DNA from: a virus
Length of the DNA: 64,000 bases
Direction: 5' to 3' (one strand)
Virus record (IMG/VR): IMGVR_UViG_3300009158_000035
Location: 103,755 to 167,754 of that record
Shown: positions 1 through 64,000 of the stretch, in pieces
How the letters are laid out: each line of letters opens with the position of its first letter
Position numbering within the stretch: position 1 is the first letter of the stretch
The notes under the pieces: model-generated
Database searches by the model: none
The model's input: the letters and a program-made list of their open reading frames with translations, nothing else
What the model was told of the DNA's origin: nothing
Translations under genes and position numbers: made by a program

Positions 1-1
1 T

Positions 2-1048
2 AGCGAGGGCACAATCGAAGCAGCAAAAGGCATGACCGCCCACGAGGTGGAGAATGCTCTTGCCCTGGCCTATACAGCGGTAGGTAGGTTCGATACCTCG
101 TTTGTAGAGTGGGTATTCCATGAAAAGATTGCCCAGTTGAAAAAGAACGGACTCTTGACCTATATGGAACCTAACATTAGTTTCGATAATGTTGGTGGTA
201 TGCAGGGACTAAAGAGCTGGTTGAACACACGTAAAAAAGCCTATACAAAGGACGCCAGAGACTATAACCTCCCTATGCCTAAGGGTATGCTGCTTGCCAG
301 TGTTCCTGGTACCGGCAAATCGCTGATCTGTAAAGCTATCGCAAAGGAATTTGACTGTCCTTTGTTTGCCTTAGACATCGGCAGCATCTTCGACTCGCTT
401 GTAGGTAATAGCGAAAAGAATATGAGGGAAATGATCAAGACTGTCGAAAGTATCGGCAAGTGCGTCATCTTGATCGACGAGATCGAAAAGGCTCTTAGTA
501 ACAGTGCTGTTAGTGGCTCTGGTGACAGTGGTGTCAGCAGCCGCATCTTCGGCACATTCTTGAGCTGGCTGAACGACCGAAAGAACCCGGCGTTCATTGT
601 AGCTACAACAAATAATCATACATTGCTGCCTAGCGCATTAATCCGCAAGGGTCGCTTTGATCAACTCTTCTGGGTAGACTTACCTACCGCCGAGGAACGC
701 AGAGAAATATTCGATGTAGTAATCAGGAAGTACGGACGCAACCCCAAAAACTTCAGTATTAAGACACTGGTTAATGGAGCAGAAGACTTCACTGGCGCAG
801 AAATCGAAGAAGTATTCAAAGATGCCTTATACAAGGCTTTTGATGCTGGTGAGGAAGTCAATGACAGTCATGTTATGGAAGTGTTAGCGGAGTTCATTCC
901 TTTTGCGGTGTCGCACGAGGAGGATCTCAAAATTATGCGTAGACAGGCACAAGGAAAGCTTGTGATGGTTACGTCAAAAGGCGACCCAATCGCAGATGTA
1001 GAAAAGAATATGCGTAAGCTCAGTATCGCAATCGGTAACGAAGAATAG
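2..1048 (+). CDS. Ycf46-like AAA+ ATPase (5' end outside window)
   Basis: The frame is open from the window edge through the first visible ATG at 32, and the residues before it (SEGTIEAAKG) fit the family, so the gene probably begins upstream. Counting from base 32: an N-terminal helical region, then an AAA+ module with Walker A PGTGKS (92-97), Walker B CVILIDEIE (144-152), sensor-1 ATTNN (191-195) and an arginine-finger stretch RKGRFD (205-210), then a helical lid. The arrangement resembles the Ycf46 type of plastids and cyanobacteria, whose remodelling target is unknown. Intact motifs argue for an active ATPase. A DUF3150-type gene follows after 4 bases, then Ycf35- and DUF2997-type genes, the partners such ATPases have elsewhere. 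Confidence 0.88.
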   Translation, partial: SEGTIEAAKGMTAHEVENALALAYTAVGRFDTSFVEWVFHEKIAQLKKNGLLTYMEPNISFDNVGGMQGLKSWLNTRKKAYTKDARDYNLPMPKGMLLASVPGTGKSLICKAIAKEFDCPLFALDIGSIFDSLVGNSEKNMREMIKTVESIGKCVILIDEIEKALSNSAVSGSGDSGVSSRIFGTFLSWLNDRKNPAFIVATTNNHTLLPSALIRKGRFDQLFWVDLPTAEERREIFDVVIRKYGRNPKNFSIKTLVNGAEDFTGAEIEEVFKDALYKAFDAGEEVNDSHVMEVLAEFIPFAVSHEEDLKIMRRQAQGKLVMVTSKGDPIADVEKNMRKLSIAIGNEE

Positions 1049-1052
1049 TCCT

Positions 1053-2063
1053 ATGAATAACAACGAATACAAAATAACCGATACCTTGCAGCAGTATTAT
1101 GACAAGGTGTTCCAGGACGGTAAACTAGTCAATGTACATATCGGTATGTGGGGTATGAGCTATAACCTCACAGAGGCCGACATTAAGCTGGATAAGCAGC
1201 TGCCGGAGACGATCAAGCTCGGCAAGAAAATGCTTATCAAGCCTGCTGTGTATAACACGTTTAAAAACTACGAACAGAGGGTGCGTAAATACTTGTACGT
1301 AAATTCTTTCGACTTCCCACTTGTCAGTCAGGCACATTTTGTACCTAAGACTAAATATATGGCTGTCTATAAACAACTCGACGAAATGCGTGAGGAGTTT
1401 AATCTGATGACTGCTGAGTTTATTTATAAGTACGAAGACTACAAAAAAGAGGCTCTAGAGTATTACAAAGAGCATTCGGACACTGTAGAGGTAGGAGACT
1501 TGGAAAGCTACTATCCCTCATTGGCCAATATCAAAAAGAAATTCTATTTCGATATTGTTTCTTTTGAAATTGCGCTACCTGCGCAGTTCGAAGAGGTCAA
1601 TCTGCAGGAGGAAATCCTTCGCGAGCAGGTAACCAATCAGGCCAAGCAGGAAGCGTTGACAAGCTACAAAACTGCCTACAATAAGCAGATTGATACTCAT
1701 ATGAGTAAGATCAGCGATTTTGTAGGAGAAGTAACTGCAACGTTGCGTACAAAGATTGTCGAGCATTGCTCGGTAGCTTTGAACAAAATCAATAAGAAGG
1801 AGGTAGTCAGTGACGCTAACATCAGGACATTGCTCAAACATATCAAGGAATTCCGCGATATGAACTTTGTAGACGACAAGGCGGTTGAGGCCGAGTTGAG
1901 CAAGGTTGAGAACCTGTTGACAGGCGATCACGACTTCTCTAAGAACAAGGATGCCCTGGGAATGCTTCAACAGCATCTAAACAGTGTAGTCAACGAGGCC
2001 AAGAGCCTCACTGATGTAGCTAATGTTAGTGGGGAGTACTTCAGGAAACTAACCGTAAAATAA
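1053..2063 (+). CDS. DUF3150-type protein
   Basis: A 336-residue protein whose N-terminal third follows the pattern I know from DUF3150: NVHIGMWGMSYNLTEADIKL (27-46), a short conserved KKMLIKP turn, then a hydrophobic stretch and a long helical region. The C-terminal half is rich in Lys, Glu and Asn and looks helical, possibly coiled coil (200-320). Biochemical function is unknown for the family; it commonly sits beside AAA+ ATPases, as here. The start ATG lies 4 bases after the ATPase stop, and the stop overlaps the next start by one base, so the genes are probably co-translated. Family assignment is from memory of the motif pattern, not a search. Confidence 0.7.
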   Translation: MNNNEYKITDTLQQYYDKVFQDGKLVNVHIGMWGMSYNLTEADIKLDKQLPETIKLGKKMLIKPAVYNTFKNYEQRVRKYLYVNSFDFPLVSQAHFVPKTKYMAVYKQLDEMREEFNLMTAEFIYKYEDYKKEALEYYKEHSDTVEVGDLESYYPSLANIKKKFYFDIVSFEIALPAQFEEVNLQEEILREQVTNQAKQEALTSYKTAYNKQIDTHMSKISDFVGEVTATLRTKIVEHCSVALNKINKKEVVSDANIRTLLKHIKEFRDMNFVDDKAVEAELSKVENLLTGDHDFSKNKDALGMLQQHLNSVVNEAKSLTDVANVSGEYFRKLTVK

Positions 2064-2365
2064 TGAGTTATGATAATGATGAGCAGGGGGTGTTAGAACC
2101 CCCTAACTACGATATGTTGACGATCAGGTTTATGGGAGATAACCATAGTCTGCTGCTGCCTTATTGTGAGGTAGCCAACGGCGACATACTCAGCACCCAA
2201 AACACACAAATCAAAATAGCAGTAACTAGAGATGGTGAAGTAGAAACAGTGGAAATGGTTTACAGTAAGTTCGTAGAGCTTGTTGAAAAGACATTTGACA
2301 CTAAAGGAATAACTGAGCTCTCGGTGCAACTCGCCGGGAGCTATGACCTGACTAAAATATTATGA
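2063..2365 (+). CDS. Hypothetical protein in ATPase module
   Basis: Unrecognised 100-residue protein. It has an acidic start, a beta-rich middle and a C-terminus ending LAGSYDLTKIL. Its ATG shares a base with the preceding stop and its stop overlaps the next ATG by four bases, tying it to the Ycf46/DUF3150/Ycf35 operon. No catalytic motif is visible. Confidence 0.7.
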   Translation: MSYDNDEQGVLEPPNYDMLTIRFMGDNHSLLLPYCEVANGDILSTQNTQIKIAVTRDGEVETVEMVYSKFVELVEKTFDTKGITELSVQLAGSYDLTKIL

Positions 2366-2751
2366 GTCATGCGGTAAACATCAAAACGCAGTTTAAGAAC
2401 ATCAGCAATCTGCTCAACCAGTTCAAAAAAGCTGGTTGGGGGATTGTAGAAAATACTGTATGTCACACCTATTATAGTGACCCTAGAAAAAATGAGGTTC
2501 ACAAATATGTGGCAAAAAATCCATCAAGTGGGGGATTTGACGTAGGTATAGACATTGACAGTGAAGGTAACGCGTTTTTCGTTTGCGACTTCTATGATAG
2601 AAGTATCGAACGACAGCTAGGCGATAACCTTAAAAATATAAAACAGGGCTATGCACTGGATGAGCTCAAAAAGTTCATGCATGAAGAAGACCTGTCCTAC
2701 AGTATTAACGAGCTCCCTACGGGCGAATTGATCATAACTGCAGAAAATTAA
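2362..2751 (+). CDS. DUF1257 / Ycf35-like protein
   Basis: A 129-residue protein that opens MSHAVNIKTQFKNISNLL (1-18) followed by a GW pair (26-27), closely matching the start of DUF1257 (Ycf35) proteins, which begin with MSH, an IKTQ stretch and an L..LGW pattern. The middle contains DVGIDIDSEGNAFFVCDFYD, equivalent to the family's conserved beta hairpin, and the C-terminal part the helical stretch that precedes the last strands. Function is unknown in plastids, bacteria and phages, but the gene regularly travels with Ycf46-type ATPases and DUF2997, both present here. Confidence 0.75.
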   Translation: MSHAVNIKTQFKNISNLLNQFKKAGWGIVENTVCHTYYSDPRKNEVHKYVAKNPSSGGFDVGIDIDSEGNAFFVCDFYDRSIERQLGDNLKNIKQGYALDELKKFMHEEDLSYSINELPTGELIITAEN

Positions 2752-2759
2752 AATACCTC

Positions 2760-3041
2760 ATGAACATCGAAAACATCGAAGAAGTAAAGTCAAAATTGTC
2801 ACGTTCACTCAAAGCAACTCTGTCACACGAGGCATTGCCTCCTGCTGGGGAGAAGCCTGTAGACTGTGAGGTACACATCCCATACCATCAGATTAAGTTT
2901 GTCCAAGACGAACCTAATACAGCCACAGCAGTAGTAACGTACATTGTGCGTTGCCCTACAGAGAAGAAGCACACAGTCTTCATTAAATTCAACTACGATA
3001 AGTCTGGTAAGTTTCTGCGCGAGACAATGGAGTATGTCTAA
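2760..3041 (+). CDS. Hypothetical protein
   Basis: Unrecognised 93-residue protein. It reads as an N-terminal helix (1-25) and four or five strands, including VVTYIVRCPTEKKHTVFIKF (59-78). It lies between the DUF1257 and DUF2997 genes; its last codons overlap the DUF2997 start, so it belongs to the same transcript. Function not inferable. Confidence 0.7.
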   Translation: MNIENIEEVKSKLSRSLKATLSHEALPPAGEKPVDCEVHIPYHQIKFVQDEPNTATAVVTYIVRCPTEKKHTVFIKFNYDKSGKFLRETMEYV

Positions 3042-3234
3042 GAAAATTACATTCCGTGTAGGTAAAGATGGGCAGGTTAGTATCACCAAGCTTGAAGGCT
3101 ATGGTGATGCTTGTTTGGACGCCACTAAAATGCTTGAGCGTGCTTTGGGTAAGGCAGATGAAAGCTCTCGCAAAATGACTGAGGAGTATAATGAAGGTAC
3201 TACTCACGAAATTGTCGGACAAATTGAATACTGA
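3034..3234 (+). CDS. DUF2997-type small protein
   Basis: A 66-residue protein starting MSKKITFRVGKDGQVSI, then GYGDACLDATKMLERALG and a C-terminal MTEEYN. This matches DUF2997, small proteins with a two-strand start, a conserved G..C......LE..LG helix and a tail ending near E.Y. The ATG at 3034 is chosen because upstream in-frame residues are a shadow of the previous gene and the family begins here. Its gene overlaps the preceding stop by 8 bases. The family has no known function but accompanies DUF1257 and Ycf46-like ATPases. Confidence 0.75.
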   Translation: MSKKITFRVGKDGQVSITKLEGYGDACLDATKMLERALGKADESSRKMTEEYNEGTTHEIVGQIEY

Positions 3235-3500
3235 TGCCATCCACAATATACATTGATAAAGAGGGCAACCTCTCTGGACTGGCTGACGATACCCTGGACA
3301 GATTACACGATATGGGCGTGAAAAGCGTGCATAGAGTGTCTAACGTTGAGTACGACCACACTCATCAATGCTGGACGGCCACAGACCTATCAGGTTATGT
3401 GATCGCTAAAGGTAAAGTCAGGAGTGAAGTTATCGCTGAAGAGCGTCGACGACTCAACATGTTGATCGAAGACGCTTTCAGTGTTGCAGTAACGCTGTAA
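3234..3500 (+). CDS. Hypothetical protein
   Basis: Unrecognised 88-residue protein ending the ATPase module. The ATG overlaps the previous TGA by one base. Sequence suggests alternating strands and a C-terminal helix EVIAEERRRLNMLIEDAFSV. A terminator-like hairpin starts 16 bases after the stop. Confidence 0.65.
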   Translation: MPSTIYIDKEGNLSGLADDTLDRLHDMGVKSVHRVSNVEYDHTHQCWTATDLSGYVIAKGKVRSEVIAEERRRLNMLIEDAFSVAVTL

Positions 3501-3516
3501 CCCCCAGCGGCAAACG

Positions 3517-3547
3517 GCCCCCTACCTGAGAGTATTGGGTAGGGGGC
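3517..3547 (+). terminator. Hairpin terminator
   Basis: Ten-base perfect stem GCCCCCTACC / GGTAGGGGGC around an 11-base loop, after the last gene of the ATPase module. The T run behind it is short (TTATG), so termination may be partial. Confidence 0.6.
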
Positions 3548-3564
3548 TTATGCTATCTATTAAA

Positions 3565-3909
3565 ATGAAAAGAATAAATATTGAAATATTGCTCCGTAAA
3601 TCTGGGCGTAGAAACAATGTATACATCACAGAAATACAACAACTCGATGACGACTATGTTGTATTGTCGTATGGAGGGCTCGTTAAGGATACTGAGCTAA
3701 AGAGGCTGGTTCACCTAACCACTGAAGACTTGGAAAAAGCTGAAGCTGCGATGCAAGCACTACTCACAGATAAGATTGAGGAAGGGTTTAGTCCTGTACC
3801 TAACGGTAGCGACATCCGTATTCCAGGGTTTAAAAACGCTACATATAGTAAAGCTGTAAGTGTACCCAGGTTGACTCAAGAACTAGAGCACAGACGCCTA
3901 ATCGTATGA
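3565..3909 (+). CDS. Hypothetical protein
   Basis: Unrecognised protein of 114 residues from ATG 3565; ATG 3550 (five residues longer) is an alternative, while the TTG at 3535 lies inside the terminator stem and is rejected. Lys/Arg-rich N-terminus, then an acidic helix EDLEKAEAAMQALLTDKIEE. The final codons overlap the phosphatase-like gene by four bases. Confidence 0.6.
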   Translation: MKRINIEILLRKSGRRNNVYITEIQQLDDDYVVLSYGGLVKDTELKRLVHLTTEDLEKAEAAMQALLTDKIEEGFSPVPNGSDIRIPGFKNATYSKAVSVPRLTQELEHRRLIV

Positions 3910-4451
3910 TCACAGACATCACAGTTACATCACTGTCTGAGGCAGTAGACAAACCGTTTAAAAAGGACCTTCAGCAAAACCTGTGGCTTACTGCAGTAGA
4001 TCCTGAAGACCAATCTAAAGTAGAAAAATTAAAAGAAAGGTTCCGTAAGATTCGAGTAAAACACTTCGCGCAATACTTCAGGGACTGGAGCGACGAAGAT
4101 AAAGAGCCATTTATTGTGAACAATATCGATGAGCAAGGACCCAGAGAACAGCACATCAACAACATCATTAGTTTCATGGACCCTCTGGTGGCTACTAGTG
4201 AGCTTTATAGTCTGGGGATTAATTGCTTTGCAGGCATATCTCGCAGTACGGCACTTTCTATCATTGTTTGGGTAATGCAGGGTAAATCTCCAAGCGAAGC
4301 GTTACAATTGACCCGTGATGTAAGACCAGAACTCTGGCCTAACCTAAGAATGCTACGATATGCCAGCAAGCGGCTTGGGGTAGACGTATTCACGCCGGTG
4401 AAAGAATGGAAAGACCAGCAAAACAAAATATGGCCAGGCAAAACTCAATAG
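3906..4451 (+). CDS. Protein tyrosine phosphatase-like protein
   Basis: A 181-residue protein with the phosphatase signature C-x5-R: CFAGISRS (Cys 107, Arg 113), followed by TALSIIVWVMQGKSPSEALQ and a RPELWPNLRML stretch, the arrangement of small dual-specificity or predicted tyrosine phosphatases (conserved RP...PN after the P loop). A general-acid Asp is plausible upstream but not certain. In such enzymes the Cys forms a phospho-intermediate. A role in reversing host protein phosphorylation or acting on a nucleotide is inference. It lies one base before the Mre11-like gene in the replication operon. Confidence 0.6.
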   Translation: MITDITVTSLSEAVDKPFKKDLQQNLWLTAVDPEDQSKVEKLKERFRKIRVKHFAQYFRDWSDEDKEPFIVNNIDEQGPREQHINNIISFMDPLVATSELYSLGINCFAGISRSTALSIIVWVMQGKSPSEALQLTRDVRPELWPNLRMLRYASKRLGVDVFTPVKEWKDQQNKIWPGKTQ

Positions 4452-4452
4452 T

Positions 4453-5553
4453 ATGAAATTTATAGTATTTAGCGATCAACATCTAGAAAGTAAATTATAC
4501 AACATTCCTGACCTTGAGCAAGATAACCGCGACTTATTCTCTATGGTCATCGATAAGGCTCTAGAGTACGAGGTAGATTATCTTGTAAGCGTAGGTGACC
4601 TATTTGATAATAATAAGCCCTGTAGCGACACTATACGCTTCGTAACAGAACAGCTAAAGCGGTTGTCGGGGAAAGTTACACCTGTGGCTATTGCGGGCGA
4701 TCATAGTAAGCCTGTGAATGGTGCAACCTGGGAAACAGTTTGTGGGTTTAAACCTGTAAACAGTGTGCCTGAGTTTGCTGGCGTAGATTATAGCGACAAT
4801 CCTAACGACGTAATTGAGCTATTGAACAGTGAGCTTAACAAGAAGCAAAAAGACTCTGTTCTGGCTATATTCATGCATCAGCAAATTCCAGAACTATGGC
4901 CTTTCTGTGAGGAAAAGAAAAAAATCAGCCTCAAGGAGCTGGATCTGACTAACCAGTGTGCCAGTATTCGTGGGATATTTCTTGGGGATATTCACATTAG
5001 GCGACAGATGCGCTACCACGACCCAGGCTGTGAAAAAGAACTGTTTGTAGGTTACTGCGGCAGTCTTGGTGTTACAGCAGCCAACGAGACAGAGAAAGAT
5101 GGATTGTATTACTATGACGGAGAAAAATTACGTAACCTGAAATATGATCTACCTAGACAGTATATAACCATAGAGATAAAACCAGACAATCTTGAGCAGG
5201 TTGTGACGGACAGTAAACAGGCTGCATACAAACTAGGTCCAAAGCGTCCAGTCTTTCTTATAAAGCTGTACGATAATGTTGATGTTGGAAATCAATTCAA
5301 CTTCTTGTACGAGCTAGGCTTCGTCAAGATGACGAAAGTTAAACAACAAAAAGACGGTAACGAAGAACTTATAAATATTCGTTCTGAGTTAAAGACCGCA
5401 GACAGGTTTGAGAGCGTGCTTCGTGACCTTACCAGAGACATGGAAGACAGCGAGCAAGTATTCAATATTGCATATAAACTACTCACCGAGAGCGACCCAA
5501 AAACTGTACTAGATAACTTCAAAGAAACAATATACAGCGAGATGCAAAAATAA
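4453..5553 (+). CDS. Mre11/SbcD-type nuclease subunit (T4 gp47-like)
   Basis: A 366-residue calcineurin-fold phosphoesterase: DQH (8-10), SVGDLFDNN (46-54), AGDHS (~83), a HQQ stretch and GDIHIR (~178), the metal-binding residues of SbcD/Mre11 nucleases. The C-terminal half fits the capping/dimerisation part and a Rad50-binding tail. With the Rad50-like gene at 6640 it should form the DNA end-processing complex phages use in recombination-dependent replication and host DNA degradation. Five small genes lie between the two subunits. Confidence 0.88.
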   Translation: MKFIVFSDQHLESKLYNIPDLEQDNRDLFSMVIDKALEYEVDYLVSVGDLFDNNKPCSDTIRFVTEQLKRLSGKVTPVAIAGDHSKPVNGATWETVCGFKPVNSVPEFAGVDYSDNPNDVIELLNSELNKKQKDSVLAIFMHQQIPELWPFCEEKKKISLKELDLTNQCASIRGIFLGDIHIRRQMRYHDPGCEKELFVGYCGSLGVTAANETEKDGLYYYDGEKLRNLKYDLPRQYITIEIKPDNLEQVVTDSKQAAYKLGPKRPVFLIKLYDNVDVGNQFNFLYELGFVKMTKVKQQKDGNEELINIRSELKTADRFESVLRDLTRDMEDSEQVFNIAYKLLTESDPKTVLDNFKETIYSEMQK

Positions 5554-5556
5554 ATT

Positions 5557-5751
5557 ATGAGCATTCTTAGCAAAAAAGGTGTAAAGCCGGAGATGGAGTT
5601 TAAATGTAACGACTGCAACGACACAGTTACAGGACAGGAGGTAATAGACGGTACTTACCTATACATAGTGGAAAGAAACACAGTGGACCCAATGCTGTCA
5701 GCATTCCGTTGCGAATGCTGCCAAGACGATCACGACGACCAAGATTATTAA
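5557..5751 (+). CDS. Small Cys-rich, probably zinc-binding protein
   Basis: A 64-residue protein with two Cys pairs, CNDC (17-20) and CECC (52-55), followed by acidic DDHDDQDY. The spacing suits a zinc ribbon. No family recognised. Start follows the Mre11-like stop by three bases. Confidence 0.6.
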   Translation: MSILSKKGVKPEMEFKCNDCNDTVTGQEVIDGTYLYIVERNTVDPMLSAFRCECCQDDHDDQDY

Positions 5752-5752
5752 T

Positions 5753-6034
5753 ATGGATATAACTGTCACTAAATACGTTGTAGAGTTTTACGATAATGGG
5801 AAAGATCCAGAACTCAACACAGTGAGTGAAAACGACTTTGGTCATTGGATAGAGTTTAACGATACCTATGACAACTATGACGACGCTATGTACTCTATGC
5901 AGGTATCTGTGTCTCATAGTTATGGTGTACCTCACCGTATACGCACACGTACCACTCACATAACCACCACGGAAAGTACAATATATTCCTACACACCTGT
6001 AGAAGTAAATGAGTATGATGATGACGAAGACTAG
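5753..6034 (+). CDS. Hypothetical acidic protein
   Basis: Unrecognised 93-residue protein with an acidic N-terminal half, a Thr-rich strand TRTTHITTTESTIYSYTP and an acidic tail EYDDDED. It overlaps the next gene by 26 bases and lies in the Mre11-Rad50 interval. Confidence 0.55.
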   Translation: MDITVTKYVVEFYDNGKDPELNTVSENDFGHWIEFNDTYDNYDDAMYSMQVSVSHSYGVPHRIRTRTTHITTTESTIYSYTPVEVNEYDDDED

Positions 6035-6389
6035 GGAAGAATGTCTGCACTTACTAGCTGAGGCAGAACAGAGAATAAATAATAGTTTTTGGCGCACAGG
6101 CGAAACAGAACTTACGAGAGTTATTTCTCATCAAGATATGCAGGACTTGCTTCTGCATTATGGTTTGCCGATGCCGCTATATGTGAACGATTCGTATTTG
6201 TGTCTGCCGCCTGGGTGGTTGAAAAGAGGACACAAAGACTATACCACGGTGGCTGCAAAATTTTTCGAGGTGTATAGTAACCTTCGTTACAGAGCATCTA
6301 TCGAAAATAACTTAATGGAGATGGAGTATGTGCAAGAGTTGCAGGCCTCTTATCGAGAGTGCTGCGAACTAATCAATAGTACATTATGA
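6009..6389 (+). CDS. Hypothetical protein
   Basis: Unrecognised protein, 126 residues from ATG 6009; ATG codons at 6015, 6018 and 6021 give slightly shorter forms and less overlap with the preceding gene. Mostly helical at both ends with a loop PPGWLKRGHKDYTT. Its stop overlaps the next start by four bases. Confidence 0.55.
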   Translation: MSMMMTKTREECLHLLAEAEQRINNSFWRTGETELTRVISHQDMQDLLLHYGLPMPLYVNDSYLCLPPGWLKRGHKDYTTVAAKFFEVYSNLRYRASIENNLMEMEYVQELQASYRECCELINSTL

Positions 6390-6640
6390 TACAAACGAGC
6401 TATCAGTTGCGTTCCCGCTGGGTGCTGGACGAAAGAAATCCAGCACAATATGGATGGGGTACTACGTTCCCTAATCTTACCTATACCTTCTCTGCAGCTG
6501 AAGAAGGTGGTCAGCAAAAAGCGTTAGAGCGTGCCGAAGCCAGGTTGAGATATCTGAGTAAGTCGCACCCTACACTGGAAGGAAAACAAGAATACAAAAT
6601 AGTTCTGGTCACAAAAACAACTACTGAAGAAGACCTATAA
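6386..6640 (+). CDS. Hypothetical protein, paralogue of the 44.7 kb gene
   Basis: An 84-residue protein sharing a recognisable layout with the product at 44696: TSYQLRSRW.LD here against TSFQVQSRTWLD there, YTFS against YVFS, then an Ala/Glu helix and the end EYKIVLVTKTTTEE against EYRIVKITKTTTVE. The shared strand-helix-strand layout suggests a small domain duplicated within the genome. Function unknown. Its TAA overlaps the Rad50-like start by one base. Confidence 0.65.
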   Translation: MIQTSYQLRSRWVLDERNPAQYGWGTTFPNLTYTFSAAEEGGQQKALERAEARLRYLSKSHPTLEGKQEYKIVLVTKTTTEEDL

Positions 6641-8685
6641 TGGAAATCGCAAAATTAATACTCAAAAATTTCAGAACACACAAAAACGCGGCCTTTGATT
6701 TTCCTACAGGAGTAACAGGAATTATTGGAAAGAACGGATCAGGTAAAAGCAGTATTGTTGAGGCAGTAATCTTTCTTCTAACAGGTGAGGGGTACGGCAA
6801 AACAAAACAAGACATGCTGACAGTTGGACAGACTAGCGGCTATGTTATCGGTCACTTGATCATCGAAGGTAAAGAGGCTGTACTAGAAAGACACATCGAC
6901 ACGGCCAAGGTAAACTTCATATACGACGGAAAGACCTACAAGAAAAGTAGCGAGGTTAATGACATCTGGAATCAGCTATTTCAGATCGATAAGAATATCG
7001 TACAGAATGTGATCGTGAGTAACCAGGGCGAGATAGCCCTTCTCTTCAATGGGGACAGTGCCACGAAAGAGAAACTGTTTCAGAAAATCTTCATGGTGCC
7101 TAATACCACCAAGGTCAGAGATATTATCTGGAACAACTATATTAAGGACGCTCCTCCAGAATACCCTGTCAAAGACATGGTAGTTCTTCGAAGCGATATG
7201 CAGTGCGTGGAAGAACTAATCAGACTTAGTACAGAAGAGTCGAATGGTTTGATTGTAGATGAAGAGGTATATACTTCGCTAGTGTCTCGGCAGGCTTTTT
7301 TAAAGAGTGTTGAAGACGCTGAGAAGCTGACAGGCAATATTCGTGCAGCGTTGCCGATAGCTGAAAGTAAGCTAGTCGATGCGCAAGATGCATGTGCTAG
7401 GTACGATGAAAAACTAAAAGCTATCGATATTGCTACATACAGAAACACTCTCGCCACACTAAAGGCAAGCAAGCCTCTATATGATAAGAAGCTCGCATAT
7501 GCGCAGAAAAAAGCAGCGCTAGTTGTTCCGAAGCTAGTCTTTGGAGAAAAGGAAGAAGCCTTGCTTGCTGAGCTTGAGACAAAGGACCAAGGATACCGTG
7601 TTCTTGCTGACCTAAAAAACAAGCAGATAGCAGATATTGATCTTAAGATTAGAAACTATCATACAAATCTCGAGGGCGATACATGTCCAACCTGCGGATC
7701 AAGTATAGATCCAGAAAAGCTGATTGCTCATCTCACCAGTGAAAAACAACCATTGGTGAGCAGTCATCAGGAGCTGCTAGAAGAAATGGACCTCCTAAGG
7801 GTTCGGATAGGTAAGGGTAGGCAGGCAAAGCAAGAAAGCGATAGATACAAATCAGAGCTGGCTGAAATCGATGCATCCCTCGATGCAATTAAACATGTTC
7901 AATTCGATCAAAGCGAATATGACTTGTGGGCAGGTGTGGTAGACAAGTATACCGAACTTGAACTCAAGGCAAAAGCTGCAGCAGAAAATCAAAAGGCTGC
8001 TGAAAATGAGCTTCAGCGATTAAAGCTTACACTGGCTGGGCAACCCAGCTACGATAAAGACATAGCTATGTATCAGGCTGAAGTTGCAGAAATAAGAGAA
8101 AAAATCCAAGCCTTTCAAACTCTGCGCGAGAATAAGAAAAATGTCGAAGTAGAGATCGCTACTAAAAAGCAAGAACTTAAGATGTTGAAGCAGGACATCG
8201 AAGACAGTAACAAGTATATTGAGAAAAATAATAAGCGTAAGGAATATGTGCACGTACTAAAAAGCGTGTACGACCTGTTCCATACAGGAAGGTTCCCGAG
8301 AGCACTGATCCAGACCTATAGCAGCACTGTGACAGAGTATATGAACGATGTTCTTCAAAACTTCGAATTCCCGTACACTGCGCAGGTAAATGAAACGTTC
8401 GGCATTGATATCTACAATGAAGAAGGGCTGCTTCTGCCTAGTATATCAGGCGGTCAGCAGGTAATGGTCGGCTTTAGCTTACGTTTGGCGCTCCACAATA
8501 TGTTTGTAGGGGCATTCCCATTCATGGTTATTGACGAAGGTAGCTACGGTCTAAATAACGAAAACGCCAAGAAGTATTTTGAGATCATCAAAACTCTCGG
8601 TAAAAGCAGCAAATTCAAACAGGTCATCGTGATCGACCACCACAGTGAGTTGAGTGAATATGTGGACAACACAATCAACCTGTAG
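6640..8685 (+). CDS. Rad50/SbcC-type ATPase subunit (T4 gp46-like)
   Basis: A 681-residue SMC-like ATPase: Walker A GKNGSGKSS (30-38), Q loop near 130 (SNQGE), a long coiled coil interrupted by the zinc hook CPTC (~349-352), the ABC signature SISGGQQ (~600) and Walker B FPFMVIDEG (~624). Length and order match phage gp46/SbcC proteins. Together with the Mre11-like protein at 4453 it would tether and resect DNA ends. All essential motifs are present. Confidence 0.92.
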   Translation: MEIAKLILKNFRTHKNAAFDFPTGVTGIIGKNGSGKSSIVEAVIFLLTGEGYGKTKQDMLTVGQTSGYVIGHLIIEGKEAVLERHIDTAKVNFIYDGKTYKKSSEVNDIWNQLFQIDKNIVQNVIVSNQGEIALLFNGDSATKEKLFQKIFMVPNTTKVRDIIWNNYIKDAPPEYPVKDMVVLRSDMQCVEELIRLSTEESNGLIVDEEVYTSLVSRQAFLKSVEDAEKLTGNIRAALPIAESKLVDAQDACARYDEKLKAIDIATYRNTLATLKASKPLYDKKLAYAQKKAALVVPKLVFGEKEEALLAELETKDQGYRVLADLKNKQIADIDLKIRNYHTNLEGDTCPTCGSSIDPEKLIAHLTSEKQPLVSSHQELLEEMDLLRVRIGKGRQAKQESDRYKSELAEIDASLDAIKHVQFDQSEYDLWAGVVDKYTELELKAKAAAENQKAAENELQRLKLTLAGQPSYDKDIAMYQAEVAEIREKIQAFQTLRENKKNVEVEIATKKQELKMLKQDIEDSNKYIEKNNKRKEYVHVLKSVYDLFHTGRFPRALIQTYSSTVTEYMNDVLQNFEFPYTAQVNETFGIDIYNEEGLLLPSISGGQQVMVGFSLRLALHNMFVGAFPFMVIDEGSYGLNNENAKKYFEIIKTLGKSSKFKQVIVIDHHSELSEYVDNTINL

Positions 8686-8705
8686 CCTACACAAGCTAGG
8701 AAATT

Positions 8706-8873
8706 ATGACAAATAAGAACGCATTCATTGACAAGCTTATCTCCGGGGTGACAACCTATGTAAAAGATCTCGCCAAGCAAACCTTGGTCGAGGTGGTAGA
8801 TAAGCAGATTGAGAAAAATCGCCCAAAGCGGAAACCTCAGACACGCAAAAGGATACATCGAGCCAAGAAATGA
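8706..8873 (+). CDS. Small basic protein
   Basis: A 55-residue ORF filling the gap between the Rad50-like gene and the helicase; its TGA overlaps the helicase ATG (ATGA). The N-terminal half is amphipathic (NKNAFIDKLISGVTTYVK) and the C-terminal 20 residues are strongly basic (KRKPQTRKRIHRAKK), suggesting nucleic-acid binding. No family recognised. Confidence 0.6.
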   Translation: MTNKNAFIDKLISGVTTYVKDLAKQTLVEVVDKQIEKNRPKRKPQTRKRIHRAKK

Positions 8874-10333
8874 AAATACAGCTGACTAGATTCGATGGCG
8901 GCTTAAAGATCTCCCCATGTCCTATATATTTGCATCGCTTCCTTAAGTACCATCACAGGGAGATGAAGACGCAGAACTTCAAGCGAGAGACTGTATTCAC
9001 TGAGAAGTTGTTATATGCCTCAGATTCAGAAGGTGCAGCCTATACGCTTGCAGGCTTCTATCAGGATGTGACAAAACTGATACATAAGAATATGGATGTG
9101 GTGGAGATTATGGACTACCGCACACCGATGCCTGAACCTGACTGGACAGCGATCAAACAGATCAAGCTCAGAGACTATCAGATAGAGGCTGCCCTGGATC
9201 TGATATTCAAGGGCAAAGAAGATAGTGGGGTAATCAATGCGACTGGCGGGTTTGGTAAGACACATATTCAAGCCATAACCTATGCCGCATGGAACAAACT
9301 GAACACTATTCTAGCTATTCCTCTAAAGCAGGTGGTGCTGCAGACGTACGAGAAGTTCAAAAAATTCTTCCCGGACAAGCATATTGGTCTGGTTGGAGAT
9401 GGTAATCATGACGTAAGTAACGACATCACCATAACTACATTCAGGTCGTTAGGAAGCTGTGCCCTTGAGAAGTGTCAGATGCTCTTGGTTGACGAGATGC
9501 AGTCTGCTTCCCAAGAATCCTTTCAGAACTGCTTGAAGCAGATGCGTCCCTATAGGATGTTTGGTTACAGCGCCACCACAGAAGGATTGTTTAACAACTC
9601 AGACAAGCTATTGAAAGGGCTGTTCGGTGAAGACTTGATCTACTTCCCTTACGAGGAAGCGCAGGACGCTGGTGCGGTTGTGCCAGGCATGGTATATATG
9701 GTACGCATGCCTGAAAACATGATAGCTGAAAACTACACAAGCATCGAAAGCAAATTCAAGCATAACCTAAAGAAGTGCGAGAAGCGCAACGAGCTGATAG
9801 GTAGAACTTGCGCGCTAATACCTAAGGAATGGCAGACAATTGTGTTTATTGATCATGTGCAGGATCATCTCATACCCATGTTCAAGTATATGCCAACAGA
9901 CACGAGATATCTACACAGGGAAAGCAGCAAGAAGGCGGTCGGTGCTTTCGCGCTAAGTTCTAAGCAGCAGACTAAGACTATCCAAGAATTCAGCAATAAT
10001 GAGTTCCAGATACTTATAGCTAGTGATGCTTTCAGGGCAGGCGTAGACATCCCTAATTGTAGGGTTGTTGTGCAGGCAAGCGGAGGAACCAGCAAAGTGG
10101 AAGTATTGCAGGAAGCCTATAGAGGTAGCCGTATTCTGACACAAGAATATATGGACCTCTATAGTCTCCCTCCGAAAACACATTTCGTGCTTGTAGACTT
10201 CATGGATAACCATGATGCTATGCTCGAAGGTATGGCCAAGAAGCGTATAAAGTATTACGAAGAGCAGGGCTGGACAGTTAAAATCGTAGACAGTCCTCAA
10301 CAGATCGACTGGAACAACTACACGAAAAAATGA
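8870..10333 (+). CDS. Superfamily II DNA helicase (UvsW-like)
   Basis: A 487-residue helicase: Q-motif-like RDYQIEAAL (~102), motif I TGGFGKT (~124), motif Ia region, motif II VDEMQ (~208) in place of DEAH, motif III YSATTE (~236), and C-terminal motifs V-VI SDAFRAGVDIPNC and QEAYRGSRI. Phage UvsW-type helicases remodel replication forks and Holliday structures and unwind R-loops; this role is inferred from fold, size and position between Rad50-like and primase genes. The DEMQ variant of motif II keeps the metal-binding DE pair. Confidence 0.85.
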   Translation: MKIQLTRFDGGLKISPCPIYLHRFLKYHHREMKTQNFKRETVFTEKLLYASDSEGAAYTLAGFYQDVTKLIHKNMDVVEIMDYRTPMPEPDWTAIKQIKLRDYQIEAALDLIFKGKEDSGVINATGGFGKTHIQAITYAAWNKLNTILAIPLKQVVLQTYEKFKKFFPDKHIGLVGDGNHDVSNDITITTFRSLGSCALEKCQMLLVDEMQSASQESFQNCLKQMRPYRMFGYSATTEGLFNNSDKLLKGLFGEDLIYFPYEEAQDAGAVVPGMVYMVRMPENMIAENYTSIESKFKHNLKKCEKRNELIGRTCALIPKEWQTIVFIDHVQDHLIPMFKYMPTDTRYLHRESSKKAVGAFALSSKQQTKTIQEFSNNEFQILIASDAFRAGVDIPNCRVVVQASGGTSKVEVLQEAYRGSRILTQEYMDLYSLPPKTHFVLVDFMDNHDAMLEGMAKKRIKYYEEQGWTVKIVDSPQQIDWNNYTKK

Positions 10334-10608
10334 ACAAGTGTGCCAAAGAAGAGAAAGCAGAAGCCTTGAGGAGAAACCTAGAAAACGTTGAGCATACTAT
10401 GGCCGCTTTGCGTGAGTATTGGGTAGAGAGACCATATCTGAGGCTTGGACAAATTCTAAGCAATGCTTGGAGAGTGCATCCAGATTACAAACGCAACCCA
10501 GAGCCTGAAATAAATGACATATATTATCTCACTGATGGAAAGTTTCGGGAGGGATTACTAGAACTAATCGAAGATGAATCAAAGAGTTCGAGATCTGCTA
10601 AAGACTAA
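10330..10608 (+). CDS. Hypothetical protein
   Basis: Unrecognised 92-residue protein with an N-terminal helix and the pattern RPYLRLGQILSNAWRVHPD followed by NDIYYLTDGKFREGL. Short proteins with an RLGQ..NA...D..Y..D pattern recur in phages and bacteria, without assigned function. It overlaps both neighbours (ATGA with the helicase, 35 bases with the primase). Confidence 0.6.
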   Translation: MNKCAKEEKAEALRRNLENVEHTMAALREYWVERPYLRLGQILSNAWRVHPDYKRNPEPEINDIYYLTDGKFREGLLELIEDESKSSRSAKD

Positions 10609-11494
10609 GTTTGGGAAAGTTAAAGCAGTGTCGGGAGGGGGTTACAGAATCCCCTGCCCCACCTGCGATCCCAAAAACGGCAAAAAAATGAAACGCTATT
10701 TGAGCCCCGGCTGGAGTGAAAGCCGTTGCTTTATATGCGAGGAAACTATACCTATAGCCGAGCTGCTAGGAGAAGGTGTTATATTTGAGCGTGACAATGC
10801 TGACGACAGCCCGGAAGTAGAATATAAGTATGCTAAAATACTGCCGTACAATGAGGCAGTTAAATTGAGCTCTATTGCTGAAAACCGCCCAGTAATGCAG
10901 TTCATGCTCAAAGATCACCTAAGTAATACTGCCTACTACGATAGTCTAGGTATTCGCTACATTCCATCTACAGGAGGAATGAACATTGAGTTCGACAGCG
11001 GGTTCACAGTGAATACCGCAGACAGTTTGTTCTTCCCGATTTTTGGTAAAGATCAGAGCTATGCGGGCTGGCAGCTACGTTTCATACCAGGTACATGGAA
11101 CGGCGACAGGTTTCAATTCATGCGCTATATGCACCTGTTCCCTAAAGGGGATCATATTTTCAACTACCATTTCGCGAGACAGTATAAGGATGTGGTGGTT
11201 GTAGAGGGTGTAAAAAAGGCTTTGAAGCTGGCAAACGCTGTTGCAACACTGGGGAAAGGTATTTCAGCCAATCAAAAACAACTGATCCAAGAATGGCGCA
11301 CAATCACTCTGGTGCTTGACGGCGAAGACAAGACACAGGAGCTGGCTAGAGAAATTCAGCAAGAGTTCAAATCTAACGGTAGGAAATGTGTAAACATCGA
11401 CCTGCGAAAATATGGGTTTGAATCTCCAGACGACACCACTACGGAACAGCTCCAAGAAATCATCAAACAAGAACATGGATATTCAAGAAACTGA
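10574..11494 (+). CDS. DNA primase with zinc-binding and TOPRIM domains
   Basis: A 306-residue protein with a zinc-binding N-terminus (CPTCDPKNGKK and RCFICEE, Cys pairs near 25/28 and 53/56) and a TOPRIM-type C-terminal region: VVVVEGVKKALKLANAVATL (~212) and TLVLDGEDKTQE (~248). It should synthesise RNA primers for the lagging strand. Shorter than DnaG, and without a fused helicase; the DnaB-type helicase is the next-but-one gene, at 12043, so primase and helicase are separate polypeptides here. Confidence 0.8.
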   Translation: MNQRVRDLLKTKFGKVKAVSGGGYRIPCPTCDPKNGKKMKRYLSPGWSESRCFICEETIPIAELLGEGVIFERDNADDSPEVEYKYAKILPYNEAVKLSSIAENRPVMQFMLKDHLSNTAYYDSLGIRYIPSTGGMNIEFDSGFTVNTADSLFFPIFGKDQSYAGWQLRFIPGTWNGDRFQFMRYMHLFPKGDHIFNYHFARQYKDVVVVEGVKKALKLANAVATLGKGISANQKQLIQEWRTITLVLDGEDKTQELAREIQQEFKSNGRKCVNIDLRKYGFESPDDTTTEQLQEIIKQEHGYSRN

Positions 11495-12041
11495 TCCAAG
11501 ACTGATAGAAGACCTAATACATCATTACTCTGAAAAGAAAAGACTGTCGCTGAAAAATTTTAGATACTGCAACAGCACCGCTGAAGACAAGCTGTTCAAG
11601 AACGCAGCGACTCTATGTAAGCAATATGAGTTAGATGCAGGCTCATATGTGCAGATGATGTATGATATGATGGGTGACAAGCGCGAGTTTTTTGCCCCTA
11701 TGCATTTGCAGGGACCGAAAGCCATACATCTTCTAGAGAACAGGAAAAAAGAACCCAGTACTTATGTAGTGGAAATAACCAATGCCACTATAAAACCTGA
11801 AGATATATGGAATCAGCAAAAATCCCTGGCGATGATCTATATCAGAAATGGAGAAGATTCTGGTGCAGTGCTGATGAACTCTAGCTTGAAGTTTTTCGCA
11901 TGGTTCAGAATTTTATCTACGCCTGACAGGTATGAGCCCGTGATAGCTAAATATAAGCATATTGCTAGGGAAGAGCTGACATCGGAAATTATAGATTTCG
12001 CAAAAAGAAGAGGGATGGATATAGATAGAATACTCGGCTAA
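11475..12041 (+). CDS. Hypothetical protein between primase and helicase
   Basis: Unrecognised 188-residue protein. ATG 11475 is preferred over 11412 because it leaves a short overlap with the primase. The sequence is mostly helical, basic near the start (EKKRLSLKNFRY) and ends RRGMDIDRILG. Position between primase and replicative helicase would suit a helicase loader or helicase-primase partner, but nothing in the sequence proves this. Confidence 0.65.
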   Translation: MDIQETDPRLIEDLIHHYSEKKRLSLKNFRYCNSTAEDKLFKNAATLCKQYELDAGSYVQMMYDMMGDKREFFAPMHLQGPKAIHLLENRKKEPSTYVVEITNATIKPEDIWNQQKSLAMIYIRNGEDSGAVLMNSSLKFFAWFRILSTPDRYEPVIAKYKHIAREELTSEIIDFAKRRGMDIDRILG

Positions 12042-12042
12042 T

Positions 12043-13458
12043 ATGGAAAAATACAACGAAGCAGAATATATTGAGCTGGTTATAAAATGCCTGTATAGGG
12101 ATCGAAGCGTGATGCTGAAGGCTATAGATCTCAAGGTCGTACCTGAGGATTTCGGTACACTTAATATCTACAACGCTTTTGTAGCTGCAGCTATGAAGAT
12201 AGGCTATGCACCTATCAATCCTCAGGTATGTTTACTTGAGGTAAAACCGGAGTTATCTAAACGAGGAAGCGGCATTTCTGATATGTCGCAAGTACTAGGG
12301 TTCTGGGAATACCTATATGACGATGCTGTACCATTGGGTGCAGAGTATGTCTTAAAAAACCTACCAGACTTTATAGCGTTCAGAAGGTTCCAAACTCTAA
12401 AAATAGATAAAGCCAATAACCCTAGGGAGCTGGTTAGTGCAGCTTCGAAGCTGGTAAACGATCTAGACCTTAAAAATTCTGCGGAAGGTATCAAAGAGTA
12501 CTGCCCTCTGCAGGAATTGGTTTTCGTAGAGCATCGAGAAACCATGGGTACAGGTTTTGGCATGGTTGACGCTGTTGCTCAAGGGCTAGGATACCAGGAA
12601 TACGGGATAATTCTAGGACACTCAGGCAGCGGCAAAACAGCCATGGGCACATATAGTGCAATACAAAACGCCAGACAGAAAAGAAATGTGCTGTATCTGA
12701 GTATCGAGGAGCCTGCGGTAAACATCTGCAACCGCATATATAGCAACCTGTATCGAATACCGTATACCTCTCTACATAGAGGCTGCACTTTCGCGCAACA
12801 AGATCTTAGGACAGCTCATGCAAACAGAACAGAAGACGATAAACTGGCTGCTGAACATTTAAAAGTGCATGATTTACGTAGTGCTGCACCAGTCACAGCA
12901 CAATATATAGCCAATTATCTTGATCAGCTTTACGAGGAAAAAGGCTGGCATCCAGACCTGGTATATATTGATCAGATGGACTATCTCACCACATCTGCTA
13001 AGTTTGATGCAGACTGGCAAAGATATAGTAAAGTAGCCTTTGAGGTGGATGATTTATCGAACCATTTGATAGGTGGTAAACATATGTTCAGTGTGTGGTT
13101 GCTTCATCAGGCAGGGGGAAAGATGAAGAGGTCGTTCAGTAACGACGAGATCAGTGGCTTCAAAGGCATTCTGCGTCCTGCAGATATGGTTTTGGCTATA
13201 GGTCGCGACAGTCCTCAGGACAGTATAGTCAGTATATTCTCCATAAAATCCCGACACGCAAAAAACTTCCGTCTCGACTATCTAGCAGAGCTGGAATTTA
13301 TGAATTTTGAGTATCAGGAAAAAGGAGCCGAAGCCCGCTCAAAAGAGGAAACTGCGGACAAGAAACAAAAGATGGGTAAAAGCAATTTTGAAAATATCCC
13401 AGCTAAAAACACGGATTTCCTACCTTCCCCGGGTACAGGATTCCATTCACTAGTATAG
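12043..13458 (+). CDS. DnaB-type replicative helicase
   Basis: A 471-residue protein with an N-terminal helical domain (about 1-150) and a RecA-fold ATPase: Walker A GHSGSGKTA (~193), YLSIEEP (~218, the DnaB E-containing strand), Walker B PDLVYIDQMDYL (~305) and LLHQAGGKMKR (~354). This is the hexameric fork helicase layout of phage gp41/DnaB proteins. The C-terminal 40 residues are charged and probably flexible, as in helicases that bind a polymerase or loader. Confidence 0.88.
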   Translation: MEKYNEAEYIELVIKCLYRDRSVMLKAIDLKVVPEDFGTLNIYNAFVAAAMKIGYAPINPQVCLLEVKPELSKRGSGISDMSQVLGFWEYLYDDAVPLGAEYVLKNLPDFIAFRRFQTLKIDKANNPRELVSAASKLVNDLDLKNSAEGIKEYCPLQELVFVEHRETMGTGFGMVDAVAQGLGYQEYGIILGHSGSGKTAMGTYSAIQNARQKRNVLYLSIEEPAVNICNRIYSNLYRIPYTSLHRGCTFAQQDLRTAHANRTEDDKLAAEHLKVHDLRSAAPVTAQYIANYLDQLYEEKGWHPDLVYIDQMDYLTTSAKFDADWQRYSKVAFEVDDLSNHLIGGKHMFSVWLLHQAGGKMKRSFSNDEISGFKGILRPADMVLAIGRDSPQDSIVSIFSIKSRHAKNFRLDYLAELEFMNFEYQEKGAEARSKEETADKKQKMGKSNFENIPAKNTDFLPSPGTGFHSLV

Positions 13459-13460
13459 AT

Positions 13461-13931
13461 ATGAAAAATGTATATCGTTCGTTCATTGTACCGCCAGGAA
13501 AATACTGGCTGACTGATCCGTGCTATGTAATCACTGATAGTGCTGATTGGTCTGCTTATTTACAGGCATGTGCGCTAGAAAGCGAAGAATATAAATCGCT
13601 AGGCGCACAGGAAACGACTACAGCGTTAGACTGTACACTCAATGGACATTACACAGCGCTGCCTAACGGAATGAAAGTATTATCGTTCTCTACACATTGT
13701 GGAGATGGCGGCTATACAGATCAACTGGGCGGTAATTATACTGTAGACTCAGGACTATTAGGTCTTGTACCTCACGAATACGCTCCAGAAGCAGATATAG
13801 CTAATGTTGGGCGTTTAGTAGATTTCCCTGAAGAGACATTGTGCTTTACTCGGGATGGAATACTAACCTTCGGAAACTATATCATAGACACTGTCGCAGG
13901 ATGTCTCTCCTTCGACGGTATGGAAACTTAA
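13461..13931 (+). CDS. Conserved phage protein of unknown function
   Basis: A 156-residue protein with PPGKYWLTDPCYVI (11-24), THCGDGGYTDQLGGNYTVDSG (~74) and GLVPHEY. The G.YW..DPCYV start and GDG.Y.D...Y.VDSG middle are a recurring pattern in phage and bacterial proteins of unknown role, probably beta-rich. It sits between helicase and polymerase with 2- and 1-base spacers. Confidence 0.6.
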   Translation: MKNVYRSFIVPPGKYWLTDPCYVITDSADWSAYLQACALESEEYKSLGAQETTTALDCTLNGHYTALPNGMKVLSFSTHCGDGGYTDQLGGNYTVDSGLLGLVPHEYAPEADIANVGRLVDFPEETLCFTRDGILTFGNYIIDTVAGCLSFDGMET

Positions 13932-13932
13932 T

Positions 13933-16626
13933 ATGGCTATTAAAGTAAAGATAGAAACACCCGTAGCTGAAGGCTGCTCACCAGAGCTTCTGATAGTGTT
14001 CAGTCATCCTAATAAGGACGACCTGGAAGCCAGAGCTTTTGGTAAGAAAGGCTTTGCTGCCGATGAAGTGCACAATGCACTGAATGCCGCAGGTATTCCG
14101 TTAGAAAATGTACATTTCACAGGCATGGTCAAGCACGGCATAGGTAGCAAGAGTAAGCCTTCTGCAGAAGACATTGAGGAATGGCGCGAGGAGCTGGATA
14201 GAGAGATTGAGGCAATTAAACCAAAACTCATTATTCCTCTAGGTGCAGAAGTCTTCAAGCGTATCATGCGCTCTAATATAAAGATGGGAGACTATATTGG
14301 AGAAGTTACCGACACCCCGTACGGCAAAGTGCTAGCTAACTATGCGCCTGGTATGCTGGTGGCGATGGACCCTACAAAACGTCCTGAGTTCAGAGAGAAC
14401 TTTCTCCTCGCAAAACGGGTACTGGATAACAACCTGAAATACGAGGAGTATAAGTATATCATTGTCGATGACCCTGCTGAAAATACTAGAATATTGCAGC
14501 AGTACATAGATAAGGGAATGCTTACTGTAGGTTATGACGCTGAGTGGTTCGGTAGCAAATTCACTGATGATGAAGTAATGTACGAGTTTCAGTACTGCTG
14601 TCAGAAAGATTTGGCGATAGTATTGAATATCAGCAAGGACGGAGTCACAGAGAATAGAGAGCTTCTAGACACCATGAAGCTTCTGCTAGAGCATCCTGAT
14701 GCAAAGAGACTGGGCTGGAATATCCGTGCTGACGACCTTAGGTTGCGACACAGAGGGTTCAAACTTCCTGACGAAACGCTGGCCTTCGACGGCATGAAGG
14801 CTGTAGCGTTTTTTGATAGTCGTCTGAGTAAAGGATTGGAGACAGGTATCAAGATGTTTACAGACTACCCTCCGTACTACACAGCGCTAAACAGGAAAAT
14901 GAAGGAACATAAACTAGCCAAGAGTGAGTTGGCCAAGATGAAGTTCCTGGAGCCCGAGATCTACTACTACTATTGCGCTGGTGACGCTGTGAGTCACCGA
15001 GAAGCGTGTCTTAGAATGATGCGTCAGTTCCCCGAACACCTGAAGTCCGTATACTACGATATTTATCTGCCGCTAACCCATTACTTCACAGACATGGAGT
15101 TGACAGGTATAGCTGTAGATAAAAATGTGCTGAACGATATCACAGAGAAGTACAGCGTCAAATACGAGGAGCTAAAGAAGACGCTGGTAGACTATCTGAA
15201 AGACAGGTTCAATGTTGAGGACTTTAATCCGAATAGTTCTGCACAGAAGAAACACCTGCTGTTTGAGGTCTTAAATGTGGAGCCTGCCTATTATACAAAG
15301 GCAGGTAAAAGTCCAAAAAGCAAGGCCTGGTACGACAACCAAAAGCCTCAAACACAACAGATGTATGCTCCAAGCACAAACAGCAAAAGTTTGGCCACTA
15401 TTAAGTTCCAGTTAGAGGAGCTACTAGATAAAGAGCCTGACTATGAGCCTGTTCAGGCAGTATATAAAGCTATTGAGTTGTTACTCAGTGTGGGTCGACT
15501 AGGGGTTTTCGCCACAAAGTTCCTCAGCAGGAAAGGTGTGGTATTAGACACTGATAGTGACCTTGACGAGGACATGGATGAGCCGTTAAAGCAGAGCTAT
15601 TGGGCGGCCATATGTAATGACGGTAAAGTACATGCAAGCTTCTTTGAATGCTTGAAGAACTTCAGGGCGAGTAGCAGTCCTAATGTACAAAATCCTGCCT
15701 CGAAAGTGTTGGCCTATATTCCAGATATTTTCATACCTGGATATGGAAAACTCAATAGTGACGAACAGAAAAAGCTGGAGCATAAACTACCGAAGAACAT
15801 CAGGAACATATTCTGCACAGGTAGTCCAGACTATCATTGGTGTGAGCTTGACGTCGCCGGGGCAGACTTGGCGATTATGGCGTTTCTGAGTCAGGATGAA
15901 GATTTCATCCATGACATTAGAGCAGGCAACTTCCATCAGACCAAGATGCGAGAATACTTTAACGATCACACTCTCACTAAAAAAGACGTGAGTAAGTATG
16001 TTATCGCGAAAAGTATTACTTTCAGGGTGTCCTATACTGCCGGTTTGAAGTTTGCCGCCATGCCTATCCAGGCTGATATCTATGCAGAGAACGGTCTACA
16101 TGTAGGTCTGGCTACACTAGAGTATGCATTGGAAACCTGGGGCAGATATAAGAGGTATATGCAATATCGTGATAGATGCACGAATGAAGTAAAAAACAAT
16201 CAGCGTATCACGAATGCTAGAGGGCTTGTATTGAACTATGAGTCCACTGATAACTTCGGTATCCTTGCAGGATGGATGAATGAGAGCCTGGCTTTCCCTG
16301 TAGCTAGTGAACTTGCCTGGTTCATGTGGGAGGCTTCGGTAAATCTGAAAAACGTCCTTAAAAAGGAAGGACTGTGGATGAAGTATATCTACCCGATAAA
16401 TACTGTACATGATGCAGGCTATTGGGCAGTACACAAAGACCTGTGCAAAGATAATTATATCCAGGAAGTCCTGAAGCATGTCTTCTGTCACCAGACAAAG
16501 CTGGCTACAGGCGATAACGTAGGCTGTGAGCTAGCTATTATGGATCGTTGGAAGGGTAAGGAAAAAGTGTTCGAAAAAGAAACTGCCTGGAACTTTGAAA
16601 AGAGTACCTGGGAGTGGAAAGCTTGA
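13933..16626 (+). CDS. Family A DNA polymerase with N-terminal UDG-like domain
   Basis: An 897-residue polymerase in three parts. Residues 1-165 resemble a uracil-DNA glycosylase fold (IVFSHPNKDD, NVHFTGMVKHG, PKLIIPLGAEVFKRI) but lack the iron-sulphur cysteines of family 4 enzymes, so glycosylase activity is doubtful. Residues 195-365 are a 3'-5' exonuclease with YDAEW (D202, E204), LGWNIRADD and YCAGD. The rest is the polymerase: motif A LDVAGADLAI, motif B KYVIAKSITFRVSY and motif C TVHDAGYW. Motif C lacks the common Glu after VHD. It is the likely replicative enzyme; a UDG-like N-terminus is known from SPO1-type phage polymerases. Confidence 0.9.
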   Translation: MAIKVKIETPVAEGCSPELLIVFSHPNKDDLEARAFGKKGFAADEVHNALNAAGIPLENVHFTGMVKHGIGSKSKPSAEDIEEWREELDREIEAIKPKLIIPLGAEVFKRIMRSNIKMGDYIGEVTDTPYGKVLANYAPGMLVAMDPTKRPEFRENFLLAKRVLDNNLKYEEYKYIIVDDPAENTRILQQYIDKGMLTVGYDAEWFGSKFTDDEVMYEFQYCCQKDLAIVLNISKDGVTENRELLDTMKLLLEHPDAKRLGWNIRADDLRLRHRGFKLPDETLAFDGMKAVAFFDSRLSKGLETGIKMFTDYPPYYTALNRKMKEHKLAKSELAKMKFLEPEIYYYYCAGDAVSHREACLRMMRQFPEHLKSVYYDIYLPLTHYFTDMELTGIAVDKNVLNDITEKYSVKYEELKKTLVDYLKDRFNVEDFNPNSSAQKKHLLFEVLNVEPAYYTKAGKSPKSKAWYDNQKPQTQQMYAPSTNSKSLATIKFQLEELLDKEPDYEPVQAVYKAIELLLSVGRLGVFATKFLSRKGVVLDTDSDLDEDMDEPLKQSYWAAICNDGKVHASFFECLKNFRASSSPNVQNPASKVLAYIPDIFIPGYGKLNSDEQKKLEHKLPKNIRNIFCTGSPDYHWCELDVAGADLAIMAFLSQDEDFIHDIRAGNFHQTKMREYFNDHTLTKKDVSKYVIAKSITFRVSYTAGLKFAAMPIQADIYAENGLHVGLATLEYALETWGRYKRYMQYRDRCTNEVKNNQRITNARGLVLNYESTDNFGILAGWMNESLAFPVASELAWFMWEASVNLKNVLKKEGLWMKYIYPINTVHDAGYWAVHKDLCKDNYIQEVLKHVFCHQTKLATGDNVGCELAIMDRWKGKEKVFEKETAWNFEKSTWEWKA

Positions 16627-16627
16627 T

Positions 16628-17350
16628 ATGAATAAATGTCCAAGCTTTAAGCTGACTAATAACAGCAAAGTCAGATTTTTCGACAAACATAACAATACGT
16701 TCAGTATATCTCAAGGTAGGGTAGAAGATGGTGGTACATGTGTACATGCCACGGAAGCCTGCCTGAAGGTATGCTATGATGCTACGCTGCGTAGGATATA
16801 TAAGCACTACAAAGCTAACGAGGACTATAACAAAGACCTTGTATGGGAGAAGCCCGTAGCGGAACAGATTGAAGTGATCAACAATAGTGTCAAAAAATGG
16901 TACTATGATACTGGGCATATACAGCCTTACTTCCGAATACATACAGGCGGAGAATTCTTTAACGAGAACTACGTCAACGCCTGGAAGACAGTCATCGATG
17001 CTTTTCAGCAGATACATTTTTGGGTATACACCCGAAGCCTTTTCGCCGTACCTATACTTGCAGGAACCAGAAACCTGACATTGTTATTGAGTTGCGACGA
17101 AGACAATAAAGATGAAGTACTTAAAACATACGACGTCTTTAAAACCCATCCAAACATATCTGTTGCATGGATGGGTGATAATGTCCCTCCGCTGTTTCCT
17201 AGGGATAGATCGTTACTGGTCTGTCCTGAAGTAACCGGAAAGACAAAAAATATAGACAAACAGGGAGCATGCTCAAGATGCCGAGCTTGCATTGACCGGC
17301 CTTTAAAATCCGGCAATATCCGCCACATACAGTTTCCTATTCATAGGTAA
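16628..17350 (+). CDS. GP88-family Cys-rich protein
   Basis: A 240-residue protein with an N-terminal Cys cluster GTCVHATEACLKVCYD, a middle stretch FRIHTGGEFFNENYVNAW and HFWVYTRS, and a C-terminal CSRCRACI. This agrees with the actinophage gene-product-88 family: three clustered Cys, an RxH..GEFF motif and further Cys. The Cys arrangement suggests an iron-sulphur cluster; a radical-SAM-like chemistry has been proposed for similar layouts but is not shown. ATG 16628 is chosen; upstream residues overlap the polymerase. Confidence 0.6.
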   Translation: MNKCPSFKLTNNSKVRFFDKHNNTFSISQGRVEDGGTCVHATEACLKVCYDATLRRIYKHYKANEDYNKDLVWEKPVAEQIEVINNSVKKWYYDTGHIQPYFRIHTGGEFFNENYVNAWKTVIDAFQQIHFWVYTRSLFAVPILAGTRNLTLLLSCDEDNKDEVLKTYDVFKTHPNISVAWMGDNVPPLFPRDRSLLVCPEVTGKTKNIDKQGACSRCRACIDRPLKSGNIRHIQFPIHR

Positions 17351-17372
17351 TTGTATCCCCAGAACAAAACAA

Positions 17373-17402
17373 TCGACCAGGCGGCTCATTAAGAGCTATA
17401 AT
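17373..17402 (+). promoter_or_regulatory. Sigma70-type promoter
   Basis: TCGACC (-35-like, 4/6 match to TTGACA), 18-base spacer, TATAAT at 17397-17402. Transcription would start near 17409 and give a 37-base A/C-rich leader before ATG 17446, which explains that start choice. Confidence 0.55.
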
Positions 17403-17445
17403 GGTCACAGCAAAGCAGTCAGTTAACCACAAACACAATAATAGT

Positions 17446-17802
17446 ATGACCACATCAAACAACTCCTCCATCGAAAACCTCAACGTCGCTCTTGAAAACC
17501 TGCAAGCTGTGACTGCAGCCATTGTTGCAGCTCCTGCGAAGTACAAGATTGAGATCGCTGATCGGACAGGTCACAGCACTGTCGCAGATCTGAGCCTTGA
17601 ACAGGCCACCGAGAACATTCTCGAGAATGCAGAAAAGAAAGCTCGTTGGGTGTTCATCAATGGTGAGAAAATTGAATTCACTGGAGGCAATTTCCGCAGC
17701 CAGGAAAACGTGCAGAAGCTGCAAGCCAAACTTCAGGCAATGCATGACCCCGCAGTCTTGCTGACAGGCATGCTCGTCGGCGGTCTGGGTATCGCTGAAT
17801 AA
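17446..17802 (+). CDS. Small protein with own promoter; possible beta-grasp fold
   Basis: A 118-residue protein, unrecognised by sequence. Predicted layout: helix (6-25), strand YKIEIADRTG (~32-41), strand HSTVADLS, helix LEQATENILENAEKKA, strand RWVFINGEKIEF (~67-78), then a helix and a hydrophobic end LLTGMLVGGLGIAE. Strand-strand-helix-strand with a late Gly-Gly is reminiscent of ubiquitin-like proteins, and the gene lies upstream of a JAMM protease and E1-type enzyme. That link is inference. Own promoter upstream, strong terminator downstream and an A/C-rich leader suggest high expression. ATG 17401 would start inside the promoter and is rejected. Confidence 0.55.
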   Translation: MTTSNNSSIENLNVALENLQAVTAAIVAAPAKYKIEIADRTGHSTVADLSLEQATENILENAEKKARWVFINGEKIEFTGGNFRSQENVQKLQAKLQAMHDPAVLLTGMLVGGLGIAE

Positions 17803-17827
17803 GCTTTACTTCCACCTGAATCTACAG

Positions 17828-17864
17828 CCCCCTGGCACCATGCGTGTCAGGGGGTTTTATTTTA
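17828..17864 (+). terminator. Strong intrinsic terminator
   Basis: Eleven-base stem from CCCCCTGGCAC to GTGTCAGGGGG (one G-T pair), five-base loop, followed by TTTTATTTTA. It isolates the 17446 gene from the next operon. Confidence 0.85.
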
Positions 17865-17868
17865 TACA
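17863..17868 (+). promoter_or_regulatory. Possible -10 element of the 17.9 kb operon
   Basis: TATACA directly behind the terminator and 18 bases before ATG 17887. The same terminator-TATACA-ATG spacing recurs at 34796. No clear -35. Confidence 0.35.
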
Positions 17869-17886
17869 CATACACGTATCATATTT

Positions 17887-20019
17887 ATGAATATTAGATC
17901 CGATAAATTCAAAGACATTGTTAAAGAATATATAGCCTTATCAAAGTGCTTTCATAAAAGTGAGGTAAAACTAGAGTACACATACAATACAGGTTATGAG
18001 ATGGAGTACAGTACACAATACACAAGTCTAGAGTTTAGATCTGTGGCTAAGATGTACACCTTTTGTAAATTGCGCGCGATTCCTATTCATGGGAATCTAT
18101 TGACAAGCGCTGCAAGAGTACGCAACGAGATCGCTGAGTTGTGTACCGGGCTGACCAAGAATCATGTGTTGGTGGATATAAATCCAAACCACACCAAATC
18201 ATTCAAGACGCTGAAGCTTACGCCGTGTAAAACACCGTCTTCGTATCAGCCTAAACTAATTGAGGATACTCCTCTCGAAATTACGGAAGGAGACTACACG
18301 TACAGGTTTATAACTGCCAAGAAGCCTGGGTATGTAGGCAATTATATAATTTCTATCATCTGCAGAAATGATGATAAGATGTACGATTATCTTGATAAGG
18401 GATTTTATGTACATACCGTCGAGCAAAAGGTTGGGTTTAAAAAGACCTACCGACATATCGTGGCTAACGAATATGATGTAAACGTGGCACATATTTTCGC
18501 CATGTGTACAGTCGATCCAAAACTGGCCGATATGTTGCAACACGGGTGTTTCATAAACGTACACACCGCCGAAATTACACGACTCAGGATGGCTAAAAAA
18601 ATGAATGATGGTGGTAAAAAGAAAGAATCTTTTCCAACACACATTCATGACGCGATTGAAGAAGACTATAGACAGAATAGTACGCTGCAGGTTGTAGGGA
18701 AGTTGGTGGCTGGAGAGATCGAAAAGACTACAATCAATAACATTGTATTCACGAAGAGCTCTGCCTTATATGATCAGATCTCTATAGAGGCAGAAGACCT
18801 GCTCGACGTATTGTACAAAGAGCTTAACTTCAATGGTGAGTTTGATATCTACTCTATCACAGCCATATATGCGGCACACATGGAGAAAAGCCTGAACAAG
18901 CGCAGTCCTGAAACTGAAGCAACCAAAGATGCCGAGGATACACTTGAGGAAGAAGTACAGGCTGCAGGAGCAGACAGTCTTGTGCTGCCGGAGGTCAAGA
19001 TCAACGGCATTCCCATCAATGCCACGTTGACTGATACATTCCAGCGCCGTATCAACAAGGTGCGTATCAATAAAGACGAGCTGGCAAAAGCGATCAGCCG
19101 AGCAAGCTGCTATCACAACGCAGATGATTATAAGCTGTTCTTGAAGAGTATCAGCAGGATGAGTATCAAGTACCATGATATCATCTCTAACGGACTGCCT
19201 GTAAAGATTCATTCTACCATCAGTAGAGAAGAATATCATAAGGCCGAACCTACAGAGTCTGCACCAGCCCTCAAGCTGTGCATAGATCCAGTAGACAAAT
19301 ACTTCAAGCTGCAGGTAGACAAAGACCGTATGGTTCGAGTGAACCTAGGTAGACTGATCAAGAAAGTAGAGACCCTTAACAGAAAGACCAACAATAAGAG
19401 CTATCTCGAGACAGTACCAGGCTACTTCTATAAGCGTTCCAGTGTGCGTAACTATAACTGGTGTGCACAAGAACTGGTGGCAGTATTGATTGATTGCTGC
19501 ACCTTCCAGAAAACGCAAAAGAAGGAAGACGGTACGGATGAAACAGTCCCTGATGTGCTTATCAGTAACGAGGATATCCTCAAACTGATGGATATGGCTA
19601 ACGAGCAAAAACGAAAAATCCTCGAGCGTTCAAAAGAGTTCCTGGCTACTGCCGTAAAACTTACTGACGCTAAGTTGATAGAGTTTTTGGGCGAGTGTGC
19701 ATATCACGTCAAGGGTACACTCAGAGAGTATGCGGTAGTTATCAAAAATGCTAAAGTGTACGACTATGCTACAAAGCAATATCGCTGCATTGTAAACGAC
19801 AGGCATTATGCAGGCGCAGGTTATGACGATATTGCTGCAAGGCTGCTGGCGTTGAAGAACGATAGTACCACGCAAGCGCATATCAATACACTCAAGGGAG
19901 CAGCGCAACCCGGAGCCGAGAATGTACACAATGACTATGTACCCGAACGCGATGTGACTGACGGACTGGTAGAAGTCATTAACAAAATATATACAAACAA
20001 AGTAGAAAATAATGCGTAA
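17887..20019 (+). CDS. Large hypothetical protein
   Basis: Unrecognised 710-residue protein, first gene of the operon that contains the exonuclease-like, JAMM and E1-type genes and possibly the recombinase. Residues 1-240 look mixed alpha/beta; 330-370 are acidic and probably flexible (EDTLEEEVQAAGADS); 390-700 contain many basic helices (RRINKVRINKDELAKAISRA, KRKILERSKEFL). No Walker, metal-binding or nuclease motif was found. A DNA-binding or scaffolding role is possible but unsupported. Confidence 0.7.
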   Translation: MNIRSDKFKDIVKEYIALSKCFHKSEVKLEYTYNTGYEMEYSTQYTSLEFRSVAKMYTFCKLRAIPIHGNLLTSAARVRNEIAELCTGLTKNHVLVDINPNHTKSFKTLKLTPCKTPSSYQPKLIEDTPLEITEGDYTYRFITAKKPGYVGNYIISIICRNDDKMYDYLDKGFYVHTVEQKVGFKKTYRHIVANEYDVNVAHIFAMCTVDPKLADMLQHGCFINVHTAEITRLRMAKKMNDGGKKKESFPTHIHDAIEEDYRQNSTLQVVGKLVAGEIEKTTINNIVFTKSSALYDQISIEAEDLLDVLYKELNFNGEFDIYSITAIYAAHMEKSLNKRSPETEATKDAEDTLEEEVQAAGADSLVLPEVKINGIPINATLTDTFQRRINKVRINKDELAKAISRASCYHNADDYKLFLKSISRMSIKYHDIISNGLPVKIHSTISREEYHKAEPTESAPALKLCIDPVDKYFKLQVDKDRMVRVNLGRLIKKVETLNRKTNNKSYLETVPGYFYKRSSVRNYNWCAQELVAVLIDCCTFQKTQKKEDGTDETVPDVLISNEDILKLMDMANEQKRKILERSKEFLATAVKLTDAKLIEFLGECAYHVKGTLREYAVVIKNAKVYDYATKQYRCIVNDRHYAGAGYDDIAARLLALKNDSTTQAHINTLKGAAQPGAENVHNDYVPERDVTDGLVEVINKIYTNKVENNA

Positions 20020-20638
20020 ACAATACATCCTGCATATAGAGACTGCTCCTTTACCTATGGAGCAGCTGATAACTGCCGCCCCTACATTCAGGGCGGCAGC
20101 GAACATAAAGGATCCTAAAAAGATCGAAGAAGATATCGAAAAGAGAAAAAATAAATACTTCGAAGAAGCAGCATACAATGCAGCTACTGCGAAGATTTGT
20201 GCACTAGCCTGGATGGATATATCGGACATGAAGGTGCAGTCTGTTAACTCAGAGTTTGAGGAAGACCTGCTGCCTGAGTTGTTTGATATGCTTACAAAGC
20301 CTGAATATGCACATACATATACGTTTAGAGGGCTCAAGTTTGTATATCCATTCATCTGTCGCAGAGCCTTGACACTAGGTATCAACTTCTTCGATGTGTT
20401 CTTTGGGGAAAAAGGCCATCGGCTGCATTTTGATATTGCCCAAATATGGGCATGCGGCAGCTCTAGCCATCCTGAGTCACTTGAAGAAATTACTAAAGTG
20501 TTGAGTATCAATTATATGGATAATCCTCAGCCGTACTATAAGTTACGTGCAGCAGACGCACACAACGCTACAAACCATGCAGGAGAGCAGCTAACTAGCA
20601 CGATCAATGCAATCGACGCAATTAGAAGGCGGTTTTAA
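20012..20638 (+). CDS. Degenerate DnaQ/PolB-type exonuclease-like protein
   Basis: A 208-residue protein that follows the layout of PolB-like 3'-5' exonucleases: LHIETAPLP at 6-14 aligns with the usual DIET..P motif, TFRGLKFVYPFICRRA (~97) with the FNG..FD.P..R.R motif, and HFDIAQIW (~143) with the third motif. The first motif has His for the catalytic Asp and the second Val for Asp, so two metal ligands are missing. It is probably not an active nuclease and may bind DNA or a protein partner. Lies directly before the JAMM gene. Confidence 0.6.
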   Translation: MRKQYILHIETAPLPMEQLITAAPTFRAAANIKDPKKIEEDIEKRKNKYFEEAAYNAATAKICALAWMDISDMKVQSVNSEFEEDLLPELFDMLTKPEYAHTYTFRGLKFVYPFICRRALTLGINFFDVFFGEKGHRLHFDIAQIWACGSSSHPESLEEITKVLSINYMDNPQPYYKLRAADAHNATNHAGEQLTSTINAIDAIRRRF

Positions 20639-20642
20639 TAGC

Positions 20643-21062
20643 ATGAATGCATATCTAATGGAGACCATGCTAGAAGCGGCGGATAGCTGTACCGACCCTG
20701 TTGAAGAGCAGGGCGGTATAATCTTATCCAAAAACAACGAGTACTGCTTCGTAAAAGTCAAAAACATTCATGCAGGTACTAGTGTAGCTGCAGGGCTGTA
20801 TGAGACTGATCAGCAAGAATTGCGAGAGCATGTATTCTCAAAGATGGGTGAGGGGTGGAAGTTCCATGCGAGCTTCCATACCCATCCTCAATGGTCGCCT
20901 GTTCCAAGTAGCCTAGATCTGGAGAAACTGTTCCAGGGCTTCAAGTACAATGTAATATTCGCACCCAAGCCGGCCACATTCTGCTACGCTGAGTGGGTTG
21001 AAGACAGGTGCGTCATGCAATATATCCCTAAGAAAACACTACAATCACTACTTAAATCATAA
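20643..21062 (+). CDS. JAMM/MPN-domain metalloprotease (JAB-like)
   Basis: A 139-residue single-domain protein with a complete JAMM motif: a Glu in VEEQGG (E21/E22), HTHP at 79-82, seven residues to Ser 89 and Asp 92. These bind the catalytic zinc in deubiquitinase-type isopeptidases and bacterial JAB proteases. ATG 20643 is used because residues encoded before it lie in the previous gene and the domain begins here. The next gene, four bases on, is an E1/ThiF enzyme, so the pair probably acts on the same ubiquitin-like or sulphur-carrier-like substrate. It is not fused to NlpC as in lambda-type tail proteins. Confidence 0.85.
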   Translation: MNAYLMETMLEAADSCTDPVEEQGGIILSKNNEYCFVKVKNIHAGTSVAAGLYETDQQELREHVFSKMGEGWKFHASFHTHPQWSPVPSSLDLEKLFQGFKYNVIFAPKPATFCYAEWVEDRCVMQYIPKKTLQSLLKS

Positions 21063-21066
21063 ACAC

Positions 21067-21660
21067 ATGTTCAAAAAAATTGGTATTGCTGGAGCGGGAG
21101 GTATCGGATCGAACCTTCTCGCAATATTCTTCGATTATGGCTTCAACCGCAAGCAGTTCGACTATGCTAACCTTGAGGTAGACATCTATGATGACGATAC
21201 GGTGGACCTAAAAAATCTACTGCATCAGAATTTCAAGCTTGAGGATGTGGGCCGCTACAAGGTAAGTGTATTAGAGGAGAAGTACGTGGTCAACGGCATC
21301 AAGAAACGCATGGCAGCGAAGGACTTTAAAAACTACGACATGATCTTTAGTTGTGTCGATAGTATGCCCTTCCGTAAGTCGCTCTACGACTATGGCTGGG
21401 AAAAAGGTAAAGATAAGCTGTTCTGGGTTGACGGGCGATGCACGAGCCGTCAGGGTGCACTATTCAACAGCGACCTACCCAAGGAGCAGCTTCAACCGTA
21501 CGTAGACAGTAGTCAGGAAGAAGGAGGTTGCTTACTAGCTTACGAGAAAGAACAAAACATCAGTCATACCCTGCCCACAATAGTTGCAGGCATGATGGTG
21601 CAGGCCTTTCTTAATAAGCTACGAGGGCAGCAAACCTTCAAGTCAGTATTCATGGTATAG
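21067..21660 (+). CDS. E1/ThiF/MoeB-type adenylyltransferase
   Basis: A 197-residue Rossmann protein: nucleotide loop GAGGIGSN (9-16), then VDIYDDDTVDLKNLLHQNF (38-56), equivalent to the D.D.V...NL.RQ signature, FSCVDSMPFRK (94-104) and WVDGRCTSRQGAL (120-132). These are the ATP-binding and acidic residues used to adenylate a C-terminal glycine. Cys 125 and Cys 155 (EEGGCLL) are candidates for a thioester Cys; the usual zinc CxxC pairs are absent. Compact form, without a fused E2 domain. Its partner is presumably the adjacent JAMM protein. Confidence 0.85.
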   Translation: MFKKIGIAGAGGIGSNLLAIFFDYGFNRKQFDYANLEVDIYDDDTVDLKNLLHQNFKLEDVGRYKVSVLEEKYVVNGIKKRMAAKDFKNYDMIFSCVDSMPFRKSLYDYGWEKGKDKLFWVDGRCTSRQGALFNSDLPKEQLQPYVDSSQEEGGCLLAYEKEQNISHTLPTIVAGMMVQAFLNKLRGQQTFKSVFMV

Positions 21661-21711
21661 TACAAACAATCGCAGTATAGATAAAAACAAAAACAAAACA
21701 GACAAATACAT
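21661..21711 (+). promoter_or_regulatory. A-rich leader before the 21.7 kb gene
   Basis: Fifty-one bases nearly free of G and T in the second half (repeated AAAAACA units), ending at ATG 21712. Such unstructured leaders stand in for a Shine-Dalgarno site in several places here. A weak -10-like TATAGA (21676-21681) may serve the gene. Confidence 0.4.
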
Positions 21712-22761
21712 ATGGCAATCATCAAACCATCCCTTAGATTCGAAGGCTCTGAACTCAACCTTGGTGCAGCTTCTTCCCCATACATCAAAGAAGGCGTACG
21801 AAAAGCAACATTCAACAAAACAACCAACCAGGAGGGCGCTTACCTGTATTTCCTGCCTGCATACAAAGCAGACGATAGCGGCAACGGTGTATGGTTCAAA
21901 AAGATCAACATCCGCGACAACTTCGGCGCGAACTTCAAAGAAAAATACTATGTAGCGAACAGGGCACAAGACCCTGCAGAGTATTTCGCGAACAACTTCA
22001 GGATTCTTTATCCTGACGACGCTCGTGTTACTGATGTAGAGAGCAACGGCAAGAAGTTCAAAAAATACCCCCTCTGTGGGCGTATTGCTGAGCGCGTAGT
22101 CTACAATGTAGCTTTTGCGCAAAACCTAGCTACAGGTGCCCATGTACTAGATCTGCCGCTCCGTAACGGTGCAGACGGATTGATGAGCTGGCTTGACGGC
22201 AAGGACATCAACGGCAATCCTCGTCAACCTATCAACGACCATGAACGCTGCGTGCCGGTGTTTGTAAAGTTGAAGGAGAATTCTGCGAATCCGTGGATGA
22301 TTCAAATCGAGAACAATCAGGCAGTGCAACTACCACTCCAGCTGGCCGACAGCGACTATCTCTATAACCTGGATGATATCTTTGTTCCCAAGAGCAAGGA
22401 AGAAATCCTGGCCAAGCTGAGGGAGATGTATGCGCCAGATGTGTTCGACGATTGCATGAATGGTTTCCCTGGACTGACTAGAAATAGTGTACAGGGAGCT
22501 AGCTTCGCCGCAGATAGGACGCCTGCTAGGGAAGTTCAACAAGTAGTCTCTGTGGCGCCAGCTAGACAGGAAATCGCTAAGCCAGTAATGGCTGCTGCTC
22601 CTGTACCTGTTGCAGCGATCGATATCCCTAAGATAAATATCTCGGCTCCGATTGCGGCTGTGAATCCTCCAGCCGCTGCGGATCTGAATTCACTACCAAA
22701 AAACCCTATGTCTGGGCTGCTGAGTCGTGAAGAAGCTCAGCGTTTCATGGCACAGGACTAA
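21712..22761 (+). CDS. Hypothetical protein, candidate ssDNA-binding protein
   Basis: A 349-residue protein. Residues 1-240 look like a beta-rich globular domain with many aromatic and basic residues (YLYFLPAYK, GVWFKKINIRDNFG, KFKKYPLCGRIAERV); 260-330 are a Pro/Ala-rich linker and the last 20 residues form a short charged helix (LLSREEAQRFMAQD). Core domain, flexible linker and conserved tail, directly upstream of the recombinase and with a leader suggesting high expression, would suit a gp32-like single-strand binding protein. No sequence family was recognised. Confidence 0.5.
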   Translation: MAIIKPSLRFEGSELNLGAASSPYIKEGVRKATFNKTTNQEGAYLYFLPAYKADDSGNGVWFKKINIRDNFGANFKEKYYVANRAQDPAEYFANNFRILYPDDARVTDVESNGKKFKKYPLCGRIAERVVYNVAFAQNLATGAHVLDLPLRNGADGLMSWLDGKDINGNPRQPINDHERCVPVFVKLKENSANPWMIQIENNQAVQLPLQLADSDYLYNLDDIFVPKSKEEILAKLREMYAPDVFDDCMNGFPGLTRNSVQGASFAADRTPAREVQQVVSVAPARQEIAKPVMAAAPVPVAAIDIPKINISAPIAAVNPPAAADLNSLPKNPMSGLLSREEAQRFMAQD

Positions 22762-22767
22762 TAACAT

Positions 22768-23985
22768 ATGAACATAGACAGCCTATTAGGTGCAGTTAAA
22801 AAAAGCTTCGGAAAAACATTTAAAAACGAAGCAGTTAATCTAGATCTCAATACTGTAGACAAGGAGCTTCCTCCTACAGGCATTGTGCTGGATAACCCCC
22901 TAATGGAGTATGCATTTGACCGTAGGTTTATGGCCTACGGTCGGTGCTACCTCGTTTACGGGAAGAAGGGTTGCAGCAAGACTACCTTGCTGTTCGACCT
23001 TGCTAAAATATTCCAGAAAGCTGGAGGGTATATGTTCTGGATCGAGACCGAGAGTGCGCCTGACTTCCGCTATATGGAACTACAGGGAGTCGACCCAACC
23101 CGCGTCATCTATCACAATCCTAGAGGCATCGAAGAGGCCTTGACATTGTGTAAGATGATCATCGAGAACTATAGCAAGCACAGCGACGGGAAAACTCCTG
23201 TACTGATTGCTCTAGACTCTATTGCTGGCGGTGCCACAGACTACGAGCGCGATCAGGATGTGATCGGGCAGGCTAAACCTGGCGAACACGCAAAACTGAT
23301 GGCTGCTTTCTACAGACATATCATTCCGTACCTAGAGTGCGAGAATATGGTGTTTGTGGCTACCAACCAGCTACGCGAGCAGATTGGCGGTATGACAGGC
23401 TTCGGCGCTGAGAAACCTGAGGCTTTGCTGGGTGGCGAAGCTCAGAGGTTCAACAGCACATACCAGTTCAAGGTTGCCCGTATCAAGGATAACCTTGAGG
23501 AAGACCATATGGGTGTAAAGCGTAAGGCTGGTTCCACCCATACTTTAACGGTAAAGCGTAATAAACTTGGCCGTGAGGGTAACAGTCAGAAGATCGAGTT
23601 CGACATCCATATCAAGGGAGGTATCGACTGGTACAGCCCACTGATTAGAAAACTCGGTGAAGAGTATCCGGCAATCGTAGGTAAAACAGGTGGCTGGTAC
23701 ACATGGAAGGTTCCTAATATGGAATTCTCCCTCGAGACTGAGGATGCCCCTATTGTAGGCGTTATTGATACAGAGAAAAAGTTCAGGGAGCAAGACCTTG
23801 CACTGTTGATCAAGAGTAGTCCACAAGCCAGAGAAAAGATCAGGGAAGCTTTCGGTATCCCTGATATGCCTACAGCTGAAGTAGAAGCTGCAATCGCCGA
23901 AACAAACAAGGTTAGAAGAAAGAAAAAATCCGACCTTGAGATTGAAGTAGAAAACGTAAGAGGAATCGATTACTTAAATGAGTAG
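22768..23985 (+). CDS. UvsX/RecA-type recombinase
   Basis: A 405-residue RecA-fold protein: Walker A GKKGCSKTT (65-73), in which Ser replaces the usual Gly before Lys as in some UvsX proteins, FWIETES (~90, catalytic Glu region), Walker B VLIALDSIAGG (~147) and TNQLREQIGG (~194), the DNA-binding L1/L2 area. The C-terminal 60 residues are charged. It should form filaments on ssDNA and drive strand exchange with the Mre11/Rad50-like and UvsW-like proteins. Confidence 0.88.
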   Translation: MNIDSLLGAVKKSFGKTFKNEAVNLDLNTVDKELPPTGIVLDNPLMEYAFDRRFMAYGRCYLVYGKKGCSKTTLLFDLAKIFQKAGGYMFWIETESAPDFRYMELQGVDPTRVIYHNPRGIEEALTLCKMIIENYSKHSDGKTPVLIALDSIAGGATDYERDQDVIGQAKPGEHAKLMAAFYRHIIPYLECENMVFVATNQLREQIGGMTGFGAEKPEALLGGEAQRFNSTYQFKVARIKDNLEEDHMGVKRKAGSTHTLTVKRNKLGREGNSQKIEFDIHIKGGIDWYSPLIRKLGEEYPAIVGKTGGWYTWKVPNMEFSLETEDAPIVGVIDTEKKFREQDLALLIKSSPQAREKIREAFGIPDMPTAEVEAAIAETNKVRRKKKSDLEIEVENVRGIDYLNE

Positions 23986-24460
23986 CCTAGAGCAAAACCC
24001 GAGTACAGAGTACACTGTTGTGTTTGATGAACAGCGACAGAAATACATCAAGACAGAAACAGCCACAGGGCGCACATGGGAATGGTCTGCCAGAAAAAGG
24101 CCCACCAAACCTACATATGCCTCCAAAAATGGTGTAACTGTAGAGTCGCTGCAGGTCGCAGGGAACAGTGTGAGAGTCAAACATCTCCGCTGGTCTCTAT
24201 ATCTGCCTCAGTTCAATGTGTGGGGGAACAGAAATCACCAGGGTAGAGCTATCGTGGTGCCTTCTACGTTTCGCAAAGATCCTATGTATGTTTTTCTGCC
24301 GAAGGGTGGATACACGCACGTAGTGATCAAACACAAATCAGGCAATTATATCTGTGTATCTAGCGAATGTGCCGAAGACGATACGTTCTGCTATTCTGCA
24401 GGAGTTGCTGCAGCTCTAGACAGACTGTCTGCTGCAGAAATCAAACTGCTGACTACATAG
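23978..24460 (+). CDS. Hypothetical protein
   Basis: Unrecognised 160-residue protein overlapping the recombinase end by eight bases. Basic in the first 70 residues (RTWEWSARKRPTKPTY), then strands such as YVFLPKGGYTHVVIKH and an Ala-rich end. Possibly a recombination accessory protein by position only. Confidence 0.6.
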   Translation: MSSLEQNPSTEYTVVFDEQRQKYIKTETATGRTWEWSARKRPTKPTYASKNGVTVESLQVAGNSVRVKHLRWSLYLPQFNVWGNRNHQGRAIVVPSTFRKDPMYVFLPKGGYTHVVIKHKSGNYICVSSECAEDDTFCYSAGVAAALDRLSAAEIKLLTT

Positions 24461-24468
24461 TAGCTATT

Positions 24469-24657
24469 ATGGCTAGTGAGTATCTACAGAAATTGGCGGA
24501 AGTTGAGAAGCTCATTGCTAAGATGGACCTTCCCACCTATCGAAAAACTGTAAAGCACAATGACGACGCTAGATGGTTGAAAAACAACTTAACGTCAAGA
24601 AATGCAAAGCATAAAAATTACGATAAAGTAATGGAGTTGCTTAACAGCATTGTCTGA
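24469..24657 (+). CDS. Small basic helical protein
   Basis: A 62-residue protein from ATG 24469, all helical by composition and Lys-rich (KTVKHNDDARWLKNNLTSRN). Longer forms would overlap the preceding gene. A hairpin begins nine bases after its stop. Confidence 0.55.
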   Translation: MASEYLQKLAEVEKLIAKMDLPTYRKTVKHNDDARWLKNNLTSRNAKHKNYDKVMELLNSIV

Positions 24658-24665
24658 CCTTCAGT

Positions 24666-24694
24666 TCTAGATCTGGTCCGATCCCAGGTCTAGA
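24666..24694 (+). terminator. Hairpin, possible terminator
   Basis: Eleven-base stem TCTAGATCTGG / CCAGGTCTAGA with one T-G pair and a seven-base loop. No T run follows, so it could instead affect mRNA stability. Confidence 0.45.
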
Positions 24695-24706
24695 GCCTTA
24701 CATATT

Positions 24707-25231
24707 ATGTTATATATTGGAATCGACAACGGAGTAACTAACAATGGTATAGGTGTCATCAATAGTGAAGGTGTAGCCGAACTCTATCCCTTACCGGTAA
24801 AAAGAGAGTTGAGTTATACCAAAGAAGCAAAACACATAACCAGGGTAGATTTCTCTGCTATCTGTGAACTGTTCGGAACTATCATAGCAGACTTCAACGA
24901 ACCTACTGTAAAAGTCGGTCTTGAGCGACCTATGGTAAACAGTACAAGGTTCAATGCATCTATGAGCGCTATCCGTGCTCTTGAAGCTACACTGATTGCT
25001 CTAGAGCATTCACAATGGGCCTATGAGTATATCGACAGTAAAGAGTGGCAGAAACACCTTTTGCCTAGCGGCATTAAAGGTAGCGACGAGCTTAAAAAAG
25101 CTAGTCTAGATATAGGTAAAAGGCTGTTCCCGCAGCTAAACATCAAAAAAGATGCAGACGGACTACTGATTGCAGAGTTCCTTCGCAGGAAGAATCAAAA
25201 CCAGTTAACTAAGGTTAAAAATGCAGCTTAA
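24707..25231 (+). CDS. RuvC-like Holliday-junction resolvase
   Basis: A 174-residue RNase H-fold protein: YIGIDNG (Asp 6) with NNGIGVI, VGLERPM (Glu 71), and DADGLLIAEFLRR near the C-terminus (Asp pair ~150), the acidic tetrad order of RuvC. The helix MSAIRALEATLIAL between them also fits. It would cut branched recombination and packaging intermediates. The stop overlaps the next gene by eleven bases. Confidence 0.78.
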   Translation: MLYIGIDNGVTNNGIGVINSEGVAELYPLPVKRELSYTKEAKHITRVDFSAICELFGTIIADFNEPTVKVGLERPMVNSTRFNASMSAIRALEATLIALEHSQWAYEYIDSKEWQKHLLPSGIKGSDELKKASLDIGKRLFPQLNIKKDADGLLIAEFLRRKNQNQLTKVKNAA

Positions 25232-25973
25232 CTTTATTACCGGTTATGACGGCACTTCAGTGTCCCCACCAAAAGTTCAATTAGAGCTATGGGACGTCGA
25301 ACAAAGACACGCAGCTAAAAAAACTGAGGCGTGGCGATATTCGACGATTGAAAAGTTCTTTAACGAGATGGACTATTCTATGGTTCCGACCTACACGGAC
25401 TATTGGAATAGTATAGCTCCAAAGAATGATAGTGAGATGCTTCAGCGCTGGCTGTTCGCTTTCATGAGTGTGCACACTTCATGGAAGGCGAACATCACAG
25501 GTTACATGGCCATCAAGCAGTGGTGGCTATGGCTGAATAAATGGGACAATCTACTCGACTCTATACAGAATAGTCGGGTAGGTATGCATAATGTGCGAGT
25601 CAAGTTCATTTCTGAATTCGTATACAAATTCTGGGAAAACCCTAGCGCATATAAGAAGGCGGCAGGAGAATCCTGGGTAGATTTCAGAAACAGACTTAAA
25701 CGTATAACACTAGGATTGGGACCTGCAAAGACTAGTTTTGCCGTAGAAATGTGCTATCCCACACAGGCGAAACTTGTTTGTCTGGATACCCATATGTTTC
25801 AGGCCTATGGCCTGGATCAGACAAAAGACGCAAAGCAATACGAGAAAATCGAGAGGCATTGGCTAGATATGTGTAATATGTGGCAGATTCCTCCATACGT
25901 TGCGCGATGCATATACTGGGATGTAAAGCAAGGATATACAGACAGCCGCTACTGGAGTCATGTATTAGAATAG
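25221..25973 (+). CDS. HhH-GPD DNA glycosylase-like protein
   Basis: A 250-residue protein, largely helical. The stretch RITLGLGPAKTSFAVEM (~156) resembles the helix-hairpin-helix of endonuclease III/OGG-type glycosylases and is followed by KLVCLDTHMFQAYGL (~178), where Asp would be the catalytic residue of the GPD motif. The N-terminal 150 residues do not resemble known glycosylases. A base-excision or lyase role would agree with the other repair genes in the window. Assignment rests on two motifs only. Confidence 0.45.
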   Translation: MQLNFITGYDGTSVSPPKVQLELWDVEQRHAAKKTEAWRYSTIEKFFNEMDYSMVPTYTDYWNSIAPKNDSEMLQRWLFAFMSVHTSWKANITGYMAIKQWWLWLNKWDNLLDSIQNSRVGMHNVRVKFISEFVYKFWENPSAYKKAAGESWVDFRNRLKRITLGLGPAKTSFAVEMCYPTQAKLVCLDTHMFQAYGLDQTKDAKQYEKIERHWLDMCNMWQIPPYVARCIYWDVKQGYTDSRYWSHVLE

Positions 25974-25990
25974 TGAACTAGATTAAGTAT

Positions 25991-26335
25991 ATGAAAAAAA
26001 CACACGAAAAAGCAGTAACTAAGATCCTCACAGACATGGTCAAAGCAGGTATGATCCTAGCCAAAAGGCTAATTAAGGAAGAGGAATACGGCGTTAAGAT
26101 GGGTCATGTTACCAAGGTGAAGATTAAGCCTATGAAAGCTGCGGTTAGAAGTAAAGCCTCTGAGGCCGCATATAAGTCATGGGAAACCCGACGCAAAAAC
26201 GCTAGGCTCAAAGCTGTCCGAAAGGAAGCTGCATGTAAGGCAGTTAAAACTAAACAAAAAAATAATAGTAGAGCAGCACGCCGTTCTGCAGCTGCCCACA
26301 AAGCATGGGCGACTCGCAGAAGTGCAACTAAATGA
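25991..26335 (+). CDS. Basic Ala/Lys/Arg-rich protein
   Basis: A 114-residue, very basic protein. Two copies of an AA.K.W.TRR unit are visible: AAYKSWETRRKNAR (~60) and AAHKAWATRRSATK at the C-terminus, linked by Lys/Arg/Ala stretches. The unit recurs in small basic phage proteins. DNA or RNA binding is likely; histone-like compaction is a guess. Confidence 0.55.
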   Translation: MKKTHEKAVTKILTDMVKAGMILAKRLIKEEEYGVKMGHVTKVKIKPMKAAVRSKASEAAYKSWETRRKNARLKAVRKEAACKAVKTKQKNNSRAARRSAAAHKAWATRRSATK

Positions 26336-26426
26336 GTCTCAAACATATCAATGCTTGCCTTGAAGTTTTGATAGTTACGCAACAATAATTCTTTACTTCG
26401 TGAGCAGTTTTCGAAATAATTCAAAT

Positions 26427-26672
26427 ATGTCCAATGATGAGTACGACAGCTGGTCTGAAGAAGAAGAGGAAGACGCTCAGAGTGATGAAGCTCTGGAAGT
26501 CCAAAAGATGCTGGCTGCGGTAGACTTGAGAGCCAAGAAAGCCATGCACTATCTTGAACTAGAGGGGTTTGTTGAAAGAACAGCCACTCCTGGAGTATAT
26601 AAATACACTCCTGAAGGATTAGTGCTGGCGCGCAAGCAGTATAAAGAGATGAAAGACCAGGGCCTACTATAG
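26427..26672 (+). CDS. Small acidic protein with winged-helix-like end
   Basis: An 81-residue protein: acidic N-terminus (SWSEEEEEDAQSDE), then helices and LEGFVERTATPGVYKYTPEGL, which looks like the recognition helix and wing of a winged helix. ATG 26427 is preferred to GTG 26400. A terminator hairpin follows. Confidence 0.5.
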   Translation: MSNDEYDSWSEEEEEDAQSDEALEVQKMLAAVDLRAKKAMHYLELEGFVERTATPGVYKYTPEGLVLARKQYKEMKDQGLL

Positions 26673-26684
26673 GCCGAAACCCAC

Positions 26685-26719
26685 GCCCCCAGCCATAGCC
26701 CGTTAATATGGCTGGGGGC
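26685..26719 (+). terminator. Strong hairpin before tRNA-Thr
   Basis: Twelve-base stem GCCCCCAGCCAT / ATGGCTGGGGGC, eleven-base loop, followed by AAAA. It separates the recombination operon from the tRNA; without a T run it may act as a processing or stability element. Confidence 0.55.
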
Positions 26720-26724
26720 AAAAG

Positions 26725-26799
26725 GCCAGCATAGCTCAGTGGTAGAGCACCGGTTTTGTAAACCGTAGGTCCTCGGTTCGAACCCGAGTGCTGGCTCCA
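26725..26799 (+). tRNA. tRNA-Thr (UGU)
   Basis: Cloverleaf with acceptor GCCAGCA/TGCTGGC, loop TTTGTAA giving anticodon TGT, T arm GGTTCGAACC, discriminator T and encoded CCA. One mismatch at the base of the anticodon stem. Confidence 0.92.
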
Positions 26800-26820
26800 A
26801 TTTTTTAGACGTTGAGAGTT

Positions 26821-27549
26821 ATGATCGACTTAAATAATTACGAACGAAAAGTATTCTCTCAACACGGGGAAGATGGCATAACGCTTAAATTGGTTGAGTG
26901 TTTGTATCCTGAAAATTACTCTACTAAATACTATGTAGAGTTCGGCGTACAGAGCGGAGCAGAATGTAATACAAGAATACTCAAACAACTATGTACAGGT
27001 TGGGAAGGACTTTTGATGGACGGCGGCTATGAAGATCCTGCGCTAAACCTCAAAAAAGAGGTGGTCACTAAAGAGAATGTGATCACCCTTTTTCAAAAAT
27101 ACAATGTACCAAAGCATATCAATCTGCTTTCGATAGATATCGACTATAATGACTTTTATTGCGCTAAAGAGATACTTAAGTACTATACATGCGATATTTT
27201 AATTTTTGAATACAATGGTACACACGACACAGCCGACGATAAAATTGTAGTGTATTCTTCTCAGGGTAGCTGGGACGGATATAGCAACTACTTCGGAGCA
27301 TCTTTGCTTTCCTGGTCCAAACTAACAGCAAAATACAACTATTCTTTAGTATGTTGCGACTCATCTGGAACCAACTGTTACTTTGTACACAACAATATTT
27401 TAAAAACACACACTACAGACTTCGTCGGTGTAAATGATTTAGCTTTACTATACAGAGCTCCTACATACGGCCCTGGTCCCAACGGAGGACATCGACAGGA
27501 TCCTAATTATCGTCGCTATTTGTCATTTGAAGAGGCCTATAACGCTTGA
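26821..27549 (+). CDS. FkbM-like SAM-dependent methyltransferase
   Basis: A 242-residue protein with FSQHGEDGITLKLVE (13-27), YYVEFGVQSGAECNT (~38, the SAM-binding loop), GWEGLLMDGG (~63), INLLSIDIDYND (~100) and CDILIFEYNG (~124). This is the FkbM-type pattern (SQ.GEDG, VEFGV..G...T, GW.GL..DG, LSIDIDGND). Members O-methylate sugars or related hydroxyls. First protein gene of a sugar-modification island; starts 21 bases after tRNA-Thr. Confidence 0.7.
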   Translation: MIDLNNYERKVFSQHGEDGITLKLVECLYPENYSTKYYVEFGVQSGAECNTRILKQLCTGWEGLLMDGGYEDPALNLKKEVVTKENVITLFQKYNVPKHINLLSIDIDYNDFYCAKEILKYYTCDILIFEYNGTHDTADDKIVVYSSQGSWDGYSNYFGASLLSWSKLTAKYNYSLVCCDSSGTNCYFVHNNILKTHTTDFVGVNDLALLYRAPTYGPGPNGGHRQDPNYRRYLSFEEAYNA

Positions 27550-27556
27550 TTGTCTT

Positions 27557-27790
27557 ATGTTACTATGGCTACTAACATTTGTGTCGGTATTTACAGTCAA
27601 TGTGTTTTATGCGTATTATATTAGAGCCGCACAAGAAAGCAGATATATTGCGGCCAGTGGTTGGTCTGCTTTAATAAATTTGGTTGCCAGTATCACAGCT
27701 ATAGGCTATATTGAAAACCATTGGCTGATCATACCTTCTTGCATTGGTTCGTTTTTTGGTACACTAGCTGGTGTGTATTTTAAGAAATAA
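27557..27790 (+). CDS. Small membrane protein
   Basis: A 77-residue hydrophobic protein with three probable membrane spans (about 2-22, 33-51 and 55-73) and a KK end. ATG 27557 is preferred to an upstream TTG inside the methyltransferase. No family recognised; could anchor or assist the neighbouring modification enzymes. Confidence 0.55.
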   Translation: MLLWLLTFVSVFTVNVFYAYYIRAAQESRYIAASGWSALINLVASITAIGYIENHWLIIPSCIGSFFGTLAGVYFKK

Positions 27791-27858
27791 TTATGTACAA
27801 TGTGTCGACATCTTGTCAAATCCCTGTGCTTAGAGATACCATCAATACAATATTTATA

Positions 27859-27934
27859 CGTGACGTCGCCTAGCGGCTATGGCACCTGCTTTGGGAGCAG
27901 GGTATCGAGAGTTCGAGTCTCTCCGTCACGACCA
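27859..27934 (+). tRNA. tRNA-Pro (UGG)
   Basis: Acceptor CGTGACG/CGTCACG, anticodon arm CCTGC-TTTGGGA-GCAGG with anticodon TGG, T arm GAGAG-TTCGAGT-CTCTC, discriminator A and encoded CCA. Confidence 0.93.
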
Positions 27935-27950
27935 AATAACACACCAACGC

Positions 27951-28580
27951 ATGCTCACCAATTATAGTAAATTAGCTAACGGCATAATCAAGCAAGACAG
28001 TATACTGCACGAGAAACAGAAATACGACGTACCTTACATTGCGAAAAGATACGATGCATATGGTGAGCTATCTAAGAATATGGCGTATTTGCGTTTAGGG
28101 TATTTGCTAGGTGCATGCAAGTCTAGAATATCTTCGATATTGGATGTAGGTTACGGTAACGGAGATTTTTTAAAAGCTGCATCCAAAGCTATAACTAATT
28201 GCTACGGTTTCGAGGTTAATAACTACCCAATACCTGAAAACTGTACGGAGGTAGTTGATATATGTAATAGTACATATGATGCAGTTTGCTTTTTCGACGT
28301 ACTTGAGCATTTTGATGATATTTACACTATAGCTGAATTAAACACAGAGTATATCTATATATCTGTTCCGGAATGTCATTATCTTTCTGATGAGTGGTTT
28401 GAAAAATGGAAACATCGGCGCCCTGACGAACACCTGTGGCACTTTAATAGAACAGCTTTGATTAACTTCATGGCTGAGCTAGATTTTAAACCAGTAGCGC
28501 TATCTAACATAGAGGACACTATTCGCAAAGGTGACGGCAAACTGTCCAACATACTTACAGGGCTTTTCAGAGCGGTATGA
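27951..28580 (+). CDS. Class I SAM-dependent methyltransferase
   Basis: A 209-residue protein with the SAM-binding motif ILDVGYGNGDFLK (~62) and the post-II motif AVCFFDVLEHFDDI (~103), then YISVPECHY and WHFNRTALINFM, as in methyltransferase type 11/23 proteins of surface-sugar clusters. The start is ATG 27951: longer readings run back into tRNA-Pro. The stop overlaps the next gene (ATGA). Substrate unknown; the neighbours suggest a carbohydrate. Confidence 0.7.
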   Translation: MLTNYSKLANGIIKQDSILHEKQKYDVPYIAKRYDAYGELSKNMAYLRLGYLLGACKSRISSILDVGYGNGDFLKAASKAITNCYGFEVNNYPIPENCTEVVDICNSTYDAVCFFDVLEHFDDIYTIAELNTEYIYISVPECHYLSDEWFEKWKHRRPDEHLWHFNRTALINFMAELDFKPVALSNIEDTIRKGDGKLSNILTGLFRAV

Positions 28581-29191
28581 TTATCATATCTCAGCCTTGG
28601 GGAGGGTTAGGAGACAACTTGCAGCTAAGCACTATACCTGAAGTAGCGCACTCTTTAGGTATAGATGTATACGTATCTAACCACAATACCTATAGGAATA
28701 CTGACATTAAGAAACTAGTGTGGGATACTAATCCATTTGTGAAAGGTTATCTGGATATGCCAGGCAACACAGTATACAGCTGCACATTTGGAGGAAATAT
28801 TGTACAGCAGTGGGAGCAGCAACTGTTCGGGAAAGTGTTTAATTCTCGACCAAAACTATATTACTCTCCGCAAAAAATAGAGCGGGTTTTTTCTGAGGTG
28901 GTTGTGGACCTCAATGCTGCGGCCGCAAACAGCAGCTCAGCGATTAACACCATAAAACATAAGTATCCAGATGCGATTTATGTAAATTGTATTGATCCTT
29001 GTATAAACAATGCGCTACACTCAAGCAATATTTTTGAATGGGTGGATATTGCGACCAGTGCAAAAAAGTTTGTGTGTCAGCATTCTGGAGGGTCAGTAGT
29101 TATGGCAGCCTACAACAAACCATGCGAGGTATATAGATCTACACGCGATCAACTTTATTTATTTGACCTGCATACTTACGTACAGGTTTAA
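28577..29191 (+). CDS. Glycosyltransferase-like protein (GT-B, GT9-like)
   Basis: A 204-residue protein opening IISQPWGGLGDNLQLSTIPE (3-22), the glycine-rich start typical of GT-B enzymes such as the heptosyltransferase group, and near the C-terminus KKFVCQHSGGSVVMAAYNKP (~158), resembling the acceptor/donor GG..H.A loop. Shorter than full GT-B enzymes (about 350 residues), so it may be a reduced form. Lies between a methyltransferase and tRNA-Tyr. Confidence 0.5.
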   Translation: MIIISQPWGGLGDNLQLSTIPEVAHSLGIDVYVSNHNTYRNTDIKKLVWDTNPFVKGYLDMPGNTVYSCTFGGNIVQQWEQQLFGKVFNSRPKLYYSPQKIERVFSEVVVDLNAAAANSSSAINTIKHKYPDAIYVNCIDPCINNALHSSNIFEWVDIATSAKKFVCQHSGGSVVMAAYNKPCEVYRSTRDQLYLFDLHTYVQV

Positions 29192-29197
29192 TTAGTT

Positions 29198-29283
29198 GGG
29201 TAGTTATACTGTTAAGGACACAGTCCAGACTGTAAATCTGGCGCCGCAAGGCTGGGTGGGTTCGATACCCACACTACCCACCA
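29198..29283 (+). tRNA. tRNA-Tyr (GUA)
   Basis: Class II tRNA: acceptor GGGTAGT/ACTACCC, anticodon arm CCAGA-CTGTAAA-TCTGG with anticodon GTA, long variable arm CGCCGCAAGGCTGG, T arm GTGGG-TTCGATA-CCCAC, discriminator A and CCA. Confidence 0.92.
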
Positions 29284-29288
29284 CTCTT

Positions 29289-29513
29289 ATGATCCCCAAA
29301 ATAGGAAGATTCTACTATATCAATTACGAAGATAAAGCAGAGCCAGAAGGCTCTTATTTCGGTATAGCCCGATGTGTCGCAGTGTTCGATAAGGATACTG
29401 AAGAGCGACCGATCAAACCACTGTATGAGTTTGAGCATCCCGACCCTAAAGGTAACATGGTACTCAGTGTATATTACGCTGAAGAGGTAATGATGGAAGC
29501 CAGTAAACCATAG
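29289..29513 (+). CDS. Hypothetical protein
   Basis: Unrecognised 74-residue protein beginning five bases after tRNA-Tyr; the longer reading would start inside the tRNA. Beta-rich by appearance (GRFYYINYEDKAEPEG, GNMVLSVYYAEEV). Confidence 0.55.
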   Translation: MIPKIGRFYYINYEDKAEPEGSYFGIARCVAVFDKDTEERPIKPLYEFEHPDPKGNMVLSVYYAEEVMMEASKP

Positions 29514-29519
29514 AAATTC

Positions 29520-29741
29520 ATGTCTAAAAAACCAAAAAGCAAAGAAGTCGAGTGTGTGCACTGGTCTGTCAATGTGCAGGCCTATAACGTAAATATTGAT
29601 GAAGGTAAATTTGTGGTAGTAGATTATGACCAGGACGATCGAGAGATCTTTTGGGCTAACGACACAAAGCGTATAGCTTCACATGCCAGTGAATACAAAG
29701 CAGCAGAAGAGGCTATAGGTAATTATCTAGAAAACAGGTAA
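29520..29741 (+). CDS. Hypothetical protein
   Basis: Unrecognised 73-residue protein with a Lys-rich start, a beta hairpin (VVVDYDQDDREIFWAND) and a C-terminal helix (EYKAAEEAIGNYLENR). One base before the fucosyltransferase-like gene. Confidence 0.55.
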   Translation: MSKKPKSKEVECVHWSVNVQAYNVNIDEGKFVVVDYDQDDREIFWANDTKRIASHASEYKAAEEAIGNYLENR

Positions 29742-29742
29742 C

Positions 29743-30558
29743 ATGTATAGTTCAGCACAATTGATGGGTGGGCTAGGTAATCAAATGTTTCAGCTCGCTC
29801 ACGCTTACGCACAAACGTGGAAAGCTCAAGCAGCAGGAGTCGATGTGTCGGCCGTGTTTGAGCTGCATGTTGCACACATCGAACAGTTCCCTGAAAGACA
29901 GGCATCGAAATACACATCGAATATTCTGCAAAATATTAACTTTGTAGAAAACTACCCAATCGGTTGGGCAAATCTGCACGAAGCAGGATTCAGCTATAGG
30001 GAAATAGCTCCAAGTTGGGACAGGTCTATAAAATTCTATGGCTACTTCCAAAGTGAAAAATACTTTAAAGACTATAGAAACAATATTGTGGATTTGTTTG
30101 GAGCCCCAGCCAACACAAAGCAAGAACTGCTAGCTGAGTTTCCTCAACTCAAAGCAAACACTACTGCCTTATTTGTACGCAGAGGAGACTATCTTAAATA
30201 CCCAGAAATACATCCTCCCACCACACTAGAGTATATTGTGGATGCGTTGGAGATCAATCGTGCAACTAATCCAGAGCACTATCTTGTGGTGTCAGACGAC
30301 TATGCTTGGTGTGACGATGTGTTACCTAGGCTTATACCTAGAGGTAAAATTACTAACGTTGTAGGTGCTGACTGGAAACAGTTATGGTTGGCCTCTTTGT
30401 GTAGTAACTTTATCTGTACAAATTCCACATTTGGTTGGTGGTCTGCCTACCTTTCGGACAATCTAGATAAGCAGATAATCTTCCCTGCTAGATGGTTTGG
30501 GTCTAGCGGCCCACAAAACTGGCAAGACATCTACATCGAAAACAGTATTATTATATGA
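29743..30558 (+). CDS. Glycosyltransferase family 11 (alpha-1,2-fucosyltransferase-like)
   Basis: A 271-residue enzyme with MGGLGNQMFQLAHAYA (8-23), ALFVRRGDYLK (~142) and CTNSTFGWWSAYLSD (~225), which are the signature motifs of GT11 fucosyltransferases (GGLGNQMFQ, HVRRGDY, NSTFSWWGA). Expected reaction: transfer of fucose from GDP-fucose to a sugar hydroxyl. In a phage this might modify virion sugars, host glycans or hypermodified bases; the sequence does not say which. Confidence 0.82.
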   Translation: MYSSAQLMGGLGNQMFQLAHAYAQTWKAQAAGVDVSAVFELHVAHIEQFPERQASKYTSNILQNINFVENYPIGWANLHEAGFSYREIAPSWDRSIKFYGYFQSEKYFKDYRNNIVDLFGAPANTKQELLAEFPQLKANTTALFVRRGDYLKYPEIHPPTTLEYIVDALEINRATNPEHYLVVSDDYAWCDDVLPRLIPRGKITNVVGADWKQLWLASLCSNFICTNSTFGWWSAYLSDNLDKQIIFPARWFGSSGPQNWQDIYIENSIII

Positions 30559-31226
30559 TGGAGGCCTTTAAGTACTTTGATAAAGTTTACTGCATCAATC
30601 TAGAATCTAGGCCTGATAGATGGCAAGAAAGTGTGGATGCGTTCGCCTCTGTAGGTATAACTAACTATGAACGTATTCCTGGTGTAGTGGCCTCCTCTGG
30701 CAGGGTAGGATGCATTAGAGCGATATGTAATTCTGTCGAGAAAGCTCTGGCTGCTGGATATGAATCTGTACTTATATGCGAGGACGATATTCATTTCCCT
30801 AGAGATCCAGAACACACCAACAATAAACTAAATGCTGCACTGCAGCAATTACCTAGCGACTGGGATGCCCTATATCTCGGAGCAACACTAACCGACCAGT
30901 TTCATGCACGCCCTGTGGAGAAATATTCGCAGGACCTTTTGAGACTGATTAGTGCGTTCACTACCCATGCAATAGCCTACTCTAAGAAAGGACTTGATGC
31001 CTTAATTAGCGGCATCGATTCCTCAGCTTACTGGGGAGACACTATATCTGCCAAATACGACGCAATAGACATCTATCTGGCAAAAGATTATCTAATCAAA
31101 AACAACTGCTATATAGTCAACGAATTATTATGTGTGCAGAGGTCTGGTTACTCAGACATATGTCACAATCACCAAAACTACCTAGGGTTGATGCAGGACG
31201 CATTCAACAGGTTCACTACAACATAA
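30555..31226 (+). CDS. Glycosyltransferase family 25
   Basis: A 223-residue protein: FDKVYCINLESRPDRWQES (7-25), GRVGCIRAICNSVEKALAAG (~49), VLICEDDIHFPRD (~72, metal-binding EDD), LPSDWDALYLGAT (~97) and FTTHAIAYSKKGLDAL (~135). These are the ordered motifs of GT25 (LPS galactosyltransferase/collagen-type). Likely uses a UDP- or GDP-sugar. It overlaps the fucosyltransferase stop by four bases, so the two are probably translated together. Confidence 0.8.
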   Translation: MMEAFKYFDKVYCINLESRPDRWQESVDAFASVGITNYERIPGVVASSGRVGCIRAICNSVEKALAAGYESVLICEDDIHFPRDPEHTNNKLNAALQQLPSDWDALYLGATLTDQFHARPVEKYSQDLLRLISAFTTHAIAYSKKGLDALISGIDSSAYWGDTISAKYDAIDIYLAKDYLIKNNCYIVNELLCVQRSGYSDICHNHQNYLGLMQDAFNRFTTT

Positions 31227-31236
31227 TATAATAGCT

Positions 31237-31425
31237 ATGTCTACAGACACAGAAATCGACCAGCAAGAACTGGCTGAACTTAAAAAGAAACTAGAACACA
31301 TATCCATGTGGGCTAAAGAATTACTGGAAACATCCAGACCAGAAAATGATCCACTAAAGGAAACGCGATATATCTGTGCTTCATGTTTCCTAGAAGGTTT
31401 ACTTGAAAAAAAGGAGGAGGTTTAA
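31237..31425 (+). CDS. Hypothetical protein
   Basis: Unrecognised 62-residue protein with an N-terminal helix (QELAELKKKLEHISMWAKEL) and one CASC pair near the C-terminus. Its end encodes KKEEV, producing an AGGAGG run before the next gene. Confidence 0.5.
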   Translation: MSTDTEIDQQELAELKKKLEHISMWAKELLETSRPENDPLKETRYICASCFLEGLLEKKEEV

Positions 31426-31426
31426 T

Positions 31427-31621
31427 ATGGCTTGTATGGGATTCCCCGGAGATGAAGATCCTGCGTACGCTGAGCGCGAGTATGAGTGCCCTGATTGTGG
31501 CAATATATTAGATGTGAGTGACGACTCTGCTAGTTGCTCGGAATGCGGACACACAGAAGAACAAGACCCTCCCGAAAAAGACTATGACAACTGTGAAGGT
31601 TTCTGTCCGTACGACAGATAA
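31427..31621 (+). CDS. Small zinc-ribbon protein
   Basis: A 64-residue acidic protein with CPDC (~25) and CSEC (~40) pairs, the spacing of a zinc ribbon, plus further Cys near the end. The start at 31427 is preceded by AAGGAGGAGG, the only clear Shine-Dalgarno-like sequence I noticed, but it is also coding. Overlaps the sigma factor gene. Confidence 0.55.
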   Translation: MACMGFPGDEDPAYAEREYECPDCGNILDVSDDSASCSECGHTEEQDPPEKDYDNCEGFCPYDR

Positions 31622-32129
31622 ATCAGCATGCAGGATTGCAGAGTTCAGTCAAAATTTTAAAAAATACAGACCTAGCATCTTGAGACTGTTATGCAGTCTG
31701 TCGGCGTGTAACAGCGATATGGAGGATGTTGTACAGAAAGCCGCATTGACTATGTGGAACAAGTACGACACATTTAAGCCAGATACAGACTTCTTTAACT
31801 GGGCGAGCACAATAGCAAAATTCGAGCTATTCAACCACTTAAGGAAAACCAAAAGAATACTGCAAGCTAACGCTACGTTACTAGCCTCGATACCTGAAGA
31901 GGTGTACCACCCTGTACATGCTCCTCCGAATCCGCACGAAGATAAATTGCGGATGCTAGAAAAAATTGTGCTTGATCTCCCAGCAGATCTAGCGCAAATA
32001 ATACATGACGTGTACACTAAGGGTGAAGACATTAAAGATGTCGCCGCTAAGCGTGGAAGGTCGCCTAGAACATACTACAACAAATTGTCGCTGCTTAGAA
32101 AAAGCTTACTAGCGGCATTAACTAACTAG
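31584..32129 (+). CDS. ECF-type RNA polymerase sigma factor
   Basis: A 181-residue sigma70-family protein. Region 2: SDMEDVVQKAALTMWNKYD and FFNWASTIAKFELFNHLRK (about 42-85); region 4: LPADLAQIIHDVY and EDIKDVAAKRGRSPRTYYNK (about 130-170) with a helix-turn-helix. The WA..IA.FE..N.LRK pattern is one I associate with ECF factors of Planctomycetota and Verrucomicrobiota. It should redirect host polymerase to phage promoters. ATG 31584 leaves a 38-base overlap; ATG 31518 is an alternative. Confidence 0.78.
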   Translation: MTTVKVSVRTTDKSACRIAEFSQNFKKYRPSILRLLCSLSACNSDMEDVVQKAALTMWNKYDTFKPDTDFFNWASTIAKFELFNHLRKTKRILQANATLLASIPEEVYHPVHAPPNPHEDKLRMLEKIVLDLPADLAQIIHDVYTKGEDIKDVAAKRGRSPRTYYNKLSLLRKSLLAALTN

Positions 32130-32141
32130 CTGAATAATTGG

Positions 32142-32147
32142 TATAAT
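32142..32147 (+). promoter_or_regulatory. -10 element TATAAT, near-leaderless
   Basis: TATAAT nine bases before ATG 32156 in the gap after the sigma factor gene. A start site seven or so bases downstream would give almost no leader. No convincing -35. Confidence 0.45.
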
Positions 32148-32155
32148 ACTTAGAG

Positions 32156-32410
32156 ATGAAAAGTCAAAATTTTGATCCTTTGCAATTCGATAGCACAATC
32201 AATCAGCCTGACTACTATAACTGGCATCCGACAGGAATATCTTGCATAGATATCAGTGAACATTTTCCAGGTAACGTCGCTCAGGCTATGCAGTATATCT
32301 TCAGAGCGGGCAGAAAACCTGGAGAGCCTGCACAAAAAGACTATAGCAAGGCGGTGTGGTGCTTGCTTAGAGAAATCGAGCGTCTGGATAAATACAGTAT
32401 CGAATACTAG
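32156..32410 (+). CDS. DUF3310-type protein
   Basis: An 84-residue protein with PDYYNWHPTGISCIDISEHF (19-38), AQAMQYIFRAGRKPGEP (~43) and DYSKAVWCLLREIERL. This is the DUF3310 pattern (P.HY....IECID....F, A.KY..R.G.K, KA..YL...I), common in phages; sometimes called nucleotide-kinase-like, without proven activity. A TATAAT box lies just upstream. Confidence 0.75.
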   Translation: MKSQNFDPLQFDSTINQPDYYNWHPTGISCIDISEHFPGNVAQAMQYIFRAGRKPGEPAQKDYSKAVWCLLREIERLDKYSIEY

Positions 32411-32414
32411 CCGT

Positions 32415-32810
32415 ATGCCTGCAACATATCAAAAACTGGTAGTCGACGCTGCACTACTGGACCAAGACACAGGTAGCTACTTTGTCTATGGCGACAATGA
32501 AAGTAGGCAAGGTACAGCAGGAGCAGCAGCGTTGAGGCACCATCCAAGAGCTATAGGCTTGATAACTAAAAGAGCACCAGGCACCAAACCGTCTGAGTGC
32601 TTCAAACCTGAAGAATACATAAAACCGTTCTTTCAGCAGCTAAAACAGCTGGAAGACATAATAAAGAACGCGCCGCACCAGAAATTCTACATCAGTAAAG
32701 TAGGTTCTGGTGCCGCCAACAAATACTATATCTGGCAACTACTAATTAAACCAAATTTAGTAGTTGCGTTACAGGAATACGATAATGTTGTGTTTTGTTG
32801 GGAAGAATAA
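32415..32810 (+). CDS. Conserved phage protein of unknown function
   Basis: A 131-residue protein with SYFVYGDNESRQGTAGAAAL (~21) and HPRAIGLITKRAPGTKPSEC (~43). A Y/F-V-F-G-D-N..R.G.GG.A start followed by A.GI.TK..P recurs in phage and bacterial proteins of unknown role; the fold may be macro-domain-like. Ends with strand VVALQEYDNVVFCWE. Confidence 0.55.
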   Translation: MPATYQKLVVDAALLDQDTGSYFVYGDNESRQGTAGAAALRHHPRAIGLITKRAPGTKPSECFKPEEYIKPFFQQLKQLEDIIKNAPHQKFYISKVGSGAANKYYIWQLLIKPNLVVALQEYDNVVFCWEE

Positions 32811-32820
32811 CTTCAACAAT

Positions 32821-33867
32821 ATGGAAAAACTAGCTGTTATAGCAAGAATACTTGAGCTGTCCCCTATTGAAGGGGCAGATAGAATCGAACGTGCCACTGT
32901 GTTAGGTTGGCATGTCGTAGTTAAAAAGGGATTATATGTAGTGGGTGATAAGGTTGTCATGATATTTCCTGATTCGCTTGCACCTAAGAGATACGTAGAT
33001 GAGACATATATTGGGAACGAAAAGACCAGGATTAAGACAGTTAAAATGAGAGGGCAGTATAGCGCAGGGCTTGTACTGCCCTTGTGTGAGCTTACAGCAG
33101 CCTCACTTGCGTCACCATATCCTCCTAGTGACTGGGAGGAAGGTATGGAAGTAAGCGTAATTCTTGGTATTGAAAAGTGGGTAGCTCCGGTAGGTATGAG
33201 TACAGGAGGAGATGAACTAGGGGATTTCCCTACAAGGTTCATCAGTCGAACGGATGAGCTCAATTTTAGGAGCGAGCCTGCTGCCCTTGTCGAAGCTAGA
33301 ACAGATCCTATGTTCAAGAATGCGGAGTTCGTTGCTACACTTAAGTGTGACGGCACTAGCGCCACATTCATTCGCTACGAAGGGAACTTCCATGCTTGTG
33401 GACGCAATAAAGAATACGCCGATACTCCAGGAAATGTTCATTGGGAAATGGTTCGCAAGTATAAGCTTGAGGGTAACCTAGAAGACGACTATGCGATTCA
33501 GGGAGAGATATGTGGACCAGGGATTCAGAAGAATCCTATGAAACTAGACTCTAGGGAGTTATTTGTATTCAGAGTAAAAAATCTAAAGACACACAAGTTC
33601 CTTGGTTGGGACGAGCTAAAGCTGTTCTGTGCTACCAGCGGCTTGCAGCACGTTCCGGAGGTGACCAGGTTCGTGTTCTCATCCATTAATGTTCCTAGCA
33701 ACGAGGATCTACAGGATATGGCAAATAATACCAAATACGATCATGGTAGAGCTAATGCTGAAGGTATCGTGATTATGCCGGTCACGCCAATTAGAAGCAT
33801 GGCGCTCCAGAAGCCATATTGGAGCTTGAAAGTAATGAATCAACCCTACGACATGAAGAAAGGTTAA
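32821..33867 (+). CDS. RNA ligase (DRB0094/Rnl5-like)
   Basis: A 348-residue ligase. Residues 1-115 form an OB-like domain (VIARILELSPIEGADRIERA). The nucleotidyltransferase has motif I LKCDGTS with Lys ~175, motif Ia/III IQGEICG and ELFVFRVKN, motif IV AEGIVIMP (~320) and motif V SLKVMN (~340). Such enzymes seal RNA breaks and in phages may repair tRNAs cut by host defence; the window carries tRNA genes. ATG 32821 is used; longer forms overlap the previous gene. Confidence 0.8.
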   Translation: MEKLAVIARILELSPIEGADRIERATVLGWHVVVKKGLYVVGDKVVMIFPDSLAPKRYVDETYIGNEKTRIKTVKMRGQYSAGLVLPLCELTAASLASPYPPSDWEEGMEVSVILGIEKWVAPVGMSTGGDELGDFPTRFISRTDELNFRSEPAALVEARTDPMFKNAEFVATLKCDGTSATFIRYEGNFHACGRNKEYADTPGNVHWEMVRKYKLEGNLEDDYAIQGEICGPGIQKNPMKLDSRELFVFRVKNLKTHKFLGWDELKLFCATSGLQHVPEVTRFVFSSINVPSNEDLQDMANNTKYDHGRANAEGIVIMPVTPIRSMALQKPYWSLKVMNQPYDMKKG

Positions 33868-33868
33868 A

Positions 33869-33931
33869 ATGAACGATGTCGAAATACCAGGCAACCCATT
33901 CAAACACACAATAGCAGCATTTGGATTATGA
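33869..33931 (+). CDS. Possible 20-residue peptide
   Basis: A tiny ORF filling the gap after the RNA ligase, with an ATGA overlap into the next start. Sequence MNDVEIPGNPFKHTIAAFGL. Only context supports it. Confidence 0.3.
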   Translation: MNDVEIPGNPFKHTIAAFGL

Positions 33932-34131
33932 AAATAATAGCATTAACTGAGTTTTTTGGTCCGGCAGACCCTACCGAACCAGTATATATCAATGTAGAGG
34001 ATATCAGCTACATTCAGCACGGATTAAACTTTAAAAACAGTGTGATTGTTTTTAAAGGAGGTCATTCTATTGGTATAGTTGAAGATGTGGATGTAGTTTT
34101 AGCGAAAGTAAGAGGACTTACAAATGAATAA
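33928..34131 (+). CDS. Hypothetical protein
   Basis: Unrecognised 67-residue protein, strand-rich (VYINVEDISYIQHG, NSVIVFKGGHSIGIVE). The pattern of an N-terminal strand followed by an INVEDI.YI stretch occurs in short regulatory proteins of LytTR/Hfq-like beta type, but similarity is weak. Confidence 0.5.
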   Translation: MKIIALTEFFGPADPTEPVYINVEDISYIQHGLNFKNSVIVFKGGHSIGIVEDVDVVLAKVRGLTNE

Positions 34132-34738
34132 AGAACTGCAAGAAAAACTATATCAAGATTTCCCGGAACTGTTCAAAGAGAAAGACTACCCTATGACAGA
34201 AACCTGTATGTGCTGGGGTATAGAATGCAGCGATGGCTGGGAACCAATTATTCGAAATGTAAGCAAGGTATTGAAAACAGATTATGCACTGGCTCGACAA
34301 AAGAAATCTTTTCCGTATCAGGACGAGATTACTGTATGGTTTCACAATCTATGTAGAAAGATTGAAAAGAAGCTAGGTCTCAAATACGCCTCATTGTACA
34401 CAGCGAAGCACAGGACATATGAACGGTTCCCCGGTTTTGCGATAAGGTTTTCGCAGATCAAAGAGAAGTTCGGAACATTGCGTATATACCACAATTTCGA
34501 AGACAAGTTCAAGCCTGAGGATGTTAAACACCTTGACCCTGCAGATATCATCATTGCCAGGGAAAGGGCTTGGGGTAGGATAGATGGAGTGCTCGGTATA
34601 GCCCACATACTGAGCGAACAAACTTGTGAATCTTGCGGGGCTCCTGGAAAATTATTCACTGGAGGATGGTGGGTCACTAGGTGTAAAGAATGCTCCGAAC
34701 GTGCAGGTAGAAGTTACGGAGAAACTGCAAAGGTGTAG
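34124..34738 (+). CDS. Hypothetical protein with C-terminal zinc finger
   Basis: A 204-residue protein with a central FPGFAIRFSQIKEKFGTLRIY (~104) and a C-terminal CESCGAPG...CKEC zinc-finger pair (~167-188). The QIKEKFG.LR stretch and following finger form a recurring phage family without assigned function. A terminator follows at 34757. Confidence 0.6.
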   Translation: MNKELQEKLYQDFPELFKEKDYPMTETCMCWGIECSDGWEPIIRNVSKVLKTDYALARQKKSFPYQDEITVWFHNLCRKIEKKLGLKYASLYTAKHRTYERFPGFAIRFSQIKEKFGTLRIYHNFEDKFKPEDVKHLDPADIIIARERAWGRIDGVLGIAHILSEQTCESCGAPGKLFTGGWWVTRCKECSERAGRSYGETAKV

Positions 34739-34756
34739 CTACATCTCTGACAACAT

Positions 34757-34797
34757 ACACCCAGCATCCCGAGAGAGGTGCTGGGTGTTTTTATTTA
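34757..34797 (+). terminator. Intrinsic terminator
   Basis: Twelve-base stem ACACCCAGCATC / GGTGCTGGGTGT (one T-G pair) with an eight-base loop and TTTTTATTTAT behind it. Confidence 0.85.
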
Positions 34798-34801
34798 TAC
34801 A
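34796..34801 (+). promoter_or_regulatory. Possible -10 element TATACA
   Basis: TATACA immediately behind the terminator and 19 bases before ATG 34821, mirroring the arrangement at 17863. The short leader is A/C-rich. No -35 identified. Confidence 0.35.
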
Positions 34802-34820
34802 CAATCAAATACAACATAGT

Positions 34821-35246
34821 ATGAATAGATTATTTTTTGTAAACAAAGGACACACTAGAAAACTACATGTTCCTAATATTTGGCCATACAAAAGTGTTCA
34901 CAATACTCCGCTAGACTTTTTTAGTGAACCTGGACTCACACTAAAAATGGATCCAAAGGCCATCAGCAGTGGTAAATATTTTAAATGCGAATTTGCTGTC
35001 ATCATCAATGCCAGTGTTAGAGTTGTAGAGTATGTACCTAACAGAACATACTTAAATTATGATGTTGCAGCTAGCGGCACATACAACAACTGGAACAACG
35101 GGTTTCTTTATACCCAAATGTCAAAAGATCTAACAAACATATCCCACGAGCAGATGCAGCAGCACACCGATATTCAAAAAGCTGCAATAGACCTTGTATA
35201 CGAAGGTTATGAAGAATTCAAAAGGTACTTTATGCACCTGACATAA
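34821..35246 (+). CDS. Hypothetical protein
   Basis: Unrecognised 141-residue protein; longer readings cross the terminator and are rejected. Aromatic- and Asn-rich middle (YLNYDVAASGTYNNWNNGF), C-terminal helix (AAIDLVYEGYEEFKRYF). First gene of a new transcription unit. Confidence 0.6.
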   Translation: MNRLFFVNKGHTRKLHVPNIWPYKSVHNTPLDFFSEPGLTLKMDPKAISSGKYFKCEFAVIINASVRVVEYVPNRTYLNYDVAASGTYNNWNNGFLYTQMSKDLTNISHEQMQQHTDIQKAAIDLVYEGYEEFKRYFMHLT

Positions 35247-35248
35247 TT

Positions 35249-35644
35249 ATGAGAACATTACTAGTTAGTGCAATAATTACCCCCGATGGTACAAGATTAC
35301 AGTCTACACATAGACATGATTACCGATCTCATGTTGATGCTAATGGCGAGACATACAGCATTGACGGTGGTCTGGATTATGTTCGACGCAGCTTGAATAA
35401 TATTCCTGCTACTGATGCTTTTGTATACACAGACGATAGTCACGAGCTGAAACGTGAGGCTTTTACGTGGGGTACAAACAGAACAGATGCTAATAATGAG
35501 CGGATCAGAAAGAAGTTGAAAGATCTTACAGACGATCACATCGCTGCGATTCTTGAGACACAGTATCAGATAACAGACGAAGTCAGAAAACTATTCTACG
35601 ACGAAATCACATATAGAAAGACATCTAATGAAAAAAACAACTAG
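35249..35644 (+). CDS. Hypothetical protein
   Basis: Unrecognised 131-residue protein. The first 45 residues read VSAIITPDGTRLQSTHRHDY and YSIDGGLDYVRRS, a pattern seen in phage proteins that begin with a 'criteria' strand, His pair and GG..Y.RR; no function known. C-terminal half helical. Confidence 0.55.
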   Translation: MRTLLVSAIITPDGTRLQSTHRHDYRSHVDANGETYSIDGGLDYVRRSLNNIPATDAFVYTDDSHELKREAFTWGTNRTDANNERIRKKLKDLTDDHIAAILETQYQITDEVRKLFYDEITYRKTSNEKNN

Positions 35645-35702
35645 CCAGCGAGTAAAGACAATCAAAAGCGGTAACGTAACAGTTACTAGAACACGCAAGT
35701 AA
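35628..35702 (+). CDS. Possible 24-residue basic peptide
   Basis: Starts inside the end of the previous gene and stops one base before the DNA ligase. Sequence rich in Lys, Arg and Thr (KKTTSQRVKTIKSGNVTVTR). Fits the overlap style of the genome. Confidence 0.4.
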   Translation: MKKTTSQRVKTIKSGNVTVTRTRK

Positions 35703-35703
35703 T

Positions 35704-36831
35704 ATGGAACTGCCGAAACTATTCAAAATAACAAGCACAGGAGCCATTCAAGAGTGGCAGATATTCGTGAATAAAAATGAATATCATACAATCAGCGGAC
35801 AGGTAGACGGAAAGAAAATCACCAACGCACCTACGAAGTGCTTTAATAAAAACGTAGGGAACGCTAACGAGACTACCCCCGAGCAGCAGGCAGAGAAAGA
35901 GGCCAGAGCTAAGTGGCAAAAAAAGCGTGACGAGGGGTATATTGAAGATGTCGATGCTTTGGATGGAGCGAACCCTCTCCGCTATAATCCTATGCTCGCT
36001 AAAGACTATAGTGATTATCAGGATAAGATTAAATTCCCTGTATATAACCAGCCAAAGCTGGATGGGCTAAGATGTATTGTTACCCGTCATGGTGTATTCA
36101 GTAGACAGTGGAAACCGTTTAGTACACTGGAGCATATTCGTGAAGCCGCGCAGTCTGCTTTCGATAAATATCCTGGGCTTATTGCGTTTGACGGAGAGAT
36201 GTACTCACACGAACTCAAAGATAAGTTCGAGGAAATTGTGAGTATTGTTAAGCAACCAAAAGCCTCACTGGCGGATATTGAAAAATGTAAGAAGTCGGTA
36301 CAGTACCATGTGTACGACATCATCACAAAAGAAGAGCTCGGCTTCCAACAACGGCGGGCTGATTACAATCTACTCGTTCGAGAAATTAACAGCCCTTATA
36401 TCTGTGCTGTTACGACTCTCTGTGCGCAGAACCAAGAAGAGCTAGATAAAGCTTATCAAGAGTACATGAGTGAGGGTTACGAGGGTCAAATGATCAGGAC
36501 CTGGGATAGTTTGTATCAGCACAAGCGTACGAAAGACCTACTCAAGCGGAAAGATTTCCACGAGAACGAGTATGAAATCGTAGGTTACAAGGAAGGTAAA
36601 GGTAGCCGTGAAGGCTGCATTATCCTACGGCTCTCTATGCCTGACGGTAAAGAATTCGACTCTGTCCCTGTAGGAGGTATCGAATATCAACAGAGATTAT
36701 GGACTCGTCGTGAGGATATCCTGGGTTTGCAGGCAACTGTAAAGTATCAGAATCTAAGCAGTGATGGTATCCCTCGATTCAATAACACAATTAAGATAAG
36801 AACAAGAAATCTTGAGGAAGTAAATATCTAG
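35704..36831 (+). CDS. ATP-dependent DNA ligase
   Basis: A 375-residue ligase. Residues 1-75 resemble the WGR-like N-terminal extension of several phage ligases (EWQIFVNKNEYHTISGQVDG). The catalytic core has motif I QPKLDGLR with Lys ~118, FDGEMYSHE (motif III region ~162), YHVYDII (~203), motif IV EGYEGQMIR (~258) and motif V LLKRKDF (~279), then an OB domain. It seals nicks during lagging-strand synthesis and repair. Confidence 0.88.
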   Translation: MELPKLFKITSTGAIQEWQIFVNKNEYHTISGQVDGKKITNAPTKCFNKNVGNANETTPEQQAEKEARAKWQKKRDEGYIEDVDALDGANPLRYNPMLAKDYSDYQDKIKFPVYNQPKLDGLRCIVTRHGVFSRQWKPFSTLEHIREAAQSAFDKYPGLIAFDGEMYSHELKDKFEEIVSIVKQPKASLADIEKCKKSVQYHVYDIITKEELGFQQRRADYNLLVREINSPYICAVTTLCAQNQEELDKAYQEYMSEGYEGQMIRTWDSLYQHKRTKDLLKRKDFHENEYEIVGYKEGKGSREGCIILRLSMPDGKEFDSVPVGGIEYQQRLWTRREDILGLQATVKYQNLSSDGIPRFNNTIKIRTRNLEEVNI

Positions 36832-36834
36832 AAT

Positions 36835-37140
36835 ATGCGAGACGTAACAGCTGAAGTGCAGTTGCAGGAAAAGGCGGTTAATATAACTGGACATAACAAA
36901 TGTTGGTGTCTGATGTGTGATAAGAAGCATGCTACGAGCAGCATGGCAATATGTCCGTGGTTTTATTATTCTAAACTAGTGTGCACATATATGCTGTGTG
37001 ATACTTGCCTTAGAAAAATGCTCAAAGCAACTGCTCAAGAAAAAATACACATAGTTGAACAAATTGAAGATGAGATAGTGAGCAGGTATCCTGATGTATT
37101 AAGTAATTTAGACGACAGCTGGAAAGACCACAGAGATTAA
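36835..37140 (+). CDS. Hypothetical Cys-rich protein
   Basis: A 101-residue protein with CWCLMCDKKH (~23) and MLCDTCLRKML (~55), two Cys pairs that could bind zinc. C-terminal helix acidic. Not recognised. Confidence 0.55.
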   Translation: MRDVTAEVQLQEKAVNITGHNKCWCLMCDKKHATSSMAICPWFYYSKLVCTYMLCDTCLRKMLKATAQEKIHIVEQIEDEIVSRYPDVLSNLDDSWKDHRD

Positions 37141-37152
37141 ACAACTATACAT

Positions 37153-37425
37153 ATGAGAATTACCAGAGTATCAATGATCAGCGGCAACACTAACACAATG
37201 GAGTTGCCTGTAACCGAAGAGCAGCTGGAAAAGTATTATGGTGGAGCGCTTCTCCAGAACGCTTTCCCTAATCTTTCCGCAGGGCAAAGAGAGTTTATAA
37301 AGACAGGCATTACTGAGCAGGAGTGGACTGATATGTTTAGTGGTGGAGAGGAAGAGAAAGAAATGGATCGCCTGGACTCCGAAGCCGATGCAAGACTATT
37401 TGAGGAGGAAGAAAATAATGAATAA
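37153..37425 (+). CDS. Hypothetical acidic protein
   Basis: A 90-residue protein with TEEQLEKYYGGALLQNAFPNLS (beginning near residue 20) and then ERQREFIKTG-like QREFIKTGITEQEW. The pattern, including an aromatic-rich repeat of 'Q..FP.L....REF...G.....W', is typical of small T4-like phage proteins of unknown role. Acidic C-terminus overlaps the next start. Confidence 0.5.
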   Translation: MRITRVSMISGNTNTMELPVTEEQLEKYYGGALLQNAFPNLSAGQREFIKTGITEQEWTDMFSGGEEEKEMDRLDSEADARLFEEEENNE

Positions 37426-37747
37426 TGACGCAGATCATATCGGTGAGCCTGACGAAATGATCACCACCACAATATCTAGAGTAGATGATTGGATTGTTGA
37501 AAACTATCCAGATACAGAGATACTATTACCTGTAGGGTTTAGCGAAGCTTTCATTGGAGTCGCTACACAATTCGACAGAGTAATGGCTGTATATGACAGG
37601 CAGAAATGTATAGAGATATTGATGCGAGATATGAGTGAGGAAGATGCTCACGAATATTTCGAGTTTAACGTAATCGGAGCATATGTCGGGGAGAACACCC
37701 CAGCATTTATAGAACTAATAGACAATGGACACAATACTAGTAATTAG
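37418..37747 (+). CDS. Hypothetical protein
   Basis: A 109-residue protein from ATG 37418 (overlaps the preceding stop by eight bases). Contains PVGFSEAFIGVATQFDRVMAV and DEDAHEYFEFN-like EEDAHEYFEFNVIGAYVGE. This resembles a widespread phage family of about 100 residues with FDR.MA.YD...C......D...E.A.EYF..NV..AYVGE, function unknown. Confidence 0.6.
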   Translation: MNNDADHIGEPDEMITTTISRVDDWIVENYPDTEILLPVGFSEAFIGVATQFDRVMAVYDRQKCIEILMRDMSEEDAHEYFEFNVIGAYVGENTPAFIELIDNGHNTSN

Positions 37748-37946
37748 CGGCAAGGTAGTCTTGAAAAACTCTAAGATCGATTGGCCTGATCTTAACTTCC
37801 CTGGATCGGGTCAAACTATTCTTAGAACATTGCACGACATAGACTATAAGTTTTTAAAGATTCAATTAGATGGGTTTGACGGTCCTTGGTTCACTCCGTT
37901 AACATTCCCTAAAGGAGTAGCTTTCTACAAGCAAATCAAAGAGTAG
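37725..37946 (+). CDS. Hypothetical protein
   Basis: Unrecognised 73-residue protein overlapping the previous gene by 23 bases. Short strands and a C-terminal PLTFPKGVAFYKQIKE. Confidence 0.5.
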   Translation: MDTILVISGKVVLKNSKIDWPDLNFPGSGQTILRTLHDIDYKFLKIQLDGFDGPWFTPLTFPKGVAFYKQIKE

Positions 37947-37947
37947 T

Positions 37948-38106
37948 ATGAGTAAAGACGACCAAAGCGGAGCATCTCTAGTCATACTGGTGCTTACAAT
38001 GCTTATTGTTGTAATGTGCTATGTTAACATTCAAAACAAAAACCACCGAAACAATAAAATTGAGACGGTATCTCTCGAGCTAGCTACCGAACCGACAACA
38101 AAATAA
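37948..38106 (+). CDS. Small single-span membrane protein
   Basis: A 52-residue ORF one base after its neighbour: short hydrophilic start, hydrophobic span VILVLTMLIVVMCYV (about 11-27), then a polar Asn/Lys-rich tail. Typical of tiny inner-membrane phage proteins. Confidence 0.6.
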   Translation: MSKDDQSGASLVILVLTMLIVVMCYVNIQNKNHRNNKIETVSLELATEPTTK

Positions 38107-38110
38107 CCTC

Positions 38111-38464
38111 ATGAGTTTTAAAAAAGACATGCACGCTAAAGACGAGCTGCTTGGAGTGCTACAAAGGAACGGTAGGCTGGATAAGGTTAGATGTGCCCAG
38201 ATCCGCCACTACAGGAACTACCAGCACGAGACAGAGATTGTGTTGAAGTGCGGCTACACAGCAGACGACTGGAGCCAGTTTTTGGATAAACTCGACTTCT
38301 ACTATCACAGTGGTTATGGGTCACAGGAACTGTTCGGTACCGTGTGGCTCAGCAATGAAAGCTGGTTAGAGCGGGCCGAATATGATGGTAGTGAGTGGTG
38401 GGAATATCGCAGCTATCCAGCTATCCCTGAAGAATGTGCGGCTGTAACGCCAGAAGCTAGCTAA
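38111..38464 (+). CDS. Hypothetical protein
   Basis: Unrecognised 117-residue protein with YTADDWSQFLDKLDFYYHSG and GTVWLSNESWLERAEYDGSE, a pattern often met in phage proteins annotated as hypothetical (GTVW...WL.R.EYDGSEWW). One base separates it from the next gene. Confidence 0.6.
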   Translation: MSFKKDMHAKDELLGVLQRNGRLDKVRCAQIRHYRNYQHETEIVLKCGYTADDWSQFLDKLDFYYHSGYGSQELFGTVWLSNESWLERAEYDGSEWWEYRSYPAIPEECAAVTPEAS

Positions 38465-38465
38465 T

Positions 38466-38732
38466 ATGTGTATACGGGTGTACAACACAGATACCAAAGA
38501 GAGTACAGACAACCCTAGAGAGCTGGCAGAGATGCTGGGACTAGCAGTGAAACAGTTGCCTGTAGACAACAACTACGGGCAACTCATCCCTGAGAGCTGT
38601 CTGTGTCAGGTAGATGTAAAGAAAGCCTGCGAGCTAGCAGGATACAACTATACAGAGAACCAGGACTTCGAGCCTGTAATCTCGAAAAAAACCGCAGAAG
38701 AAATAGTAAAAAACATAACAAGTTACAGATAA
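38466..38732 (+). CDS. Hypothetical protein
   Basis: Unrecognised 88-residue protein with a helix (PRELAEMLGLAVKQL) and the end FEPVISKKTAEEIVKNI. A possible short DNA-binding helix pair, but not diagnostic. Confidence 0.5.
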   Translation: MCIRVYNTDTKESTDNPRELAEMLGLAVKQLPVDNNYGQLIPESCLCQVDVKKACELAGYNYTENQDFEPVISKKTAEEIVKNITSYR

Positions 38733-38736
38733 CAAA

Positions 38737-38886
38737 ATGGAAGAAAAAGAAAAATGCTGTTCACTGAAATTATTTTCCACAGATATGCCAGCACTTCGAT
38801 ATAGTCTGCTTTTTGTTGGAGCATTCATAGCCGCGTTTGCGGGTACAGTGTCGGCAATATTATTATTTGGAGTAATAGCAAAATGA
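38737..38886 (+). CDS. Small single-span membrane protein
   Basis: A 49-residue ORF below usual length cut-offs: charged start MEEKEKCC, then a hydrophobic span LLFVGAFIAAFAGTVSAILL (about 24-43). Its stop overlaps the next ATG (ATGA). Confidence 0.6.
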   Translation: MEEKEKCCSLKLFSTDMPALRYSLLFVGAFIAAFAGTVSAILLFGVIAK

Positions 38887-39497
38887 AATACACAGCAACA
38901 ATATCAGGACTAGGAGGAGCACTCAGTGTTGGAGCAGTATCAGAGAAAGTATTCAAATACTTTCAAACCCACAGTCTCATGGATTATATGAACCATGATG
39001 AGGAAGCTCCAAAAGATATCGCAGATGAGCTGGATAGGGACAATCCACCGGACGATATTCTATATATGTTCGGGCCTTTCTTCTCTCAAGGTTCTTACAT
39101 CTCAGTGAAAGATGAAGCTGACGAAGAAATATTTGTCGGAGCACTCGTCGAGGATGGAGAAGATGGAGAGTATGAGCTGCCTGGAACATATGAAATGCGC
39201 CTACGTTTGAGTGACCTGGCTGACGACCATCCGTTCATATTTCTAGGACTAGATATTCAAAGAGGAATATATAACGATTATCGGTTCGAGACTGAAAACT
39301 TCGATCCTGAGAAATTCCTGATTGATTTCGACCACATCACAGATGGTATGGACAACGAGATCTATTTCGTCACAGGTGTAAGATATGATGGAGAATTGCT
39401 CACACCTATTGAAGAGCATACCACTCGAGGGAAGAGCGCAGAATATCGGTTATATGATTTGGAGAACAACGAACTAATCTCAACAGACGACGAATAG
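38883..39497 (+). CDS. Hypothetical acidic protein
   Basis: Unrecognised 204-residue acidic protein. Two similar strands-and-acid stretches (DEEIFVGALVEDGEDGEYEL and LFIDFDHITDGM-like region near 140) suggest a beta-rich fold. First residues ATISGLGGALSVG are Gly-rich but not a nucleotide loop. Confidence 0.6.
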   Translation: MKYTATISGLGGALSVGAVSEKVFKYFQTHSLMDYMNHDEEAPKDIADELDRDNPPDDILYMFGPFFSQGSYISVKDEADEEIFVGALVEDGEDGEYELPGTYEMRLRLSDLADDHPFIFLGLDIQRGIYNDYRFETENFDPEKFLIDFDHITDGMDNEIYFVTGVRYDGELLTPIEEHTTRGKSAEYRLYDLENNELISTDDE

Positions 39498-39498
39498 T

Positions 39499-39696
39499 AT
39501 GTACGTAATTGAAGGACAGAGTGGAGTAAACATGTTCAGGAGCTGCACTATTGGAAGTGGTGCTACAGAAGAAGCGGCATGGCTGGATGCCTTGGGACCC
39601 AGACCCTGGAGCGATCATGCTAAGAAGATGAAGAAGAAATATACTTGTCGAAAACTCGACGAAGATGAAGAGGTTCGATATAGCGACGAGCCTTAA
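39499..39696 (+). CDS. Hypothetical protein
   Basis: Unrecognised 65-residue protein with EEAAWLDALGPRPWSDHAKK and a basic then acidic tail (KKYTCRKLDEDEE). Last gene before a strong terminator. Confidence 0.55.
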   Translation: MYVIEGQSGVNMFRSCTIGSGATEEAAWLDALGPRPWSDHAKKMKKKYTCRKLDEDEEVRYSDEP

Positions 39697-39707
39697 TATC
39701 TAAAACC

Positions 39708-39750
39708 TGAGGGGTAGTTAAAACCAAACTTTAACTACCCCTCATTTTTT
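39708..39750 (+). terminator. Strong intrinsic terminator
   Basis: Fifteen-base perfect stem TGAGGGGTAGTTAAA / TTTAACTACCCCTCA, seven-base loop and TTTTTT. It closes the 36.8-39.7 kb cluster. Confidence 0.9.
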
Positions 39751-39757
39751 AATCACT

Positions 39758-39976
39758 ATGGACGTAATTAACGAAGAAGCTCACATCATTCAGGTAAAGT
39801 CTAAGCGGAAGAACAGCGATTGGAGAGACTATATGATTTTCAATAATGCTGAAAAGTCGGTTAAACAATATGAGGATATGGTAGCCAGACCTCACCATCA
39901 TATGCTTGATAGGCGAGACGCACGATTGATCTATAGAGTAACCAAAGAAGTAGGCATCTACTCAACAATTAAATAA
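39758..39976 (+). CDS. Hypothetical protein
   Basis: Unrecognised 72-residue protein: SDWRDYMIFNNAEKSVKQYE then DARLIYRVTKEV. The layout (W.D strand, helix, R.IYRVTK strand) loosely resembles the product of 41365. Confidence 0.55.
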   Translation: MDVINEEAHIIQVKSKRKNSDWRDYMIFNNAEKSVKQYEDMVARPHHHMLDRRDARLIYRVTKEVGIYSTIK

Positions 39977-39980
39977 TAGT

Positions 39981-40148
39981 ATGGAAACAGAAAGTTTAAC
40001 ACGTATAATTTGTGTCGCCTTCGCACTGTTCGCTATGTATTTTGTCGGTTGGATAAGTGGTGCAGCTCAAATGCAAAGGGAAGCGGTTAAAGCTAATGTG
40101 GCCTACTGGGAAAGCGGGTCAGTAACATTTCACTGGATTACTGAATAA
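39981..40148 (+). CDS. Small membrane protein with REAVKA motif
   Basis: A 55-residue ORF: span IICVAFALFAMYFVGWISG (8-26), then REAVKANVAYWESGSVTFHW. The second part parallels RDAVKAGVAYYTS in the product at 42587. This membrane-span plus R.A.KAG.A.Y unit is common in small phage proteins; function unknown. Confidence 0.65.
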   Translation: METESLTRIICVAFALFAMYFVGWISGAAQMQREAVKANVAYWESGSVTFHWITE

Positions 40149-40149
40149 T

Positions 40150-40677
40150 ATGAAACACACCATTGAAGACACTTTAAACTATATCAACAGTCTTCCGGAA
40201 GAGCAGCAAGAGCTTCTCAAGGATGAAGGGATGGCTGAGTTAGCCAAGTTTAGTTTCCCTGGTCCACCTAATGGAAGAAGGAACATAACCACGTATCATT
40301 TTCCTAACGGCTACGGATACAGCTATTGGTTTAGTGGCAACACCGACGCATATCATGGAGAATTGTACGCTCTTGACGGAGATCAAGAGACCGTCGAAGA
40401 GCAAGACAACCTCATGCAGGCTCAATGCTGGATCAGGGCCCACGAAATCATGAACATGCATGGAGAAATATGTATGAGTAGTGAATTCGACACAATAGCC
40501 ACAGACAGGATAGTTTGCCCATATTGTGGAGGCACTGACTATGATAATAACCTTCAGATGTGTGATCTTAACGGAGCACCAATGGAGTATGAGTGCGAAC
40601 ACTGCCTCAAAGATTTCGAGCTTACAGCAGAAATCAAAGTACGTTATTCGACAAGGAAACTAAAAAAAGAAGAATAA
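40150..40677 (+). CDS. Hypothetical protein with zinc ribbon
   Basis: A 175-residue protein with a C-terminal CPYCGG (~120) and CEHC (~150) pair forming a zinc-ribbon pattern. N-terminal part helical with GYGYSYWFSGNT. Not recognised. Confidence 0.6.
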   Translation: MKHTIEDTLNYINSLPEEQQELLKDEGMAELAKFSFPGPPNGRRNITTYHFPNGYGYSYWFSGNTDAYHGELYALDGDQETVEEQDNLMQAQCWIRAHEIMNMHGEICMSSEFDTIATDRIVCPYCGGTDYDNNLQMCDLNGAPMEYECEHCLKDFELTAEIKVRYSTRKLKKEE

Positions 40678-40678
40678 T

Positions 40679-40999
40679 ATGAAAATGTGGCCCAAGATTG
40701 GAAGCAAGATAACCTACAAAGGCGCTAACAAAGCCTTTTGGTTCACTAATATCATCGAGAATGCTGAAAAGCATCTTGAGGAAGGAAAAGAATACACAGT
40801 AGCTCGACTACATCTGGCAAGTAGCTGGTGTGGGGTGGAGCTAGTTGAAACAGGAGACGTTGAATATGCTCTAGGCTTTTTCAAGTATCCCTCGGAGTTG
40901 ACAACACAAGAAGTGCGAGAGCAGGAGAACAAATGCGCTAGCCGCACTTCGGAACTCAAGCAGGTACACCTAGATGAAGCACAAGATAACAAAGCGTGA
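40679..40999 (+). CDS. Hypothetical protein
   Basis: Unrecognised 106-residue protein, beta-rich at first: KIGSKITYKGANKAFWFTN, EEGKEYTVARLHLASSWCGV, ending FFKYPSELT. This resembles small phage proteins with a 'G..Y.V...... SSW..V.L.E' SH3-like barrel. Overlaps the next gene by 26 bases. Confidence 0.55.
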   Translation: MKMWPKIGSKITYKGANKAFWFTNIIENAEKHLEEGKEYTVARLHLASSWCGVELVETGDVEYALGFFKYPSELTTQEVREQENKCASRTSELKQVHLDEAQDNKA

Positions 41000-41234
41000 G
41001 TATTACTATGAGTGTGGTGACAGCTGTTGCAGCTGGCATGGCGAAACCTGGACACTAGACGGAAAGGAAATATTCGACGGACCAGACGCCAGTACAGAGA
41101 ACATACTAATCAGGGTACTTGATAAGCTGGGTATAGAAGTGGAGATAGCTACCCTGGATCCTGAAACAGGAGAAGAAACCAGCTCTGACGATAACTATAA
41201 AATGACTAGTGAAGACCTAGACTATGGAAAATGA
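40974..41234 (+). CDS. Hypothetical protein
   Basis: An 86-residue protein: ITKREYYYECGDSCCSWHGE, a pattern (YYYECGDGCC..Y) repeatedly seen in phages. The Cys trio could bind a metal. C-terminal half acidic. Confidence 0.55.
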   Translation: MKHKITKREYYYECGDSCCSWHGETWTLDGKEIFDGPDASTENILIRVLDKLGIEVEIATLDPETGEETSSDDNYKMTSEDLDYGK

Positions 41235-41358
41235 TCTAAGTTTGGTGATTGACGTTGTATTATTCACTGTAATTTTTGGAGTTTCATTTATTACAGTGTG
41301 TTTGAGTTGTATAGCTGGAGTTATGTTTGGTGAATTTATATGTAAGCGTTTTCTTTAA
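41224..41358 (+). CDS. Small membrane protein
   Basis: A 44-residue ORF, hydrophobic over most of its length (VVLFTVIFGVSFITVCLSCI), with a basic end KRFL. It overlaps the preceding gene by 11 bases. Confidence 0.55.
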   Translation: MENDLSLVIDVVLFTVIFGVSFITVCLSCIAGVMFGEFICKRFL

Positions 41359-41364
41359 ACCAAT

Positions 41365-41583
41365 ATGGAAAATAAATACCCCAAATATGTGGTGCAAGCT
41401 AGATATAAATCGTTTAGTGACTCAGTGTGGTACGACTGGCATAGTTCCGGTACAGAGTATGCGGACACATTAGAAGAAGCCTTGAAGATCTTTGATAAAC
41501 ATTATGTAGACCAAGGTGGCGAATTTATATTCAGGCTAGTTAAACGAGATTATATCATTAAAGAGTCAGTAGCGAAAGTTTAA
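41365..41583 (+). CDS. Hypothetical protein
   Basis: Unrecognised 72-residue protein: YVVQARYKSFSDSVWYDWHS, TLEEALKIFDKHY and FIFRLVKRDYI. This strand-helix-strand layout (W.DW strand, EEAL helix, R.V.R strand) is frequent in phage small proteins. Confidence 0.55.
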   Translation: MENKYPKYVVQARYKSFSDSVWYDWHSSGTEYADTLEEALKIFDKHYVDQGGEFIFRLVKRDYIIKESVAKV

Positions 41584-41588
41584 GCATT

Positions 41589-41957
41589 ATGCATACACAC
41601 TATGACGCCTATATTGGTTTCCCAGTATCCAAGTCTCACTACTTCCAGTGGGCATATGATGGGCTGGTAAAATTGCTGGGATGTGTCGAGGCGGTAGAAA
41701 AAGCCTTCGACATCGAATTCAGCTGTGGAGATGGTAAGTATTTCAGCGACTTCCAGGAATTTCCTCTAGATGAAGCTGAATGGAGAAAGTATGACGGACA
41801 GGTTTGTCTCGAAACCCCTCCTAGATATGGTAGCGATGGACATGCGCTAGATAAAGACAAAGAGTATAACTTCATTGTGAAGTACGACCCTAAAACTGAG
41901 GAACAAATCTTCCTCATCAACGGTAAAGAGAAAACTAGACAACCAATCCGAGTATGA
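41589..41957 (+). CDS. Hypothetical protein
   Basis: Unrecognised 122-residue protein, mixed fold, with YDGLVKLLGCVEAVEKAFDI and a C-terminal hairpin. Its stop overlaps the next ATG by four bases. Confidence 0.55.
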   Translation: MHTHYDAYIGFPVSKSHYFQWAYDGLVKLLGCVEAVEKAFDIEFSCGDGKYFSDFQEFPLDEAEWRKYDGQVCLETPPRYGSDGHALDKDKEYNFIVKYDPKTEEQIFLINGKEKTRQPIRV

Positions 41958-42244
41958 CAGACGACGAAATCAATGCGAGTATTGCTGAGTCTTGTGGGTG
42001 GACAGAGGTAAACGTAACCCATAGGTCGGGTAGGGCACCAGGTGCCAGCTATGTAGGCAGTGAGTTTATTCCAAACTACTGCACGGACCTCAACGCGATG
42101 TATGAGGCAGAAACAACCCTATTAGCACACGACCTTTGGACTATGGCGTATAATTTACCATACAGTGGGGCACTTAGCTTTCGTGCCTCGGCCCGGCAAC
42201 GTGCGGAGGCGTTCCTCCGAACACTAGGTAAATGGAAAGAATAA
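41954..42244 (+). CDS. Hypothetical protein
   Basis: A 96-residue protein opening MTDDEINASIAESCGWTEV, with IPNYCTDLNAMYEAE and a C-terminal ASARQRAEAFLRTLGKW. This is a well-known phage pattern (IAE.CGW..., P.Y..DLNA..E.E, A..RAEA.L..LGKW), function unknown. Confidence 0.65.
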   Translation: MTDDEINASIAESCGWTEVNVTHRSGRAPGASYVGSEFIPNYCTDLNAMYEAETTLLAHDLWTMAYNLPYSGALSFRASARQRAEAFLRTLGKWKE

Positions 42245-42251
42245 TAAAAAT

Positions 42252-42584
42252 ATGGCAACACGTTCACTTATATCAATCGAAAACCCTGACGGTACCTATG
42301 ACGCAGTATATTGCCATTTCGATGGCTATCCTGAAGGAGTAGGAAGGAAGTTGGAAGATCACTATACTGATCCTGAAAAGATCAGGGCACTGATCAGCAG
42401 AGGCAGCATGACTATGCTTGCCCCTGAAATTGACAAATGTGAGTTCTATACTAAGCGTGGAGAAGAGCTCAAGAACTGGTGCGGTATGCCTCATGGGAAG
42501 CTCCAGAAGGCTGCCGACAATAACTGGTGCGAGTATATCTACAGATTTGTAGATGGAAAATGGACACACGAGGATATTGAATAA
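42252..42584 (+). CDS. Conserved phage protein (MATRS family)
   Basis: A 110-residue protein starting MATRSLISIENPDGTYDAVY with CHFDGYPEGVGRKLEDHY and a LISRGSMTML stretch. The MATRS.I..E..DG....Y.H.DGYP..VG..L..HY pattern is widespread in phages and some bacteria; function unknown. C-terminus contains the usual EYIY.F..G.W strand. Confidence 0.7.
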   Translation: MATRSLISIENPDGTYDAVYCHFDGYPEGVGRKLEDHYTDPEKIRALISRGSMTMLAPEIDKCEFYTKRGEELKNWCGMPHGKLQKAADNNWCEYIYRFVDGKWTHEDIE

Positions 42585-42586
42585 CT

Positions 42587-42769
42587 ATGAAAGACGACAT
42601 CATAATACCTGTAATTCTTATAGTAGCGTGTATCGTGTTTGTTATTATTGGTGTAGGTATCGGTGCATCCAATGAAAGGCGAGATGCAGTAAAGGCAGGA
42701 GTGGCTTATTACACTAGCTACCCTTCTGGCTGCCCTAAGTTTAAATATATCACCGAACACAATGAGTAA
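42587..42769 (+). CDS. Small membrane protein with RDAVKAG motif
   Basis: A 60-residue protein: span IIPVILIVACIVFVIIGVGI (5-24), then RRDAVKAGVAYYTSYPSGCP. Same architecture as the 39981 product. Overlaps the next gene by eight bases. Confidence 0.65.
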   Translation: MKDDIIIPVILIVACIVFVIIGVGIGASNERRDAVKAGVAYYTSYPSGCPKFKYITEHNE

Positions 42770-42983
42770 GAAAACATACTATCTAGCCAGATTGTCTGAC
42801 ACAGTAGACAGTTGGGACTATAGTGACGACTATAGTAGACCTGTAAGGTTTGCTTCGAAGGCGGCAGCCGAAATGAAGATCAAAGCTATCTTCAAGCAGA
42901 CTTCTAATATCGCCTCAGCCGCTGTTGTTAAGATCACAGAAGAAGCTGTAACTAGACTGGAGAACGAATATGCAATTCAATAG
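42762..42983 (+). CDS. Hypothetical protein
   Basis: A 73-residue protein: KKTYYLARLSDTVDSWDYSD, then VRFASKAAAEMKIKAI and a VVKITEEA strand. A strand-helix-strand layout shared with many phage small proteins; role unknown. Confidence 0.55.
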   Translation: MSKKTYYLARLSDTVDSWDYSDDYSRPVRFASKAAAEMKIKAIFKQTSNIASAAVVKITEEAVTRLENEYAIQ

Positions 42984-43242
42984 AACCAAGCTCGATACTC
43001 TGGTTCGAGAGAAGATCAAAGAGGTAAATGATGAGGCAGGCTATCGAGAGTATCTGGAGGTACCAGAGATGGTAGAGATAGTTGCCTCAATTATCGAACA
43101 AAGTATACAGGTTATGCTAGATAGTGACGCCGAGCTTATACACAGTCTACGAGAGCATATAGAGACTCTTGAAAATGAGCTAGAGGAACTCAGTATGCTT
43201 CATGAGAACAATTCAAACCCAACACACAAAGATGGACGTTGA
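42970..43242 (+). CDS. Hypothetical coiled-coil protein
   Basis: A 90-residue, nearly all-helical protein with a heptad-like C-terminal half (LREHIETLENELEELSML). Overlaps both neighbours. Confidence 0.5.
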   Translation: MQFNRTKLDTLVREKIKEVNDEAGYREYLEVPEMVEIVASIIEQSIQVMLDSDAELIHSLREHIETLENELEELSMLHENNSNPTHKDGR

Positions 43243-43483
43243 AATCAAACAGACAGACAAAGACGCTATTCTGTGTCTCACCAAAGAGATAGAAGAGCTT
43301 CAGGCTAAACTAGCTGCCTGGGAAAAGTGTGCAGACGATCTTGTAGACTATGCTCATGAATTTTTAGCACACCTAAGTACATGGGGCAAGGGATACAACA
43401 GATACGACAAAGAGATTATGCGTGCAGAGGATGCTATCGAAGCACATCACAAACTTAAAAATGCAAAGAAATCTGATGAGTGA
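43232..43483 (+). CDS. Hypothetical coiled-coil protein
   Basis: An 83-residue helical protein from ATG 43232: LTKEIEELQAKLAAWEKCAD then YAHEFLAHLSTWGKGY. Similar in style to its neighbours; an overlap of 11 bases with the preceding gene. Confidence 0.5.
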   Translation: MDVEIKQTDKDAILCLTKEIEELQAKLAAWEKCADDLVDYAHEFLAHLSTWGKGYNRYDKEIMRAEDAIEAHHKLKNAKKSDE

Positions 43484-43808
43484 GCTAGAAGAAGGGATAG
43501 CAGCATTGAGGATACAAGCCCTTGAAGAAAAGATCGCTAGAATGCTGAAAGAGTTTGCAGAGGTCGACCAGATTCTAGGCAAGGCTCTAGGCTACCCCTT
43601 GTTTAAAGACGATCAGGCTAACTTCCCAGGAGCAACAGAAGAGGATGGGGTTTGTGTAGGTGAGCATGTCACCGTCACACTAGCAATGGAAGCGGCAGAA
43701 CTGATAGCCAAGCTAAAGAAGAGGCATCCTACTACCGAAGAAGCAGTCGCGCAATATCATTGGCTGAAAGCGAATAGTAAAAGAAATAAAAATAATGATA
43801 AGGAATAA
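43476..43808 (+). CDS. Hypothetical helical protein
   Basis: A 110-residue protein from ATG 43476, which gives the usual eight-base overlap. Contains LGKALGYPLFKDDQANFPGA and CVGEHVTVTLAMEAAELI. The pattern of a 'LGYP.' turn, 'G..VTV..LA..AA' and a KN-rich tail is seen in other phages. Function unknown. Confidence 0.55.
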   Translation: MSELEEGIAALRIQALEEKIARMLKEFAEVDQILGKALGYPLFKDDQANFPGATEEDGVCVGEHVTVTLAMEAAELIAKLKKRHPTTEEAVAQYHWLKANSKRNKNNDKE

Positions 43809-44709
43809 AGGCGTATGCTGCATAGTCCTGTCTCTAGAAGATCAGGATCCACTCTGTAAGTTTAAAACAATCACATATAAGCGATTCAGTTCTCTTCCTA
43901 GAGAAGAAGCGTTGTTCAAGCTGGGGGAAATCATTCTACATAATCTATGGGTGACAAAGGCAGCTATCGACTATTGTGGGCAGCACAACCACTGCTACAG
44001 GCTAAGCAGCAGTGTCTTTCCCCTGATTACCTATGATAAGGCTAATCTAGACCTGTATTGTTTACCTCAGCACAAGGAGCTACTACTAGCCTTGGATGCG
44101 GTTGCAGAGAAAAGAGAGAAGACAGGTGTACGACTGAGTACACACCCTGATCAGTTCAATGTACTGGCTAGTGAGAACGAAGAGGCGGTAGAACGCACAA
44201 TTCGTGAGCTGAATTTCCAGGGCTGGTTTATGACCAGGATCGGCTGTCCTCATAACTACGAGGCGCCTATAAACATTCATGTTAATAGAAGCGCCAGTTC
44301 TGATGACGCTCGTAAGGAAGTCAGAGATTTGTTCTACAAAAACTATGATAAACTATCTACAGATGTAAAATCCAGGCTTGTACTCGAAAACGACGACAAG
44401 CCGGCAGGCTGGACGGTATCCCAACTGTTCTATAATTTCAACCAGCCAAAGATTCCGATCACATTCGATTATCTCCATCACAAGTGCCACCCAGGTACAG
44501 GGGCATTTGCACAAGAAAGATATGCGTTATCGCTAGCCTACGAGTCATGGACACATGTACCCTTGTTTCACTATAGCGAGAGCATTCCTGAGGATAAGAA
44601 TCCTAGGAAGCATGCTGATTATGCAACTAAACTGCCCGATACATATGGGCTAACAGTAGACATCGACTTTGAATTCAAAATGAAGGAGAAGTCATTTGAG
44701 AACCTATGA
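43795..44709 (+). CDS. UV-damage endonuclease (UvdE/UvsE-like)
   Basis: A 304-residue TIM-barrel protein: RLSSSVFPL (~69, R.SS..FP), VRLSTHPDQFNVLAS (~113), NIHVNRSAS (~160), LVLENDDK (~200), ITFDYLHHKCH (~222) and LFHYSES (~256). These are the metal-binding His, Glu and Asp positions of UVDE enzymes, which nick 5' to UV photoproducts and other lesions in an ATP-independent pathway. Suggests selection for repair of UV-damaged phage DNA. Full length for the family. Confidence 0.85.
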   Translation: MIRNKGVCCIVLSLEDQDPLCKFKTITYKRFSSLPREEALFKLGEIILHNLWVTKAAIDYCGQHNHCYRLSSSVFPLITYDKANLDLYCLPQHKELLLALDAVAEKREKTGVRLSTHPDQFNVLASENEEAVERTIRELNFQGWFMTRIGCPHNYEAPINIHVNRSASSDDARKEVRDLFYKNYDKLSTDVKSRLVLENDDKPAGWTVSQLFYNFNQPKIPITFDYLHHKCHPGTGAFAQERYALSLAYESWTHVPLFHYSESIPEDKNPRKHADYATKLPDTYGLTVDIDFEFKMKEKSFENL

Positions 44710-44989
44710 AAAGACTATGAGAAACTGGATAGAAACATCATTTCAGGTACAGAGCAGGACCTGGTTAGATTGGGTACCTGAACCTAAATGGGGCCACTAT
44801 TCTCGCTGCTCTAGAAGCAAATACGTATTCAGTAGTGAGGTACCTGGAGCCGAGGCCGCAGCATATGCAAAGGCTATCGCAAAAATAGAGAAGTTCAAAA
44901 AATTTGATGAACTTCATACTGATGCAAAGTACAGATTGGAGTACAGAATTGTAAAAATAACCAAAACAACAACAGTAGAAACCGTATGA
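44696..44989 (+). CDS. Hypothetical protein, paralogue of the 6.4 kb gene
   Basis: A 97-residue protein (ATG 44717 would shorten it by seven residues). ETSFQVQSRTWLDWVPEP, KYVFSSE, an Ala-rich helix and EYRIVKITKTTTVE match in order the product of 6386. It overlaps the UV endonuclease by 14 bases. Confidence 0.65.
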   Translation: MRTYEKTMRNWIETSFQVQSRTWLDWVPEPKWGHYSRCSRSKYVFSSEVPGAEAAAYAKAIAKIEKFKKFDELHTDAKYRLEYRIVKITKTTTVETV

Positions 44990-45378
44990 AAAAATTATAC
45001 GTATTACGTGCAAAAACATTAGTGTGGGCCCATAGCGAACAGCTCGCGTTGAACGCCATGACTACGATCGATAGAAATGATATGTGGTTAGTTGACAACA
45101 CCGCAGGTATCAAGGAAATAAAAAAAGATGATGACGTGCCTGAGGGCTGGGATTGGGATACGTGTCCTGTGGACAGTGATAGGGCGCTGCATGTCGATTT
45201 CTGGGCATTGAATAGTGTGCGGCAAATCATGAGTAAGCAGAATCAAGCCGAAGCGTCCAGTATTGTACAGGGTTTACCTACAAGTAATCTGCAAGACAGA
45301 CTTAAAAATATTGAGCAAAGCATTGAAGAATTGAACGCTACTGTAAATAAACTTATAAGATCAAAATTATATGCATAA
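44986..45378 (+). CDS. Hypothetical protein, related to the 45.8 kb gene
   Basis: A 130-residue protein. The first 65 residues (KKLYVLRAKTLVWAHSEQLA ... DVPEGWDWDTCPVDS) parallel the 45774 product, which has strand, helix and DLPAGWAPRCLPW. The C-terminal half is a coiled coil (LQDRLKNIEQSIEELNATVN). The GW...P ending is shared by a widespread phage family of unknown function. Confidence 0.6.
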   Translation: MKKLYVLRAKTLVWAHSEQLALNAMTTIDRNDMWLVDNTAGIKEIKKDDDVPEGWDWDTCPVDSDRALHVDFWALNSVRQIMSKQNQAEASSIVQGLPTSNLQDRLKNIEQSIEELNATVNKLIRSKLYA

Positions 45379-45787
45379 GATATTCAGTCGGGATCCTATA
45401 TGCTCAAAATTAAACGAAGCAGAGCGCACTAAACTTGAAGATAGTAGGCGTGCGTTCATAGCTGAACACGATATAGTCTCAGAAAACAGTAACGCTTCGT
45501 ATCTGTGTACATTGAGAAATATCGGAGGACACGGAAGGCTTGATCATTTGCGGTTGTATAAATCTTGGTTTGGAGAAGTAACACTTGTATGCAGCAACTA
45601 CGACTGCAACCCTCCAGCTATTCTAGGTATGCAACCCATTGACCAGATATATCATCCTGGAGCCACATCGTACGCCAGGAAGTTCAATAACTCTCAAACT
45701 CTTCGAGGATTTATATCGGCACTAAGTACACTAAGCAATTACGGCGAACTTGAAAGAATTAACCAACTGATAAATGCAAAACGATAA
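45371..45787 (+). CDS. Hypothetical protein
   Basis: Unrecognised 138-residue protein: helical start (LNEAERTKLEDSRRAFIAEH), centre with CSNYDCNPPAILGM, and a helical end. The Cys pair may bind metal. Overlaps both neighbours. Confidence 0.55.
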   Translation: MHKIFSRDPICSKLNEAERTKLEDSRRAFIAEHDIVSENSNASYLCTLRNIGGHGRLDHLRLYKSWFGEVTLVCSNYDCNPPAILGMQPIDQIYHPGATSYARKFNNSQTLRGFISALSTLSNYGELERINQLINAKR

Positions 45788-46055
45788 ACCAAAACTATTT
45801 AAAGCAACCGTAGAATACACTTTCGTATTCGCAGCTAAAGATAGCAAAGATGCTGAGGCAAGCGTCAAAGATATCATGGGTACTCATGGAGGAGAAATCA
45901 TTATGGATGGGTTTGAGCATCACCATATAGACCCTATAAATGATGAGGGCGACCTTCCAGCCGGCTGGGCACCTAGATGTCTTCCTTGGACAAAATACAC
46001 ATATTTGAACATGCCTGAAGAACTGGTGAACAAAACAATTAAAGATCTACTGTAA
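45774..46055 (+). CDS. Hypothetical protein, related to the 45.0 kb gene
   Basis: A 93-residue protein: KLFKATVEYTFVFAAKDSKD (6-25), a helix and DLPAGWAPRCLPWTKY. Shares the strand-helix and P.GW...C.P layout with the product at 44986, lacking its coiled coil. Confidence 0.6.
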   Translation: MQNDKPKLFKATVEYTFVFAAKDSKDAEASVKDIMGTHGGEIIMDGFEHHHIDPINDEGDLPAGWAPRCLPWTKYTYLNMPEELVNKTIKDLL

Positions 46056-46059
46056 TAAT

Positions 46060-46311
46060 ATGCTGACCACTGAACAAAAAGAAAAAATTCTAAAAGCTAG
46101 AGGAATCGTACTTGAGCTGCAAAATAACTGCGATAATGTGTTTTTGCAACTGGTGAAAGAGTTGGAGCTTTCAGGATATCTGAAGCAGGTCGAGACAGAT
46201 CTATCGTCTAGTCCTGTAGACTATCTGTTCGACATCGTGTTCAATACTGATGAAGATACAGAACTGGAAGCATTTTTTGAAAGGTTTGAGCGCAGCATCA
46301 ACGAAAAATAA
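46060..46311 (+). CDS. Hypothetical protein
   Basis: Unrecognised 83-residue protein, helical, with an acidic C-terminal half (NTDEDTELEAFFERFE). Confidence 0.5.
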   Translation: MLTTEQKEKILKARGIVLELQNNCDNVFLQLVKELELSGYLKQVETDLSSSPVDYLFDIVFNTDEDTELEAFFERFERSINEK

Positions 46312-46313
46312 CC

Positions 46314-46931
46314 ATGGGAATGTACGACCATATCACATGCAGTGCACCTCTTCCTCTACCTGACGATGCGGTAGGCTTATCCTCGGACTGGAAAGAAGAG
46401 GTGTTTCAGACCAAAAGTCTAGATAACTGTCTAGGTTCGTATCGAATCTCAGCAGACGGCTTACTTATAGAGGAGTGCGTGGAGCGCGAGTATGTGGAGT
46501 TTACTGATGAGGAAAAACAAGAATTGAAGAAAGATAAGCGCAAGCTTTTTCTAAGCTTCGGGTTAAAGGATATAGTCATTAAAAACAGATATAACAAGCT
46601 GGTGAGCCATCACGGTGTAATCAACTTCTATCACGTTCTTCCCTTCTCTGAAGAGGAGGACTACTGGCTGGAATTTGATGCGTACTTCATATATGGTACG
46701 CTCGATAAAATAAAACTGAACAATGCGGAAAAACATAAGGCTCACAGACTACACACAGCCGAGTGGGAAGCTAGAAGACAGCGAGAAAGTATAAAACCAT
46801 GGCCTACACTGAAACGTAAATTGATACCTTTAGGGTGGGGATGGGGCTGGCGAAAAGTTGCCGGACTATGTCGCATTGTTTCAGAAAAAACGTCAAAACT
46901 ACAGAACCTGATATATAGAAACTTACTGTAG
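46314..46931 (+). CDS. Conserved phage protein (MGMYD family)
   Basis: A 205-residue protein starting MGMYDHITCSAPLPLPDD with VFQTKSLDNCLGSYRISADG. The MGMYD.I....PLP.......FQTK.L...L..Y.I..DG.L pattern is frequent in phages and some bacteria, function unknown. The C-terminal third is basic and includes a Trp/Gly-rich GWGWGWRK stretch. Confidence 0.7.
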   Translation: MGMYDHITCSAPLPLPDDAVGLSSDWKEEVFQTKSLDNCLGSYRISADGLLIEECVEREYVEFTDEEKQELKKDKRKLFLSFGLKDIVIKNRYNKLVSHHGVINFYHVLPFSEEEDYWLEFDAYFIYGTLDKIKLNNAEKHKAHRLHTAEWEARRQRESIKPWPTLKRKLIPLGWGWGWRKVAGLCRIVSEKTSKLQNLIYRNLL

Positions 46932-46967
46932 TAAACATTAAACAACCAGTAGATAAACAACAAGAAA

Positions 46968-47417
46968 ATGACAAAAGTTCAGATTGGTATTTGTATTGCG
47001 GTAGCTAGACATTTCAATACTACTAAAGCTGCAATTAAAGCAGTAGCTGAAGAGTACTTCAAGGAGCTAGGCTCAAATCATCCTGTGCTTGCGCTGGACC
47101 TATCTCAGCAGCTGGGAGTATCGTTGAAAATCATGTGCTCTAAAAATACTATAGGGCTAAAGCACATGTTCTTTATGCCGCAGCTAAAGAAACAGGCGTT
47201 GTATGCTGATATATTGAACGCCTTCGTTAACTCTCCGGCGGAAGTGCTGGCGTTCTATTCTGGGAACGCACTGATAGCGGTGCATGAAGCACAAAGCTAT
47301 AATGGGGTAGGGGGAATTCTTGTAAAAGGAGGAGGTGAAAGTTATGTCTGCGAACCTATGGCGCACTACCTTGAAGGAAGGTACCCGAAAGCTAACTACA
47401 ACGAATATGATTCCTAA
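46968..47417 (+). CDS. Hypothetical protein
   Basis: Unrecognised 149-residue protein after a 36-base A/C-rich leader. Helical first two thirds, C-terminal VGGILVKGGGESYVCEPMAH. Could be a small enzyme but no motif identifies it. Confidence 0.55.
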   Translation: MTKVQIGICIAVARHFNTTKAAIKAVAEEYFKELGSNHPVLALDLSQQLGVSLKIMCSKNTIGLKHMFFMPQLKKQALYADILNAFVNSPAEVLAFYSGNALIAVHEAQSYNGVGGILVKGGGESYVCEPMAHYLEGRYPKANYNEYDS

Positions 47418-47622
47418 TTTCTATGATAGTTCTCTTGTAATTACAATTATCTCAAAACACTGTAAAAATCAGGACGACCTCAGAAAAATAATTAGCGCCT
47501 GCGAATGCATGTGCGAGACGCTCGAAACAACTCCGACCATAGTCTCTGTCCCACTTACATCAAAACAATTACTTGCAAAAGCAGAAACGTATAACCTAGT
47601 AAATGATGGTATAATAGTGTGA
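47407..47622 (+). CDS. Hypothetical protein
   Basis: A 71-residue protein from ATG 47407 (11-base overlap): VITIISKHCKNQDDLRKIIS and a C-terminal VPLTSKQLLAKAETYNLV. Not recognised. A TATAAT box sits inside its last codons. Confidence 0.5.
   Translation: MIPNFYDSSLVITIISKHCKNQDDLRKIISACECMCETLETTPTIVSVPLTSKQLLAKAETYNLVNDGIIV
47610..47615 (+). promoter_or_regulatory. Possible -10 element TATAAT
   Basis: TATAAT within the last codons of the 47407 gene; a start near 47622 would serve the 47692 gene. No clear -35. Confidence 0.3.
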
Positions 47623-47702
47623 GTATCTATCTTATTGGTAGATCTACAGACACATACGTTTGTGTTTTACCTATAGATTGGAAAACTCGTTATGAAGACT
47701 AA
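47619..47702 (+). CDS. Possible 27-residue peptide (GTG start)
   Basis: A short ORF whose GTG overlaps the preceding stop and whose TAA overlaps the next gene, filling the gap exactly. Only this coupling supports it. Confidence 0.25.
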   Translation: MSIYLIGRSTDTYVCVLPIDWKTRYED

Positions 47703-47982
47703 AAAATACTTAATAGTTGTTACAGGTTTGATGGCTGTGCTGGGTGCAGCTAGTATGTGGTTGGAGGAGCTGTGTGCTGTGTATGTGTTTCTAAGTAGTC
47801 TGCTTCTTGTGCTTGTCACTATAGGTGGATTGACGGAATACAATTCACGACACATGCGCGATTTCAGAGAAGTCTACAGAGAGAAAGACTTGATGCGTAA
47901 GGAAAGAGAGCAGACCTTGCGCGACACAATAAATAGTTTAAAAGCACAACTTGGAGAAACCAAACATCCAGAAAAATGTTAG
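47692..47982 (+). CDS. Small membrane protein with cytoplasmic helix
   Basis: A 96-residue protein with two spans (YLIVVTGLMAVLGAASMW, 6-23, and VYVFLSSLLLVLVTIGG, 30-46) followed by a charged helix (REVYREKDLMRKEREQTL). Holin- or anchor-like by shape only. Confidence 0.55.
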   Translation: MKTKKYLIVVTGLMAVLGAASMWLEELCAVYVFLSSLLLVLVTIGGLTEYNSRHMRDFREVYREKDLMRKEREQTLRDTINSLKAQLGETKHPEKC

Positions 47983-48433
47983 TGATCCTCTACTGTTTCT
48001 AGCCCTGAGCAGTAATAAAGATCTATTTAAGGCAAGTATAGTATACGCGACGATATGCTCGTTGTTGCGTGAATGTATAGATAATGCAGACTTCTACACT
48101 GACTTGATACGATTTAACCTAGGAAGCAGAGAGTTCAAGGAAAAAGAGTATATCGATGTAGCTTTTCATGACCTACCTCCGGAAATTGATAAAGCTATAT
48201 TGAAAGTCTATGTGCGGTTAAAAGACTACACTAATGCTCAGATATACAAAATATTAAATCTGTATAGCAGCACCACAAACAGAGTGAGTCCTATCGAGAC
48301 GAAATGGGTGTACCATTATCGAACAATATACAAAACGAAAAAATACAAGCCTGCGAACAAGATCGATGAATCCATTCTATTGACTCCATTAAGCGATATT
48401 GAGCTTATAGAGTATAAAGCTATGTGCTTTTAA
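47951..48433 (+). CDS. Hypothetical protein with atypical start
   Basis: A 160-residue frame with no usable ATG: the only reasonable initiator is TTG 47951, which overlaps the membrane protein by 32 bases in another frame. Helical, basic in the last third (YRTIYKTKKYKPANK). Layout (about 150 residues, two helical halves) loosely recalls a sigma-like or small DNA-binding protein, but no motif is convincing. A terminator follows. Confidence 0.5.
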   Translation: MEKPNIQKNVSDPLLFLALSSNKDLFKASIVYATICSLLRECIDNADFYTDLIRFNLGSREFKEKEYIDVAFHDLPPEIDKAILKVYVRLKDYTNAQIYKILNLYSSTTNRVSPIETKWVYHYRTIYKTKKYKPANKIDESILLTPLSDIELIEYKAMCF

Positions 48434-48439
48434 AAAAAT

Positions 48440-48474
48440 AGGAAAAATCCTTTCGGGGGTTTTTCCTTTTTTTT
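48440..48474 (+). terminator. Intrinsic terminator
   Basis: AGGAAAAATCC / GGGTTTTTCCT hairpin (eleven pairs including a T-G) followed by TTTTTTT. Ends the long accessory operon. Confidence 0.85.
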
Positions 48475-48488
48475 AGCTACTAGGGTGC

Positions 48489-48494
48489 TATAAT
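48489..48494 (+). promoter_or_regulatory. -10 element TATAAT, leaderless arrangement
   Basis: TATAAT ends seven bases before ATG 48501, so the transcript would begin at or next to the start codon. Located directly behind a terminator. Confidence 0.5.
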
Positions 48495-48500
48495 TTATAC

Positions 48501-48788
48501 ATGGATAAACACGACGAAGAAGACCCAGGGTTCATGATCCCCAACAGTTTCATCACACAACTGGGTGAATATACTCGAGGGTATATGCTGCTAGTCTGTA
48601 ATGAAAAGGGTGAGCTTTATGCTCACGAATCGTATGATAATCCTGTAATTAAACTAGGACTCATCAACTTCGGAGATATGCATATCACAGCAGCGCTAAA
48701 GCATATGCATAATATGGCACTTAAAGAAGAAGAAACGATCGAGGGGTTTGACGACGAGAGTGACGAAAACGACGATGATGGGGATTAG
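48501..48788 (+). CDS. Hypothetical acidic protein
   Basis: Unrecognised 95-residue protein: beta-rich first half (YTRGYMLLVCNEKGELYAHE), a helix with several His/Met and a strongly acidic end (DDESDENDDDGD). Transcribed alone from a near-leaderless promoter and convergent with the lysis operon. Confidence 0.6.
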   Translation: MDKHDEEDPGFMIPNSFITQLGEYTRGYMLLVCNEKGELYAHESYDNPVIKLGLINFGDMHITAALKHMHNMALKEEETIEGFDDESDENDDDGD

Positions 48789-49387
48789 CTACAGCTTTCT
48801 ACCAGCTTAGCTTCCCTTTCTCTTCGCCCTACAAGTCCGCTAGTTTTATCCCATAAACGCTTCATGCTGCGTAATTGCGCTGCAATCTCCTTATAATTCT
48901 TGGCGGCTACCAGCCCTTTGATCTCCAACATTTCTTTTCTGGAAGGTCCAGCCATCGACATACCTCTGTTGAACACTAGGGAAACTAGGGCTGTCTGGGT
49001 AGCTTCTCCAAGGTTTTCTACACCAGGAAACGCTGTCAATGTGTATCTTGTGAATTTAGGTAGGATGTGTGCTTGGAATGTCTGTAGTGCCTCTTCCCAT
49101 GTAAAGGTTATTTTGTTTAAATACTTCTTAACATAGGCTTCAGCAATCACACCTTTTTTGCTGCGTCCACCCTGTATCAACTCAAGCTCTTCAGAGCTGG
49201 TAAGTGGCTTAAAATACAGATCAACCTCCTGTAGCGAATAGTAGCCTATATCAATGCCTACCATTGCCGTAGCTCCGCTAGCGCCTCCCGGCCAGATAAA
49301 AGTGCTCTTGTAGACCTTTTCGTAATAGCCTTTGCCGCCTGTCTCTTCCTCAACAATGAAGTCTACTCCTTTTTTACTTAGTTCCAT
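48785..49387 (-). CDS. Endolysin, GH24 lysozyme-like
   Basis: A 200-residue protein with an N-terminal catalytic Glu stretch FIVEEETGG (10-18), VGIDIGYY (43-50), corresponding to the T.G.GH/D.GY strand of GH24 muramidases, and ALVSLVFNRG (~132), matching the ALVSF.FN.G helix. It should cleave the glycan of peptidoglycan. No signal peptide, so it depends on the adjacent holin candidates. Convergent with the 48501 gene, overlapping it by four bases. Confidence 0.75.
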   Translation of the reverse strand: MELSKKGVDFIVEEETGGKGYYEKVYKSTFIWPGGASGATAMVGIDIGYYSLQEVDLYFKPLTSSEELELIQGGRSKKGVIAEAYVKKYLNKITFTWEEALQTFQAHILPKFTRYTLTAFPGVENLGEATQTALVSLVFNRGMSMAGPSRKEMLEIKGLVAAKNYKEIAAQLRSMKRLWDKTSGLVGRREREAKLVESCS

Positions 49388-49817
49388 GTGAGTCTTCCTC
49401 CAATACGTAATCGTGTTCTTTTTCGTTACCTACAACTCTTTGTGTGTTGTCTATAATGTCGATTTTACCTTCAACTGTAGCGTTACTAGAGCTGTTGTAT
49501 TTCAAGTCCACTACGGCCTGACCACCTAAATATACAGCCATAATAGTGGCGAAAACCTCTATAGTTTTTGTGAAGATGACCGAATATGATGCTACGAGCT
49601 CAGGATACTTATGTAGTGCGAAAAGTACAGCCACACTGGAAAAATAGAAAATACCCAGCACAATAAATCCTGAGAAGGCTAGAAAGAACTTTTTAGAAGA
49701 TAGATGGTTCACTTTCTCCATATCTTCTTTTTGATTAGGTGGCGTACCTGGAGGGGCTGTACCTGTCTGTAAGAAGGAAGCTGCTGTTTTTGTTATGTTT
49801 GATATCAGGTTGATCAT
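49374..49817 (-). CDS. Holin-like membrane protein
   Basis: A 147-residue protein with two strong spans (FLAFSGFIVLGIFYFSSVAVLF, about 45-67, and FATIMAVYLGGQAVV, about 90-105), a polar N-terminus and a charged C-terminus. Its end overlaps the endolysin start by 14 bases. Position and topology suit a holin or holin-like protein; no family was recognised. Confidence 0.6.
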   Translation of the reverse strand: MINLISNITKTAASFLQTGTAPPGTPPNQKEDMEKVNHLSSKKFFLAFSGFIVLGIFYFSSVAVLFALHKYPELVASYSVIFTKTIEVFATIMAVYLGGQAVVDLKYNSSSNATVEGKIDIIDNTQRVVGNEKEHDYVLEEDSHGTK

Positions 49818-49818
49818 A

Positions 49819-50340
49819 TTAGAAGAACATTTTGACCAGTAGATAGCCTATACCGAAAGCTGCGACAGGGCCAATGTACTGCAACAGTGCGCCCCAAGGA
49901 CCAAGCGCAGGCTGGGCGAATAGAACTATTCGTGAACCGAAATACTGATACAGTCCAAACAATAGTGTTCCTGCCAAATAACCCATGATCTGTTTCAACC
50001 TATAATATTTACGAAGCGTTTCCTCGGTATGTTTCTTTTCGCTAGCTAATGCTTCGGAGGCTTGTGCTGCCTGCAGTTCTAGGTTACCTGCTTCTTCATA
50101 ATACTGCAGTTTGGCAGATTCTTGCGACGTACCCCATTCTTCCATGTTTTTGAGTGCAGCCTCAAGAGAGGCTTTGTCTGCTTTTAGCTGTACAATATCT
50201 TTAGATGCGTTGCTTATCTCTTCCTGTAAGCCCGCTATTTCAACCTGCAGCTTTTGTTTGAGTGTTGTGTTCAGCTCTGTATTACATAACCCAGAGGAAA
50301 CAAACAAAAATAGTATTAAAAAGCTTTTCTGTAGGTTCAT
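49819..50340 (-). CDS. Membrane protein with periplasmic coiled coil (inner spanin or holin candidate)
   Basis: A 173-residue protein: N-terminal hydrophobic signal (SFLILFLFVSSGLC, 6-19), a long coiled coil (about 25-110) and two C-terminal spans (LAGTLLFGLYQYFG, ALLQYIGPVAAFGIGYLLV). A possible lipobox-like SSGLC lies at the end of the signal. The coiled coil resembles an inner spanin, but classical ones lack the C-terminal spans. Confidence 0.5.
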   Translation of the reverse strand: MNLQKSFLILFLFVSSGLCNTELNTTLKQKLQVEIAGLQEEISNASKDIVQLKADKASLEAALKNMEEWGTSQESAKLQYYEEAGNLELQAAQASEALASEKKHTEETLRKYYRLKQIMGYLAGTLLFGLYQYFGSRIVLFAQPALGPWGALLQYIGPVAAFGIGYLLVKMFF

Positions 50341-50343
50341 AAC

Positions 50344-50553
50344 TTATTCTATAGCATCTATCAGCAGCTTGATGCGCTCGGCCCTAGAAGAGGCACTCTT
50401 TACAGATTTCTCAAGTTCCGCAATATTTGTCTCCATAGCTGATGTGGAAGTGGTCGTGGGCTTTGGTAATTTAGCCAACGGCTGTACATGCTGATTGCGA
50501 GAAGCACAGCTAGTCAAAAAGAGCATGAGTATTAAAATATTCCTCATACACAT
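50344..50553 (-). CDS. Small lipoprotein, outer-spanin candidate
   Basis: A 69-residue protein (67 if it starts at the second Met) with signal MRNILILMLF and lipobox LTSC (~14-17), then a Pro/Ser/Thr-rich linker and a helical end (NIAELEKSVKSASSRAERIK). Small, lipidated and beside the lysis genes: the expected features of an outer-membrane spanin. This implies a Gram-negative, double-membrane host. Confidence 0.65.
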   Translation of the reverse strand: MCMRNILILMLFLTSCASRNQHVQPLAKLPKPTTTSTSAMETNIAELEKSVKSASSRAERIKLLIDAIE

Positions 50554-50579
50554 AGTCTATACCTCACCAAGCTATGTGT
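50548..50579 (-). repeat. Inverted repeat upstream of the spanin candidate
   Basis: ACACATAG / CTATGTGT, arms of eight bases separated by 16, overlapping the start of the 50344 gene. May be an operator or mRNA hairpin. Confidence 0.35.
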
Positions 50580-50608
50580 CGAGTAAAGATTAATATCTAT
50601 GCAGCATA

Positions 50609-50890
50609 CTAGATATCTGCCAGAGGTACTGTCTGACCAGACAGAGTATGTGTACTATCTGGACAAAAGTATATAGCACCATCCTTGATAAAGGAATGAC
50701 AAACCTGTCGCTGCTCTGTAAATAATAGCGAAGGTGTGAATGTGGGAGAGGTTAAACTGCCGTTAAACTCCCAAGAGTACCCTTTCCCGTCCTGAAGGGT
50801 TTTCGGTGCATGATAATTTTTGCACCCAGGACAAACGAACATATACCCCAGCGTTTCTCCTTGTTCGTTTCTATATTCCCGAAGTTTCAA
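50609..50890 (-). CDS. DUF6527-like protein
   Basis: A 93-residue protein: MFVCPGCKNYHAP (17-29), WEFNGSLTSPTFTPSLLF (~39) and CHSFIKDGAIYFCPDSTHTL (~64) ending GQTVPLADI. This matches a phage family often labelled DUF6527 or, misleadingly, ammonia monooxygenase: CPGC..H, W.FNG....PTF.PS, CH.F...G.I.F..D..H.L.G..V.L. Cys and His likely bind zinc. Confidence 0.7.
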   Translation of the reverse strand: MKLREYRNEQGETLGYMFVCPGCKNYHAPKTLQDGKGYSWEFNGSLTSPTFTPSLLFTEQRQVCHSFIKDGAIYFCPDSTHTLSGQTVPLADI

Positions 50891-51430
50891 CTATTTTGAA
50901 GGTATGTTTGGTTTACCCTGACTATCGTATGACTTATCAATGTAACGGATAACCCTGTTTAAATCTTCCCTGATACTTTCTTGCTTGCTGTGTAGCGACG
51001 ATACAAACCATACAGCTCCTCCGAACTGTACAACTACAGCAACCGCAGAGGTGACAAAAAGCCGCATAAGGAGGTTCTTAGTTTCAGTATAGTTGTGGGC
51101 AGTTTGTCTTAGAAAGTTAAAATCTTGTGTCATACTGTTAACATCTCTGGTTAGATTTGCGATAGATCCTCTTAACCCGTTCTGTCCGTCCACACCTACA
51201 CTGATATGTTTGGCATCCCTGGCCATGTCTCTGATATCTAATACAGAACGTTCTAAGGCACGCAACTGCTCTTGTACAGTTAGGGCGTTAGACTCCAACC
51301 TTATCTTTATACTTTCAAGCTCGGCTACAGTAACTTTTTTATCGCTTTGTAAGTCGTTCACAGACTCGAACAATTCTTGGAGAGTAATAACACCGTCAGA
51401 ATTTAAAACCGAGTGATCGTGGTCTTGCAT
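50891..51430 (-). CDS. Coiled-coil membrane protein
   Basis: A 179-residue protein with a long coiled coil (about 25-115), one span (LFVTSAVAVVVQFGGAVWFV, about 123-142) and a helical C-terminal tail. No family recognised. The first residues VLNSDGVITLQELFES look like an EF-hand-like loop but only one is present. May be structural or part of lysis control. Confidence 0.55.
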   Translation of the reverse strand: MQDHDHSVLNSDGVITLQELFESVNDLQSDKKVTVAELESIKIRLESNALTVQEQLRALERSVLDIRDMARDAKHISVGVDGQNGLRGSIANLTRDVNSMTQDFNFLRQTAHNYTETKNLLMRLFVTSAVAVVVQFGGAVWFVSSLHSKQESIREDLNRVIRYIDKSYDSQGKPNIPSK

Positions 51431-51457
51431 AGTATAAAGATAAGGATTGTTAGACTA

Positions 51458-51664
51458 TTATACCTGGGATGCTTGCTGCTGTCTGCCTATTAATGTTTCT
51501 TTTTTATTCGGAGTTTGAGGTGTTGGTACGGCATGAAATATAGGTATATATGCATTTAGAGGCTGGCTGGGTTCAGTTGATGGAAACTCAGGAGCTGTTG
51601 CATGCGGTACATGCACATATACTGGTACAGGTGGAGTGAATTGAGGTTCAGGTATTTCTTCCAT
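51458..51664 (-). CDS. Small Pro-rich protein
   Basis: A 68-residue protein rich in Pro, Ala and Thr (PEPQFTPPVPVYVHVPHATA), with no predicted globular fold. Close to the portal operon. Not recognised. Confidence 0.5.
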   Translation of the reverse strand: MEEIPEPQFTPPVPVYVHVPHATAPEFPSTEPSQPLNAYIPIFHAVPTPQTPNKKETLIGRQQQASQV

Positions 51665-51666
51665 AT

Positions 51667-52011
51667 TTATATTTTTTCTTCGGGTTCAATAGGTTCATCG
51701 TTCGAGGCGTAATAGTTCAACTCTTTTTCATTATAGCCTGGTCCCTCTACTTCGTCGTCTTCTTTGGTTTCGGAGGATTCTTTTTTTGCTCCTCTGAATA
51801 CAGAGCGTACAGAGTCGTCATAAACTTTATCTACAATAAGCAGCTGACTTGTGCCTGCTTCTCCAAGATATATACCTTTCCTGGGGACAGGCAGAGCATG
51901 CTCCACACATGTCCATCTGGTCTCGGGTATACCTAGCTCTTGCAGGGCCTCGACTCTTTCTGCAGGTATTGGCTTCCCGCTCACAATACAGTTATACACT
52001 TTATCCATCAT
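51667..52011 (-). CDS. Hypothetical protein
   Basis: A 114-residue protein. The N-terminal MMDKVYNCIVSGKPIPAERV and 'RCT-like' RWTCVEHA form a pattern (C..CGK.I...R...L......C..C) resembling the DksA/TraR zinc-finger start with the Cys pair reduced. C-terminus acidic (SSETKEDDEVEG). Function unknown. Confidence 0.5.
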   Translation of the reverse strand: MMDKVYNCIVSGKPIPAERVEALQELGIPETRWTCVEHALPVPRKGIYLGEAGTSQLLIVDKVYDDSVRSVFRGAKKESSETKEDDEVEGPGYNEKELNYYASNDEPIEPEEKI

Positions 52012-52017
52012 CTTAGT

Positions 52018-53796
52018 TTATTGTTGAGGTCCCTGTGCCGCCTGCTGTTTGGCTCCCTGCAAGCCTTGAGATCTAGCCTGAGAGCCCATCTGGTCTAGCT
52101 GGGCTTTGACTTGAGCATACAGATCCTGGTCTGTAGCCTTGATCTGCTGCAGTTGCGCTCTTCTCTGGGCCCCATCTAGTGGGAATAGCTGCTGAGCCAT
52201 CTGCTGTGCTTGAGCTAGAGCATCCTGCGGTGTGGTACCTCCTCCGCCTCCTCCACCTGCTGGCGCTCCTCCAGGCTGCTGTTGTTGTTGCTGCCCCTGA
52301 AGCATCTGCATAAGGTTAGCTTGAGTGGCTTGTGCCAGCTGCTGTTTTTCTTGTTCTTCTGTCTGCACATCCTGAGCGATACGATCTTCTTCAAGCTTTT
52401 TACGAACCTGATCTTCATAATCAAAGTTGTAAAGTTTGAGCAGTTCGCTTCTGGCGATAGCATTAGCAGATACCAGCTGACCAATGATTCCTTTACGCTC
52501 AATGTCGTCAGAGAAGGTAATGGGTATCAAAGAGATCTTAGCTTTGGGTAGTCCCATAATATTACCAAGCACCTCACCCATATGGTTCAATAGAACATTA
52601 TAATTACTAGGAATTACGCTCCAGGCGTTCTCAAACATACGAAGCATGGGGCCTGCTGCCTGCTGCTGAAACGTCATTTGAAACATTTCAACAGGAACAT
52701 CCAAGGCATTCAATATGCCGTTCTTAGCCTGTTCCATCATTTCTGTAGGAGCTAGCTTAGAACCCTCTCCTCCTAGTTGCTGATAATTGATCTGAAATGG
52801 AAACTTATGATACGATCCAGGGTCTCGTCTATGTTCTTCAATCATCGAATCTACTGCACTAGACCACACAGCCCCGCTCTGGTTCAAAAATGGGTTGGCT
52901 GCCGGGTTGGTGCCGTCACTCATGCTAATGACCCTGAACGGTGCAATGTCTTCGAAGCAAATTACTTCGTTGTATCTCTTCAGTGTCTGAAGCATGAAGA
53001 GATCTTCAAAAATAAACATACTTGGAGGCACAGCCTTACCATCTGTCCTGATCGTGCTAGGAGTATCAAGCTTTAGATGTAGAAAATTCTTAGCATTGAA
53101 TGCGAGCATCGTTTTATTAAAAACACACTCGAACACAATTTGTGGAGTTTTCTTACTATAGAACTTGTTGTTTTTAGTAGTTACCTTTTTTGCATACTGC
53201 TGAGGAATATCCCAGAAATACTCTGCTTCTCCGGTAGTTTCCTCATAGCGAATCTTGATTTCTTTAGCAGGCCAGTGAACCACATGAATCTTTTCTACGC
53301 TGGCTGCAGGCTTATCTACAACCTTGTGCTGACCTTTGTAGGAACACTTCAAACAAGTCATGTTAAACTTGTTCTTATGGAACTCATAGTTTTGGAGTTT
53401 GTCGATATTCGTCGATTTGCCGCAAGAGGGACAGTTCAAGTATCTATAGAAGCCCTGGTTCACAGTGACAAACTCATTACCATAAGCCAACAGATTGAGG
53501 CCTGCCTTGGCGCACACCTGTTTCCATTTCAATTTATCTAGGAGCTCATGATATTCCTTCTTGGCCTCTTCATCATCGCACTCAATAGATAGCGATGTGA
53601 TGAAGTAGTTCGCAATACGGTTCAAAGCTTGTTTATAGAATCCGTTCCTATATAGGAAATGCTCGGCCCACAGGAGCATTCCCTCGATGTTCATCGGGAG
53701 ATATTGAAGTGGAATATTGTAGAAAGGATTAGAATAGCGGTCTCTGCCGTTATCTCCTATCTTAAAGTAACTCTGCGGATCGTCTGGAGAAATCAT
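52018..53796 (-). CDS. Probable portal protein
   Basis: A 592-residue protein: PLQYLPMNIEGMLLWAEHFL near the N-terminus, then an inserted zinc ribbon (CPSC ~121 and CLKC ~148), AFNAKNFLHLKL, a LKRYNEVICFEDIAPFRV stretch, QINYQQLGGEGSKLAPTEMM and LDVPVEMFQM, then a Gln/Gly-rich tail. The order of these motifs and the size fit portal proteins of large myophages. The DNA-packaging ring is the proposed role; no terminase is in the window, so this stays tentative. It heads a minus-strand structural/lysis operon. Confidence 0.6.
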   Translation of the reverse strand: MISPDDPQSYFKIGDNGRDRYSNPFYNIPLQYLPMNIEGMLLWAEHFLYRNGFYKQALNRIANYFITSLSIECDDEEAKKEYHELLDKLKWKQVCAKAGLNLLAYGNEFVTVNQGFYRYLNCPSCGKSTNIDKLQNYEFHKNKFNMTCLKCSYKGQHKVVDKPAASVEKIHVVHWPAKEIKIRYEETTGEAEYFWDIPQQYAKKVTTKNNKFYSKKTPQIVFECVFNKTMLAFNAKNFLHLKLDTPSTIRTDGKAVPPSMFIFEDLFMLQTLKRYNEVICFEDIAPFRVISMSDGTNPAANPFLNQSGAVWSSAVDSMIEEHRRDPGSYHKFPFQINYQQLGGEGSKLAPTEMMEQAKNGILNALDVPVEMFQMTFQQQAAGPMLRMFENAWSVIPSNYNVLLNHMGEVLGNIMGLPKAKISLIPITFSDDIERKGIIGQLVSANAIARSELLKLYNFDYEDQVRKKLEEDRIAQDVQTEEQEKQQLAQATQANLMQMLQGQQQQQQPGGAPAGGGGGGGTTPQDALAQAQQMAQQLFPLDGAQRRAQLQQIKATDQDLYAQVKAQLDQMGSQARSQGLQGAKQQAAQGPQQ

Positions 53797-53798
53797 AA

Positions 53799-53963
53799 TT
53801 ATTCTTGAGTAGGCTGCACGTTGCTGACTGGTTCAGGCTTGTTGAGCTTATGTTTGTTATTTTCGTCGGCTACACTGAAGCCTTCTGCATCGTAGTATTC
53901 AGCTTTTTTCGTATTGTCGTAATCACTTTGTGATTTATCTGTAAGCATTCCATTTTTTTCCAT
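53799..53963 (-). CDS. Small hypothetical protein
   Basis: A 54-residue ORF filling the gap upstream of the portal gene: polar and acidic (DKSQSDYDNTKKAEYYDAEG), Pro at the end. Too short for usual cut-offs; spacing of two bases to the portal start supports it. Confidence 0.55.
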   Translation of the reverse strand: MEKNGMLTDKSQSDYDNTKKAEYYDAEGFSVADENNKHKLNKPEPVSNVQPTQE

Positions 53964-53966
53964 AAA

Positions 53967-54617
53967 TTATTCTTGATTTTCCTCAGGTACTTTGAATAGA
54001 ATCATAAACTTTTTAGTGTTATCTGGCGAGTCAAAAGTAACTCCAGGGTAGTAGACTTCAATGCGTCGTTTGTCAGGCATATGCACAGCGAGAAGCTCAC
54101 CTATTTTAGGTTCGAACACTACAGCGTCTTCGTCTGAATATACAAACATAAAAGCTAGATCGTGCTCTATGATTGTTTCTACTTTGGACTTGATCTTACC
54201 AAAATCGTTTTCGAATTGCACAGTAGATTGAGGGCGAACATAAGCTGTATCTTGTGGTGTAACAGCATTTGAATCGTATACACCTACACCATGTTCATGC
54301 GACAACGAAGATACATAGCTTTCAGGAGAAAAAGCTGCCTGCTTATTCCCACTTTTGGCTGTTTTCTTCTTTTGCTTTTTAGGCTGCTCGTTACTGTTGC
54401 CTCGAGGAGACACAGGTAGCGGAATACCTCCGGCCATTACAGCAGATCTTGCGAGATCTTTTGCCCTAGCCGTCAAATCTGCATCGCTGCCATATAGAGA
54501 CACTCCATCAGGGTTTATTTTTGTGCCAGTAATTGAATATACTGATTTACTTGGATCAGAGCTACCGATTACGATATCTCCAACTCTATACATACTGCTG
54601 TCTGTTTTGTTTTCCAT
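53967..54617 (-). CDS. Hypothetical protein
   Basis: Unrecognised 216-residue protein, first gene of the minus-strand block. Beta-rich N-terminus (VGDIVIGSSDPSKSVYSITG), a disordered basic middle (PKKQKKKTAKSGNKQ), then VEVYYPGVTFDSP. Possibly structural by context. Confidence 0.55.
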   Translation of the reverse strand: MENKTDSSMYRVGDIVIGSSDPSKSVYSITGTKINPDGVSLYGSDADLTARAKDLARSAVMAGGIPLPVSPRGNSNEQPKKQKKKTAKSGNKQAAFSPESYVSSLSHEHGVGVYDSNAVTPQDTAYVRPQSTVQFENDFGKIKSKVETIIEHDLAFMFVYSDEDAVVFEPKIGELLAVHMPDKRRIEVYYPGVTFDSPDNTKKFMILFKVPEENQE

Positions 54618-54678
54618 AATTTTATTGATTTTAACTAACTGGGAGTTTAAGCTACAGGGATAGCAACCTTTTTACCTA
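54618..54678. promoter_or_regulatory. Divergent promoter interval
   Basis: Sixty-one bases between the minus-strand structural operon and the fibre-like gene on the plus strand. A/T-rich on the left, but no clear -10 or -35 box in either direction was recognised. Promoters for both strands are expected here or within the flanking genes. Confidence 0.35.
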
Positions 54679-56298
54679 ATGGCAAAAAATATTCAAATCT
54701 TGAAACGGAGCACGATTGAGGTGCCTGATATTTCTTCATACAAGCTGGTACTGGAAGCTGTCAATGCGGAGAGTATGCCGAATAAAATTTTTGTCAACCA
54801 GAGAATTCGGAATTTTGCCAAAGGCACTGTGGAAGATACTTTCGCTGCTGTTTGTACGCCGGTCCAACTAGAAGATTTCCCTGAAGATGCACCTGCTCCA
54901 GGATCTACATACTACAGAACTAACTCTATAGAGATAGTTACAAGAACCCCAGAGATGTTGCAAACTGCGTTCGACTCGATAGTTTATGAGGTTAAAAAGC
55001 TGGTGATCGATCTCGAAGATCTTGAAAACCTGAGTCAGCCTCAACTATACAATGTAAGTCCGCTCATAGAACTTACCGAAATAAGTACACTAAGTTTGGC
55101 GGAACTGGCTGCATTAACTGAAGCAGAGGTGACGCAGCTCGACAAATACTCTGTAGCTGCACTCTCTCCAGCACAACTTGACTATCTAAGCCCTTTACAA
55201 CTTGCAGCACTCACAACAGCACAGATGGGTGCATTGACTGCTAGTCAGCTAGGTTCTTTGAGTACTGATACAATAGCCGGATTCTCGCTGATTCAGGTGG
55301 CTGCATTAGCCCTTAGTGCTGTAGCTGCTCTAAAGCCGCTGCAGATAGCTGCAATGAGTGTTGAACAGATTACAGCATTCACACCAGCGCAACTTTACGT
55401 ACTGAATGCGCAGCAGGTCGCAGCTATCAAAGTAGAAGCCATAGCTCTTCTGAGCACAGAGCAAATAGCTGCCTTTTCTACAAAAGGTGTAGCAGGAATG
55501 ACTATAGAAGAAGTGGGTGCAATGAGTACAGAACAGCTGGCTGCGATGGACCCCGAGGATGTGGCAGCAATAGCTCCGCAGGCTATACATGTTTTGACAC
55601 CAGAACAAGTAGGCGCATTTACAACAGACGAGCTAGCCGCGTTTACAGTACCACAAGCTGCCGCCCTGACAGAATCTCAAAAGGCTGAGCTCACAGACCT
55701 ACAAAAAGAAGCGCTACCTACCATACCTGCACCTACATTACCAGCAGCCCCTACATTGTGGCTGCCCTCGACATCAGTGGCAGGGAATGTTCCTGAAATT
55801 GTGGACTTGTCTGATTTTGCAACCAATATGGTGAGAGCTAACATAGGTAATGCAGCCAGCTGGACCATCACTCCTTACTCTTTTGAAAATAATGGAGTGG
55901 TTACCTATGAAAACGACGGGATACTGTTCTCTTTAACAAATGTAAGCAACATTGACTCCAAGGCCATACTCTCTGTGGTCTACAAGAACAACGCCGCCGA
56001 CCCAGACCGTCCAGGTATCGACTCTTCGGGAAATCAGTTTCCGTACATGTATATCAGGAACCTGTCAGGTGCGTTGCACGGCAAGCTGACATTTAAATGG
56101 AACGGTGTAACAGTGTTAACTGTACCTTCTGGCGATATGCCTTCAGGGGTGTTCGACTATTACCCAGATGATCCTGCTAATTTTGGTGCAGCAGGAAGAT
56201 TAGTGCCTGGGCAATCGACAGCTTTGATCGTAGAGATTAGTGCAATAGGCTCTGCCACAACCATAAACGGAGAGCTATTTTTTGGCTACTATCTGTAA
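54679..56298 (+). CDS. Octapeptide-repeat protein, probable tail fibre or adhesin
   Basis: A 539-residue protein in three parts. Residues 1-135: globular, with FVNQRIRNFAKGTVEDTF. Residues 137-345: 26 consecutive octads of the form A-[LMF]-[ST]-x-x-Q-[LIV]-A, for example ALTTAQMG and AMSTEQLA. Residues 350-539: Pro-rich linker and a beta-rich domain (jelly-roll-like, ending GELFFGYYL). The repeat resembles those in large bacterial surface proteins. A fibre or host-binding role is inferred from the architecture and its place beside structural genes. Confidence 0.65.
   Translation: MAKNIQILKRSTIEVPDISSYKLVLEAVNAESMPNKIFVNQRIRNFAKGTVEDTFAAVCTPVQLEDFPEDAPAPGSTYYRTNSIEIVTRTPEMLQTAFDSIVYEVKKLVIDLEDLENLSQPQLYNVSPLIELTEISTLSLAELAALTEAEVTQLDKYSVAALSPAQLDYLSPLQLAALTTAQMGALTASQLGSLSTDTIAGFSLIQVAALALSAVAALKPLQIAAMSVEQITAFTPAQLYVLNAQQVAAIKVEAIALLSTEQIAAFSTKGVAGMTIEEVGAMSTEQLAAMDPEDVAAIAPQAIHVLTPEQVGAFTTDELAAFTVPQAAALTESQKAELTDLQKEALPTIPAPTLPAAPTLWLPSTSVAGNVPEIVDLSDFATNMVRANIGNAASWTITPYSFENNGVVTYENDGILFSLTNVSNIDSKAILSVVYKNNAADPDRPGIDSSGNQFPYMYIRNLSGALHGKLTFKWNGVTVLTVPSGDMPSGVFDYYPDDPANFGAAGRLVPGQSTALIVEISAIGSATTINGELFFGYYL
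55087..55710 (+). repeat. 26 octapeptide repeats within the fibre-like gene
   Basis: Eight-residue period with hydrophobic positions 2 and 7, Ser/Thr at 3 and often Gln at 6. At DNA level the copies are diverged, so expansion is old. Confidence 0.85.
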
Positions 56299-56350
56299 TG
56301 TTTTGTTTGCAGTGGCTGTGTAGTTGGGTATAGTGACGGAGAACAGTTCG

Positions 56351-56381
56351 GTACAATTTCAAAAAACATCGAAAATTGTAC
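56351..56381. repeat. Inverted repeat in the 56.3 kb gap
   Basis: GTACAATTT / AAATTGTAC, nine-base arms around a 13-base loop, in the 124-base gap between the fibre-like gene and the phosphoesterase. No T run, so an operator is as likely as a terminator. The rest of the gap shows nothing clear. Confidence 0.4.
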
Positions 56382-56422
56382 AGAGGTTGTTCAAGTCGTA
56401 TAGTACTCTTTAACAACAGCTT

Positions 56423-57982
56423 ATGGTCAAATCAAAAAAGAAATCGGTAGTTTTGAAAATGCAAAAAACAGCACAAACATCGAGGCAGCACTCTTGGGCG
56501 ACTCCTGAATTACTGCAAAAGTGCGTCAAACTGAAGGAGCAGAAAAAGGGCGTAGAGACCTATCTGAGAAAGCAAGGGTTGGGGGTCAGCGCTATCAAAG
56601 AAGTCAAGCAAGCGCTACAATCAAATGGCGCTGAAGCTGCTAAGCCGCATAGATATGTCATCGACAAAGAAGATACGAGCTCTTGGGAAAGAGGACTGAA
56701 GTTCAAAGAAAAGTACATCTATAACAAGGAAGACGACAAGTATGTGATGTATCTAAAAGCGGCGAACAGCAATGTTGTTCTGCCTGGAGACATGGTTAGA
56801 GGCATCAAAGAAAACTATAGTAACTGGTGCGGGAACGATCACACAATCAACCAGATCTGTAGGAACTACAAGATTCCTAGAAACTACATGGTTGAAGTTT
56901 TACGCATACTAGGAATCACTCACGACTCTGAGCCAGTTACAGACGAACAACTCAAAGATCGTGACGTACTTGATGTGGCTGGAGAGCTACTACAGAAGAA
57001 AAAATTTCAATTATACCAAGAGTTTCAAAAGCAATCCTGGAAAGACACTGAGGAAGCTGCAGGTAAATGGTTTAAGCTGCAAGAAGGTGTGCTAGATCCC
57101 TTCGCAGCATTTATCGCTAATTGGCGTCCTCCTGAACACAAGATAGTCAAGTACACAGGACCCACTAAATACACAAAGAACAAAGCCTTGCTGGTAGGCT
57201 TGTCTGATGTCCATTTCGGAGCAAAAACGAACAGCAAAGAATCTTTCAGAGGCAAAGGCTATAGCACCGAAGAAGCAGTGCAGAGCATTAGAGATTATGC
57301 AGAAAGTATTGCAGAAATAGTCAAAGACAGAAACTATGGTTTTTCTGAATGTGTGCTAGTTTCTCTTGGCGACATTTTGCATACTACAGGGGCAGGATTC
57401 ACCACCAAGGGAACAATGCTAGTGCACGACTGCATTAAAGAAGAACAGTTCACAAAAGCTTTCAACAGTATTGTAGAGCTGATAGATTCGATGTTGAGTT
57501 TGTTTCCACAGGTCCGAGTTAAAAGTGTTAAAGGCAACCACAATGACTTCGGTGACTGGGTGCTGTTCAAGACGCTAGAAGCATACTACAACAAAGATGA
57601 GCGTATCGTATTTGAAGTTTTTCAAACAGATCACGGGATCTTTAAAGTATATGACACTCTGTTTATCGCATCTCACGGCTATAGTGCCGAATATAAGGGG
57701 CGACTACCTTCTTCAGGGAAAGCTAGAGAAAGCTATGTAGCCAACTTATTTCTTTCTTCCCCTGAGTCACTGATTGGAGTAAAACAGAAGGTACTGCTCA
57801 CTGCAGATCAGCATCACCTCGAAATGAAAGAGTATAGTGAGTTCGAGCATTATATGCTGTCCACCACAGTAAAAGGGGACAAGCATTCAGAAGCCATGGG
57901 ACTCAACAACAAGGCAAGGCAGAGTTGTTTCGTAATCGATAGTACAGGAATCAAAGAAATTGTATACTGCTATGGAAAATGA
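56423..57982 (+). CDS. Metallophosphoesterase with N-terminal helix-turn-helix
   Basis: A 519-residue protein. Residues 1-210 are basic and contain a helix-turn-helix-like HTINQICRNYKIPRNYMVEV (~140). The C-terminal half is a calcineurin-type phosphoesterase: GLSDVHFGA (~260), SLGDILHTT (~315), VKGNHNDFGDW (~370), FIASHG (~415) and TADQHH (~455), all metal ligands present. Phage enzymes of this layout may cut DNA or RNA or act on nucleotides; the substrate is unclear. It is distinct from the Mre11-like gene at 4453. Confidence 0.75.
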   Translation: MVKSKKKSVVLKMQKTAQTSRQHSWATPELLQKCVKLKEQKKGVETYLRKQGLGVSAIKEVKQALQSNGAEAAKPHRYVIDKEDTSSWERGLKFKEKYIYNKEDDKYVMYLKAANSNVVLPGDMVRGIKENYSNWCGNDHTINQICRNYKIPRNYMVEVLRILGITHDSEPVTDEQLKDRDVLDVAGELLQKKKFQLYQEFQKQSWKDTEEAAGKWFKLQEGVLDPFAAFIANWRPPEHKIVKYTGPTKYTKNKALLVGLSDVHFGAKTNSKESFRGKGYSTEEAVQSIRDYAESIAEIVKDRNYGFSECVLVSLGDILHTTGAGFTTKGTMLVHDCIKEEQFTKAFNSIVELIDSMLSLFPQVRVKSVKGNHNDFGDWVLFKTLEAYYNKDERIVFEVFQTDHGIFKVYDTLFIASHGYSAEYKGRLPSSGKARESYVANLFLSSPESLIGVKQKVLLTADQHHLEMKEYSEFEHYMLSTTVKGDKHSEAMGLNNKARQSCFVIDSTGIKEIVYCYGK

Positions 57983-58421
57983 AGATTGGATAGCTGAAAC
58001 AGAAAGAGAGCATATGGCTCAAAGCAGAGCTAGTTTGCCTGAACTAGCAGATTTATTGAACAGTCTCCAGCAACTGGCTGGAGACTCTGAGGCTGCACAA
58101 AGTATGTCTCGAGCACCTGCAGCAAACATATACGCACACTCGTTCAATGACGCTTTTCTAGGACAGATGCAATATTCGATAGGTACATCTAGCGGATATA
58201 CATCGCAGCATATAAACACGCCGCATTATTCAAATCTAAACAATCATACATCTATGCGGCCTCTAAATATGCATGAGCTTACAGAGGCAGCAAACATGAT
58301 TAATGAATTGAGAGGTATGGTTGTTGAAGTACAGAGAGAACTTGAAGAAGTTAAGCAGAGATTGAATACAGCCGAGCAGAACAGCTGTACAGAAAGTTAT
58401 CGAAGAATAGCCGTACACTAG
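57972..58421 (+). CDS. Hypothetical coiled-coil protein
   Basis: A 149-residue protein from ATG 57972 (overlap of 11 bases). Ser/Ala/Asn-rich centre and a C-terminal coiled coil (NMINELRGMVVEVQRELEEV). Might be structural or a chaperone. Confidence 0.55.
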   Translation: MENEDWIAETEREHMAQSRASLPELADLLNSLQQLAGDSEAAQSMSRAPAANIYAHSFNDAFLGQMQYSIGTSSGYTSQHINTPHYSNLNNHTSMRPLNMHELTEAANMINELRGMVVEVQRELEEVKQRLNTAEQNSCTESYRRIAVH

Positions 58422-58425
58422 TATC

Positions 58426-58872
58426 ATGAAAAAAACAACAACCGCCCTATGTTTCATAGTAGCCAATATGGTTTTCGCTGGAATGACGCAAGAACAGGAG
58501 TCTGGTGTAGTTACAGGTTTCAAATTACAACTGGGCCAGGAAGCCTACCTCACAGATGTATATGGTAAGGCAGATCCTGCAAGGATTGTGCAGACACCTA
58601 TCGGGAAGTCTGTCCGAATATATAGGGCAGACGGCTTTTGCTATACAGGTACTGTGACAGAGATTGAAGATGGAGAAACATATTTCAAGATCTATGGCAC
58701 CATTAATAATGTCCCTGATACTAGGTTCGGTTTTGTGCTAGCCAAGGGCGGAATATTTGCAGGAGCTGTGGTAGAAAAAGAAAATGAAAAGACGTATGCG
58801 CTAGAATATAGCGAAGCACATAAGGGATATGTTTTGTGCAGGTCTACAAAGTACAATAAGCAAGGCGCGTAG
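58426..58872 (+). CDS. Secreted hypothetical protein
   Basis: A 148-residue protein with a signal peptide (KKTTTALCFIVANMVFAG, cleavage near 19) and a beta-rich mature domain (VRIYRADGFCYTGTVTEIED). No lipobox. Exported by the host, perhaps to alter the envelope; role unknown. Confidence 0.6.
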   Translation: MKKTTTALCFIVANMVFAGMTQEQESGVVTGFKLQLGQEAYLTDVYGKADPARIVQTPIGKSVRIYRADGFCYTGTVTEIEDGETYFKIYGTINNVPDTRFGFVLAKGGIFAGAVVEKENEKTYALEYSEAHKGYVLCRSTKYNKQGA

Positions 58873-58899
58873 CTGGCAAATTTAATTCAATATTTGTGG

Positions 58900-58905
58900 T
58901 ATAAT
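58900..58905 (+). promoter_or_regulatory. -10 element TATAAT of the second sigma gene
   Basis: TATAAT 31 bases before ATG 58937 in the gap after the secreted-protein gene; A/T-rich upstream but no good -35 at usual spacing, as might be expected for an unusual sigma factor. Confidence 0.45.
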
Positions 58906-58936
58906 ATCTTGAATAGGTAAACTATTGAATTGCTAT

Positions 58937-59446
58937 ATGTCGACCGCAACAGCAGAGTGGATCCTTGCCGCAATGCAGCGGTACGAGGATCCTTTAAAAA
59001 CATATTCTTACAGCATTGTTCGAGATATAGAACTCGTACGCGATGCTGTACAAGACACATTCTTGCGCTTGTGCAAGCAGGAGCAGGAAACAATCGAGGA
59101 TCATCTAGCGCAGTGGCTTTTCACTGTTTGCCGCAACTGTTCACTAAAAATACTACAGAAAAAGTCACGTTTTTGTGAATGGAAAGAAGAGCATGACAAT
59201 CACGAAACTCTAGTAGAATACAACCTTATACCATCCAGCCAAATGGATAGAGAAGAAGTTCTAGCACAGGTGAGAGAACGGGTTAAAAAACTATCACCCA
59301 ACCAACGAAAAGTTATTGAGCTCAGATACTGGGGAGGGTTAAGCTACATAGAGATATCCGAAGCTACAGGGTTGTCTATAGGAAACGTAGCTTTCATATT
59401 GAGTAAAGCAACTGCAAAGCTTCGGCAGAAAATAAAGCCTAACTAA
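58937..59446 (+). CDS. Second ECF-type sigma factor
   Basis: A 169-residue sigma70-family protein: region 2 LKTYSYSIVRDIELVRDAVQ and DTFLRLCKQ then LAQWLFTVCRNCSLKILQKK (about 20-85), region 4 LSPNQRKVIELRYWGGLSYI and EISEATGLSIGNVAFILSKA (about 120-160), the second with a clear helix-turn-helix. The VQDTFLRLC...HLAQWLFTVCRN pattern is one I know from Verrucomicrobiota ECF factors. Its own TATAAT lies upstream and tRNA-Met follows ten bases on. Confidence 0.82.
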   Translation: MSTATAEWILAAMQRYEDPLKTYSYSIVRDIELVRDAVQDTFLRLCKQEQETIEDHLAQWLFTVCRNCSLKILQKKSRFCEWKEEHDNHETLVEYNLIPSSQMDREEVLAQVRERVKKLSPNQRKVIELRYWGGLSYIEISEATGLSIGNVAFILSKATAKLRQKIKPN

Positions 59447-59455
59447 AACTTTCAT

Positions 59456-59528
59456 GCGTCTGTAGCTCAATGGTCAGAGCAGGGCACTCATAATGCCTTG
59501 GTTGGGGGTTCGAATCCCTCCAGACGCA
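59456..59528 (+). tRNA. tRNA with CAU anticodon (Met or Ile2)
   Basis: Acceptor GCGTCTG/CAGACGC, anticodon loop CTCATAA (CAT), T arm GGGGGTTCGAATCCCTC, discriminator A, CCA not encoded. An initiator is unlikely given the paired first base; Met elongator or lysidine-type Ile cannot be told apart by eye. Confidence 0.88.
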
Positions 59529-59547
59529 CTTTTCAATCAACACAAAC

Positions 59548-59844
59548 ATGAGACCAGCAATTAAAGAGATTAAAGAGATGACGCATGCTGCAGAACGCAT
59601 GCTTGTTGAGCTAGAGCAAAAAATTAAAAAAGAGTATACTGGACTTGTTGTCTATCGTCCTGGAGCAGGACCTTGTATCGTGCACGACGTGGCAATTACT
59701 GGACATTTTGATTCCTCGGATGAAGGGTGCGTGGAAGCGCTGCAAGTTGGATTTTTCCCTGAAAGACCACAAGATGATGAAATGACTGTATACGTGAAAC
59801 TTTGCGATATAACTACACTACAAGTTTTCAAACCTTTGAACTGA
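59548..59844 (+). CDS. Hypothetical protein
   Basis: Unrecognised 98-residue protein with a helical start (IKEIKEMTHAAERMLVELEQ) and a beta-rich rest (GLVVYRPGAGPCIVHDVAIT). Between tRNA-Met and tRNA-Leu. Confidence 0.55.
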   Translation: MRPAIKEIKEMTHAAERMLVELEQKIKKEYTGLVVYRPGAGPCIVHDVAITGHFDSSDEGCVEALQVGFFPERPQDDEMTVYVKLCDITTLQVFKPLN

Positions 59845-59849
59845 TCGAT

Positions 59850-59937
59850 GCCCAGGTGGCGAAATGGCAGACGCAACGGACTTAAAATCCGTTGAGGAGC
59901 AATCCTCGTGTGGGTTCGAGTCCCACTCTGGGTACCA
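59850..59937 (+). tRNA. tRNA-Leu (UAA)
   Basis: Class II tRNA: acceptor GCCCAGG/TCTGGGT, anticodon arm ACGGA-CTTAAAA-TCCGT (TAA), variable arm GAGGAGCAATCCTC, T arm GTGGG-TTCGAGT-CCCAC, discriminator A and CCA. Confidence 0.93.
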
Positions 59938-59951
59938 ACCTAAAACTAAAC

Positions 59952-60212
59952 ATGAAAAACATCCTACTTACATTAATCTTAAGTGTATCTGTTGGCTGCA
60001 CATCAACCAAGCCAGCCGCACCGAAAGCCGACAAGAAATACGTACCTTTCTCTAATGAAGGTAACGGTAAAATAGTGGTATACGACCACTGCAGTATTTG
60101 TTCGTATGGGGTATATCTGCCGCACGGAAAATACAACAAATTAACGTGCACCTATTGCGGACTACAAAAGGGCTCGTTGGAGATTGCACCAAAACTGGCA
60201 AACCAGAGATAG
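59952..60212 (+). CDS. Lipoprotein with zinc-ribbon-like end
   Basis: An 86-residue protein: signal and lipobox MKNILLTLILSVSVGC (Cys 16), a short linker, then YDHCSICSYGVYLPHG and LTCTYCGLQKG, two Cys pairs spaced as a zinc ribbon. The C-terminal domain closely parallels the 62053 product (THCTSCSIGVYRI, CSYCGEKQ). ATG 59952 is preferred to a start inside tRNA-Leu. Lipid-anchored small proteins in phages often block superinfection; no direct evidence here. Confidence 0.7.
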   Translation: MKNILLTLILSVSVGCTSTKPAAPKADKKYVPFSNEGNGKIVVYDHCSICSYGVYLPHGKYNKLTCTYCGLQKGSLEIAPKLANQR

Positions 60213-60220
60213 TTTTCAAT

Positions 60221-60294
60221 GCACCCGTAGCTCAGCTGGATAGAGCAACGGATTTCTAATCCGTCGGTCGTTGGTTCGAATCCAACCGGGTGCA
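60221..60294 (+). tRNA. tRNA-Arg (UCU)
   Basis: Acceptor GCACCCG/CGGGTGC, anticodon arm ACGGA-TTTCTAA-TCCGT (TCT), T arm GTTGG-TTCGAAT-CCAAC, discriminator A, CCA not encoded. Confidence 0.93.
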
Positions 60295-60305
60295 CTTCTT
60301 CATTT

Positions 60306-60500
60306 ATGAAATACCTAGTTTTTCTGACCGTAGTTATAGCATTGATTCTAGCGGCTATTGCAGCTGTACCTCTAGTGCTGGTATGGGTAATCAATGTGTT
60401 GTGGCACACAAATACAGCATACAGTGTCGAAAGCTGGACAGCAGCACTGCTGTTGATCCTTATTCTTAAAGCCACGATTCGCTATAAACGTGAACAATGA
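60306..60500 (+). CDS. Small membrane protein
   Basis: A 64-residue protein with two spans (VFLTVVIALILAAIAAVPLV, 4-23, and WTAALLLILILKATI, about 43-57) and a basic end KRE. The stop overlaps the following GTG. Confidence 0.55.
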   Translation: MKYLVFLTVVIALILAAIAAVPLVLVWVINVLWHTNTAYSVESWTAALLLILILKATIRYKREQ

Positions 60501-61155
60501 GCCGTTCGTACTTACCTCTTCTCAAAAGTATGAATCTCACAGTCTCATCAATAGCAAATTCTGGCCATGGATTAGTTTAAATTTTCACAAGCCTGGTTAT
60601 ATAGTAACCATGCCGTCCAGCAGCGGGCGGCAAGAAAACATGATTCTGGAGCACATTCGTGCGATAGAGAAAACAGAAGGTAAAACAAAATTGAAACTGT
60701 TGACTTTCGACGACCGTCATGAGACAACAGAGACGAACATAAATCCGCACAGAATCTGGAGACATGAGCGCTGTCCGGATATCTTTAGAAGGTTGCTGAA
60801 GAGGAAATATGGCGAGGCACCTACAGCAGCATGGTTTGATTTGACAGGAGGTTTGTTGAATCAAAGGCTAATCGATATACAGTCTTGTGTATCGAATATG
60901 TTTGCCCATGGCAGCATAATGTTTATCACACTGGCCATAGACCATGCGATACGTGGGCTTTCTAGAGAGCACTATATTCGTGCAGTATACGAGGCTAATC
61001 CTGGAACAGAAAGAGCAGCTGTTACAAGTGCAATCCTCGTAAAAATGATAGAGAAACTTGGGACCAAATATATGGTACCGTGCTGTACTCCGTATGTGTA
61101 CAAACACGGCAAAACAACATACGGAGTGTTCGGTTATCTGATAGCTAAAAAATGA
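60490..61155 (+). CDS. Hypothetical Rossmann-like protein (GTG start)
   Basis: A 221-residue protein starting at GTG 60490 (the next in-frame ATG is near residue 41). GYIVTMPSSSGRQENMILEH (36-55) and AAWFDLTGGLLNQRLID (~113), then SIMFITLAID (~142), give a Rossmann pattern seen in virus-encoded methyltransferase-like proteins (TMP.S.G.E..IL, W.D..G). The SAM-binding assignment is weak. It overlaps the regulator-like gene by four bases. Confidence 0.45.
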   Translation: MNNEPFVLTSSQKYESHSLINSKFWPWISLNFHKPGYIVTMPSSSGRQENMILEHIRAIEKTEGKTKLKLLTFDDRHETTETNINPHRIWRHERCPDIFRRLLKRKYGEAPTAAWFDLTGGLLNQRLIDIQSCVSNMFAHGSIMFITLAIDHAIRGLSREHYIRAVYEANPGTERAAVTSAILVKMIEKLGTKYMVPCCTPYVYKHGKTTYGVFGYLIAKK

Positions 61156-62060
61156 AAACTAAAACAAAAGTCGATATATTTGATTTGCTGGGTGTACCTA
61201 CAAAACCGCTAAACGTTAATCTTCCTGGAGAAGAAAATCTAGAGCAGCTGGCAAAACAACATGTGAAGCAGCTGCAGACGTATGAGAAGCTCAGAGATGA
61301 CTTCACTCGTCAGATCGATGAACTTACACATAAGCGGGAAACCGCAATCAAGCTGGTGGAAATGACCAACACACTGATCGACTTGTTCGATTTAGAGGGT
61401 CCTGACAAAAAGAACAAAGCTTCAATGTACTGCAGGCGCGGACATAGAATTGTGGAAGTTTTCTGCAAGCAAAATCCAGACAATCCTGGAGCAGTGCATA
61501 TGTCAAATCAGGAACTCTGCGCAGCACTCGGCCGAAAGCATAACTATATCTCAACATGGATTATTGAGTTAGATAGGGCAAATGCAGAATCGCCCATATT
61601 AAAGTGCTACGGCACAGACTATCGACCAGGATATAAGCTGAGTGCCTGTGGCCTAGAGATGGCTCATCAGATACTGGCCAAAAACGACCTTTCTTCAGAA
61701 AATAGGGTGCGTGTTAAATGCTCACCAAAATATTCAAGAAAGAAAGACGGACGCTACTCACTGGTACATAGCAAGACTCACGAGATACTAAATCTGTTTA
61801 GACTTAAAAACCCTAGCAATCCTGAGAAAGCTAGAATATACGGCCCTGAAATAGTAGAGGGTGTTGGTGCAAAAAACGAAAGCGCACTTAGTGTATGGAT
61901 GTACACAAACAAGATTGCAGGTACTGAGTATCTGACCCAGGATAAAAAATATCCTCCTAAGAGTGTAGCTTTCAGTAGACGTCGCCCATATATGCTTACA
62001 GAGGCTGGGTTAAAGCTGTTGGTTGAGTTAGAAAAATCAGTAAAAAATGCAAATGAATAG
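61152..62060 (+). CDS. Protein with duplicated winged-helix-like domain
   Basis: A 302-residue protein: N-terminal coiled coil (about 25-75), then two copies of the same domain. Copy 1: HRIVEVFCKQNPDNPGA (~97) with LCAALGRKHNYISTWI and a YKLSACGLEMAHQIL end. Copy 2: HEILNLFRLKNPSNPEKA (~212) with IVEGVGAKNESALSVW and YMLTEAGLKLLVEL. Each reads as a helix-turn-helix plus wing. A DNA-binding regulator is the best guess. Starts inside the previous gene (ATGA). Confidence 0.6.
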   Translation: MKTKTKVDIFDLLGVPTKPLNVNLPGEENLEQLAKQHVKQLQTYEKLRDDFTRQIDELTHKRETAIKLVEMTNTLIDLFDLEGPDKKNKASMYCRRGHRIVEVFCKQNPDNPGAVHMSNQELCAALGRKHNYISTWIIELDRANAESPILKCYGTDYRPGYKLSACGLEMAHQILAKNDLSSENRVRVKCSPKYSRKKDGRYSLVHSKTHEILNLFRLKNPSNPEKARIYGPEIVEGVGAKNESALSVWMYTNKIAGTEYLTQDKKYPPKSVAFSRRRPYMLTEAGLKLLVELEKSVKNANE

Positions 62061-62406
62061 ATCTATGATTATAAAAATGGTTGCAATGACTGCAGCCATG
62101 AGCAGTATCTTTGCCTGTAAAAAGCAGGTTGAAGAAAAACCCAGGTACTCTACCTCTTTCGAGATCACAGTGCCTGTCGATAGGGGACATGTACAACCAG
62201 AAGCATTTTGTCCTGTGGCGTTACAGATTGGTGCAGACCGAGGTGTTATGCAGCGCCTACAGCAAGAGCTTTCAGGAGAAGATGGAATGAGTGGGTCCAA
62301 ATACACCCACTGTACAAGTTGCAGTATCGGGGTATATCGAATTGCGGCTGACGCTGCAGAAGCAACATGCAGTTATTGTGGAGAAAAACAACACAAAGGA
62401 GAGTAA
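62053..62406 (+). CDS. Lipoprotein related to the 59.9 kb lipoprotein
   Basis: A 117-residue protein (119 from ATG 62047): hydrophobic signal IIKMVAMTAAMSSIFAC with lipobox IFAC, a long linker, then YTHCTSCSIGVYRIAAD and ATCSYCGEKQHKG. The last 35 residues are a paralogous copy of the zinc-ribbon-like end of the 59952 product. The repeated lipoprotein suggests a lineage-specific envelope function. Confidence 0.68.
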   Translation: MNRSMIIKMVAMTAAMSSIFACKKQVEEKPRYSTSFEITVPVDRGHVQPEAFCPVALQIGADRGVMQRLQQELSGEDGMSGSKYTHCTSCSIGVYRIAADAAEATCSYCGEKQHKGE

Positions 62407-62407
62407 T

Positions 62408-62611
62408 ATGGCCAACAAAAACACACGCGCACGGACAGCAGCAGAACGGAAAGAAAAGAAGCACTTTCACGGGAAGGCCTGTGAAACAGCCTTTTGGGTT
62501 GTGAAGGGTGGACAGCAGGTGCGCAATCCCAACACAAAAAGAAAATCTCCGTGGAGAGGAGGAAGCGCTGCAAACAAGAAAGCAGCAAGACGGCCTGAAA
62601 TGGCTGCCTAG
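62408..62611 (+). CDS. Small basic protein
   Basis: A 67-residue protein from ATG 62408, very basic (RTAAERKEKKHFHGKA, ANKKAARRPEMAA), with HGKACETAFWVV as the only hydrophobic patch. Probably nucleic-acid binding. One base after the lipoprotein stop; a terminator follows. Confidence 0.6.
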   Translation: MANKNTRARTAAERKEKKHFHGKACETAFWVVKGGQQVRNPNTKRKSPWRGGSAANKKAARRPEMAA

Positions 62612-62622
62612 GTTATGATGAG

Positions 62623-62653
62623 ACTAGCGGAGCGATTGACCTCCTCCGCTAGT
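62623..62653 (+). terminator. Hairpin terminator
   Basis: Ten-base stem ACTAGCGGAG / CTCCGCTAGT around an eleven-base loop, twelve bases after the preceding stop. Only a short TT follows, so efficiency is uncertain. Confidence 0.55.
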
Positions 62654-62669
62654 TGCACCTATACCAACC

Positions 62670-62873
62670 ATGAAAGACTTGGAGTCTCCGTTAATCAACG
62701 AACACGGACAAACCATAGGTAAACCTACAATCACCAACCCTCCATCTATAGAGTTGGAAGATTGGCAGGCAATACTAGCAGAGCAACCTTGGTTAATCAC
62801 AGAAAGCATCTGGAATGCTCGACACAAATCCTCCTCTAGTTCCAAACGCACCAAAAAACAAGAGAAAGCCTGA
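62670..62873 (+). CDS. Hypothetical protein
   Basis: A 67-residue protein: acidic, Pro-containing first half (SPLINEHGQTIGKPTITN), helix LEDWQAILAEQPWLITESIW and a basic Ser/Lys end. Not recognised. Confidence 0.5.
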   Translation: MKDLESPLINEHGQTIGKPTITNPPSIELEDWQAILAEQPWLITESIWNARHKSSSSSKRTKKQEKA

Positions 62874-62877
62874 TAGG

Positions 62878-62961
62878 GTGAATATCTTGATAGGTACATG
62901 CCTTACTCTTTGGAGTGTAGGTATGATCCTGAGAGGGATGAAGAGTTACTATAACTGGTAA
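62878..62961 (+). CDS. Possible 27-residue peptide
   Basis: GTG-started ORF in the gap before the terminator, encoding a hydrophobic stretch (ILIGTCLTLWSVGMIL) and a basic end. Low confidence; no RBS or leader evidence. Confidence 0.25.
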   Translation: MNILIGTCLTLWSVGMILRGMKSYYNW

Positions 62962-62981
62962 CAGCTACATCAAACAGAAGG

Positions 62982-63009
62982 GGGTAGGTCTAGGCCTACC
63001 CTCTTTTTT
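62982..63009 (+). terminator. Intrinsic terminator
   Basis: Seven-base stem GGGTAGG / CCTACCC, six-base loop, followed by TCTTTTTTA. Upstream of the C-rich tract. Confidence 0.75.
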
Positions 63010-63014
63010 AGCTA

Positions 63015-63049
63015 CCCCTCCCCCTCCCCCTCCCCCTCCCCGCCCCCTC
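63015..63049 (+). repeat. Six-tract C-rich run, G-quadruplex-prone
   Basis: Six runs of four or five C separated by single T or G bases between the terminator and the promoter of the last operon. The minus strand can fold a G-quadruplex, the plus strand an i-motif. The surrounding gap (62874-63151) otherwise holds the terminator, a possible tiny ORF and a promoter. Confidence 0.8.
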
Positions 63050-63078
63050 ACGACAATTAACGGGGTTTGTGGGATAAT
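63050..63078 (+). promoter_or_regulatory. Sigma70-type promoter of the last operon
   Basis: ACGACA (4/6 to TTGACA), 17-base spacer, GATAAT. Transcription near 63085 gives a leader ending in the A/C-rich stretch before ATG 63152. Confidence 0.5.
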
Positions 63079-63119
63079 AACATGAATACGTACTCTATAG
63101 CTTACAGGGTATATTCATG

Positions 63120-63151
63120 CAGTTAACAACCAACCACAAACAAACAAAAAT
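63120..63151 (+). promoter_or_regulatory. A/C-rich leader repeated elsewhere
   Basis: CAGTTAACAACCAACCACAA then ACAAACAAAAAT directly before ATG 63152. Closely similar leaders occur at 63710-63739 and 17415-17445. Confidence 0.55.
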
Positions 63152-63499
63152 ATGAACATGTATGTAATCATCTCGGCAATCATCACCAACGTATTTTGGT
63201 ATTTGATGATCTCGAAAGTCGGTGAATGGACGGCCTATGCTGGCGTCGGTCTGAGTGTCGTGGCAATGATGGTAACCTGGAGGTTTGCACCTTTGAGTGC
63301 GGCATTGCAATACAACAACAAAGCAATTGCCAAAGCTCACGTAATAAGTGCGTCCACCACGGCGGTGGTGCAGACGTTAATATCAGCATTCCTCAGTCCC
63401 AGGGTAGGGGCGGTAATGATGTTGATGTGGGTGACATGGTACGCACTCGGTGCAGTCACTTATGCTGTAGCCAAAATGCAACAGAAGAAAGGAGCCTAG
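63152..63499 (+). CDS. Multi-span membrane protein
   Basis: A 115-residue protein with four probable spans (about 3-20, 26-44, 62-82, 87-107), a polar loop around YNNKAIAKAH and a KK end. Small integral membrane protein with its own promoter and A/C leader; perhaps highly expressed. No family recognised. Confidence 0.6.
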   Translation: MNMYVIISAIITNVFWYLMISKVGEWTAYAGVGLSVVAMMVTWRFAPLSAALQYNNKAIAKAHVISASTTAVVQTLISAFLSPRVGAVMMLMWVTWYALGAVTYAVAKMQQKKGA

Positions 63500-63500
63500 C

Positions 63501-63701
63501 ATGACTCTAACAATATCTGTGGGCATATCACCATGGAGCGCAGTGGTGGGAGTAGCTGTAATAGCTACAGGGGTCGCCGTAGGTGTAGGGGCGGCAGAAG
63601 TGGCGAAAGCCAATAGTGAAAAGATCAGTGAAGCAGTAAACCGCCTGTGGGGTAAAAACTCTCCCTCAGACGGAAATGACGGTAGCAGTAACAAGCAGTA
63701 A
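63501..63701 (+). CDS. Small single-span membrane protein
   Basis: A 66-residue protein with a hydrophobic span (AVVGVAVIATGVAVGVGA, 14-31), then a polar helix and Gly/Ser/Asn end. One base after the previous stop. Confidence 0.55.
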   Translation: MTLTISVGISPWSAVVGVAVIATGVAVGVGAAEVAKANSEKISEAVNRLWGKNSPSDGNDGSSNKQ

Positions 63702-63709
63702 ACAAACAG

Positions 63710-63739
63710 CAGTAAACCAACCACAAACAAATTAATATT
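63710..63739 (+). promoter_or_regulatory. Second copy of the A/C-rich leader
   Basis: CAGTAAACCAACCACAAACA then AATTAATATT before ATG 63740. Shares the ACCACAAAC core with the leader at 63120. No promoter box is evident here, so the element may act at translation. Confidence 0.5.
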
Positions 63740-64000
63740 ATGGCATCAAAAACAACAATCGTAGTAGGTGTGACAGTAGGTGTGGCAGCGACGGTGGCGG
63801 CAGTGGTATACAGAAAAGAGATCAAAGCTCAATCTAAGAAGATTGCAGCTGGCGCTATGGAGCTGTTCAAGAAAAAGGCTCCTGCAGCTGAGGTAACTCC
63901 TGAGCCTGTGGCAGCTCCTGCTCCTGCAGCTGAGGTAACTCCTGAGCCTGTGGCAGCTCCTGCTCCTGCAGCTGAGGTAACTCCTGAGCCTGTGGCAGCT
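63740..64000 (+). CDS. Membrane-anchored repeat protein (3' end outside window)
   Basis: Open to the window edge; 87 codons visible. N-terminal span VVGVTVGVAATVAAVVY (8-24), a basic stretch (RKEIKAQSKKIAAG) and then Ala/Pro/Glu-rich 14-residue repeats beginning APAAEVTPEPVAAP. Extended Pro-rich repeats behind a membrane anchor would let the protein span a distance such as the periplasm. Repeat copy number beyond the window is unknown. Confidence 0.75.
   Translation, partial: MASKTTIVVGVTVGVAATVAAVVYRKEIKAQSKKIAAGAMELFKKKAPAAEVTPEPVAAPAPAAEVTPEPVAAPAPAAEVTPEPVAA
63878..64000 (+). repeat. Perfect 42-base tandem repeats
   Basis: Two full copies (63878-63919, 63920-63961) and 39 bases of a third, identical at every base and in frame with the protein. 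The array runs past the window end. Confidence 0.95.

Follow-up and report, generated by a model that had tools for sequence, protein, structure and literature searches.

A group of large, uncultured bacterial viruses probably runs its own protein-tagging pathway during infection, since a ubiquitin-like protein (Ubl) with a Gly-Gly motif, an activating enzyme and a JAMM protease are encoded together within their replication block. The genes lie in the window analysed here, a stretch of 64,000 nucleotides at the very end of an IMG/VR virus record of 167,754 bases. The explanation considered best, with somewhat better than even confidence, is a phage-borne ubiquitin-like conjugation pathway composed of the Ubl, an E1 enzyme, a 710-residue protein (P710) and the JAMM protease. 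The relevant features are the following:

13933..16626, + strand: family A (PolA-type) DNA polymerase with a uracil-DNA-glycosylase-like domain; context, kept upstream across loci
16595-17350: conserved 251-aa gene, phrog_1392 (2.6e-34; function unknown); in most loci it directly precedes the Ubl
17446..17802, + strand: Ubl precursor; an alternative in-frame ATG lies upstream at 17401
17887..20019, + strand: P710, 710 aa, conserved; occupies the module's E2 slot
20012..20638, + strand: exonuclease-like protein, 208 aa, optional member; weak DNA_pol_B_exo1 match (0.092)
20643..21062, + strand: JAMM/JAB metallopeptidase, 139 aa; HTHP at 20877-20888, Ser89 and Asp92
21067..21660, + strand: E1/ThiF-type adenylating enzyme, 197 aa; candidate catalytic Cys155 at 21529-21531
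21712..22761, + strand: conserved 349-aa protein after the E1; no family match
22768..23985, + strand: UvsX/RecA-like recombinase; context; phrog_97 (2.5e-34), Pfam RecA (4.4e-21)

The first-pass annotation had placed the JAMM and E1 genes between P710 and the UvsX-like recombinase; this is correct as to order, but the pair adjoins neither, because the 208-aa and the 349-aa genes intervene. The 349-aa protein is possibly a single-strand DNA-binding protein, and the same record also encodes a DnaB-like helicase, a primase, and SbcC. Among the matches listed, the RecA of the record is less than 30% identical to those of GenBank phages, and no close cultured relative of the virus was found. Matches to multi-subunit RNA polymerase PHROGs are split over two ORFs of the record (record positions 37636-40665 and 42253-44103, equivalent to L129:2637-5666 and 7254-9104).

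The ubiquitin-like partner, absent from the first-pass annotation but proposed there as an object of search, was found at 17446-17802. Its Gly-Gly codons occupy positions 17779-17784 and are followed by a five-residue tail, LGIAE; this partner lends strong support to the earlier claim that the system acts on a C-terminal glycine. The Gly-Gly comes after a conserved core, at one aligned position in all 30 Ubl homologues, whose identity falls to about 21% and four of which are very divergent. It is followed by no residue in six of them, by one to nine in 22, and by 75 or 157 in the other two (L036 and L034, respectively). In every homologue it is thus either exposed or followed by a presumably removable extension. 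The alignment of 10 divergent Ubls retains five fully invariant columns, two of which are the Gly-Gly. In the near-identical phages L009, L010, and L011, the second Gly codon varies silently only, and the amino-acid changes of the Ubl are confined to one Glu/Gln exchange and to the residue directly after the Gly-Gly (Leu, His, or Arg). At the level of sequence, the Gly-Gly is demonstrably under selection. The domains fused after the Gly-Gly in the two longest homologues (L034:4644-5375, 157 residues; L036:4937-5422, 75 residues) resemble ubiquitin fusion precursors; no copy of them was found in the genome of the window.

In the AlphaFold2 model of the Ubl (pLDDT about 80 in residues 50-120), the elements follow the order b-b-a-b-b-a-b (b1 48-54, b2 57-64, a1 66-80, b3 83-86, b4 89-92, a2 101-113, b5 118-122), and a flexible tail after b5 bears the Gly-Gly at 127-128, about five residues beyond the last strand. 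Strand order and Gly-Gly spacing are the same in ubiquitin. The top Foldseek matches were PB1, Ubl, SUMO, and related folds, including the bacterial Ubl-deubiquitinase complex 8tyx, all individually weak (TM-scores about 0.3-0.5). Because the best E-value is 0.013, the predicted beta-grasp fold is likely rather than proven. A sequence profile of the Ubl retrieved no known Ubl from the PDB, and the family shows no sequence similarity to the Ubls compared.

The activating enzyme gave a Pfam ThiF match of 4.2e-18, above the curated cut-off, and no match to any Pfam dehydrogenase family, which upholds the original reading of this gene as ThiF/E1 rather than as an NAD-binding dehydrogenase. All 30 E1s have GxGG, NLx[HY]Q, the Cys of [GS]C[LQ]L and the adenylation Asp, the last within VD[SN] or, in a single protein, PDG. 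Of the residues diagnostic of the E1/ThiF superfamily, the nucleotide motif (GAGG), the catalytic Lys and Asp (K65, D98) and the crossover-loop Cys (C155) are conserved, and the ribose Asp (D42/D44) is found in most. Cys155 aligns with the conserved PSC position of the ThiF of PRTRC, the plasmid ParB-related, ThiF-related cassette, while Cys125 is not universal. The Arg of NLxRQ assists adenylation in known E1s. In all 30 phage E1s it is replaced by His or Tyr, a difference from PRTRC ThiF. PRTRC ThiF is matched by the E1 profile significantly over its length (5.9e-25), beside crAss-like ThiF (5.8e-17) and, in the PDB, UBA3, the NEDD8 E1 (6e-5). The best NCBIfam match was PRTRC_ThiF (3.8e-12; 46 bits against a cut-off of 144.75), and a tblastn search of plasmids returned PRTRC ThiF exclusively among the matches listed. 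The enzyme is compact, with neither a rhodanese nor an E2 domain. In locus L013 about 1.17 kb (L013:6826-8000) separates codons 46 and 47 of the E1 gene, within the conserved DDDTV/KNLLHQN motif; the ORF of this insert has two LAGLIDADG-like motifs, an Rfam search of the insert gave no match, and it is probably a mobile intron.

The JAMM protein, whose gene lies four bases ahead of the E1 gene as originally described, matches Pfam Prok-JAB (4.5e-8, above the curated cut-off). The complete zinc motif already attributed to it is borne out by its relatives: 14 of them share H79, H81, S89, D92, and the upstream Glu without exception, and the JAMM/MPN+ signature HxHPx(6-7)SxxD is complete in 30 of 30 JAMM proteins. 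Of the six phages whose Ubl already ends at Gly-Gly, five have the gene as well (L012, L032, L035, L086, and L094). Since a maturation-only enzyme would be dispensable in such phages, its presence suggests a further function like that of an isopeptidase, these five cases being also compatible with other reasons.

P710 is found in every viral locus reaching its site. Nine divergent members share 22 invariant residues, including Cys408 (19108-19110) and Cys634 (19786-19788). No E2 family was detectable, so that the search for an E2-like protein suggested by the first-pass annotation came back empty, apart from these invariant cysteines in a protein without E2 homology. Given that P710 matched no E2 family in Pfam or by profile, and that Foldseek against the PDB and a viral library gave nothing below E 0.13, a transferase role for it is put forward here as a proposal. 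Several other identities were considered for P710. Profile comparisons were negative both with the PRTRC B and F proteins and with the crAss-like E2, and these assignments were rejected. A weak match to DUF7737 (window 19633-19806, E 1.4e-4), which spans Cys634, is below the cut-off and is taken as a lead rather than as membership. The strand-Cys-helix order of the C-terminus recalls an E2 but has no structural match, and an E2 is not claimed on this ground.

A scan of viral contigs with the E1, Ubl, P710, and JAMM revealed the same gene block in about 30 distinct viral loci. In most of them the order is Ubl, P710, the exonuclease-like gene, JAMM, E1, the 349-aa protein and RecA, with JAMM and E1 strictly syntenic; L002, L005, and L006 are among several loci that lack the exonuclease-like gene but are complete in other respects. 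Comparison of these loci establishes the gene set and its order, with the motifs intact. Two divergent loci depart from the usual arrangement. L094 reads P710, Ubl, JAMM, E1, while L092 reads P710, Ubl, E1 and has no detectable JAMM in its 63.7-kb record, which is possibly a fragment. The minimal set of L092 occupies L092:4735-7556, and its Ubl, of 69 aa, terminates exactly at the Gly-Gly. No relatives were detected by scanning 84,980 bacterial and archaeal genomes of GTDB with the E1 pattern. Among cultured phages, the Ubl, P710, and JAMM had no match and the E1 reached distant ThiF proteins only. A literature search of open-licence papers found no description of the module, and ThiF, ubiquitin, and JAB are not mentioned in the account of crAss-like phages by Yutin (2021).

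Among named systems PRTRC is the closest, as judged from the E1 profile match. It occurs, for example, in Cupriavidus necator pBB2, with the order Ubl (C), E2-like (B), JAMM (A), E1 (ThiF), and P710 thus takes the place of B (plus F). The comparison with PRTRC advised by the first-pass annotation gave a profile match for the E1, which stays below the PRTRC_ThiF cut-off, and none for its partners: the Ubl was rejected as a C homologue after a negative profile comparison, the profiles of B, C, and F had no match in the record, and no ParB, E, or F gene was seen beside the phage module (B, C, and F being those searched by profile). The modules of crAss-like phages (Kahnovirus, Kolpuevirus) and Flavobacterium Fipvunavirus are phage-borne and adjoin replication and uracil-DNA-glycosylase genes, as here, and their order is also the same, with a Ubl-like protein (KSG), an E2-like protein (HSH..C) in the position of P710, JAMM, and E1. 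The Ubl-like and E2-like proteins of those phages are candidates assigned from motifs, without family matches. The window Ubl, P710, and JAMM show no similarity to these counterparts beyond the motif level, and homology of the two Ubls was likewise rejected.

The Bil system (BilABCD) also combines a JAMM-trimmed Ubl precursor with an E1 (PMC11354881), but it is a host antiphage defence in which the Ubl domain is doubled in BilA, the E1 (BilD) is large and has two domains, and a genuine E2 bearing a CEHH motif (BilB) takes part. None of these features is seen here, where the E1 has 197 aa and no protein matches an E2 family. CBASS Cap2/Cap3 likewise pairs an E1 that works on a C-terminal Gly with a JAMM isopeptidase (PMC10097602). 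In Cap2 the E1 is fused to an E2 and targets a cGAS-like enzyme, whereas the phage E1 has no E2 domain; no CD-NTase was noticed near the locus. In the tails of lambda and T1, a phage Ubl domain (TAPI, gpI) is paired with a JAB peptidase (TAPK, JAB+NlpC) (PMC1779556). That pair belongs to tail assembly, carries an NlpC fusion and has no reported E1, in contrast to the stand-alone JAMM, the E1 and the replication setting found here; the distinction drawn earlier from lambda-type and Cap2-type arrangements therefore stands. The module would work like the Ubl-E1-JAMM systems of PRTRC, Bil, and CBASS Cap2/Cap3, but it is not filed as a member of any because defining parts of each were not found. 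New in it are the core-replication setting in a phage, a Ubl family that resembles none of the compared ones in sequence, and the presence of P710 at the place of the E2.

We infer the steps of the pathway as follows. JAMM would remove the short tail of the Ubl and expose the Gly-Gly, and the E1 would then adenylate the glycine and probably load the Ubl on Cys155. P710 would receive it, either as an unusual transferase (through Cys634 or Cys408) or as a dedicated substrate. Proteins probably belonging to the replication and recombination block would be tagged reversibly, JAMM taking the tag off. Weighing against this reading are the failure to detect an E2 family, the want of a convincing homology or fold match for P710, the His or Tyr in place of the NLxRQ Arg, and the weakness of the single fold matches of the Ubl. 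A more far-reaching version, in which P710 is a new family replacing E2/E3 in a self-contained viral cascade that controls phage replication or recombination proteins, is offered tentatively.

The first-pass annotation had left conjugation and sulphur transfer side by side. In the latter, the trimmed Ubl would be adenylated and converted to a thiocarboxylate, from which a small molecule, tRNA, or nucleotide would receive sulphur; JAMM would serve only to mature the carrier. Precedents of carrier-maturing JAMM proteins are CysO/Mec and siderophore operons. The E1 is of the compact ThiF type and lacks a Ub-fold domain, which agrees with this, as does the failure to find an E2, and sulphur-related operons containing JAB do exist, Gly-Gly Ubls with JAMM being among them (operon types 4a-4d, PMC1779556). 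On the other hand, E1 systems paired with JAB have been argued to follow a mechanism unlike that of the thiamine or MoCo pathways (Iyer et al., PMC1779556). The nearest E1 relatives here are those of PRTRC and crAss-like phages rather than ThiF proper, P710 has no known role as a sulphur acceptor, and the E1 bears no rhodanese domain. The 167.7-kb record has no match to rhodanese, class-V aminotransferase/cysteine desulphurase, or PAPS reductase, which the host could supply. The JAMM kept in five of the six phages that need no trimming favours reversible conjugation. Sulphur transfer is considered rather unlikely and conjugation moderately probable.

Conjugation might also be restricted to P710, with the Ubl attached to or cycling on this protein as a self-modifying switch similar to ATG12-ATG5. 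The set kept in the most divergent phages is P710, Ubl, and E1, as in L092, and the two invariant Cys of P710 come without E2 homology. By sequence such a switch would look the same as a P710 transferase, but the JAMM of the other loci suggests turnover and no lysine or acceptor site was identified; we regard it as improbable. Least credible is a counter-defence role, in which the module would disturb host CBASS (Cap2/Cap3) or Bil conjugation, for instance by JAMM stripping host conjugates. Cap3 and BilC are indeed JAMM proteins, and a C-terminal glycine is used by the host systems (PMC10097602, PMC11354881). Against this, the phage has its own Ubl and E1 within a fixed block of replication genes in 30 loci, and PADLOC matches are at the superfamily level only (weak E1-E2 superfamily). 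Counter-defence genes are usually sporadic and accessory.

Work on bacterial Ubl systems has dealt mainly with plasmid cassettes and antiviral defence and, for phages, with tail-assembly pairs. If the proposed conjugation pathway is true, phages use Ubl tagging for their own biology, and the Ubl-E1-JAMM set would be a minimal pathway for studying the origin of E2-type transfer. A further suggestion is that modules of this sort include the genes annotated as ThiF in crAss-like and Flavobacterium phages. In L059:5855-9570, L060:5316-9564, and L061:5532-9543 (crAss-like cr85_1, Kolpuevirus; Flavobacterium FpV4), a Ubl-like protein with KSG[AG], an E2-like protein with HSH..C[LI]G, JAMM, and ThiF follow one another, and their annotations go no further than thiamine biosynthesis, metalloprotease, or hypothetical protein.
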